Origin: a virus
Length of the DNA: 29,088 nucleotides
Reading direction: 5' to 3' (one strand)
IMG/VR virus record: IMGVR_UViG_3300046003_006680
Location: 1-29,088 of that record
Shown: piece by piece, positions 1-29,088 of the stretch
Layout of the letters: each line of letters starts with the position of its first letter
Numbering within the stretch: position 1 is the first letter of the stretch
Notes under the pieces: model-generated
Told to the model about the DNA's origin: nothing
The model's input: the letters and a program-made list of their open reading frames with translations, nothing else
Database searches by the model: none
Translations under genes and position numbers: made by a program

Positions 1-2037
1 GAGAGTATAAGCTGATCCGGTATAACGAAGAGTTATATGAGCTGATGGGGTGTTAAAACTATTTTGAAGAGTAAATAAGCTTTGAGAATATGGAATTAAG
101 GAGGTTGGTAAACCATTAGTTTTAAACCTAAACATTACTGTTTTAGGGCTATCAAATTCACTATTTAATTCAAAACTAGAGGAAATAAAATTATCTCCAT
201 TTTGTTTATAAGCATAATTAAATTCATTTTGCCAATAATCCCAATCATTTGTATTTATTTTATCTTTTCCACCATATTCATTAATCCTTAATATTGTATC
301 AGGAATACCATATGAGGTAATAAGTGCACGCAAACCAGGCAATGTACCTTTTGTTTGCAATAGGTATGGTAAATTATGGTATATGCGTTTATATAACGAT
401 TTATTAACGTCATCTAACGGTAAATAATCATTTGAAGCAGATATTTTTGTATTAATATACTCGTACCCACTAGGGGTAGGTAAAGATCCTGTTATGTTTG
501 GAAATGGAAATAAACCACCTTCAGGTGTTAAACCTAAAAATGCTGTATATAAATCCTCGTTTGAAAAATTATTTTGATATAATTTAATTCCAAAATCTCT
601 AATTGCATCCGCTACTATATCTTTTGAAATACCATTTTCTAAACGATTATCTGCATTATATTTTTGAGTAACATCTCTATAATATATCCAAATATTATCG
701 TAATGTTGTCCTATCATTTCAATAAATAATTGATATGGATCATTTGCAGGATCTTCTCTTAGATATTCTGGGATAGAATAATATAGATTATTTTGGTTGT
801 CATTGTCATAAAGAGAAGCAGATAAAATTTGTCCACCATAAAAAGGGCTAGAAGGGTTTGTAGTACCTAACCATGATAACACTTGATCACTAGTAGAATT
901 AGCTAAAGTATATGGTAAAAAAGTTGATGTTTTAGGCCATGATTTTGAACCAGTTTCATAATATAAATAATAATCATATCCATCAAAATTAGTTATAATA
1001 CTATTTATTTTATTTTCATAATTTAATATGCTTTCATTAATTGTTACAGGAGAAGTAGTTATTGTATTTAATATAGAAATATTAGATGTATATTCTTCAA
1101 TTAATTTTATTTTAGAATAAAAATTTTCAAGTCGTGTTTGTGCAGAACTAAAATGAATAAAGTTAGAAAAATTAGTATAATCTACATTTATATCTATTTC
1201 TTTTTCTTCAAGTAAACTATTTAACTGGTTAGCAGAGCTAGTTACAGAAGTAAGTAATAAATTAGTATATGATAGTTCTAAAGTTGAATTATTTACTTGA
1301 TCTTTTAAATTTAAATTAAAATTTGGTAATAAAGATTTAGTAATGTCTCCTGTAAAAGTAATAGGTACATAAGGAAAAGTAACTTTATAAATTCTAGGTT
1401 CTTCTACAGATGTAACTACCCATAAAAGGCTATTAATATTAAATTCCTCTAAAAGAGGTTGGTAAAGTTTAATTAAAATAGTAGGAGAATTAGGATTTTC
1501 ATCATCTAATACAATATTATTAGCTATTGATAATTTATTATCTCCAAAATTTAAATAAAAATCTAAAAAATAAGGAGATGATTCTCTTTCTATTATAAAA
1601 TCTTCAGTAGCACTTATTATATCATATGCTGTGAGAGATGTACTATTTAATCTTATTTCTTTTCTATCCGAAGAAATTTCAGAAATGTAAAGTTGCTCAA
1701 AATTTGAACCAATTTTTTTATTTAAAAAATTATAAAATGATATATATTCTCCATCACTAAATCCATAATCTATTAAATCTTTTTCAGGATCAATAATTAT
1801 TTTAGATAAAGATCCATTACTTCCTACAGATTGACCATCATTTTGAACTGTAAAGGATGTAAAATTTAATGTTGAAGATAAAATATTATTATTAATATCA
1901 AATACATAATATTCAATATAACTATCTTCATTTAAAGAAGTATTTATTTGAAAAGAAGAAATTAAATTAGATTCTTCAATAGAATATTGTTGAGGGGATA
2001 TATTAGGTAAAAATATTGGAGTAATTATTGCAGCCAT
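1..2037 (-). CDS. Large tail/baseplate structural protein, 3'-truncated by window edge
   Basis: An open frame runs without a stop from ATG at 2037 to base 1, giving 679 codons, with the C-terminus outside the window. It begins MAAIITPIFLPNISPQQYSI. The N-terminal two thirds is Asn/Ser/Thr-rich and beta-prone, as in virion proteins. Around residues 420-480 it reads PEYLREDPANDPYQLFIEMI followed by a WIYYRDVTQKYN segment. Around residues 560-590 it reads LYKRIYHNLPYLLQTKGTLP, then GLRALITSYGIPDTILR. I recognise that last pattern from large tail or baseplate proteins of T4-like and other big myoviruses, where such proteins sit beside gp6. It is probably a baseplate wedge or tail-fibre attachment component, but I cannot assign it to a specific T4 gene. 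It is the last visible gene of the virion module and starts 32 nt after the preceding gene. Confidence 0.8.
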   Translation of the reverse strand, partial: MAAIITPIFLPNISPQQYSIEESNLISSFQINTSLNEDSYIEYYVFDINNNILSSTLNFTSFTVQNDGQSVGSNGSLSKIIIDPEKDLIDYGFSDGEYISFYNFLNKKIGSNFEQLYISEISSDRKEIRLNSTSLTAYDIISATEDFIIERESSPYFLDFYLNFGDNKLSIANNIVLDDENPNSPTILIKLYQPLLEEFNINSLLWVVTSVEEPRIYKVTFPYVPITFTGDITKSLLPNFNLNLKDQVNNSTLELSYTNLLLTSVTSSANQLNSLLEEKEIDINVDYTNFSNFIHFSSAQTRLENFYSKIKLIEEYTSNISILNTITTSPVTINESILNYENKINSIITNFDGYDYYLYYETGSKSWPKTSTFLPYTLANSTSDQVLSWLGTTNPSSPFYGGQILSASLYDNDNQNNLYYSIPEYLREDPANDPYQLFIEMIGQHYDNIWIYYRDVTQKYNADNRLENGISKDIVADAIRDFGIKLYQNNFSNEDLYTAFLGLTPEGGLFPFPNITGSLPTPSGYEYINTKISASNDYLPLDDVNKSLYKRIYHNLPYLLQTKGTLPGLRALITSYGIPDTILRINEYGGKDKINTNDWDYWQNEFNYAYKQNGDNFISSSFELNSEFDSPKTVMFRFKTNGLPTSLIPYSQSLFTLQNSFNTPSAHITLRYTGSAYTL

Positions 2038-2069
2038 TATTATTGTGTAATTAAAATTTTAAGTTTAAA

Positions 2070-2501
2070 TTAATAGCCTCCTCCACCACTTGCAATTCCG
2101 CCTGCACTTGTAGAAATTCCGCCTTCAAGAGAAGCAATATTAGAAGAATTTGAAAGTGGTGCTCCGGTTTGTAATTCTATATTTTGTTTTTGAGTGTCAA
2201 GTAATTCTGTTCTTAATTGAAATATTTCATTTTGTAAAGCTATTATTTCATCTTGATTAGCAGAAAAATTAATATATTCACTACTTTTAGTAATTAAATA
2301 TTCATGAGAATCAATTTCACCTAATTCAGGAATAGTATAAAATAATTCATTATATAAATCAAAAAATTCATTTACAGTTGGTTGAGTATCTATTTGAGTT
2401 TGAATAGGTTTTATCCCTAATTGATTAAAATCAGTATCAATTATTTGATCATATGCCGCTTTACTATATACTTTTTTATTTAATTCTATATTTTCACTCA
2501 T
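2070..2501 (-). CDS. Small virion-module protein with coiled coil and Gly-rich tail
   Basis: This 143-residue protein starts at ATG 2501 and overlaps the stop of the upstream gene by 4 nt (ATGA), so translation is probably coupled. Residues about 80-112 (DEIIALQNEIFQLRTELLD and onward) form a predicted coiled coil. The last 20 residues are low complexity and end in SGGGGY. There is no signal peptide or membrane segment. Its place between two large structural genes suggests a minor baseplate or tail component, possibly an oligomerising linker. I do not recognise the family. Confidence 0.75.
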   Translation of the reverse strand: MSENIELNKKVYSKAAYDQIIDTDFNQLGIKPIQTQIDTQPTVNEFFDLYNELFYTIPELGEIDSHEYLITKSSEYINFSANQDEIIALQNEIFQLRTELLDTQKQNIELQTGAPLSNSSNIASLEGGISTSAGGIASGGGGY

Positions 2502-3610
2502 CCGTTTATAACTTTAAAATAATAATTATCATCAAATATTAATGTTGAACTATTAATTATAGTTTTAATTAAAATTTTATAATATCTTTCTGGTTCAAGG
2601 CCACTCATATAAACACTAAAATAATTTCCTGTTGAGTCAGAACTAATCTGGGTGTATTGATTATCAAAGTTAACAACAAATTCATTGGTAGCCAAGTCTT
2701 TTATGGCATAATATGAAGAAGTAGGTAAATAATTTAAATTAGTAAATAATGAAGACGTTTGATATACACGATTTGGGTATAAAGGACTTACATTTAGGTT
2801 AAATTTATTTATACTTGTTGGATAAAATATACCAGAATTTTGAGATAAAGACATTTTAATGTCTGAGGTAGTTACTATACTTCCGGTTAGTGATCCTGTT
2901 AGTACAGATTGGTAGTCTCTCCATCTAAATTCTAAACATGGGGGATAAATTGTATTTGTGTCAACACTATAGTATTTAAATTGAGGTTGAATATATTCAC
3001 TTGGATTAAATTCTTGAGATCCTGTTAATTTTACTATAAATCCATAGTTTGGAAGTATTGAACTAGACCAAGCATTTACTGTAGTTTTAACATTTACTTC
3101 AATATCTTTTTCACTACGTAATTCAAAGGATTGAGTTACTTTATAAATAGATCCTGTAAAAAAGTTACCTCCTCCTTGGGGGGAATAAGTTGCATTATAT
3201 GATCCTGTAAATCCAGAGCCTGACATATTCCAAGGATTAGATCCACTGTAACTTGAATACGCCCAAGATGAACCATCTTTAATGATTGGGGAATCTAAAG
3301 TATATCCTGTTCCATTATTCCAATTTTGAGCAACAGGTAATATTTCTAAAGAAGTATCTAAATTAATTCCTTGAGCTTCTGCTATAAAATTTTTAAAATA
3401 TATATCATATGTGTTTCCAGATATTTTATTACTAATAATATCTATGATTTCATTGGTATCAAATTTTACTAAATATCTAGCTACATCTGGGTTTCCACTA
3501 ATATCTAGTTTATTAGATGTTTCTAAGATAGCATCTAACCCCGTATTCATGGTAGGATATGCGGAATATAATGTAGCGTCTTGGGTAGGAAATATTTTAT
3601 ATACAGCCAT
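2498..3610 (-). CDS. Tail/baseplate structural protein with DNRLRE-like N-terminus
   Basis: This 370-residue protein begins MAVYKIFPTQDATLYSAYPT. That start, followed by NTGLDAILE, resembles DNRLRE-type domains (a short Asp/Ala-rich opening, then P-x-x-N-x-G), which occur in surface and fibre proteins. The rest is Ser/Thr/Asn/Tyr-rich with repeated GS and TGS turns, typical of beta-structured virion proteins, and has no membrane segment. A CTATATTTATA box lies 13 nt before its ATG, one of three such boxes in the structural region, so it may begin a late transcription unit with the two genes after it. An adhesin or baseplate role is inferred from composition and position only. Confidence 0.75.
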   Translation of the reverse strand: MAVYKIFPTQDATLYSAYPTMNTGLDAILETSNKLDISGNPDVARYLVKFDTNEIIDIISNKISGNTYDIYFKNFIAEAQGINLDTSLEILPVAQNWNNGTGYTLDSPIIKDGSSWAYSSYSGSNPWNMSGSGFTGSYNATYSPQGGGNFFTGSIYKVTQSFELRSEKDIEVNVKTTVNAWSSSILPNYGFIVKLTGSQEFNPSEYIQPQFKYYSVDTNTIYPPCLEFRWRDYQSVLTGSLTGSIVTTSDIKMSLSQNSGIFYPTSINKFNLNVSPLYPNRVYQTSSLFTNLNYLPTSSYYAIKDLATNEFVVNFDNQYTQISSDSTGNYFSVYMSGLEPERYYKILIKTIINSSTLIFDDNYYFKVING

Positions 3611-3623
3611 TAATATATTTTAT

Positions 3624-3634
3624 TATAAATATAG
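3624..3634 (-). promoter_or_regulatory. Candidate late-region promoter box (CTATATTTATA)
   Basis: Read on the gene strand this is CTATATTTATA, 13 nt upstream of the ATG at 3610. The same 11-mer precedes two other virion-module genes (ATGs at 6219 and 10037). It is distinct from the TTCGTATATT element of the small-gene array. On the opposite strand it reads TATAAATATAG, which contains the T4 late -10 consensus TATAAATA in the wrong orientation, so its role is unproven. Confidence 0.4.
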
Positions 3635-3636
3635 CG

Positions 3637-5481
3637 TTATAAAGGAACTACTTTACCTTTTATGTCTGAATTTGGGTATCTAATTTCAAATATACTAGGA
3701 TCTAATGAAGGATAAATTGTTTGGTTTTGGGTAGCTCCCTCTATATCATAAGCATATTGTGAATATCCTGTTGAAGTTCCAACCTTATTTGCAATAGATA
3801 TATTTTTTACAGTTTGAACTCCTTTAATTTTATCCAAAAGAATATATAAGTCTCTTAAAAATATAGGTTGATTTAATTGCCAATTATCAAGATTAAAATA
3901 TGTTTGTAAAGCAGTAATACATGCTAGTAAAACTTCATTATTGTTATATTCAGGTAATACTATAATTTCAAAATTTATTCCAATATTAATAATATATGCA
4001 TCTCTAATTTCTATATTATCTCCAATCATTCTATATTGAGACATATAAGTTCTTAAATTATTTTTTAATGTTGTATTAGCATAATCTAATTTTCCTTCAG
4101 AGTTTAAAGATAAGACATATAGATTTAAAGTTTCAATTGTTGATACTTGATTATCTGTTAATTTTGGTTGTTCAATATATGATTTTGAAACTGTACCATA
4201 ATCTGAGGGCATACTTAAAGCTCTAATTAAATAATCATCTGCAGTAACTGAACGTTTTTGGGAAGCAACTAAAGCTAAAGTATTTTGACGAATTTCTTCT
4301 AATGTGTCTCCTGAATTTCCTCCAGAAGCTGCTAATGGATTGTTTACTGAAACTGATGAAAATATATAATTAGCTGTGTTATCAACAAGTGAAAATAAAT
4401 TAAATTTTATTGATTCTGGAGATATTTTAGTTAAGGTATTTGCAGCTATGTTAGAAGTAACTCCACCTCCTGTTAAATATCTAACAGTTAATGTTGTATT
4501 AGAAGGTGATATACCATATGTTCCTGTATACAAAAAGTTTGTAGGAGAATATGCTGTAGTTAATTTATCTTGTTTAAAAGGTAATCCAATACCTACATTA
4601 TTAGAATTTGGTGTAATTTCTTCTGTAGTGCTATCTGGTGAACCAACTCCAAATTGAATTTGAATATTATCTTTTGCTATGATTCTAGTAGCAAATCTTC
4701 TTGCAACTTTTTTTAATTTTAATAAATATGGAGTATTATCCATTTTATTAGGATCATTAATATTAGTATTTTTTATTGAATCAAATGCCATTTCTTGTCC
4801 TAGGTGATCTACTTCATACCATAAATTTCCATCTGAATCAGTGATATCTAATATTTTTAAAAAATTAGTAGTATTTAGATTAATAGTTTGAAATGGTAAA
4901 GGATCTGTAAAGGTATAAGTTTGAGATACAATAGTTGAAGAAATTGCATTTCTGCTTTTTTTAAGTAAATAATATTGTACTGTATTTCCGGCTACTTGAT
5001 AAATAGAAATTTCTGTAGGATCTTGAGAACTTGTTAAAGAAAAATCAATTTTATCTTGAATAATAAAGGATGTCCCATTATCTGATGTTATTGTTGAGTT
5101 TTCTGAAATAGTTAAAGCATAATCATAATCAGGTACATATTCTGATCCTATTAACTTAGAAGGTAATTGTTGATAAAAGTCAATAGTAGTTTGGGCTGCC
5201 GAAGATAATTTTGGTTTATAACCAAACATATATGCTAATTCATATAAATTATTTGATTGTTGAGCATATTGAATAAAATTTTCTTGGAATTGATTGTCAA
5301 TATAAAAACTTAAAACATCTCCAACATATGCAGATTGTTCAATAAACATCATTCCTGGGGATGCTTCTGAAAAGTCATTATATGTGTTAGGAAAATAAGT
5401 TTTTGCAAACTCAATTAAACGTGTTTTAAAATCAGAAAAATCACGATTAATATACTTTATTTCTTTTTTAGTTGTAGCCAT
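3637..5481 (-). CDS. Baseplate wedge protein, T4 gp6-like
   Basis: This protein is 614 residues long from the preferred start. It begins MATTKKEIKYINRDFSDFKT, followed by a segment containing FSEASPGMMFIEQSAYVGDVLSFYIDNQFQE. That N-terminal signature is characteristic of gp6-family baseplate wedge proteins of T4-like phages, related to baseplate J proteins. A later stretch, around residues 380-420, contains SGGNSGDTLEEIRQNTLALVASQKRSVTADDYLIRA, the conserved baseplate J/gp6 core. In T4, gp6 dimers join neighbouring wedges into the ring around the hub. An in-frame ATG exists at 5493, but 5481 is preferred because it lies one nucleotide after the stop of the gp25-like gene and gives the conserved N-terminus. 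The T4-like pairing with gp25 supports the call. Confidence 0.9.
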   Translation of the reverse strand: MATTKKEIKYINRDFSDFKTRLIEFAKTYFPNTYNDFSEASPGMMFIEQSAYVGDVLSFYIDNQFQENFIQYAQQSNNLYELAYMFGYKPKLSSAAQTTIDFYQQLPSKLIGSEYVPDYDYALTISENSTITSDNGTSFIIQDKIDFSLTSSQDPTEISIYQVAGNTVQYYLLKKSRNAISSTIVSQTYTFTDPLPFQTINLNTTNFLKILDITDSDGNLWYEVDHLGQEMAFDSIKNTNINDPNKMDNTPYLLKLKKVARRFATRIIAKDNIQIQFGVGSPDSTTEEITPNSNNVGIGLPFKQDKLTTAYSPTNFLYTGTYGISPSNTTLTVRYLTGGGVTSNIAANTLTKISPESIKFNLFSLVDNTANYIFSSVSVNNPLAASGGNSGDTLEEIRQNTLALVASQKRSVTADDYLIRALSMPSDYGTVSKSYIEQPKLTDNQVSTIETLNLYVLSLNSEGKLDYANTTLKNNLRTYMSQYRMIGDNIEIRDAYIINIGINFEIIVLPEYNNNEVLLACITALQTYFNLDNWQLNQPIFLRDLYILLDKIKGVQTVKNISIANKVGTSTGYSQYAYDIEGATQNQTIYPSLDPSIFEIRYPNSDIKGKVVPL

Positions 5482-5482
5482 T

Positions 5483-5887
5483 TTATAATTCAATTTCTAA
5501 GGTATCGGTAATAGAAGTATTTAAAACATTATACTTAAGTGTAACCGTAATTTGATTAGTATCTTCTTGACCAGAAATAATAAGATCTTTAACTTCTATA
5601 TTTGAAAAAAAAATTTGTAACTTTTGATTTAAATCTTCTCTAAGAAAATTTAAATTATTTTCAGTTATTTGTTCAAATAAAAAAGCTCTTAATCCACCTC
5701 CAAAAAGAGGATTTAATGGTCTTTCTCCAGGATTAGTTAAAAAAAAATTAATTAAATTATTTTTAATAGCATCTTTTGTTTGGTAATTTGATTCAAAAAC
5801 TGCAAGACCACTAAATGGAAGATTTATTCCAACAGCAACGCTTGGTTGAAAATCTATAGGTGCAATTTGTTGAGGATTAAATGCCAT
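5483..5887 (-). CDS. Baseplate wedge protein, T4 gp25-like (GPW/gp25 family)
   Basis: This 134-residue protein is about the usual length for the GPW/gp25 family. It contains AIKNNLINFFLTNPGERPLN followed by PLFGGGLRAFLFEQ. The T-N-P-G-E-R-x-x-x-P-x-x-G-x-x-L signature is the family hallmark and includes the EPR-like core. gp25 is a small wedge protein that binds gp6 and gp53 at the inner baseplate and primes sheath assembly. Its stop lies one base before the gp6-like start, and its own ATG shares a base with the stop of the preceding gene. It is therefore expressed as part of one tightly packed operon. Confidence 0.92.
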   Translation of the reverse strand: MAFNPQQIAPIDFQPSVAVGINLPFSGLAVFESNYQTKDAIKNNLINFFLTNPGERPLNPLFGGGLRAFLFEQITENNLNFLREDLNQKLQIFFSNIEVKDLIISGQEDTNQITVTLKYNVLNTSITDTLEIEL

Positions 5888-6219
5888 TATTTACTATTTA
5901 AAAGACCCATTATTTGATCCATACCTAATTCTCCAGCTCCTAAACTTCCGTTTACCGGGTCACCCATTTGTGGGGTAAAAGATTGAGCATTTTGGGAGGT
6001 AAAACTTAAAGCGGTTTCTCCTAATACCTCAGCATATTTTGATCTAAAGTCTATTGGAGGAGGTGCATAAGATGGATTTGGGTTAGAAGTAGGAGTGTAA
6101 GATTCTCTTACTATTTGTTTTGGGGATTTTACAGCTTCCAATAGAATATCCTTTAATTCTTCTTGAATTGCTTCTCTTACGGCTTCTTTAATTAATTTTT
6201 TAAAATCTGTACTTTTCAT
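5887..6219 (-). CDS. Small virion-module protein, charged N-terminal helix
   Basis: This 110-residue protein begins MKSTDFKKLIKEAVREAIQE, a charged helix running to about residue 45. A Pro/Ser/Asn-rich linker follows (TPTSNPNPSYAPPP), then a short region ending GELGMDQIMGLLNSK. A similar KLIKEAVREAIQEEL start is seen in small unknown proteins beside baseplate genes in T4-like phages. No function is assigned. A CTATATTTATA box lies five bases before the ATG, so initiation from it would leave almost no leader. Confidence 0.7.
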   Translation of the reverse strand: MKSTDFKKLIKEAVREAIQEELKDILLEAVKSPKQIVRESYTPTSNPNPSYAPPPIDFRSKYAEVLGETALSFTSQNAQSFTPQMGDPVNGSLGAGELGMDQIMGLLNSK

Positions 6220-6224
6220 ATGGT

Positions 6225-6235
6225 TATAAATATAG
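6225..6235 (-). promoter_or_regulatory. Candidate late-region promoter box (CTATATTTATA)
   Basis: This is a second exact copy of CTATATTTATA on the gene strand, in the 18-nt gap between the 718-residue gene and the gene starting at 6219. Only five bases separate it from the ATG. Confidence 0.35.
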
Positions 6236-6237
6236 GG

Positions 6238-8394
6238 TTAATCTGCTTTTAAATCATTAGTTTGAATATAAAATATAAGTTCATCTATTAGTATTTGATC
6301 AATGGAAGTAAAGGAAAATTCTCCAAATAATAATGTAATTCCACTTTTATTTTTTGCTGTAGCTCGTCTTCGTTTTAGAGGATTAGTAGTAATTTCTGTT
6401 TCTATCCCCATTATAAATCCATTAATTTCATTTAATGATTGATTATTAGATGTATTAGATGATAAAGATCCAAAATTTATTAATTCATTTGAAAGTTGTT
6501 CTTGGAATACTGTAGCTAATTCTGGGATAGATTGGGCACATTCTTTAATTAATCCATCTAATAAATTTAGTAGGCTAATAATTAATTGAATTAATGTTCT
6601 TAAAAGAACTAAAATAGTTAATATTCCATTCCCTACATTTTGAAGTAATTTTAATATTCGTTCAGTTTTAGCAATTGTTTCAGAAATTTTTGTAATTACA
6701 TTTATTGGAATCCCTACTCCAGGAGGAACAGATGTTGGGATTGGAATATTTTTTATTATTTGAAAAGCTAAATTTAATACATCTATAGCTGTTAATCCTG
6801 TATTTACAACTTTAGTTGAAGTTTCTATAGTTTTAAGAGCTTTATTTAAACCTTTAACTACTTGATTTTTTTTTCTTATAATTTCTAAAAGTTTAGTTTG
6901 ATCAGGACATGATGTTCCTTTAGGTTTTTTATTACTTTGTATAGCTTCAATTCCTTTTGAAACTCCAAAAGTCGCTAACATTATTAATATTGGAGGAATT
7001 ACATCTTTTTTTAAAGTTCTATATAATTGATTTAATTTTTCTTGGGCATAATAATTAGCATCTTCTTTACTTATTAAAACTCGCTTAATTTCTTCAGGAT
7101 CTAAAGGAGATAATTTAAAATCAAATTTTATTTCTTCCATTTTTAAAACACCTAATTTCTTTTTTACTGTTCCATCTCCATTAAATGGAATAATTTCAAG
7201 AGGAACATAATTAGGATGTATAATTGTAATACTATCAGGTTTTTTTGAAACTATATCAACGGTTTCTAGGGTTGTAATAAAATTACTAAATTCATATTCT
7301 TTTTCATTTGCAGAAAGGGTTGAATACTTATTTCCTTTTTTAGCTGTTAAAAATTTTGCATTTGTTGGAATATCTAATTCAAAAGAAGGTAAATAGTAGT
7401 AAGTTATTATATCATTATTATTAATATCTTTTTTAATCTGGGTTTGGAGTACAGGTAAAGCTGCTATTTCATAAGAAGGTGAGGAAGGAGTTCCAAATTC
7501 ATCGTCAGATACATATACTTTATATCCATTTAATTCTAATTTATCTGCTGATTCTATTGTAGAATATTCAATTATTTGTCTTCCATTAGGAATAATTTTA
7601 CCTGAAATTTTTGAAAGGATTATATTTTCTGTTATAGGAATATTTTGGGGTTTTAAAGGAGCAATATCTAAAGGATCAATTTCTATAGAAAATTTACCTT
7701 TAATCCCTGTAAAATCTTGATGGTAATCAAATTCTTCACCAGATAAGGGATAATATTTTACCTTAGCTGCTTTTATAGGTTTATTAGTAGATGAATCTAC
7801 TATTTTTCCTTTAACTGTTTTTCTTTTTGTAGAAGCAAAAAGTTTAAAAATTTCTTTTCCTAATAAAATTGCACTATCAATTCCTAATTGAATTTGATTT
7901 TGTTTATTAGAATCTAATTCAAGTCCTGGTTTTGTTATTGCATATTTTTTTATTTCTTTATTTTTTTCTTCTTTTGATAATTCTTTAAAATCTATTATTT
8001 GCTGAAAAGTAATGTTATATTTAGGTTTAAAATACTGGTTATCTAAAGAGGAAGTAAATGTATTAATTATTTTTGATTTTCTTAATTCTGCTTTTTCTTC
8101 ATCATCTAATCTACCATCTCCATTTTCATCAAATTTTGATTCTTCTTCTGTTAATGGTTCTAAAATAGGTTTTATATTTTCATTTCTTTCTCTAATTGAT
8201 TTTTCATAATCATCTTTAACATTTTTAAGTAAATCTTTAGACGCTTTAGTAACATCAAGAAGTTTAGGTGTAAAATTAGTAATTAAAGTTGATAGATCTG
8301 GATTTGAAGCTATATCTAAGATTTTTGGGGATTGTAGTGCTTCTATAACATTAATATAATTAGGAACAATATCTAAATTAAATTTTTCAGCCAT
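6238..8394 (-). CDS. Large virion-module protein with EF-hand loop and carboxypeptidase-regulatory-like domain
   Basis: This 718-residue protein starts at ATG 8394, directly after the stop of the upstream gene (TAAATG). Near residue 90 there is a canonical 12-residue EF-hand/dockerin-type loop, DENGDGRLDDEE, with acidic or amide ligands at positions 1, 3, 5, 9 and 12. Near residues 195-240 the segment KGKIVDSSTNKPIKAAKVKY followed by a TGIKGKFSIEI strand matches the carboxypeptidase regulatory-like (transthyretin-type beta) fold. Residues about 460-630 are helical and strongly hydrophobic, including ILTILVLLRTLIQLIISLLN, and look like helix bundles or membrane-inserting segments. Lying between hub-like and gp25-like genes, it is likely a baseplate or tail-tip component, perhaps calcium-stabilised. 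It does not look like a typical long tape-measure protein. Confidence 0.8.
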   Translation of the reverse strand: MAEKFNLDIVPNYINVIEALQSPKILDIASNPDLSTLITNFTPKLLDVTKASKDLLKNVKDDYEKSIRERNENIKPILEPLTEEESKFDENGDGRLDDEEKAELRKSKIINTFTSSLDNQYFKPKYNITFQQIIDFKELSKEEKNKEIKKYAITKPGLELDSNKQNQIQLGIDSAILLGKEIFKLFASTKRKTVKGKIVDSSTNKPIKAAKVKYYPLSGEEFDYHQDFTGIKGKFSIEIDPLDIAPLKPQNIPITENIILSKISGKIIPNGRQIIEYSTIESADKLELNGYKVYVSDDEFGTPSSPSYEIAALPVLQTQIKKDINNNDIITYYYLPSFELDIPTNAKFLTAKKGNKYSTLSANEKEYEFSNFITTLETVDIVSKKPDSITIIHPNYVPLEIIPFNGDGTVKKKLGVLKMEEIKFDFKLSPLDPEEIKRVLISKEDANYYAQEKLNQLYRTLKKDVIPPILIMLATFGVSKGIEAIQSNKKPKGTSCPDQTKLLEIIRKKNQVVKGLNKALKTIETSTKVVNTGLTAIDVLNLAFQIIKNIPIPTSVPPGVGIPINVITKISETIAKTERILKLLQNVGNGILTILVLLRTLIQLIISLLNLLDGLIKECAQSIPELATVFQEQLSNELINFGSLSSNTSNNQSLNEINGFIMGIETEITTNPLKRRRATAKNKSGITLLFGEFSFTSIDQILIDELIFYIQTNDLKAD

Positions 8395-9699
8395 TTATAT
8401 AGATTTTACAAAACGTGATTTAATCCCTTCTTTTTCATCTTTTAATACTTTAATCATATCTTTTAAATCATATGATGCTTGCCCTCCAACTATTAATGCT
8501 ACTGAATCGGGGGTGTCTGTCCCTATAGGATAATTTCTTGTATGCTTAATTATTTCTGATAGGCCTTGTACTATAGTAACTAGATCTATTAGTAATTCAA
8601 CAGTTTTATCCCCCCTTAAGATAGGTTGTTCACCACCTTCACTTTCATTTATCCCTAATCTTATTTCATTAGCAGACATATAAATTTTATTAGATTCTAA
8701 ATTTATACTTTCATTAGAAAATAAACCTACTGATCTATTAGCACTTATTAAAACATCATTGTTTTGGGCATCTATTATTATTCTATCTGAATTAAGTAAA
8801 ATTTGTGGAGCTATATATGAAGTTGTTGATAATGGAGGGAATAAACCTGAATATGAAGTAAATTCTTGTCCTTTATTTTTTAAACCAGAAAGAGAATATG
8901 GAAGAGCTTGAGTTGAAGTTAAATAAATAGATGATAAATCATTTTGAATGTTTTCAGTAATAGGTTCTGCTCCAAATCCATTAGCTCTTTTATCTTGACC
9001 ATTTCTTATAATAGTAATAGGATCACCTGAAGGACCTGATGATGACCATAAATTTGCAAGTTTACTTTTTGATCGGGCTGTACTACTAAATCTTATACTG
9101 TTTCCCCATCGACCTTCATAAATTACATCTCCTGAGTAGGGCATTAATGGGTGGATGTTACTTTTTTCAATAAAAGTATTTTGACTAATACTATTAATAG
9201 AATTTAAAGGTATTTCTTGAATTGTATTATTAGGAATATTAAAAGCTCCTGCTTCTACTTGAGCATAACTTAAATTTTGTGAAGGTGGAGTTAAATTAGT
9301 TGTTGTTGTTGGAAATGGACTTGCATTTGGAGATATCATTCCCCAAACAGGGATTATTTCAGCATAAACAAACGAACCTACTGGGTTATTAGGGGTAATG
9401 TGTTTATAAGCTTTTACATATTCATTTATTAAAGGAGTTTTAGTTACTCCATTAAATGCTGGTCTAGCAGTAAAAATATTATTAGTAACAGATCCATCTA
9501 TATTAGTTTGATTACCAATTACTGTTCCTAATTGACTAAATCCACCTAATGGATCCCAAAGACTATGATTTTCATCTAAAATAATATCTGTAACTCTTAA
9601 TATTATTTCTTTATTAACATTTTTTGAATTATTAAGTTGCTTAGGATTCCCTAATGCACTTTTAGTCATTGCACCAAATCCAAAATTTCCAGTTGCCAT
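8395..9699 (-). CDS. Baseplate hub / central spike-like protein
   Basis: This 434-residue protein begins MATGNFGFGAMTKSALGNPK. Around residues 195-240 it reads YEGRWGNSIRFSSTARSKSK, then a GDPITIIRNGQ strand. This arrangement is seen in hub or spike proteins with an OB-fold domain (gp5 or VgrG-like). It is followed at about residues 310-345 by short repeats (NNDVLISANRSVGLFSNESI, then NLESNKIYMSA) like the beta-helical needle of gp5-type spikes. No lysozyme domain is visible, unlike T4 gp5. A tail-tip or hub role in cell-envelope penetration is inferred from these features and the position next to gp25/gp6. The first base overlaps the stop of the preceding gene. Confidence 0.7.
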   Translation of the reverse strand: MATGNFGFGAMTKSALGNPKQLNNSKNVNKEIILRVTDIILDENHSLWDPLGGFSQLGTVIGNQTNIDGSVTNNIFTARPAFNGVTKTPLINEYVKAYKHITPNNPVGSFVYAEIIPVWGMISPNASPFPTTTTNLTPPSQNLSYAQVEAGAFNIPNNTIQEIPLNSINSISQNTFIEKSNIHPLMPYSGDVIYEGRWGNSIRFSSTARSKSKLANLWSSSGPSGDPITIIRNGQDKRANGFGAEPITENIQNDLSSIYLTSTQALPYSLSGLKNKGQEFTSYSGLFPPLSTTSYIAPQILLNSDRIIIDAQNNDVLISANRSVGLFSNESINLESNKIYMSANEIRLGINESEGGEQPILRGDKTVELLIDLVTIVQGLSEIIKHTRNYPIGTDTPDSVALIVGGQASYDLKDMIKVLKDEKEGIKSRFVKSI

Positions 9700-10037
9700 T
9701 AGTCCTTAGGATTAAATTTTTTAACTTCAGATAATAATTGTGCTTTTTCATCATCAGTCATACCAAAAGATTCCTCTTCTGATTTTCCAGAAGATAAAGC
9801 ACGTTGAGCTATATTAACCATTTTAATTAATTGCTCATCATTTTTAATACCTAGTTCCATATATTCTTTAATTAATGGAACAATTAATGTAGCATCACCA
9901 ATATCGTTAATTAATGGTTTTAATTCACCAATAAGTGCAGAAATTTGAGCTTCCTTTTTCTTTTGGTTATCGTAAATTTCTTTTAAGAGATCAGAAAATT
10001 TTTTCTTACCCCAAATGTTAGATTCTAAATTATTCAT
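9699..10037 (-). CDS. Small helical protein of the virion module, unknown
   Basis: This 112-residue protein is wholly helical and charged, with no Cys, signal peptide or membrane segment. The C-terminal half contains ALSSGKSEEESFGMTDDEKA. It is the first gene of the virion block and overlaps the hub-like gene by one base, so it is presumably a structural accessory or assembly factor. It is preceded 16 nt upstream by the third CTATATTTATA box. I do not recognise the family. Confidence 0.7.
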   Translation of the reverse strand: MNNLESNIWGKKKFSDLLKEIYDNQKKKEAQISALIGELKPLINDIGDATLIVPLIKEYMELGIKNDEQLIKMVNIAQRALSSGKSEEESFGMTDDEKAQLLSEVKKFNPKD

Positions 10038-10053
10038 ATGAATATTTTTTGGG

Positions 10054-10064
10054 TATAAATATAG
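10054..10064 (-). promoter_or_regulatory. Candidate late-region promoter box (CTATATTTATA)
   Basis: This is the third copy of CTATATTTATA, in the 34-nt gap after the sigma-factor gene and 16 nt before the ATG at 10037. The position fits a promoter for the whole virion operon. Confidence 0.45.
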
Positions 10065-10071
10065 AAAAATA

Positions 10072-10809
10072 CTAAAGTTTAAAATTTGTATATCCTTGTT
10101 CTAAATAAAACAAATAATTTTTCTTAAATATTCCGTATAAAGATGTTGCTATTTTAGTAATTTTTGGTGTTTTAGCATCTGGGACCATCTCATGTATATA
10201 GATGTAAAGTGCTTTTTTATTAAAGATGTCAATTCCCTCTCGTTTACGAAACAACTCTAAAATTGCATCTGCAATCTTAGCATCATATGGTTTAGGGAAG
10301 ATTTTATATATGTTTAAACTAACGAATTCAACGTATTCATCCATAAAATTAGATAAACGATCATTTGAAGATGATTGATCTAATGTATATGAATGGGTAT
10401 CGTCTTTTTCTAATTCATCCGTAGAAACTTTTTTAACTTTGCTTTTGTAGTTTTTATCGTTGTACAAAATACACCAACGTTTAACAATAGTGCCAAAGTA
10501 AGAATATGCTTTAGCCCCTTTTCTTGGATCAAACAAATGAATTTTTGAAAGTAAGAATACAATGATTTCATGTTGTAAATGTTCTAGATTATCTACCTCA
10601 GTATGGTAGAATTTAAATGTGTGGATAATATTTTGAGTAAGTTTAAAAAACGCATAGTGAATTTTTTCTTCATATATACCACTCCGAATTACTGGGTCAG
10701 AGGTATTATTGTATAATACAATAGCGTCTTCTGTCTCTTGAGTAAAGTAATTTTTGCTTACTTTCTTTTTTGGAGACACTTTAGTTTGATTTTCTGAGAT
10801 TAAATTCAT
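10072..10809 (-). CDS. RNA polymerase sigma factor, T4 gp55-like (late transcription)
   Basis: The preferred start at 10809 gives 245 residues beginning MNLISENQTKVSPKKKVSKN. An upstream in-frame ATG at 10884 would overlap the previous gene by over 100 nt. YFTQETEDAIVLYNNTSDPV, then a helical IYEEKIHYAFFKLTQNIIHTF region, resembles gp55-family N-termini. LEHLQHEIIVFLLSKIHLFD, then PRKGAKAYSYFGTIVKRWCI, is a sigma region 2 core, with the aromatic-rich helix that melts the -10 element. In T4, gp55 directs host RNA polymerase to late promoters (TATAAATA) together with the sliding clamp. It lies immediately upstream of the virion operon. The C-terminal 90 residues are longer than in T4 gp55 (185 residues). 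Confidence 0.8.
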   Translation of the reverse strand: MNLISENQTKVSPKKKVSKNYFTQETEDAIVLYNNTSDPVIRSGIYEEKIHYAFFKLTQNIIHTFKFYHTEVDNLEHLQHEIIVFLLSKIHLFDPRKGAKAYSYFGTIVKRWCILYNDKNYKSKVKKVSTDELEKDDTHSYTLDQSSSNDRLSNFMDEYVEFVSLNIYKIFPKPYDAKIADAILELFRKREGIDIFNKKALYIYIHEMVPDAKTPKITKIATSLYGIFKKNYLFYLEQGYTNFKL

Positions 10810-11059
10810 TGAGGATTTCCTGTACTTTAAGTATTGATTGAAATATAACCCCAACTTCATCGTCTTTTTCAAAAACTCCACCACGGTCTAACTCTTTTAA
10901 TTTCTTACCAGAGATTTCAATGGTTCGAGATAAATTATCTAAATACGTTAGATAACCCGCAAGTATGTCTTCTTGCTTTTCATTTTTTTTAAGTAAATTA
11001 AAAGTAGTAAATCCTAGAATTACTACTAATGTTGCTAAAATACATAATATAACTATCAT
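10781..11059 (-). CDS. Small single-pass membrane protein
   Basis: This 92-residue protein begins MIVILCILATLVVILGFTTF, one clear transmembrane segment at residues 1-22. A charged, helical, probably coiled-coil tail of about 65 residues follows. The topology is probably N-out with the tail in the cytoplasm. It overlaps the HD-domain gene by four bases (ATGA) and the sigma gene by 29 bases, so the three are translated from one message. Function is unknown. A spanin-like or inner-membrane accessory role is possible but unsupported. Confidence 0.75.
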   Translation of the reverse strand: MIVILCILATLVVILGFTTFNLLKKNEKQEDILAGYLTYLDNLSRTIEISGKKLKELDRGGVFEKDDEVGVIFQSILKVQEILNEFNLRKSN

Positions 11060-11850
11060 AAGCTGTTAAATATATTTTTTAAACCTTCACTTTTAAATGA
11101 ACCTAAAGCTTTGGTTTTGGTTGATAATTTTTTAGACATGTTTGGTTTATTCCCCAATGTAAAATTAGTATTTTGCTTATCCCCGGACTTTTTATTTTCT
11201 TTTAATCTAGGTAACCATTCACGTTCAAATTCAATACGTGCTGCCATTAAATCTGCCTGATGTAAGATAAAAGGTAATGAAGTTCTTGGTTTTTGCTCTG
11301 GCATATAAGGCATTAAGTATTTTTCATTTGCTTTATCATATAAACCATCATGTGTTTGAATAGCAATCATTTCATTAAAGGTATAAGATATACCATGTGA
11401 TTGAAGTAAAAATAAACCTCTATCTGGAACCGAAGCAAATGGAACTTTAGTATTGAACATATAATCCTCTCCTAATTTTTCACGTCTCCAATTATCGGTC
11501 TGGGGTATATATGATTCTTCATCTTCACTTCCCATTTTACCTAAATCATGATTCAGTGCTGAAAATACAAGCTCTTCAATTGTAAAAGTAGACATGTCAC
11601 ATCCTTCATCATTCCATAGTTCAGCCTGCTTAATAGCACATCGAATAACGCGTAAAACATGTTCTACATATCCTCCGGGGAAAGCATTATGGTATTCTTT
11701 TTTATGCGCGGCAGGCATTAACATTAAACGGTCTGCATATTGCTCATAAAATTCTAGTAATTTATCTTTACGAGGTTCAGAAATATATTCATTAATATAA
11801 TCCATTAATTCATTCCAATTTTCTTGGATCTGTTCTGGGGTTAGATTCAT
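11056..11850 (-). CDS. HD-domain metal-dependent phosphohydrolase
   Basis: This is a 264-residue protein. FPGGYVEHVLRVIRCAIKQA supplies the first HD-motif histidine (near residue 80), and ALNHDLGKMG (near residue 111) supplies the central His-Asp pair. Further conserved positions follow at QSHGISYTFNEMIAIQTHDG and in LPFILHQADLMAARIEFERE. This is the arrangement of HD-superfamily hydrolases acting on nucleotides, cyclic nucleotides or nucleic-acid ends. The basic, Lys-rich C-terminal 45 residues (MSKKLSTKTKALG) may contact nucleic acid. The substrate cannot be read from sequence. It is the first gene of the sigma operon. Confidence 0.85.
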   Translation of the reverse strand: MNLTPEQIQENWNELMDYINEYISEPRKDKLLEFYEQYADRLMLMPAAHKKEYHNAFPGGYVEHVLRVIRCAIKQAELWNDEGCDMSTFTIEELVFSALNHDLGKMGSEDEESYIPQTDNWRREKLGEDYMFNTKVPFASVPDRGLFLLQSHGISYTFNEMIAIQTHDGLYDKANEKYLMPYMPEQKPRTSLPFILHQADLMAARIEFEREWLPRLKENKKSGDKQNTNFTLGNKPNMSKKLSTKTKALGSFKSEGLKNIFNSL

Positions 11851-11868
11851 AACTTTTATTTTGGTTTA

Positions 11869-12036
11869 TTAATTTTCTCTTTCAACAATTGATTGAGCGT
11901 CTTCCCTCAATTCTAATACTTCTTGTAATATTAATTTTGCTTTTTCTAAATCTCTTTCGTTCAAAGCATTTCTTAAAACTTTTAACCGGTTTTCAATAGA
12001 CTCCATCCGTCTCAATAATAATTCTTTATTTTTCAT
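11869..12036 (-). CDS. Small coiled-coil protein, 55 residues
   Basis: ATG 12036 to TAA 11869 encodes MKNKELLLRRMESIENRLKV and a continuing charged helix that ends VEREN. The heptad-like Leu/Ile spacing suggests a single coiled coil. It starts after an A/T-rich leader and ends 19 nt before the HD-domain gene, so it probably leads that operon. There is no family assignment. Confidence 0.65.
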   Translation of the reverse strand: MKNKELLLRRMESIENRLKVLRNALNERDLEKAKLILQEVLELREDAQSIVEREN

Positions 12037-12120
12037 TTTATTTTATTTGATTATTTAATTTTTATCTATATATTTCAACCCTTTTAAAATCAAAATATGA
12101 TTAAAGGTAATAACTTTCTT

Positions 12121-12561
12121 TTACTTAGCCAAGCATTTTTCAATAAAATCTTGTATTTTTTTAAGAAAAGCACATTTTTCATACTCTTCGGTACTTTCAA
12201 AGTAATTAATAGACAATTTTACCGCAACAAGAAACTCATCACTTGCATAATTACTTAAAGCAAGTTTCCATTCCTTATTTCTAATTTTGCAACTTTGAAT
12301 CCAATAATATGCTCTTGTATACATCATATATTCTCCAGCGTCATCAACCCCTTTCATATCTAATTCAGGATCAGATTTAGAAAAGAATTTTAAAACTTGC
12401 TTTTTAAATACAGTACCATTCATGATTAATTTTTTAAACATACCAAGTTTAAAATGAGGAGAATCCTTATATTCACTTATATCCTCTAAAATCTTCCCAG
12501 TTTCTTTATTTGTTCCATCATCAGGAAACCCAAACATAGCAAATATTCCATTAATTGACAT
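12121..12561 (-). CDS. Unknown protein, 146 residues
   Basis: The protein begins MSINGIFAMFGFPDDGTNKE and is a soluble mixed alpha protein. Aromatic-rich helices occur at residues about 78-100 (GEYMMYTRAYYWIQSCKIRN), and it ends IEKCLAK. There is no membrane segment. It is separated by 84 nt from the small coiled-coil gene downstream and by 68 nt from the GIY-YIG-like gene upstream. I do not recognise the family. Confidence 0.7.
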   Translation of the reverse strand: MSINGIFAMFGFPDDGTNKETGKILEDISEYKDSPHFKLGMFKKLIMNGTVFKKQVLKFFSKSDPELDMKGVDDAGEYMMYTRAYYWIQSCKIRNKEWKLALSNYASDEFLVAVKLSINYFESTEEYEKCAFLKKIQDFIEKCLAK

Positions 12562-12629
12562 ACTTATATGTATATATTATTTTAAAATTAAATCCACGTG
12601 TTAATATGTTGATTAATCATAAATAAATA

Positions 12630-13082
12630 TTAAAGGTATTTTTTTCCTATTTTTTCAATAATACTTTTAGCTTCCTCTAGGGTAACTCGAAAAAATTCCC
12701 TTTGTTTATTTACACGTTCCGATTTAAAGAACTTGTGTACCTCGGATTCAATACGCTCACCTTTATAACATTTATAAGCCCATTCAACTTCATAACCTAA
12801 TGGAATTCCTGTTCCTCTACTTAATTGAATTGCTCTATTAAAGGGGTCACTTTTAGTATAACCGATTTTCAACATTCCCGGCATCGCAGGATTAGATAAG
12901 ACATAAACCCATTCATCACCATCCTTGCCAACATAAAGACCTCGTTTTTTACACGTGTAATACGTTAATTCATCCCAACCATCACTTAATGTTTTAATAG
13001 TAAAATATGCAGGGGGGTTATTTGAGTAATCTTCCGAACAAGGAATAAATTCTTTAGCTTCTTCTTCAGTTAAACGTTCCAT
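12630..13082 (-). CDS. T5orf172 / GIY-YIG-type domain protein
   Basis: This is a 150-residue protein. Residues about 55-145 carry the GIY-YIG-superfamily pattern of the T5orf172/MUG113 group: WVYVLSNPAMPGMLKIGYTK, then a DPFNRAIQLS helix, then ESEVHKFF and REFFRV. The YVLSN and KIGYT strands, the Arg of the following helix and the late Glu/His match nuclease-fold positions. Members are often called phage endonuclease-like, but activity is not assured. It may be a solo nuclease or a DNA-repair or host-interference protein. Its ATG region is four bases from the next upstream gene's stop. Confidence 0.75.
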   Translation of the reverse strand: MERLTEEEAKEFIPCSEDYSNNPPAYFTIKTLSDGWDELTYYTCKKRGLYVGKDGDEWVYVLSNPAMPGMLKIGYTKSDPFNRAIQLSRGTGIPLGYEVEWAYKCYKGERIESEVHKFFKSERVNKQREFFRVTLEEAKSIIEKIGKKYL

Positions 13083-13085
13083 AAC

Positions 13086-13322
13086 TTAAAATCTAGCTCC
13101 GGAACCTTTATACCATGGTAAGCCTTCTCTGCTTTGTAACATTTCCTTCCACTTCTCCTCCGTATATTTGATTCCATTTATATAATATTCTCTTTTACGG
13201 TTATTACCCTCAGGTATTAAAGCGGGTCCTTCCCAATTGTGTAACTTACCATCAAACGTGTACATTATAGTGCCATCTGAGGTTGTTAACTTTTTTGAGG
13301 GTTTATATGATTTATTCTCCAT
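13086..13322 (-). CDS. Small phage protein with 'LHNWEGPA...YYINGIKY' motif
   Basis: This 78-residue protein contains TIMYTFDGKLHNWEGPALIP, then KREYYINGIKYTEEKWKEML. The pattern of Gly, Leu-His, Asp/Glu-Gly-Pro-Ala, then Tyr-Tyr-x-Asn-Gly recurs in small proteins of many phages and resembles a single YwqK/MORN-like beta repeat. No biochemical role is known to me. It overlaps the upstream membrane-protein gene by 11 nt. Confidence 0.65.
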   Translation of the reverse strand: MENKSYKPSKKLTTSDGTIMYTFDGKLHNWEGPALIPEGNNRKREYYINGIKYTEEKWKEMLQSREGLPWYKGSGARF

Positions 13323-13593
13323 CGGTAAATGATTTTAGTGATTGTTTAATATCTGAGATTTCTAGGGCATGGACTGCAGCGGTTAGTCCAAAACCAAACA
13401 CCATTAATGATGAGCTACATATCATTATTTGTATGTCTAGTGGGGAATGAAACACATTCATTAATGGCTCCCAATTATTTCCAAATCCAATAAGGAGTAA
13501 TAGTTGAGAAGCAACCATTGTACTATTTGAAATTAATAGGAGTAAATGTCTTTTAATTTCTTGTTTAAGTGATTTAATTTTTTCTTCTTTCAT
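13312..13593 (-). CDS. Small membrane protein with two transmembrane segments
   Basis: This 93-residue protein has a basic N-terminus (MKEEKIKSLKQEIKRHLLLL) followed by two hydrophobic segments at about residues 16-37 and 50-75 (IMICSSSLMVFGFGLTAAVH). The tail ISDIKQSLKSFTDGE is charged. It would form an inner-membrane hairpin with both ends cytoplasmic. A TTCGTATATT-type promoter lies 18 nt upstream. Function is unknown. Confidence 0.7.
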   Translation of the reverse strand: MKEEKIKSLKQEIKRHLLLLISNSTMVASQLLLLIGFGNNWEPLMNVFHSPLDIQIMICSSSLMVFGFGLTAAVHALEISDIKQSLKSFTDGE

Positions 13594-13610
13594 GACCTTT
13601 ATTTTTAATT

Positions 13611-13634
13611 ATTTTTATACAATTAATATACGAA
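13611..13634 (-). promoter_or_regulatory. Array promoter, most divergent copy
   Basis: TTCGTATATT, a 4-nt gap and GTATAAAAAT precede the gene starting at 13593. A GGAAT box exists upstream but is 26 nt from TTCG, not 23. This is the only copy out of register and the only one in the module to the left of the GC-rich island. Confidence 0.6.
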
Positions 13635-13671
13635 TAAAGAATGAAAAAGCCTAGGATTCCTGGGTATATTT

Positions 13672-13833
13672 TTAATAAAAAAATTGGTCTAGTTGATTTG
13701 GTTTAATTTTAACTTCTTTAGTACATTGGAAAATGTGTTTAAACATTTCAATTATAGACATTCCCCCACAAAGTAGGATTCCAACATAACCTAATGTAAG
13801 ATAAAATGGTATTTTGATTATTCTGTATATCAT
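13672..13833 (-). CDS. Small membrane protein, 53 residues
   Basis: ATG 13833 to TAA 13672 encodes MIYRIIKIPFYLTLGYVGIL, then LCGGMSIIEMFKHIFQCTKE. One transmembrane helix spans about residues 8-28, with a short soluble tail ending QFFY. The stop lies 38 nt upstream of the promoter of the next gene. I find no array-type promoter in front of it. It is plausible by composition and spacing only. Confidence 0.5.
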   Translation of the reverse strand: MIYRIIKIPFYLTLGYVGILLCGGMSIIEMFKHIFQCTKEVKIKPNQLDQFFY

Positions 13834-14033
13834 GGTATTCGTTTAATATACATATATATCCTGTTATAGACACGCATTTTTTTTGAAAAGAAGGATTTGG
13901 GATTTTTGGATTTTTACATTTTTTGCGGATTTTGAAATTTGGGGTACATTGTGGGGATATATAAGTTAAATATATAAGGATATACAATGTCGATGGGTGA
14001 AGAGTTGTAGTCGATGAGTTAAGTCATATAATT
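13834..14033. other. Intergenic stretch, no supported gene
   Basis: AT-rich, with T- and G-biased runs such as TTTTTTTTGAAAAG and GGATTTGGGATTTTTGG. A same-strand frame of 79 codons crosses it, but its composition (CTPNFKIRKKCKNPKIPNPS) and its spread over the neighbouring gene argue against coding. Nothing else is recognised. Confidence 0.5.
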
Positions 14034-14300
14034 CGCGGACCACCACACCCCGCGCCATATTGACGGCGGCGCGCGTGGGGCGGTATGACCATATTACGCC
14101 CATATATATACCGCCATACGCCGTACCGCCCGCCACCCTTATACCAGGGTCTCCGGTCTCGGGTCTTACAGGGTCACAGGGATCCCGGGTCACGGGTCAC
14201 CATGGGTTACAGGGTCACATGGTCACGGGTCTTACTGGGTCACAGGGTTACTGGGTTATCGGGTCTATTACCCGTGTTTTCTCCATCACCCGTATCTCCA

Positions 14301-14343
14301 GGGTCATCATGGTCACAGGGTCTCGGGTCACCATGAGTCACCA
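14301..14343 (+). repeat. 43-bp direct repeat, copy 1
   Basis: Exact match to 14405-14447, beginning GGGTCATCATGG and ending CATGAGTCACCA. The flanking bases differ on both sides, so the repeat ends are exact. The copy-to-copy offset is 104 bp. Confidence 0.95.
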
Positions 14344-14356
14344 TGGTTATCGGGTC

Positions 14357-14379
14357 ACAGGGTTACCATCACCATGGTC
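14357..14379 (+). repeat. 23-bp direct repeat, copy 1
   Basis: Exact match to 14522-14544. It begins ACAGGGTTACC and ends CACCATGGTC. Confidence 0.95.
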
Positions 14380-14404
14380 TCGGGTCACCAGGATCTTGGG
14401 TCAC

Positions 14405-14447
14405 GGGTCATCATGGTCACAGGGTCTCGGGTCACCATGAGTCACCA
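14405..14447 (+). repeat. 43-bp direct repeat, copy 2
   Basis: Second exact copy of the 43-bp unit at 14301-14343. It points to recent duplication or recombination inside the island. Confidence 0.95.
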
Positions 14448-14521
14448 ACACCCGGGTCTCGGGTCATAGGGTTATCGGGTCACCCATCACCCGGGATCTC
14501 GAATCTCCCATCACCCGGGTT

Positions 14522-14544
14522 ACAGGGTTACCATCACCATGGTC
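14522..14544 (+). repeat. 23-bp direct repeat, copy 2
   Basis: Second exact copy of the 23-bp unit at 14357-14379. Confidence 0.95.
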
Positions 14545-14568
14545 ATCGGGTCTTGGGTTACCCTGGTC

Positions 14569-14736
14569 TTACCACGGGGGGGTATTGCGTTTGGATCCTA
14601 CCAGCACACCATCTTTAAAATAGTAGAAGGTTAACACCATATCATCTCCCATAACCGAGATATCACCATCATCCAGGTTACCGTCTATATTATAGATTCG
14701 GGCTCTGTTCTGTTCTATAAATTCTTCCATGCTCAT
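14569..14736 (-). CDS. Small protein at the edge of the GC-rich island, 55 residues
   Basis: ATG 14736 to TAA 14569 encodes MSMEEFIEQNRARIYNIDGN, an acidic middle (LDDGDISVMGDDM), a strand-like VLTFYYFKDGVLVGSK, and ends RNTPPW. A full array promoter precedes it. The last residues are encoded by the C-rich margin of the island (CCCCCCCG), so the original C-terminus may have been replaced when the island arose. Family unknown. Confidence 0.65.
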   Translation of the reverse strand: MSMEEFIEQNRARIYNIDGNLDDGDISVMGDDMVLTFYYFKDGVLVGSKRNTPPW

Positions 14737-14749
14737 ATCTTATCATTTT

Positions 14750-14794
14750 TATTTATACCACAATATACGAAACAGATTTTAATAATTATATTCC
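14750..14794 (-). promoter_or_regulatory. Array promoter for the 55-residue gene
   Basis: GGAATA, TTCGTATATT (23 nt start to start), then GTATAAATA. The GGA box overlaps the stop-codon region of the gene ending at 14786. Confidence 0.75.
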
Positions 14795-15091
14795 CGTTTT
14801 AGCCGTTAATACATCATCCATCATATCAATTAATTTGCCTAAGTGACCTTTACTGGCTAGTTGGTCTAAATTATACTCCTCAACCTCCCAATATGAACCA
14901 CAACACTCCCAACCACATGGATATTCTACCAATGTACCTAAGTAAACCAGATCATCCTTAAAATCGATCCCTCGAATGGTAAGCCCATCACTGATCTCCT
15001 CATTCCATAATTCATCCGCAAAATCAATATCCTTGATCTTACCAAAACCCTCAAATCCAATATATGCCAATCCATATTCTACAGCTGTCAT
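14786..15091 (-). CDS. Acidic protein of unknown function, 101 residues
   Basis: Begins MTAVEYGLAYIGFEGFGKIK and contains EYPCGWECCGSYWEVEEYNL, with three clustered Cys (C-x3-CC) near residues 59-64. The composition is strongly acidic. It starts four bases after the stop of the 49-residue gene upstream, so the two share one promoter. The Cys cluster may bind metal or be incidental. I do not recognise the family. Confidence 0.7.
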   Translation of the reverse strand: MTAVEYGLAYIGFEGFGKIKDIDFADELWNEEISDGLTIRGIDFKDDLVYLGTLVEYPCGWECCGSYWEVEEYNLDQLASKGHLGKLIDMMDDVLTAKTGI

Positions 15092-15095
15092 GTCT

Positions 15096-15245
15096 TTATT
15101 TTTTATTTATTATACCAATGTTTACCTTATCAATTGTGTACTGGTTCAACTCACACATCTCATCAAATGAGATTAAACCATTATTGAATGCTTTGATCAA
15201 ATCTTTTAACTGTTGACCGTAACTACTTTGAATTTTAAATTTCAT
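15096..15245 (-). CDS. Small helical protein, 49 residues
   Basis: ATG 15245 to TAA 15096 encodes MKFKIQSSYGQQLKDLIKAF, then NNGLISFDEMCELNQYTIDK and a short basic end. It is a soluble helical protein, the first gene after its array promoter and in operon with the acidic gene starting at 15091. Function unknown. Confidence 0.65.
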   Translation of the reverse strand: MKFKIQSSYGQQLKDLIKAFNNGLISFDEMCELNQYTIDKVNIGIINKK

Positions 15246-15258
15246 ATCTTATCATTTT

Positions 15259-15303
15259 TAATTATACCACAATATACGAACCTGAGATATGATCTCTATG
15301 TCC
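15259..15303 (-). promoter_or_regulatory. Array promoter for the 15245/15091 gene pair
   Basis: GGACATAG box, 23 nt, TTCGTATATT, 3 nt, GTATAATTA. The start context is GATATG. Confidence 0.75.
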
Positions 15304-15331
15304 TTAAATTAAACCAGAAATCAATGTAATG

Positions 15332-15460
15332 TAGTCAGGACAGGATTCGAACCTGTATGATAACTTATGAGCAGGTCTTTCACCGGGTTTCTCGAGGTTA
15401 CTCTGCGTTATCTTTACTTTTAACCTTTATTCATAGCGTCTACCATTCCGCCACCTGACT
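15332..15460 (-). tRNA. tRNA-Leu-like gene of abnormal length (about 129 nt), possible intron
   Basis: On the minus strand the ends form a perfect 7-bp acceptor stem (AGTCAGG/CCTGACT) with discriminator A and no encoded CCA. The T arm is perfect (ACAGG-TTCGAAT-CCTGT). The D arm, TGGCGGAATGGTAGACGC, is the typical type II (Leu) form. About 79 nt lie between D arm and T arm where a Leu tRNA has about 35-40. TATGA and TCATA could form an anticodon stem enclosing about 60 nt, which would mean an insertion of about 53 nt. An alternative pairing is GATAAC with GTTATC. I cannot assign the anticodon. An array promoter stands 14 nt upstream of the mature 5' end. Confidence 0.7.
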
Positions 15461-15473
15461 ATATTTATTTTCT

Positions 15474-15518
15474 TATTTATACCACAATATACGAATCTTA
15501 TCTATGATCTCTATGTCC
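15474..15518 (-). promoter_or_regulatory. Array promoter driving the long tRNA
   Basis: GGACATAG, 23 nt, TTCGTATATT, 3 nt, GTATAAATA, then about 14 nt to the acceptor stem. No ORF follows, so this copy shows that the element acts at transcription. Confidence 0.8.
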
Positions 15519-15519
15519 A

Positions 15520-15645
15520 TTAATTAGCCCATATGATCGAGTGTTCAAATTTCAGGTAGTGAGGTGCGTACACAATCTCACAAGCCAATTCTTGTTTAAC
15601 TAAAAACAACAACATCATCATTTCATCCATTTCTTTCTTTCTCAT
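15520..15645 (-). CDS. Small protein, 41 residues, last of the micro-ORF chain
   Basis: ATG 15645 to TAA 15520 encodes a Met/Leu-rich start (MRKKEMDEMM, then MLLFLVKQELACEI) and ends FEHSIIWAN. Its ATG overlaps the stop of the preceding 29-residue ORF by four bases. It is the fourth link in a chain of ATGA-coupled ORFs from one promoter. Its stop is next to the GGA box of the tRNA promoter. Function unknown. Confidence 0.55.
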   Translation of the reverse strand: MRKKEMDEMMMLLFLVKQELACEIVYAPHYLKFEHSIIWAN

Positions 15646-15731
15646 AAAAATAAATCAGTTAAAAAATCCAAAATCAATACAGTTATTAACACTAATACCA
15701 TGCTAACCAAAATCCCCGTTACCACCATCAT
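15642..15731 (-). CDS. Hydrophobic microprotein, 29 residues
   Basis: Encodes MMVVTGILVSMVLVLITVLI then LDFLTDLFL, almost entirely one transmembrane helix. It overlaps its upstream and downstream ORFs by four bases each (ATGA). Size and hydrophobicity fit a phage membrane microprotein such as a small toxin, holin-like or regulatory peptide, but no family is recognised. Confidence 0.55.
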   Translation of the reverse strand: MMVVTGILVSMVLVLITVLILDFLTDLFL

Positions 15732-15808
15732 GAAAATAAACTCATTAAAATTAATTTAAATCCTATTAACAACATTGATAAACCAATACAAACTCCTATA
15801 CCTATCAT
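15728..15808 (-). CDS. Hydrophobic microprotein, 26 residues
   Basis: Encodes MIGIGVCIGLSMLLIGFKLI then LMSLFS, one transmembrane helix with a single Lys. The start overlaps the stop of the 23-residue ORF by ATGA. Part of the coupled chain 15520-15876. Confidence 0.55.
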   Translation of the reverse strand: MIGIGVCIGLSMLLIGFKLILMSLFS

Positions 15809-15876
15809 TTACTTATTACTTTTAAAATTAATACTACATTCAACAACAAACTTACATAAACAATTGTTCCTATCAT
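15805..15876 (-). CDS. Hydrophobic microprotein, 23 residues
   Basis: Encodes MIGTIVYVSLLLNVVLILKV then ISK, a transmembrane helix with a basic C-terminal end. It is the first ORF after an array promoter, with the ATG 15 nt beyond the TATA box, and the first of four ATGA-linked ORFs. On its own this would be weak evidence for a gene. The chain makes it credible. Confidence 0.55.
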   Translation of the reverse strand: MIGTIVYVSLLLNVVLILKVISK

Positions 15877-15890
15877 TTTCTTATATTTTT

Positions 15891-15935
15891 TAATTATACA
15901 TCAATATACGAATCATATTTTGTTACTCTCTGTCC
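15891..15935 (-). promoter_or_regulatory. Array promoter for the micro-ORF chain
   Basis: GGACAG box, 23 nt, TTCGTATATT, 3 nt, GTATAATTA. The GGA box lies in the last codons of the gene ending at 15923. Confidence 0.7.
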
Positions 15936-16111
15936 TCAATTAATTTTTGTAACTCATAAAATTTATCTAATAAATCATCATCACCTAAATTCTCTAACAT
16001 ATTCTCAAACAAATCTTGTACATCAATACTTACTACAGTTCCGTTATCTAATATTAAATCTGTTTCACTTGAATCTCTATTATCTGTTTCTTTAATGTTA
16101 ACTCTTTTCAT
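15923..16111 (-). CDS. Acidic small protein, 62 residues
   Basis: Begins MKRVNIKETDNRDSSETDLI and ends LQKLIEDRE. Highly acidic, predicted strand then helices, with no membrane segment or Cys. A single-gene unit behind its own promoter. No family recognised. Confidence 0.6.
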   Translation of the reverse strand: MKRVNIKETDNRDSSETDLILDNGTVVSIDVQDLFENMLENLGDDDLLDKFYELQKLIEDRE

Positions 16112-16125
16112 GTCTTATCGTTTTT

Positions 16126-16170
16126 TAATTATACATCAATATACGAACTAAATTTTAATTCTGTTATTCC
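16126..16170 (-). promoter_or_regulatory. Array promoter for the 16111 gene
   Basis: GGAATAAC, 23 nt, TTCGTATATT, 3 nt, GTATAATTA. Confidence 0.75.
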
Positions 16171-16371
16171 TTAACAAAACTTATCTAACAATCCTTTATT
16201 TTCCAATTTTATCAAACAATTATTAACATTAAAAGGATTTTTTCTTTTATAATTTTTCAATTCTTCATTTACTAAATCTAAAAACTCACTTTCATCATTA
16301 TTATCTACAAAATCAACTTCATCAAATCCATTTATAAACAAATTTAATTCTTTAATACTTTCAAATTTCAT
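16171..16371 (-). CDS. Acidic small protein, 66 residues
   Basis: Begins MKFESIKELNLFINGFDEVD and continues FVDNNDESEFLDLVNEELKN. Soluble and helical, ending GLLDKFC. One gene per promoter. The MKFE/MKLE start and acidic composition resemble several other products of this array, suggesting related selection rather than proven homology. Confidence 0.6.
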   Translation of the reverse strand: MKFESIKELNLFINGFDEVDFVDNNDESEFLDLVNEELKNYKRKNPFNVNNCLIKLENKGLLDKFC

Positions 16372-16385
16372 ATCTTATCGTTTTT

Positions 16386-16430
16386 TAATTATACACCAAT
16401 ATACGAACTAAATATCAAATTTACTATTCC
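16386..16430 (-). promoter_or_regulatory. Array promoter, overlapped by the 3' end of the upstream gene
   Basis: GGAATAG, 23 nt, TTCGTATATT, 3 nt, GTATAATTA. The upstream 36-residue ORF is translated through TTCGTATATT and takes its TAA stop from the TATA box. Confidence 0.75.
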
Positions 16431-16499
16431 CACAATCACACCGTACATTAATACTGAACTTAACATCACACCCCAAGTCACGAAAATTACTTTTGTCAT
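16389..16499 (-). CDS. Small membrane protein, 36 residues
   Basis: ATG 16499 to TAA 16389 encodes MTKVIFVTWGVMLSSVLMYG, then VIVGIVNLIFSSYIGV, nearly all one or two short transmembrane segments. The last five codons (SYIGV, stop) are the TTCGTATATT and TATA boxes of the next promoter. Its own promoter is at 16530-16574. Function unknown. Confidence 0.55.
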   Translation of the reverse strand: MTKVIFVTWGVMLSSVLMYGVIVGIVNLIFSSYIGV

Positions 16500-16529
16500 T
16501 TACTTTTTTTAAATTTATATTATTTTCTT

Positions 16530-16574
16530 TATTTATGCTATAATATACGAAAGCAGCTTTAATTAGCTGCTTCC
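16530..16574 (-). promoter_or_regulatory. Array promoter with hairpin spacer for the 36-residue gene
   Basis: GGAAGC, 23 nt, TCGTATATT preceded by T, then GCATAAATA in place of GTATAAATA. The spacer is the inverted repeat at 16551-16572. Confidence 0.7.
16551..16572 (-). terminator. Perfect hairpin in promoter spacer
   Basis: AAGCAGCT, 6-nt loop, AGCTGCTT, followed on the minus strand only by TCG. It may terminate the AT-hook-like gene transcript, but the T-tract is short. It fills the spacer of the following promoter exactly. Confidence 0.5.
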
Positions 16575-16599
16575 ATTATTATTTATTAACTGCTTATTC

Positions 16600-16929
16600 C
16601 TAAGCAGCTATTTCATCAGTTACACTCTTAATCATTTTAGGTCGTCCTCTTTTAACTAAACCTAACTCTCTTTTTTCATTTAACTCTTTAATCCTTAACT
16701 GTCTTACACTATTTTCATTTACAGGACGTCCTAATTTCAACTCTCCGTTTACTCTTTTACTCTCTAACTCACTAATCCTTAACTGTCTTACACTGTTTTC
16801 ATTAACAGGACGTCCTAACTTTAACTCTCCGTTACTACGTTTTAACTCTAACTCTTTAATCCTTAATTGTCTTACACTGTTTTCATTTACAGGACGTCCT
16901 AATTTTACACTTTTAACTACTTTTTTCAT
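16600..16929 (-). CDS. Tandem-repeat, AT-hook-like basic protein
   Basis: This 109-residue protein is built of three 28-residue repeats: KLGRPVNENSVRQLRIKELE, then LKRSNGEL, and close variants. A final KRGRPK motif closes the series. The DNA repeat period is 84 bp, each copy carrying the palindrome AGGACGTCCT (at about 16722, 16806 and 16890). GRP flanked by basic residues is the core of AT-hook minor-groove motifs, and the last copy matches it best. The strong basic charge, regular VRQLR helix and AT-rich genome suggest a DNA-binding or DNA-bridging protein. It could instead be an RNA binder. Its stop is TAG. Confidence 0.75.
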   Translation of the reverse strand: MKKVVKSVKLGRPVNENSVRQLRIKELELKRSNGELKLGRPVNENSVRQLRISELESKRVNGELKLGRPVNENSVRQLRIKELNEKRELGLVKRGRPKMIKSVTDEIAA

Positions 16930-16967
16930 AACTTTTCTTTTTTTTAAATTTAATTATTTATTTTCTT

Positions 16968-17012
16968 TATTTATACTGTAATATACGAATTATAATTTAA
17001 TTATGTTATTCC
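16968..17012 (-). promoter_or_regulatory. Array promoter for the AT-hook-like gene
   Basis: GGAATAAC, 23 nt, TTCGTATATT, 3 nt, GTATAAATA. A longer A/T-rich leader of about 40 nt precedes the GTTATG start. Confidence 0.75.
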
Positions 17013-17191
17013 TCAATTATTTCACTTTCACTAGTAAATACTTTAAAACATTCAAAAAACATTCTTTCAACTTCTTCAAACTCTTTTTCAAACAATTCAC
17101 ACTCATACATTTCTTTAATTAATTCATTTAAATCATTAACTAAAAAAAAGTCATTTGCATCATCAATATTAACTACTAAATAATTTTTCAT
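17006..17191 (-). CDS. Very acidic small protein, 61 residues
   Basis: Begins MKNYLVVNIDDANDFFLVND and has acidic amphipathic helices through ECELFEKEFEEVERMFFECF. Two to three Cys are not in a metal-site pattern. Single-gene unit. The acidity is reminiscent of DNA-mimic or host-binding phage proteins, but that is speculation. Confidence 0.6.
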   Translation of the reverse strand: MKNYLVVNIDDANDFFLVNDLNELIKEMYECELFEKEFEEVERMFFECFKVFTSESEIIEE

Positions 17192-17205
17192 TTTTATATT
17201 TTTTA

Positions 17206-17250
17206 AATTTATACTGTAATATACGAATTAAATTTTAATTAGCTTAATCC
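17206..17250 (-). promoter_or_regulatory. Array promoter for the 17191 gene
   Basis: GGATTAAG (variant box), 23 nt, TTCGTATATT, 3 nt, GTATAAATT. Confidence 0.7.
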
Positions 17251-17493
17251 TTCAATTTTATCAATTAGTATTTTCATTAATTGTCCTTCGTTATATTCTT
17301 CTAATTCTTTAAAAGTAAACGTCCTATCTTCAAAGTCTAACCAACCGTATTCAAAATCTTTTACTTCTTCTATTAAATAAACCTCTTCAGAGTCAAAACA
17401 TATTTCATAAAAACTAAAATCTTCATCTAATTCTTCTCTACAAAGATCTTCATTAATTAAATCTTCTTTATCTTTAAATTCTTTTAATTTCAT
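17239..17493 (-). CDS. Very acidic protein, 84 residues
   Basis: Begins MKLKEFKDKEDLINEDLCRE. More than a quarter of residues are Asp or Glu, with strand-like DFSFYEICFDSEEVYLIEEV and a C-terminal helix ending IDKIEGLS. No membrane segment. Family unknown. Confidence 0.6.
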   Translation of the reverse strand: MKLKEFKDKEDLINEDLCREELDEDFSFYEICFDSEEVYLIEEVKDFEYGWLDFEDRTFTFKELEEYNEGQLMKILIDKIEGLS

Positions 17494-17508
17494 AACCTTT
17501 ATTTTCTT

Positions 17509-17553
17509 TATTTATACTACAATATACGAATTAAATTTTGTTTCGCTTATTCC
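17509..17553 (-). promoter_or_regulatory. Array promoter for the 17493 gene
   Basis: GGAATAAG, 23 nt, TTCGTATATT, 3 nt, GTATAAATA. The leader ends AAAGGTTATG, giving one of the few SD-like AAAGG sequences. Confidence 0.75.
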
Positions 17554-17805
17554 TTAATATACAATATATAATATAAAATTATTTTTAATAACTTTTTTTA
17601 TTATATTATCTTTATATTCTTTTTCTATATTTTTATCATCTTCTTCTCTAATAAAAACACTACAACATTCAATTATATTAAAACTATTATTATTAAAATC
17701 AATTTCATAATATTCACTATCATTTATATCAACAATAAATTCAAATTCATTTAAATTCTCATTAATAAAAATTTCAACTTCATTAATAATTTCTTTTACA
17801 TTCAT
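17554..17805 (-). CDS. Acidic/Asn-Ile-rich small protein, 83 residues
   Basis: Begins MNVKEIINEVEIFINENLNE and contains FIVDINDSEYYEIDFNNNSF. It ends in a hydrophobic NFILYIVY. Extremely AT-rich codons. Single-gene unit behind its own promoter. Function unknown. Confidence 0.55.
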   Translation of the reverse strand: MNVKEIINEVEIFINENLNEFEFIVDINDSEYYEIDFNNNSFNIIECCSVFIREEDDKNIEKEYKDNIIKKVIKNNFILYIVY

Positions 17806-17819
17806 AACTTTTCTTTTTT

Positions 17820-17864
17820 TATTTATACTGAAATATACGAAATCTCATTTAATAAACTTAGTCC
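17820..17864 (-). promoter_or_regulatory. Array promoter for the 17805 gene
   Basis: GGACTAAG, 23 nt, TTCGTATATT, 3 nt, GTATAAATA. It forms the right border of the small-gene series before the noncoding gap. Confidence 0.75.
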
Positions 17865-17879
17865 TTAAACAGAACGATA

Positions 17880-18060
17880 GCCTACATCTCTTGTGCAAGC
17901 TTTTTACTTTATAATCCAAGCGCCACGTTTGGCTATAATCGCGGTGTGAAGTTTTCAATGATCGCCTTACATACTCATTCACACACGAATACTGATGTTT
18001 CTACCGTTTTTGTTTACTAAGTGGCGCCTTTCTGTGTCCTAAAACTGTTGCGTTGCCCGT
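17880..18060 (-). ncRNA. Candidate structured RNA in a 400-bp noncoding gap
   Basis: No frame here looks coding, and base composition is more balanced than in the flanks. Two nested perfect complementary pairs are visible: GCGCCAC/GTGGCGC (18021-18027 with 17920-17926) and GTGTGAA/TTCACAC (17978-17984 with 17944-17950). These would fold about 110 nt into a long stem with an inner hairpin. Strand and ends are guesses, the minus strand being chosen because all genes lie on it. It is not recognised as tRNA, tmRNA, 6S or RNase P RNA. Confidence 0.35.
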
Positions 18061-18139
18061 TTCTATTTCCATTGCGGGAGATACCATCGTACTCATTAAT
18101 ACATATGGTAAGATACGGGAAATATTCCAGGTATCCCAA

Positions 18140-18227
18140 TTTTTTTTAATATCTTTTTAATTTCTTTTTAACATTCTTTTAATTTTTTTCCACTATGTTC
18201 ATGTAATGTTCACGTAATGTTTACAAG
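18140..18227. repeat. 11-bp-phased array: T-tracts then three iteron-like units
   Basis: Eight consecutive 11-mers can be read on the plus strand. Four are T-rich (for example ATCTTTTTAAT, TTCTTTTTAAC, ATTCTTTTAAT), one is transitional (TTTTTTCCACT), and three are related (ATGTTCATGTA, ATGTTCACGTA, ATGTTTACAAG). T-tracts repeated near the helical period usually bend DNA. The last three resemble iterons. This may be an origin or a curved upstream promoter region for the RNA candidate at 17880-18060. Confidence 0.55.
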
Positions 18228-18283
18228 TTTTGTATATACTTTTGGAAAGACATGTAAAGGTGCGTGGCTGCTGCATGGAAGGG

Positions 18284-18406
18284 TTATCCCCAATATCTCC
18301 TTACAATATCCATTGCATTCCCCATTTTCCACATACCATTAACGATTTTCATTCTTATAATATCCCTGTTGATAATCTTCGTTCCCCATGTTGATCTACT
18401 TGTCAT
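18284..18406 (-). CDS. Small basic protein, 40 residues
   Basis: ATG 18406 to TAA 18284 encodes MTSRSTWGTKIINRDIIRMK, then IVNGMWKMGNAMDIVRRYWG. Basic and helical, with three Trp. A variant array promoter lies 12 nt upstream, the best support for it. A 14-bp stretch of its 5' part (18370-18383) is repeated exactly at 18473-18486. Family unknown. Confidence 0.45.
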   Translation of the reverse strand: MTSRSTWGTKIINRDIIRMKIVNGMWKMGNAMDIVRRYWG

Positions 18407-18417
18407 ATGTTAATCTT

Positions 18418-18462
18418 TCTTTATACGTTAATATACGATAATCTCCTTGGTTTTAATAGTCC
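18418..18462 (-). promoter_or_regulatory. Variant array promoter for the 40-residue gene
   Basis: GGACTA, 23 nt, ATCGTATATT (first T changed to A), 3 nt, GTATAAAGA. The boxes keep their spacing despite the substitutions. Confidence 0.6.
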
Positions 18463-18520
18463 CTATGTTTGATGATAATCTTCGTTTTATACACGTTTAA
18501 TCATTTAATTATCCGTTGTT

Positions 18521-18670
18521 TTATAATTTATCTAGTTCAAATTCAATTGATGATTTCATATTCAGTAATGCCTGGACATATCCTACTCTATAGTTATCAT
18601 CTCCAATTAATGGTGATTCCATTATCATTTCGTTATTCTCCTTTAGTAATCTCTCTAGTATTTCTTTCAT
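18521..18670 (-). CDS. Small helical protein, 49 residues
   Basis: ATG 18670 to TAA 18521 encodes MKEILERLLKENNEMIMESP, then LIGDDNYRVGYVQALLNMKS and ends FELDKL. It overlaps the upstream gene by ATGA. The ligand-free helical look and the NYRVGYVQALLNMK segment are common in small phage proteins, but I know no function. Confidence 0.65.
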   Translation of the reverse strand: MKEILERLLKENNEMIMESPLIGDDNYRVGYVQALLNMKSSIEFELDKL

Positions 18671-18867
18671 GCTTTTTTATTAAATGTTTCGTTATAGTAT
18701 TCATCTGCTGAGTTATAATCTCCTTTAGTGAGTGAATTATACCAGGAATTTTTAATCTGCTCTCTCTCCATTTCTAAGGCTTGGTCAATTATCAACTTAT
18801 TATAATTAGGTGATGTTTCATCTAAGTTTAAATGCTCAATCAACCATTCTACTGCTGTTTTTTTCAT
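18667..18867 (-). CDS. Small phage protein 'MKKTAVEWL', 66 residues
   Basis: Begins MKKTAVEWLIEHLNLDETSP and contains IIDQALEMEREQIKNSWYNS. This arrangement (an amphipathic start, then A-x-E-M-E-x-x-Q-I) is a recurring unknown protein in phages of many hosts. It overlaps the next gene by four bases and follows the 51-residue gene by eight. Confidence 0.7.
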   Translation of the reverse strand: MKKTAVEWLIEHLNLDETSPNYNKLIIDQALEMEREQIKNSWYNSLTKGDYNSADEYYNETFNKKA

Positions 18868-18875
18868 GTTTTATT

Positions 18876-19031
18876 TTAATACATTAAATAATCACCTATG
18901 TTTTCTCCAATTCCTACTCCATTAAATGTTACCTCGTAACTTGGATCCATTCCACCATACATTACAGCCTCTATTAATTCCTCTAATGTGTTAAATTCTA
19001 CTGTGTAATAACTACAATCTAAACTATACAT
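18876..19031 (-). CDS. Small protein, 51 residues
   Basis: ATG 19031 to TAA 18876 encodes MYSLDCSYYTVEFNTLEELI, then EAVMYGGMDPSYEVTFNGVG and ends GDYLMY. Mixed alpha/beta with an acidic helix. Its ATG has the GATATG context and lies 19 nt after the previous stop. It is the second gene of a four-gene unit from the promoter at 19279-19323. Confidence 0.6.
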   Translation of the reverse strand: MYSLDCSYYTVEFNTLEELIEAVMYGGMDPSYEVTFNGVGIGENIGDYLMY

Positions 19032-19050
19032 ATCTTTTTATTTTCTTTAT

Positions 19051-19269
19051 TTAATAATTAAAAACAAACTCTACTACTTCCTCTGAGTTAAAAGAGTTAA
19101 ATATTCCATCTTCACTCTCATCACCTTCCCCATAAACAATATACTCAGCAATTCCTTTTTTATTTTGAGTAAAACATGTTATTAATAAAGATTTAAACTC
19201 AATACTATTCCCTGTAAAACCAAAATCTTTTAATTTTTTAATTTCTAAATTTAATTCTTCTTTTTTCAT
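19051..19269 (-). CDS. Small acidic protein, 72 residues
   Basis: Begins MKKEELNLEIKKLKDFGFTG and continues NSIEFKSLLITCFTQNKKGI, then IVYGEGDESEDGIFNSF. First gene of the 19269-18521 operon. Soluble alpha/beta. Family unknown. Confidence 0.6.
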   Translation of the reverse strand: MKKEELNLEIKKLKDFGFTGNSIEFKSLLITCFTQNKKGIAEYIVYGEGDESEDGIFNSFNSEEVVEFVFNY

Positions 19270-19278
19270 ATGTTTCTT

Positions 19279-19323
19279 TATTTATACCTTAATATACGAA
19301 ATTTATTTTAAATAACTTATTCC
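19279..19323 (-). promoter_or_regulatory. Array promoter for the four-gene unit 19269-18521
   Basis: GGAATAAG, 23 nt, TTCGTATATT, 3 nt (AAG), GTATAAATA. Confidence 0.75.
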
Positions 19324-19529
19324 TCTGCTTTTATTCTATTAAATACTTCCTGTATATTTTCAATTACTTTAAATCCACCATTGTTATGTGTTGTGGTTCC
19401 TATTACGGTGTATTTTTTTGGCTCACGATTAAAATCTCTTTCTTCTACCTCATATAAATGTCCTATCATATCTATGTTTATGTAGATAGATTTTTTGTCA
19501 CTTAATGTTGTTACTTTAATTGTTCTCAT
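19317..19529 (-). CDS. Small beta-rich protein, 70 residues
   Basis: Begins MRTIKVTTLSDKKSIYINID, then MIGHLYEVEERDFNREPKKY, a likely small beta-barrel-like fold ending NRIKAEE. There is no promoter in the 16-nt gap upstream, so it is co-transcribed with the gene starting at 19842. Its last codons (GAGGAATAA) form the GGA box of the next promoter. Confidence 0.65.
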   Translation of the reverse strand: MRTIKVTTLSDKKSIYINIDMIGHLYEVEERDFNREPKKYTVIGTTTHNNGGFKVIENIQEVFNRIKAEE

Positions 19530-19545
19530 AACTTTTTCTTTTTAT

Positions 19546-19842
19546 TTATCTGCTAATTACTGATTCGATTGCTTCTGTTCCTGAGTTAATCATTGCTATA
19601 ACTCCACCCCACATATTTTCATCTGCTTCCCACTCTATTTCGTGTTTTTCATGTTTCATTTGCCAATTTGATATTGCAAATCCGTTACCATCTAGTTTAA
19701 AATCACCATCACTGTTTTTCTTAAATCTTAAATGTCCAACATTATCACACATACATGATATTGTTTTGAATATTACTTCCCTTGCTCCTTCTTTAATAGT
19801 TAATTTAGGTGCGTTTAATCTTAATTCTCTGTATTTGCTCAT
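19546..19842 (-). CDS. Unknown protein, 98 residues
   Basis: Begins MSKYRELRLNAPKLTIKEGA and has two Cys near the middle (SCMCDNVGHLRFKKNSDGDF), then WQMKHEKHEIEWEADENMWG. Cys and His spacing could suggest metal binding but does not fit a standard finger. First gene of a two-gene unit. Confidence 0.65.
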   Translation of the reverse strand: MSKYRELRLNAPKLTIKEGAREVIFKTISCMCDNVGHLRFKKNSDGDFKLDGNGFAISNWQMKHEKHEIEWEADENMWGGVIAMINSGTEAIESVISR

Positions 19843-19854
19843 AACTTTTCTTTT

Positions 19855-19899
19855 TATTTATACTGTAATATACGAAAAGAAGCTTACGCTTCTATTTCC
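19855..19899 (-). promoter_or_regulatory. Array promoter with hairpin spacer for 19842/19529 genes
   Basis: GGAAATAG, 23 nt, TTCGTATATT, 3 nt, GTATAAATA. The spacer contains the inverted repeat at 19878-19893. Confidence 0.75.
19878..19893 (-). terminator. Hairpin at gene end, fused to next promoter
   Basis: AGAAGC-GTAA-GCTTCT followed by TTTCG on the minus strand. The TAA stop of the gene ending at 19884 is in the loop. The same sequence recurs at 20365-20380. Confidence 0.55.
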
Positions 19900-20093
19900 T
19901 TAATTAATTCACTTTCTTTAACTGTATAAGTCATAACCATTTCCCCTCTATAATTGTCATGTTTAACAACATAAGTAATTTCATCACCTTCCATTCTTAA
20001 ATTTTCCAATTTATTTATCCAACAATCAAAAATAGTACATTTCACTTTTGGAAATCCTATTATTTTAACTTTATTACCAATTTCAAATTTCAT
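19884..20093 (-). CDS. Small beta-rich protein, possible SH3/KOW-like fold
   Basis: This 69-residue protein begins MKFEIGNKVKIIGFPKVKCT, then IFDCWINKLENLRMEGDEIT and VVKHDNYRGEMVMTYTVKES. The G-x-x-V-x-I-x-G start and short beta strands resemble small SH3-like barrels common in phages. The end ELIKEIEA is nearly the same as the end of the gene at 20371 (KLIKDIEA), because both run into the same stop-codon hairpin. Confidence 0.65.
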   Translation of the reverse strand: MKFEIGNKVKIIGFPKVKCTIFDCWINKLENLRMEGDEITYVVKHDNYRGEMVMTYTVKESELIKEIEA

Positions 20094-20105
20094 AACTTTT
20101 TTCTT

Positions 20106-20150
20106 TATTTATACCACAATATACGAAATTTATTTTAATACTTTTAGTCC
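20106..20150 (-). promoter_or_regulatory. Array promoter for the 20093 gene
   Basis: GGACTAAA, 23 nt, TTCGTATATT, 3 nt (GTG), GTATAAATA. Confidence 0.75.
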
Positions 20151-20330
20151 TTAACTATTAAATTCTTCTTTTATAGAAAATGTAATAAAAAATTCCCCAT
20201 CCATTCCATCATAATCACTCATTTCAAAACCTAATTTTTCACCTAATTCCTTTAATTGTAAACATAATTCAATGTTTTTTTCACTGATGTGATTTAATCG
20301 TAATCCTTTTACTAAATTTTCATTTTTCAT
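20151..20330 (-). CDS. Small acidic protein, 59 residues
   Basis: ATG 20330 to TAA 20151 encodes MKNENLVKGLRLNHISEKNI, then ELCLQLKELGEKLGFEMSDY and FFITFSIKEEFNS. A helix-then-strands arrangement with one Cys. Behind its own promoter. Family unknown. Confidence 0.65.
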   Translation of the reverse strand: MKNENLVKGLRLNHISEKNIELCLQLKELGEKLGFEMSDYDGMDGEFFITFSIKEEFNS

Positions 20331-20341
20331 ATTATCATTTT

Positions 20342-20386
20342 TATTTATACTGTAATATACGAAAAGAAGCTTACGCTTCTATGTCC
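20342..20386 (-). promoter_or_regulatory. Array promoter with hairpin spacer for the 20330 gene
   Basis: GGACATAG, 23 nt, TTCGTATATT, 3 nt, GTATAAATA. Confidence 0.75.
20365..20380 (-). terminator. Hairpin at gene end, fused to next promoter
   Basis: AGAAGC-GTAA-GCTTCT, identical to 19878-19893. The loop again supplies the TAA stop of the preceding gene. Confidence 0.55.
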
Positions 20387-20487
20387 TTAATTAGCTTTTT
20401 TACCAAAAACAATATCTCGTCCTTTACATCATTGTGTATAATGCTTTCATTAACAAGTTCCTTTAAATAGGTTTGTAGATCTTCCAT
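20371..20487 (-). CDS. Small helical protein, 38 residues
   Basis: ATG 20487 to TAA 20371 encodes MEDLQTYLKELVNESIIHND, then VKDEILFLVKKLIKDIEA. Acidic amphipathic helices. The GTTATG start context and an upstream promoter support it. Its C-terminal DIEA is encoded by the hairpin shared with 20093's gene. Confidence 0.55.
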   Translation of the reverse strand: MEDLQTYLKELVNESIIHNDVKDEILFLVKKLIKDIEA

Positions 20488-20497
20488 AACTTTTATT

Positions 20498-20542
20498 TTT
20501 TATACAATTAATATACGAAATCAAATTGGATAACCTATGTCC
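20498..20542 (-). promoter_or_regulatory. Array promoter for the 38-residue gene
   Basis: GGACATAG, 23 nt, TTCGTATATT, 4 nt (AATT), GTATAAAAA. One of the 4-nt-gap variants. Confidence 0.7.
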
Positions 20543-20604
20543 CTAGCTCCAAAATCTAGCTCTTCCATTTGTTCAAGTATAAACAATGCCTCTTCATTAC
20601 TCAT
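20521..20604 (-). CDS. Tiny acidic protein, 27 residues
   Basis: ATG 20604 to TGA 20521 encodes MSNEEALFILEQMEELDFGA, then RDIGYPI. It overlaps the upstream 67-residue gene by ATGA and ends one base from the TTCG box, so the next promoter's GGA box and spacer are coding. Credible from coupling, but short. Confidence 0.45.
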   Translation of the reverse strand: MSNEEALFILEQMEELDFGARDIGYPI

Positions 20605-20804
20605 ATTGTAGCGAATTTATCTTTTTTAGTCATTAATTTAACTTTACCAATCACTTCGTCAATTTGCATATCAACAAATCCTTGTGTCATAAACGGTCGT
20701 TTACCAGCTGCTTCTGCATTTGCTATTTCTTGCTTTAATGTATTTTTATACATTTCTAATCCTGTGATAATTGCATGTGATTCAAATCCATTTAACTTTG
20801 TCAT
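20601..20804 (-). CDS. Small helical phage protein, 67 residues
   Basis: Begins MTKLNGFESHAIITGLEMYK and continues NTLKQEIANAEAAGKRPFMT. A two-helix protein of a type frequent in phage small-gene regions. It lies behind a hairpin-spacer promoter and is coupled to the 27-residue ORF. Function unknown. Confidence 0.65.
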   Translation of the reverse strand: MTKLNGFESHAIITGLEMYKNTLKQEIANAEAAGKRPFMTQGFVDMQIDEVIGKVKLMTKKDKFATI

Positions 20805-20840
20805 AACTTTTTTCTTTTTTTTAATTTAAATTAATTTCTT

Positions 20841-20885
20841 TATTTATACTTTAATATACGAAAGCCCTTTTAATTAAGGGCTTCC
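20841..20885 (-). promoter_or_regulatory. Array promoter with hairpin spacer for 20804/20604 genes
   Basis: GGAAGC, 23 nt, TTCGTATATT, 3 nt, GTATAAATA. Confidence 0.75.
20862..20883 (-). terminator. Perfect hairpin in promoter spacer
   Basis: AAGCCCTT, 6-nt loop AATTAA, AAGGGCTT, then TCG. Nearly the same hairpin occurs at 26811-26832. Confidence 0.55.
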
Positions 20886-20899
20886 TTTATTTATTTTAA

Positions 20900-21253
20900 T
20901 TAATCTTCACTTGGGGTGAATTCGGAAGAACTTACTTCTTCATCATCTACACTTACAAATCCTTCAAGTACTGCCTCGACATGTTGTATTATTTCTCTAA
21001 TATCTACATCTACTCTACTTAATTCAATTCTATTATCATAATTTAATTCAAACTCAGCACTATCTAAATCAACTAAGTCATCACTATTATTATCTAATAT
21101 CGATTCCAATTTGCTAGATATATTACTAGCTAGTTCTTCTGTAAGTCCTCCTGTTTCAATTTGCTTAATCAATTCAATAACTTTATCAATATCAACTTGT
21201 GATGATAATGCCTTTGCTGCGTTTAATTGTTCAATTAAATTTTCTTTTTTCAT
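20900..21253 (-). CDS. Acidic protein, 117 residues
   Basis: Begins MKKENLIEQLNAAKALSSQV and has helices to about residue 55, then a very acidic second half (DNNSDDLVDLDSAEFELNYD, then VDDEEVSSSEFTPSED). No membrane segment. The acidic tail could be disordered or a binding surface. Family unknown. Confidence 0.65.
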   Translation of the reverse strand: MKKENLIEQLNAAKALSSQVDIDKVIELIKQIETGGLTEELASNISSKLESILDNNSDDLVDLDSAEFELNYDNRIELSRVDVDIREIIQHVEAVLEGFVSVDDEEVSSSEFTPSED

Positions 21254-21266
21254 AATTTTTCTTTTT

Positions 21267-21311
21267 TATTTATACTGTAATATACGAAATTTATTTTAAT
21301 TTTAATATTCC
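21267..21311 (-). promoter_or_regulatory. Array promoter for the 21253 gene
   Basis: GGAATATT, 23 nt, TTCGTATATT, 3 nt (ACA), GTATAAATA. The GGA box lies in the short untranslated stretch 21312-21359, where I see only an 8-codon ORF. Confidence 0.75.
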
Positions 21312-21359
21312 TTTATTTAACATTTCATTTAATCTTTTAATAGTATTGTGTATAGTATC

Positions 21360-21569
21360 TCATTCCCCTTCAGAAGCATTTTTAGCAAATTCTTCTAACG
21401 AATCAAATTCATTATCACAATATGCTTCATCAACAAACATAGCAGCATCAGTAATTAATATCTCTTCATCACTCATCAAATCCCAATTATCATAATCAAT
21501 TGAGTCTTCCTCAGCAAATCTATTATTAATTAATTCTAATTCTTTTTCTTTTACAAATTCTAATTTCAT
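21360..21569 (-). CDS. Acidic small protein, 69 residues
   Basis: Begins MKLEFVKEKELELINNRFAE and continues EDSIDYDNWDLMSDEEILIT. It ends EEFAKNASEGE. Strongly acidic and helical. Single-gene unit. Family unknown. Confidence 0.6.
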   Translation of the reverse strand: MKLEFVKEKELELINNRFAEEDSIDYDNWDLMSDEEILITDAAMFVDEAYCDNEFDSLEEFAKNASEGE

Positions 21570-21601
21570 AACTTTTCTTTTTTTATTTTTATTTATATTT
21601 A

Positions 21602-21646
21602 TATTTATACTTTAATATACGAAAAGGAGCTTATGCTCCTTCGTCC
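21602..21646 (-). promoter_or_regulatory. Array promoter with hairpin spacer and expanded TATAAA run
   Basis: GGACGAAG, 23 nt, TTCGTATATT, 3 nt, then GTATAAATA continuing as a TATAAA-type repeat for about three units before the A-rich leader. Confidence 0.75.
21624..21641 (-). terminator. Perfect hairpin in promoter spacer
   Basis: AAGGAGC-ATAA-GCTCCTT then TTCG on the minus strand. Confidence 0.55.
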
Positions 21647-21650
21647 TTTA

Positions 21651-21989
21651 TTATAATTCGTTATTTCTAAATAATAATTTCAATTCATTTTCTATTCCAT
21701 TAGTAATTAACTCTGCTTCTTTTTCTTCAATTAATTTATTCAAATCAATTCCTAATTCTAATAGTTGTGCTTTGAATTGTTTAAATGATGTATAATCTGA
21801 ATCAATATCTATTCCTAGAAATTTTACATTATCAATATCTATACCTAAATCCATATCAACAATTAATTTACCTAATTTATCTCTACTAATACAGGCCTGA
21901 TGTATTAATGTTAACTCAATTGCATCGTTGTTACCTAATTTTACTTCTGTTTGGAAGCCTACCATTAATGTTTTGCTTGTAATTTTCAT
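21651..21989 (-). CDS. Unknown protein, 112 residues
   Basis: Begins MKITSKTLMVGFQTEVKLGN and contains an Asp/Ile-rich centre (LIVDMDLGIDIDNVKFLGID) and a charged helical end. Probably soluble alpha/beta. One gene per promoter. Family unknown. Confidence 0.65.
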   Translation of the reverse strand: MKITSKTLMVGFQTEVKLGNNDAIELTLIHQACISRDKLGKLIVDMDLGIDIDNVKFLGIDIDSDYTSFKQFKAQLLELGIDLNKLIEEKEAELITNGIENELKLLFRNNEL

Positions 21990-22005
21990 AACTTTTTTCT
22001 TTTTT

Positions 22006-22050
22006 TATTTATACTATAATATACGAAATCTCTTTTACTTATTTTATTCC
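22006..22050 (-). promoter_or_regulatory. Array promoter for the 21989 gene
   Basis: GGAATAAA, 23 nt, TTCGTATATT, 3 nt (ATA), GTATAAATA. Confidence 0.75.
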
Positions 22051-22051
22051 T

Positions 22052-22360
22052 TTAATTAAAATTTTGTAATTTGCTACAAATTGTTTCCCAAAGTAACTCA
22101 TATTTTATCTCAAATTCCGTTGCTGGTGTGTCTTTAAAGCTTTCTCTTGTTATCTTTAATGACGATTTCCATTCAACATCGTTCATTATAGAATCGATCA
22201 GTTCCACCAACTCATTGTCTGATTTTCCTTTCAATATAGATTCCGAGTATCCCCAATCCTCTTCCATTTCTTCTATCGAGTCGTAATTTAATAATTCTTC
22301 TTGTAATCTTACATCTCTTTCAAACTGTAATTCTTTTAATGCTGATTCTTTAAATTTCAT
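22052..22360 (-). CDS. Acidic helical protein, 102 residues
   Basis: Begins MKFKESALKELQFERDVRLQ and continues EELLNYDSIEEMEEDWGYSE. All-helical, with a C-terminal ETICSKLQNFN. The start has the GATATG context. Family unknown. Confidence 0.65.
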   Translation of the reverse strand: MKFKESALKELQFERDVRLQEELLNYDSIEEMEEDWGYSESILKGKSDNELVELIDSIMNDVEWKSSLKITRESFKDTPATEFEIKYELLWETICSKLQNFN

Positions 22361-22373
22361 ATCTTATCTTTTT

Positions 22374-22418
22374 TATTTATACTATAATATACGAATTCTC
22401 TTTTATATCTCTTATTCC
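22374..22418 (-). promoter_or_regulatory. Array promoter for the 22360 gene
   Basis: GGAATAAG, 23 nt, TTCGTATATT, 3 nt (ATA), GTATAAATA. The GGA box overlaps the stop of the gene ending at 22412. Confidence 0.75.
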
Positions 22419-22561
22419 TTTATTAAGGTTAAAGTAGATGTCTTAACAATGTAGCGTCGAGTTTTATTTTGAATAGCACACGTTGTGTCGCTTTCTTTAT
22501 ACCACACCAACGTCCAAACACCTGAGTATGATAGGCATTTTACTTTGTCGCCTTGTTTCAT
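22412..22561 (-). CDS. Small beta-rich protein, 49 residues
   Basis: ATG 22561 to TAA 22412 encodes MKQGDKVKCLSYSGVWTLVW, then YKESDTTCAIQNKTRRYIVK and ends LTLIKE. The G-D-K-V-K-C opening and alternating hydrophobics suggest a single SH3/KOW-like barrel. It overlaps the upstream gene by ATGA. A similar opening is seen in the gene at 19884. Confidence 0.65.
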   Translation of the reverse strand: MKQGDKVKCLSYSGVWTLVWYKESDTTCAIQNKTRRYIVKTSTLTLIKE

Positions 22562-22803
22562 TTTTGTAGGTATTCTCTTTTATATCTATCTAAAACCATT
22601 TCTTGAGCTTGTTTATTTGCTTCTAATTCCATGTTTGGTTTAATTTGCATTTCTGCCATTATTTCTACTAAAACACCCCATGTTCGTCTTGATAGTGTTG
22701 TGTATCGATGATCAGCACCAAAATTGTCGTTGTACTGTTGTAGATCTAAATAAGCTACTGCTTCTTTATTTTGTAGTAATTCAATAATATCTTTCTTTTT
22801 CAT
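22558..22803 (-). CDS. Unknown helical protein, 81 residues
   Basis: Begins MKKKDIIELLQNKEAVAYLD and contains YNDNFGADHRYTTLSRRTWG, then a helix ending DRYKREYLQK. Soluble. First gene of a two-gene unit. Family unknown. Confidence 0.65.
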   Translation of the reverse strand: MKKKDIIELLQNKEAVAYLDLQQYNDNFGADHRYTTLSRRTWGVLVEIMAEMQIKPNMELEANKQAQEMVLDRYKREYLQK

Positions 22804-22809
22804 AACCTT

Positions 22810-22854
22810 TATTTATACTATAATATACGAATTCTATTTTAATACTTTTAGTCC
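22810..22854 (-). promoter_or_regulatory. Array promoter for 22803/22561 genes
   Basis: GGACTAAA, 23 nt, TTCGTATATT, 3 nt, GTATAAATA. The leader ends AAAGGTTATG. Confidence 0.75.
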
Positions 22855-23048
22855 TCTAATTCTTCTATAAATTTAACTCCAATAATTTTTTCTGATTTAA
22901 AATCAACTTCTTCACTTATTTGTTCTCCATCATCTGCTTCTGCACCGGAAAATATCAATTCTTTTGCTTCTTCCTTTGAGTTCGCTTCAACAACATATTG
23001 AATAGTTTTTGTTGCTTTTACTTTTGTTGTAATTCTAAATACTTTCAT
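22848..23048 (-). CDS. Small protein resembling DpnD/PcfM-type domain
   Basis: This 66-residue protein begins MKVFRITTKVKATKTIQYVV, then EANSKEEAKELIFSGAEADD. The strand, V-x-A-x-S-x-E-E-A, helix pattern is shared with DpnD/PcfM-like small domains of phages and mobile elements, whose role is unclear. It ends IEELED, whose codons carry the next GGA box. Confidence 0.6.
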   Translation of the reverse strand: MKVFRITTKVKATKTIQYVVEANSKEEAKELIFSGAEADDGEQISEEVDFKSEKIIGVKFIEELED

Positions 23049-23060
23049 AACTTTTTTCTT

Positions 23061-23105
23061 TATTTATACTATAATATACGAAAGAGCTTCTGTTAAAGCT
23101 CTTCC
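23061..23105 (-). promoter_or_regulatory. Array promoter with hairpin spacer for the 23048 gene
   Basis: GGAAGAGC, 23 nt, TTCGTATATT, 3 nt, GTATAAATA. Confidence 0.75.
23082..23103 (-). terminator. Perfect hairpin in promoter spacer
   Basis: AAGAGCTT, 6-nt loop, AAGCTCTT then TCG. The end of the gene finishing at 23093 runs through it. Confidence 0.5.
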
Positions 23106-23344
23106 TTTATTTCTTTAAGATAATCTCTAATTTCCACTGCATTCTCGTAATCTTCTACATCTGGAAGTAATGAGTATTCTAGCATGTCCTGTAACAATGC
23201 TGCAAAGTCTCCATTATGTTTATATTCAAGTTGGTTTTGCAAAAATAGTTTTTGTTCCCAGGGAATATTTGAGTTGTATATTTCCGGGTGCATTTTACCT
23301 TTCCATAATAATTTAACTGCTTCATCCATATTAAATCCCTTCAT
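23093..23344 (-). CDS. Unknown helical protein, 83 residues
   Basis: Begins MKGFNMDEAVKLLWKGKMHP and continues EIYNSNIPWEQKLFLQNQLE. An in-frame ATG five codons later (MDEAV) would avoid the 14-nt overlap with the upstream gene and is an equally good start. Helical and acidic at the C-terminus. Confidence 0.65.
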   Translation of the reverse strand: MKGFNMDEAVKLLWKGKMHPEIYNSNIPWEQKLFLQNQLEYKHNGDFAALLQDMLEYSLLPDVEDYENAVEIRDYLKEIKEEL

Positions 23345-23747
23345 TAATTGCTACTTTTAAATCAACTACTGGTCCACCATCCGAAACTAGCCAAATGTTA
23401 TCTTTAGTAAAGCAATAAATAAATTCTTCACATGATTGATAGATACAATTAAATAAATTAGGAACATCTTGATTTATTTGTTGATCAAATGGTTCACCTC
23501 TATCACGGTGATATGCAACTACAACACCCTTTTCAGGTTGAGCAAAGCTATGTTCACCTGTTGGATTTACATTTTCTGCTATGTATGAAATGCTCCCTAA
23601 TGCTATTAATTGTTCTACTTTTGAACGATTAGTGTAGTGTTTCTGTAATACTGCTCCAACACCATCTATCATACCATCAAAATGGCAATAAATTGATGTA
23701 GTTGTTCCGTCTTGGTTTTCAATTCCTATTCTACTTCTTGTTGACAT
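23331..23747 (-). CDS. Conserved phage protein 'MSTRSRIGI', 138 residues
   Basis: Begins MSTRSRIGIENQDGTTTSIY, then CHFDGMIDGVGAVLQKHYTN, and later VVAYHRDRGEPFDQQINQDV. The M-S-T-R-S-R-I start, Y-C-H-x-D-G and G-V-G-x-x-L-x-x-H-Y motifs are shared by an unknown protein widespread in phages and plasmids of several phyla. Conserved Cys, His and Asp suggest a catalytic or metal site, but no activity is known to me. Confidence 0.75.
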   Translation of the reverse strand: MSTRSRIGIENQDGTTTSIYCHFDGMIDGVGAVLQKHYTNRSKVEQLIALGSISYIAENVNPTGEHSFAQPEKGVVVAYHRDRGEPFDQQINQDVPNLFNCIYQSCEEFIYCFTKDNIWLVSDGGPVVDLKVAINEGI

Positions 23748-23756
23748 AACTTTTCT

Positions 23757-23801
23757 TTTTATATAATTAATATACGAAATTTATTTTACTTAAACTTGTC
23801 C
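23757..23801 (-). promoter_or_regulatory. Array promoter for 23747/23344 genes
   Basis: GGACAAGT, 23 nt, TTCGTATATT, then AATTATATAAAAAG: the G of the GTATAA box is replaced. Confidence 0.7.
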
Positions 23802-24190
23802 ACTAGTTCTTTAATAAACTCTCTTACATTATTACCATCATCAATTCCATTTAATATAATTTCTTTATGTATATTTCTATAAAGATCATGTGTAGCTGTA
23901 ATTGATATATCATAAGTCACAACATTATTGTATACTATGTTGAATAATACATCTTTTTGTCTGAGTATTTCTTTTAATTGGGTGAATTCCTTGAATAATT
24001 CCTCTTCTTCTTTTTTAAGTTGTTTTATTTGTTGGTCTTTTTCAAGTAATTTATTTGTTAATTCCAACAACTCTTCCTTTCCTTCAAATTCATCAAATGT
24101 AGATTGGATTTGTTTTGTTTTTTCTTCTTTTATTAAATTATATGCTTCATCACATATAACATCAATTTCAAACTGTCTTAATTTTTTCAT
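23786..24190 (-). CDS. Coiled-coil protein, 134 residues
   Basis: Begins MKKLRQFEIDVICDEAYNLI. Residues about 22-75 form a long charged coiled coil (NKLLEKDQQIKQLKKEEEEL). The C-terminal part is mixed. Probably oligomeric. Single-gene unit. Family unknown. Confidence 0.65.
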   Translation of the reverse strand: MKKLRQFEIDVICDEAYNLIKEEKTKQIQSTFDEFEGKEELLELTNKLLEKDQQIKQLKKEEEELFKEFTQLKEILRQKDVLFNIVYNNVVTYDISITATHDLYRNIHKEIILNGIDDGNNVREFIKELVDKFK

Positions 24191-24208
24191 AACTTTTTTT
24201 CTTTTTTT

Positions 24209-24253
24209 AATTTATACTGTAATATACGAAATCTATTTTATATCTCTTATTCC
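24209..24253 (-). promoter_or_regulatory. Array promoter for the coiled-coil gene
   Basis: GGAATAAG, 23 nt, TTCGTATATT, 3 nt (ACA), GTATAAATT. Confidence 0.75.
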
Positions 24254-24634
24254 TTCATTTAATTTATCAATACATTCTAAGCCGAATTCATTTCTGACAT
24301 TATAATATCTAGGCCAAGTTGACATAAGTGTATTAATTATTTCTTGATCTTGAATAACTTCTCTATTTGTTGTGTATTGTTTGTATTCATTTGTTGATTT
24401 TAGAAAACGTGCACTTTTATATGTTAATTTCCAATATTCTTCAGTTAATTCTTTATTAGCTGCAGCTTGTAGTACACTATACACAACATTATCAATTATC
24501 ACTGAAAAATCTAAGTGATATTTGTAATGAATAGGATTGTTTTTAAAGCAGTGTCTTTCTGTTAATATAGGAATTTCATCTGCTGTGTTAGCTACATATA
24601 TGTCTTCTATCGGATTTGGATTTGGAATGCTCAT
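24233..24634 (-). CDS. Unknown protein, 133 residues
   Basis: Begins MSIPNPNPIEDIYVANTADE and contains HYKYHLDFSVIIDNVVYSVL, then helices around TWPRYYNVRNEFGLECIDKL. It ends with TAG inside the promoter spacer of the next gene. Soluble alpha/beta. Family unknown. Confidence 0.65.
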   Translation of the reverse strand: MSIPNPNPIEDIYVANTADEIPILTERHCFKNNPIHYKYHLDFSVIIDNVVYSVLQAAANKELTEEYWKLTYKSARFLKSTNEYKQYTTNREVIQDQEIINTLMSTWPRYYNVRNEFGLECIDKLNEGIRDIK

Positions 24635-24650
24635 AACTTTTTTCTTTTTT

Positions 24651-24695
24651 TATTTATACTGTAATATACGAAAATTAATCTTCTAATTCAATTCC
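24651..24695 (-). promoter_or_regulatory. Array promoter for the 24634 gene
   Basis: GGAATTGA, 23 nt, TTCGTATATT, 3 nt (ACA), GTATAAATA. The GGA box and spacer are within the last codons of the upstream 38-residue gene. Confidence 0.75.
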
Positions 24696-24791
24696 TTGTT
24701 CACTTAAAAATTCAACATACGACATCATATCTTCCGGATGTGCTGTGGATTGATATTTTTCCCATGCTTCTCTTAATTCCTTTTCTGTCAT
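24675..24791 (-). CDS. Small acidic protein, 38 residues
   Basis: ATG 24791 to TAA 24675 encodes MTEKELREAWEKYQSTAHPE, then DMMSYVEFLSEQGIELED. A helix-turn-helix-like pair of amphipathic helices, too short to assign. It starts six bases after the upstream stop, and its stop ends at the TTCG box. Confidence 0.6.
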   Translation of the reverse strand: MTEKELREAWEKYQSTAHPEDMMSYVEFLSEQGIELED

Positions 24792-24797
24792 TGTTTT

Positions 24798-25034
24798 TTA
24801 TTTTACTATGTTTATAGCTTGTTCAATTTTGTCAAATAATAGTTTTAGTTCATCAATATCATTAATAGCCCATTGTTCTGTTTTCAATACAAAAAATGCT
24901 CCATCTGTATTTGAAATACCTAAATCTGATGTACATTCAACTGTAAGTAACTCTATTCCACCCATATCCGTTGATGCACAATGCTCTTCTTGAGTGAACT
25001 CAAATGTAACTTTTTCTAATTTAACTTCTGACAT
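24798..25034 (-). CDS. Unknown beta-rich protein, 78 residues
   Basis: Begins MSEVKLEKVTFEFTQEEHCA and continues STDMGGIELLTVECTSDLGI, then a C-terminal helix. Probably a small beta sheet plus helix. First gene of a two-gene unit. Confidence 0.65.
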   Translation of the reverse strand: MSEVKLEKVTFEFTQEEHCASTDMGGIELLTVECTSDLGISNTDGAFFVLKTEQWAINDIDELKLLFDKIEQAINIVK

Positions 25035-25046
25035 AATTTCTTTCTT

Positions 25047-25091
25047 TATTTATACTATAATATACGAAATTTCTTTTATATTTTCTATTCC
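25047..25091 (-). promoter_or_regulatory. Array promoter for 25034/24791 genes
   Basis: GGAATAGA, 23 nt, TTCGTATATT, 3 nt (ATA), GTATAAATA. Confidence 0.75.
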
Positions 25092-25507
25092 CTATCTTCA
25101 ACTGTAAAACAATCTCCATCTACTTTAGGCCCATTATCAATTACTGTTTCAAATTTAATTTTTCCATTTAAAAAACGACTAACTGTTAAAGTCTCTATAT
25201 TTGTATCGTTTTCGCAATTCGTTTTCAATTCAATAAATTGTTTTTTATTTGATAACGAACCTCCTAAATACCCAACTCCATCATATGATTTTATTCTATA
25301 TGACCCGTATGGTTTTTTCAATTCAGTAATTTTCCAATCTTTATCAGTTAATAGATCCAATCGTTTTTCTCTATTTTTAATTGTTGCTGAGTAATGGTAT
25401 CCACAGTTACCACAGTTTACATACTCTTCTCCTGTTTTGTAATAAAAGTCATCCATTGCCTCTAATTTACAATTCGGGCATTCAATATAGTCTAATACAC
25501 TTCCCAT
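25085..25507 (-). CDS. Zinc-ribbon protein, 140 residues
   Basis: Begins MGSVLDYIECPNCKLEAMDD, then FYYKTGEEYVNCGNCGYHYS. The two CxxC pairs at residues about 10-13 and 32-35 form a zinc-ribbon knuckle pair. The rest is beta-rich with YGSYRIKSYDGVGYLGGSLS. Such proteins may bind nucleic acid, but the metal site alone does not show it. No promoter stands directly upstream, so it depends on the unit starting at 26516 or on the internal promoter at 25915-25959. Confidence 0.7.
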   Translation of the reverse strand: MGSVLDYIECPNCKLEAMDDFYYKTGEEYVNCGNCGYHYSATIKNREKRLDLLTDKDWKITELKKPYGSYRIKSYDGVGYLGGSLSNKKQFIELKTNCENDTNIETLTVSRFLNGKIKFETVIDNGPKVDGDCFTVEDRE

Positions 25508-25513
25508 TTTATT

Positions 25514-25617
25514 TAATTTATTGTTTCTATTCCTAAATTGAGCAAGAACAATGTCATATACATTTCAAATCTTGCCATTTCAATTTCCTCTACTTGTTGT
25601 TTAGCTGACTTTCTCAT
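25514..25617 (-). other. Two overlapping tiny ORFs (20 and 14 codons), possibly one frameshifted gene
   Basis: ATG 25617 (ATGA overlap with the upstream stop) encodes MRKSAKQQVEEIEMARFEMI and stops at 25555. A second ATG overlaps that stop and encodes MTLFLLNLGIETIN to 25514. A single-base change of frame would join them into a helix-plus-hydrophobic peptide. They may be a coupled pair, a decayed gene or chance. Confidence 0.3.
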
Positions 25618-26516
25618 TGTAGTCCTTCAATAAAAAATGATAAAATTCTTTCATCGTCATCCTCTAAAATAGTATCATCTAGCGCTTCAAATATTAGTGA
25701 TAGTGTTGAGGCACGATCGATTTTTCCTATTAATTTAAAATGTACTTCCTTAAAATCTTTAAACGATCTTACTTCACTTTCAACATCATCTATATTATCA
25801 CACCCTTTAATATAATCCAATGAATAAAATTCTGCTTGTGAATATTCCATTTTGAAATATTCTATTAATTCCTGTTTACCTTTTTCAAAATCAAATTTCA
25901 TAACTTTTTCTTTTTTTATTTCATCTAATATACGAACTTTTTCTAAATTTTCTCGTTCCTCAAGTAAATATTTTATTTTATCTATTGATTGAGACATAAT
26001 TAATTGGTGTAGCATTTGATCTTCCATTCCAATACTCTCTAGCAATTGTTGTGTTGTTTCTCCATCATTACATCCATTCCCTTCTCCACAATTACATTCA
26101 CATTCTCTATTTAGATTCTTTATGTCAGGGTACATTTCTGTAAGATATCCTTTTTCCATTACAACATTAAATTCCTCTATACTATTTTTTATTTGCTGTT
26201 CAGTTAAACCATTGTATCTATTACTATAAGTTTTATATCCAATCAAAAACTCAATTGTACCTAAATTAATAAAATCAGGTATGTGTTTTTTAACTTCCCA
26301 TACACCATATTTTGGATTAGATAAAAATCCGGTTCGTTTCAAATAGGCCTTGTATGTGTGTGTTCTATAATTTGGATTTTTATTCCATCTTTTCCACTGT
26401 GTTGAATCTTCTTGATTACCTACACTTGCAATTAATTCTTTTGTTGTAAATGTTTCACCTCTTGGTGTGTCATTAACAAACGTTTTTACTGCTTGAAATA
26501 AATTCTTTTTTTTCAT
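25614..26516 (-). CDS. 300-residue ORF, apparent fusion of two genes through an internal promoter
   Basis: Residues 1-205 begin MKKKNLFQAVKTFVNDTPRG. A winged-helix-like segment follows (FTTKELIASVG, then YLKRTGFLSNPKYGVWEVKK), with a Cys cluster near residues 138-148 (CECNCGEGNGC). Residues 206-300 begin MKFDFEKGKQELIEYFKMEY and look like a separate array protein. The join, NLEKVRILDEIKKEKV, is encoded by a full array element (GGAACG, TTCGTATATT, TGAAATAA, A-rich leader, GTTATG). So the second part can be made alone from ATG 25901, or the whole can be made as one chain. The N-terminal domain may bind DNA. Function unknown. Confidence 0.7.
   Translation of the reverse strand: MKKKNLFQAVKTFVNDTPRGETFTTKELIASVGNQEDSTQWKRWNKNPNYRTHTYKAYLKRTGFLSNPKYGVWEVKKHIPDFINLGTIEFLIGYKTYSNRYNGLTEQQIKNSIEEFNVVMEKGYLTEMYPDIKNLNRECECNCGEGNGCNDGETTQQLLESIGMEDQMLHQLIMSQSIDKIKYLLEERENLEKVRILDEIKKEKVMKFDFEKGKQELIEYFKMEYSQAEFYSLDYIKGCDNIDDVESEVRSFKDFKEVHFKLIGKIDRASTLSLIFEALDDTILEDDDERILSFFIEGLQ
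25915..25959 (-). promoter_or_regulatory. In-frame internal array promoter inside a coding region
   Basis: GGAACG, 23 nt, TTCGTATATT, 3 nt (AGA), TGAAATAA in place of TATAAATA, then the usual A-rich leader and GTTATG at 25901. All of it is translated in the 300-residue ORF. The altered TATA box may weaken it. Confidence 0.6.
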
Positions 26517-26528
26517 AACTTTTTTTCT

Positions 26529-26573
26529 TTTTATACAATTAATATACGAAAGCTTTTTTAAATTTCTTTGTCC
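26529..26573 (-). promoter_or_regulatory. Array promoter for the 26516 ORF
   Basis: GGACAAAG, 23 nt, TTCGTATATT, 4 nt (AATT), GTATAAAAAG. Confidence 0.7.
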
Positions 26574-26582
26574 TTATTTAAT

Positions 26583-26777
26583 TTATTTTTTATTTAGAAA
26601 TTCATTGATACATTCTAATTCCGATTCTTCCAGATTATTAAATGTACTATTTCGAAATTCATCATATAGTCTAAGTGCTTTGTCCCACAAAACATCTAAT
26701 TCTCTATTGTTTTGTTCTAATTGAGCAGCAATACAAAATACTCCATAATTGTTGTTTGATAATCTATTTTCTTTCAT
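26583..26777 (-). CDS. Small helical protein, 64 residues
   Basis: Begins MKENRLSNNNYGVFCIAAQL and continues EQNNRELDVLWDKALRLYDE. Two amphipathic helices, ending INEFLNKK. Single-gene unit. Family unknown. Confidence 0.6.
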   Translation of the reverse strand: MKENRLSNNNYGVFCIAAQLEQNNRELDVLWDKALRLYDEFRNSTFNNLEESELECINEFLNKK

Positions 26778-26789
26778 AACTTTCCTTTT

Positions 26790-26834
26790 TATTTATACTA
26801 CAATATACGAAAGCCCTTTTACTTAAGGGCTTCC
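26790..26834 (-). promoter_or_regulatory. Array promoter with hairpin spacer for the 26777 gene
   Basis: GGAAGC, 23 nt, TTCGTATATT, 3 nt (GTA), GTATAAATA-like box (AGTATAAATA). Confidence 0.75.
26811..26832 (-). terminator. Perfect hairpin in promoter spacer
   Basis: AAGCCCTT, loop AAGTAA, AAGGGCTT then TCG. The TAA stop of the 250-residue gene lies in the loop. Confidence 0.55.
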
Positions 26835-27571
26835 TGTTTTGAAAATCTATTTAACAATTCCTCTGAATTTAATTTTACAAATTCAGCATCGTGGTTTCTG
26901 AACATATATTCTTTATTATTGTATGTGTCTAATCTAAATTGAACATAACTACCTGATTCAAATTTAACTTCAATAACTTCAAACGAGCCGCTATATTTTG
27001 TCCAATCACTTTTAACTGTTACTACAGCATTTGGATATAGTTTTGTATATTTTTCAACTACAATTTGTTTTAAATTTGTTTTATTTTGAAAATCCTTTAA
27101 CGCATCTTTTTGACATTCATTGTATTGATTAAGTTTTTCAAGTAATGTTTTAGGTTTAATATAACGAGATTGACCTTGAACTGTATAGCATTGAACTTTA
27201 TCTTTATCAACATCAATATTAAATGTAGCCTTTATTAATTCATTATTTACAAACCTTAAACCCTTCAACACAACATCACCTGAATGAAATTCAGCTGTAA
27301 CCTCTGTTTCAAACTGATTATTTCCCCATCCAATTCCAACAGTACTTGTTTCTAAAGATGATTTAAATGTGTTTTCGAAATTAATTCCCTTTTTAAAACC
27401 TGCTTCAACAAGTAACTGTTCAAGTTGTTGTACTTTATTTCTTTGAAAATTAGCACTTTTGTTTACGTTATCAATATATCGATCAACTTGACTTTGTTGT
27501 TCGGTAGTTAATACAATACCTGCAAATAAATCCAATTGATTCGGATCTTTAAAATTTTCTGTGTCTTTCAT
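26819..27571 (-). CDS. Unknown protein, 250 residues
   Basis: Begins MKDTENFKDPNQLDLFAGIV with a DQLDLF-like clamp-binding look (QLDLF), then a helical stretch to about residue 55 and a beta-rich remainder (TEVTAEFHSGDVVLKGLRFV, then SGSFEVIEVKFESGSYVQFR). QLDLF resembles the beta-sliding-clamp binding motif QLxLF, so a link to replication proteins is possible but untested. One of the largest genes of the array, behind its own promoter. Confidence 0.65.
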   Translation of the reverse strand: MKDTENFKDPNQLDLFAGIVLTTEQQSQVDRYIDNVNKSANFQRNKVQQLEQLLVEAGFKKGINFENTFKSSLETSTVGIGWGNNQFETEVTAEFHSGDVVLKGLRFVNNELIKATFNIDVDKDKVQCYTVQGQSRYIKPKTLLEKLNQYNECQKDALKDFQNKTNLKQIVVEKYTKLYPNAVVTVKSDWTKYSGSFEVIEVKFESGSYVQFRLDTYNNKEYMFRNHDAEFVKLNSEELLNRFSKQEALK

Positions 27572-27585
27572 AACCTTTATTTTTT

Positions 27586-27630
27586 TATTTATACTATAAT
27601 ATACGAATTCTCTTTCAATAATCCTTGTCC
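27586..27630 (-). promoter_or_regulatory. Array promoter for the 250-residue gene
   Basis: GGACAAGG, 23 nt, TTCGTATATT, 3 nt (ATA), GTATAAATA. The leader ends AAAGGTTATG. Confidence 0.75.
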
Positions 27631-27634
27631 TTCA

Positions 27635-27919
27635 CTAAAGTTTACTTAAAGTAAATATCATTTCAGCCACTTCCCCAGGTGTACATCTTGGCATAACGTC
27701 GTGATCTTGCTCTAGTGTGATCCATTTTTCATTTTGAAATAACATCCAATCACCCTTACTATCCCAAGCTGCTACCTCCGCTGTTGTTTCTCCTTGATCG
27801 GAATATGTTCCTTTTCCAAATACAACAGAAATAGTATTTCCATTGCCAAATTCCATTGAAAATCTTTCTATTTCAAATTCTTTATCATTTTCTGCATTAA
27901 ATGCTTTCATTTTCTTCAA
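27635..27919 (-). CDS. Unknown protein, 94 residues
   Basis: Contains FGNGNTISVVFGKGTYSDQG, then ETTAEVAAWDSKGDWMLFQN, a beta-rich pattern found in small phage proteins of many hosts. The ATG at 27919 overlaps the upstream gene by 23 nt. ATG 27910 (MKAFNAEND) is an alternative start. It ends GEVAEMIFTLSKL. Confidence 0.7.
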   Translation of the reverse strand: MKKMKAFNAENDKEFEIERFSMEFGNGNTISVVFGKGTYSDQGETTAEVAAWDSKGDWMLFQNEKWITLEQDHDVMPRCTPGEVAEMIFTLSKL

Positions 27920-28142
27920 ATTTCATTGTTGCTACCATGTGATCAAGTAAATACTCTATTTTACCAGCACAATAATTATATTTTGGATAAACATCGTTTT
28001 CCACCATTTCAAAATAACATCGATCGTCTTTAATATAAATGAATTTTCCTCTCATTGTAGAAAAGCAATTACTATTTGCTATACGTCCAATTAGTTCATT
28101 TATATTTTTGTGTATTTTGACTCTCGGTGTTACGTTATTCAT
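27897..28142 (-). CDS. Unknown protein, 81 residues
   Basis: The preferred ATG at 28142 (MNNVTPRVKIHKNINELIGR) overlaps the stop of the membrane-protein gene by ATGA. A longer frame to 28247 would lie inside that gene. Basic N-terminal half, then CYFEMVENDVYPKYNYCAGK and a short helix. Function unknown. Confidence 0.65.
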   Translation of the reverse strand: MNNVTPRVKIHKNINELIGRIANSNCFSTMRGKFIYIKDDRCYFEMVENDVYPKYNYCAGKIEYLLDHMVATMKFEENESI

Positions 28143-28327
28143 TTTTTTAAGTAAAAAATTAATCCAATTAATACTGCAATTCCACCTATTAAAATAATGG
28201 ATGCAATTGGAATCCATAATGGGGCTGTTACCCACCACCACGACCAACTAATGTTGTTTGTTAATTTTAATACTAAAAATATCAAAAATAAAATTGTACC
28301 TAATTCTAAACTTTTATCGTTTTTCAT
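28139..28327 (-). CDS. Small membrane protein with two transmembrane segments
   Basis: This 62-residue protein begins MKNDKSLELGTILFLIFLVL, with a Trp-rich loop (ISWSWWWVTAP) and a second helix IPIASIILIGGIAVLIGLIF ending YLKK. It is a membrane hairpin. It is the first gene of a three-gene unit from the promoter at 28333-28377. Function unknown. Lysis or superinfection roles are only possibilities. Confidence 0.7.
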   Translation of the reverse strand: MKNDKSLELGTILFLIFLVLKLTNNISWSWWWVTAPLWIPIASIILIGGIAVLIGLIFYLKK

Positions 28328-28332
28328 TTTTC

Positions 28333-28377
28333 CTTTTATATTACAATATACGAAATCTCTTTTGCTTTAACTATTCC
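28333..28377 (-). promoter_or_regulatory. Array promoter for the 28327-27635 unit
   Basis: GGAATAGT, 23 nt, TTCGTATATT, then GTAATATAAAAGG in place of GTATAAATA. It is the right-most copy in the window. Confidence 0.7.
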
Positions 28378-28384
28378 TTTATTT

Positions 28385-28415
28385 AAAAAACCCACCCAAC
28401 TCGCATCAGGTGGGG
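28385..28415 (-). terminator. Strong intrinsic terminator
   Basis: On the minus strand CCCACC, a 12-nt loop, GGTGGG, then TTTTTT. It is downstream of the tRNA at 28444-28516 and would end the tRNA/DUF932 transcript before the small-gene array. Confidence 0.85.
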
Positions 28416-28443
28416 TAAAAGAACTGGTTATGAAGCAGTTGTG

Positions 28444-28516
28444 TAGTCAGGACAGGACTCGAACCTGCATCTCCTAATTAAGCGTTAGGTACTTTTCCAT
28501 TTAAGTACACCTGACT
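28444..28516 (-). tRNA. tRNA gene, anticodon by position CUU (Lys) but position 33 is G
   Basis: The 73-nt gene folds as a cloverleaf: acceptor AGTCAGG/CCTGACT (perfect), D arm TACT/AGTA with GG in the loop, anticodon stem CCTAA/TTAGG (perfect), and T arm GCAGG/CCTGT with loop TTCGAGT. Discriminator A, no encoded CCA. The 7-nt anticodon loop is CGCTTAA, so positions 34-36 are CUU and the normally invariant U33 is G. The acceptor stem is identical to the long tRNA at 15332-15460, and the T arm differs at two positions. The identity is uncertain. Confidence 0.75.
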
Positions 28517-28527
28517 AGCAAGTAGAT

Positions 28528-28563
28528 AAAGCGCCTGATCCATGTACCACTGTAGGCGCTTTT
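28528..28563. terminator. Perfect GC-rich hairpin between DUF932-like gene and tRNA
   Basis: AAAGCGCCT and AGGCGCTTT pair perfectly (9 bp) around a 17-nt loop. The T-run is short on the minus strand. It may be a 3'-end or processing structure for the DUF932-like mRNA. Confidence 0.5.
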
Positions 28564-28606
28564 AGTTTATTTGGTTTCACTTCATGGTCATCTACTTTTG
28601 TGTTGC

Positions 28607-29088
28607 TTAGGCCGCAACTGTATATTCAGCGGCCATTGCAAATAATTTTTGGTTAATTTCCATATCTTGTTTGAAATTCTTCACTTTACGTGCTTTTCTT
28701 GATTTAGCACCTGTTATGTATGTGAAATCACCATCTAATATTTTTTCTTGTATTACGTTAAATACTGACCATAAATCACTTCCTTTATCTTCAGGTCGTG
28801 TTGGCTCTAATAATTTATCAATATCAATTTTAAATGCTTCAACTTGCTCCTCTGTGAAACGTGTTGATAATGCTTTTTTAGCAAGCGCTTTGGTTTGATC
28901 TTCGTTTAATTCAATTGCTTTCATTCTATTCATTGATTCAACAGTTAATGGTAACAATTCAACCATCTCTTTGATTTGACCTTGCAATTCTTCAAACGTG
29001 TATCCCATGTGACGCATTTTAACATCATTGAATTGCTCAGTTGAAATAACTAAACCATTTTCACATACCATTCGAAACAAACCTGCAG
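28607..29088 (-). CDS. DUF932-like phage/plasmid protein, 5' end outside window
   Basis: The C-terminal 160 or so residues are present. The open frame continues past the right edge (AGLFRMVCENGLVISTEQFN), so no start is seen and a TTG at 29080 is not a real start. The F-R-x-V-C-x-N-G-L-V segment and the helical remainder match DUF932 (phage/plasmid-like TIGR03299-type) proteins, which are common in phages and have no settled function. It ends KLFAMAAEYTVAA. It may be co-transcribed with the tRNA downstream. Confidence 0.65.
   Translation of the reverse strand, partial: AGLFRMVCENGLVISTEQFNDVKMRHMGYTFEELQGQIKEMVELLPLTVESMNRMKAIELNEDQTKALAKKALSTRFTEEQVEAFKIDIDKLLEPTRPEDKGSDLWSVFNVIQEKILDGDFTYITGAKSRKARKVKNFKQDMEINQKLFAMAAEYTVAA

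Follow-up and report, generated by a model that had tools for sequence, protein, structure and literature searches.

Minisatellites (VNTRs) occur beside control regions, as in mitochondrial control regions, and phages of the T7 type carry arrays of imperfect 7-bp words (SRL and SRR) that flank the ends of the genome. The origins of large T4-like phages other than T4 are, to our knowledge, mostly unmapped. The GC clusters of yeast mitochondria (PMC4464245) and the palindromic microsatellites of Fusarium mitochondria (PMC7218506) occur scattered over many sites and are thought to be mobile. The locus that we describe here recurs in a large group of uncultured T4-like phages; it was noticed in an IMG/VR fragment of 29 kb that comes from a T4-like myophage and has a GC content of ~28% (hereafter the window, i.e., the whole stretch of 29,088 nucleotides that was analyzed), and it consists of a conserved leader and an adjoining array of short words. 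We give a probability of about 0.5 to the reading that this locus is a replication origin or control region with an optional minisatellite alongside. A sequence-only reading of the same DNA had stated that it knew of no such phage element, and our literature searches gave no description either; nothing comparable is described in phages within the sources searchable for this analysis, and a BLASTN search of phage and plasmid sequences with the island plus the DNA around it returned no match.

A baseplate wedge gene and a gp25-like gene, the second named from its sequence, are present in the window, and queries with the baseplate and HD-phosphohydrolase proteins gave the Flavobacterium phages "immuto" as the closest cultured phages, at 44-46% identity. 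Relatives (n = 80) were fetched via the HD-phosphohydrolase protein, which is encoded ~2 kb from the island, so that sampling was independent of the island itself. Elsewhere in the window, Rfam calls a tRNA at 15332-15460 (minus strand) that spans 129 bases and so exceeds the usual tRNA length, possibly through an intron or a long variable arm; ARAGORN does not report it. The gene at 16600-16929 (minus strand) contains 84-bp tandem repeats that encode repeated LGRPVNENSVRQLRI units, and repeat genes resembling it occur beyond the leader in two relatives (L071 and L215).

The GC content is 57% at positions 14034-14575 versus 21-34% across most of the window, which bears out the abrupt GC-rich block in an AT-rich phage described from the sequence alone; both pairs of exact direct repeats reported there, of 43 bp and 23 bp, were also located. 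Repeated 8-mers amount to 62% versus 9% in dinucleotide shuffles (z = 21). About 30 GGG runs had been noted on the plus strand; the array contains 30 GGGT words versus 7 ACCC words. Other claims required revision. The many short palindromes are a real excess, but a modest one (z of 2.2-2.8). What had been taken for a single repeat block does contain the repeats but is not one unit, being a conserved leader followed by a word array (Table 1). The C-terminal codons of the adjacent 55-aa gene, for which we found no Pfam or PHROG match, are not supplied by the island: the array-free relatives L007 and L009 keep the same ...NTPPW-stop ending, and the array starts just beyond the stop codon.

Table 1. 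Features of the locus (feature, window positions, strand, description)
First small gene after leader	13672..13833	-	53 aa
Left AT-rich half of non-coding leader region	13836..14033		Conserved blocks ATATACnTATATA, TATATAAnGATATA and GTCGATG; alignment of 30 relatives
Leader	14034..14143	+	GC-rich; one copy per genome
Box A	14057..14078	+	ATATTGACnnCnnCGCGCRTGG; nearly invariant in 29 aligned sequences
Box B	14101..14111	+	CATATATATAC; core almost unique to leader in each genome
Word array (minisatellite)	14144..14568	+	7-9-bp words GGGTCAC/GGGTTAC/GGGTCTC/CCATGG in one orientation; length varies among relatives
43-bp exact direct repeat, copy 1	14301..14343	+	
43-bp exact direct repeat, copy 2	14405..14447	+	
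23-bp exact direct repeat, copy 1	14357..14379	+	
23-bp exact direct repeat, copy 2	14522..14544	+	
55-aa gene	14569..14736	-	Conserved phage family (NIDGNL...FYYF...W-stop); stop codon borders array
Last promoter-like motif before array	14763..14771	-	TTCGTATAT

The leader is the constant part of the locus. A 102-bp leader probe matched all 22 related contigs searched, the leader is kept in about 47-48 distinct sequences, and the one record without a leader match (L097) had entered through another pattern. The box A pattern was present in 50 stretches of the viral collection, a few of which are chance matches, and the box B word was single in 9 of 11 further records. Alignment of the leader gave no covarying base pairs, and a test of the leader as a structured non-coding RNA gave neither covariation nor an Rfam match. 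Since the near-invariant boxes A and B lack covariation, the alignment indicates conservation of the leader at the level of DNA sequence rather than RNA structure, and we rejected a folded RNA on the same ground. Sigma-70 promoters and terminators at the locus were also rejected, as neither exceeded chance, and so was box B as a general late promoter, since it is almost unique to the leader.

The array, by comparison with the leader, is optional, and many relatives contain the leader only. Its words are imperfect and 7-9 bp long; TRF reports period 8 and its multiples, among others, at 14155-14484, and autocorrelation peaks at 8, 16, and 24. As expected of a minisatellite or VNTR, the units lie head to tail at one locus, and array length differs between close relatives with collinear flanks (the window and L006, the window and L007, and L052 and L054). 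Overall, array length ranges from 0 to about 1,110 bp among close relatives with flanks that are 90-97% identical. For example, L052 and L054 contain 0 and 1,113 bp of array, respectively, with left flanks that are 96% identical, and alignment of the window with L006 places 17 gaps within the array and none in the 418 bp of flank and leader. Box A lies 73-122 bp from the stop codon of the conserved 55-58-aa gene where the array is scant or missing, 141-162 bp from it where the array is short, and 407-1,201 bp from it where the array is long; in four further relatives (L080, L197, L199, and L205) distances of 326-1391 bp proved to be due to inserted genes and not to arrays. A tree of the HD gene (36 rows) requires at least 11 switches between array and no array, a count that recombination could inflate, and its well-supported sister pairs L052/L054 and L006/L007 differ in array state.

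Word vocabulary also varies by lineage (GGGTCAC/GGTTACC, GGGTCT, ATACCTC, or ATCCATCC, with a period of 8 or of 7/9), and orientation is constant: GGTCAC, AGGGTC, and GGTCTC are present and their reverse complements absent in every array (GTGACC, 0). In three relatives (L071, L035, and L185) the array adjoins the leader and the 55-aa gene was not found there, which argues that arrays are anchored on the leader. The array-free junction, ACCAGGGTCTTACCATGG, contains words able to seed the array of the window, and we infer from this likeness that the array may have grown from them. A gene with a T5orf172/MUG113 domain lies at 12630-13082 of the window (minus strand) and near the leader in most relatives too; we rejected it as the cause of the array, since it occurs with or without one.

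The leader also forms the downstream border of an early gene block that is rich in a promoter-like motif, TTCGTATATTnnnGTATAAATA. This motif stands ahead of nearly every small gene upstream (window 14700-29000, minus strand) and, judging from its placement, is probably the early promoter of the group. The window contains 33 copies, 32 of them on the early-gene side and none antisense, and across 27 loci the motif ends at the leader, with 167 copies in 78 kb upstream versus 12 in 104 kb downstream.

Because nearly all genes are on one strand, total GC skew of whole contigs is uninformative, and we used skew at fourfold-degenerate sites instead. In two contigs that are largely collinear around the circle, G011 and G017 (174 and 166 kb), the biggest combined drop in GC and AT skew is at the leader or within ~2 kb of it, and the biggest opposite step is close to the antipode (G011, 72-74 kb; G017, 82-84 kb). 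Ranks, computed with 12-kb flanks and with G024 left out since its leader is too near the contig end, place the top combined step <2 kb from the leader in G011 (rank 1 of 174), G017 (1 of 167), G003 (1 of 52), G015 (1 of 27), and G025 (1 of 72). The leader is thus the strongest fourfold-site step in 5 of 6 testable contigs, although the relatedness of these contigs means that they are not independent tests; in G022 the peak of the step lies 3-6 kb downstream. Shuffling of gene order matched the observed step in 0 of 5000 trials in G011 and in 5 of 5000 in G017, and AT skew shifts gradually across >100 kb. Either an origin or a terminus would fit this pattern, in which the signs of the GC and AT skews (purine-type) do not set the polarity, and codon preferences of early and late gene classes could also cause the step. 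Among the options listed by the sequence-only reading, a replication-linked site is the one best supported by the fourfold-site skew and the shuffles, and a protein-binding array is a further possibility.

Two rivals of the leading reading are serious. The first, a minority explanation that we nevertheless regard as possible, is that the leader is an early/late transcription boundary or regulatory region unrelated to replication and that the array grew as a neutral repeat in a gap that tolerates it. The halt of the promoter-like cluster at the leader is what such a boundary would look like, and the differing composition of early and late genes could produce a skew step, whereas no terminator-like structure exceeds chance, box B was not found ahead of other genes, and a simple switch of gene class predicts neither the gradual change in AT skew nor the reversal of the step near the antipode.

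The second serious alternative, which we consider somewhat doubtful, is that the array is a functional iteron field for a phage initiator or another protein, maintained by selection. In favor of it, immuto, 44-46% identical in two proteins, has phased words in the same orientation beside an AT-rich core, with a similar vocabulary (GAGACCC, GTAACCC, and GATACCC). Immuto lacks the leader, but its largest non-coding gap (732 bp, 66,230-66,962) coincides with the top skew step of the genome, a weak step that 33 of 5000 shuffles reach and that has no sawtooth. In this gap (16230-16960 of L282), two ACCCGT-type arrays, mostly with 11-13-bp spacing, flank ~320 bp of AT-rich DNA; the ~20 ACCC/ACCTG words have the strand, with respect to the genes, that the ACCC words of the window have, and a comparable word density occurs nowhere else on that strand of immuto. 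The arrays are identical in three immuto isolates, and a candidate change of array length between isolates was rejected, the 44-bp difference being outside the array. Two small ORFs annotated in the gap may not be genes.

As in an iteron origin, an AT-rich region adjoins the words in both cases, i.e., the conserved 13836-14033 here and the core in immuto. In the clade of the window, however, the array is missing in many relatives, and its words and spacing drift among lineages (8 bp, 7/9 bp, ATACCTC, ATCCATCC), whereas spacing in immuto is regular. GGGTYACN arrays in unrelated phages were, in addition, no commoner than control words, and we rejected shared GGGTYACN iterons beside VapE-like genes, seen at two loci, since control words, the first set of which partly overlaps the pattern, were about as common. 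The AT-rich Microcystis phage Mel-JY01 (L312, about 134.6-135.1 kb and 123.8-124.4 kb) has GC-rich palindromic words in its non-coding gaps, for example TACCCCCGGGGGGTATT, of a different kind from those of the window. Two unrelated phage contigs (L220, 11986-12104, and L229, 12802-12872) end, on one side of the stretch fetched, in perfect (GGGTCACC)n and (GGGTCACT)n microsatellites.

The remaining explanations are unlikely. An invading selfish repeat inserted next to the leader, as proposed from the sequence alone, would account for the foreign, GC-rich composition and for the optional presence among close relatives, but it is very improbable, given that each large contig with an array has it at one site, always adjoining the leader and in a single orientation, with no target duplication beyond the word itself and no fixed-length unit; copies at several genome sites, as in mobile GC clusters or REP-like elements, were not found. 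Equally improbable is the packaging option of that reading, i.e., a pac or concatemer-processing site like the short repeats near T7 genome ends: imperfect repeats on a 7-bp scale do lie beside a unique element, but in four contigs 35-40 kb separate the site from the gene for the large terminase subunit, and two contigs are collinear through the site. An assembly artefact or contaminant is scarcely credible, and the outcomes that the sequence-only reading had named as refuting did not occur. In favor of an artefact, arrays do break assemblies, as 13 loci end <400 bp on the array side and 0 on the other side, but true repeats are expected to give this too. Against it, a second assembly (L005) aligns to the window, through the array, along 15,914 bases and differs at 2 of them; the locus recurs in dozens of relatives in graded array versions with continuous leader and flanks; and the leader pattern gave 27 matches in 85,000 bacterial and archaeal species genomes, which look like chance because none has box B.

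If the locus is a replication origin, the leader, at the downstream border of the early block, would direct initiation, probably by binding a putative phage protein at boxes A and B. The array would then be a minisatellite that grew from the short word at the edge of the leader, expanding and collapsing by slippage and unequal recombination as forks start, stall, or restart there, and it may be dispensable. More tentatively, such an origin could carry an optional, self-expanding field of initiator-like words that is born repeatedly at the origin edge, drifts, and collapses, and that in some lineages, such as immuto, becomes 12-bp-phased iterons; were this so, the group would show how iteron origins arise. 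The locus provides a precise candidate origin for an entire clade, and there is one for the cultured phage immuto as well; close relatives with and without the array are a natural experiment in the birth, growth, and loss of a repeat field where genomes are small and dense. Metagenome assemblies also break at the array, which is relevant to the recovery of genomes.

Compared with known systems, the locus shares with T7 SRL and SRR an array of imperfect 7-bp words in a phage, but it is internal and far from the terminase gene. The mitochondrial repeats of yeast and Fusarium are likewise optional, GC-rich or palindromic, and found in compact AT-rich genomes, whereas the phage array has one anchored site and one orientation. 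Iteron origins of plasmids and phages resemble it in having short words in direct orientation that adjoin an AT-rich core at one place in the genome (phased at ~12 bp in immuto), but here close relatives have arrays of anything between 0 and about 1.1 kb, and the word sequence drifts. Mitochondrial control-region VNTRs are similar in being tandem, in one orientation, and subject to fast indel change beside a conserved control element, and the present array differs from them in belonging to a T4-like phage, in being GC-rich within AT-rich DNA, and in consisting of mixed 7-9-bp words rather than one unit.
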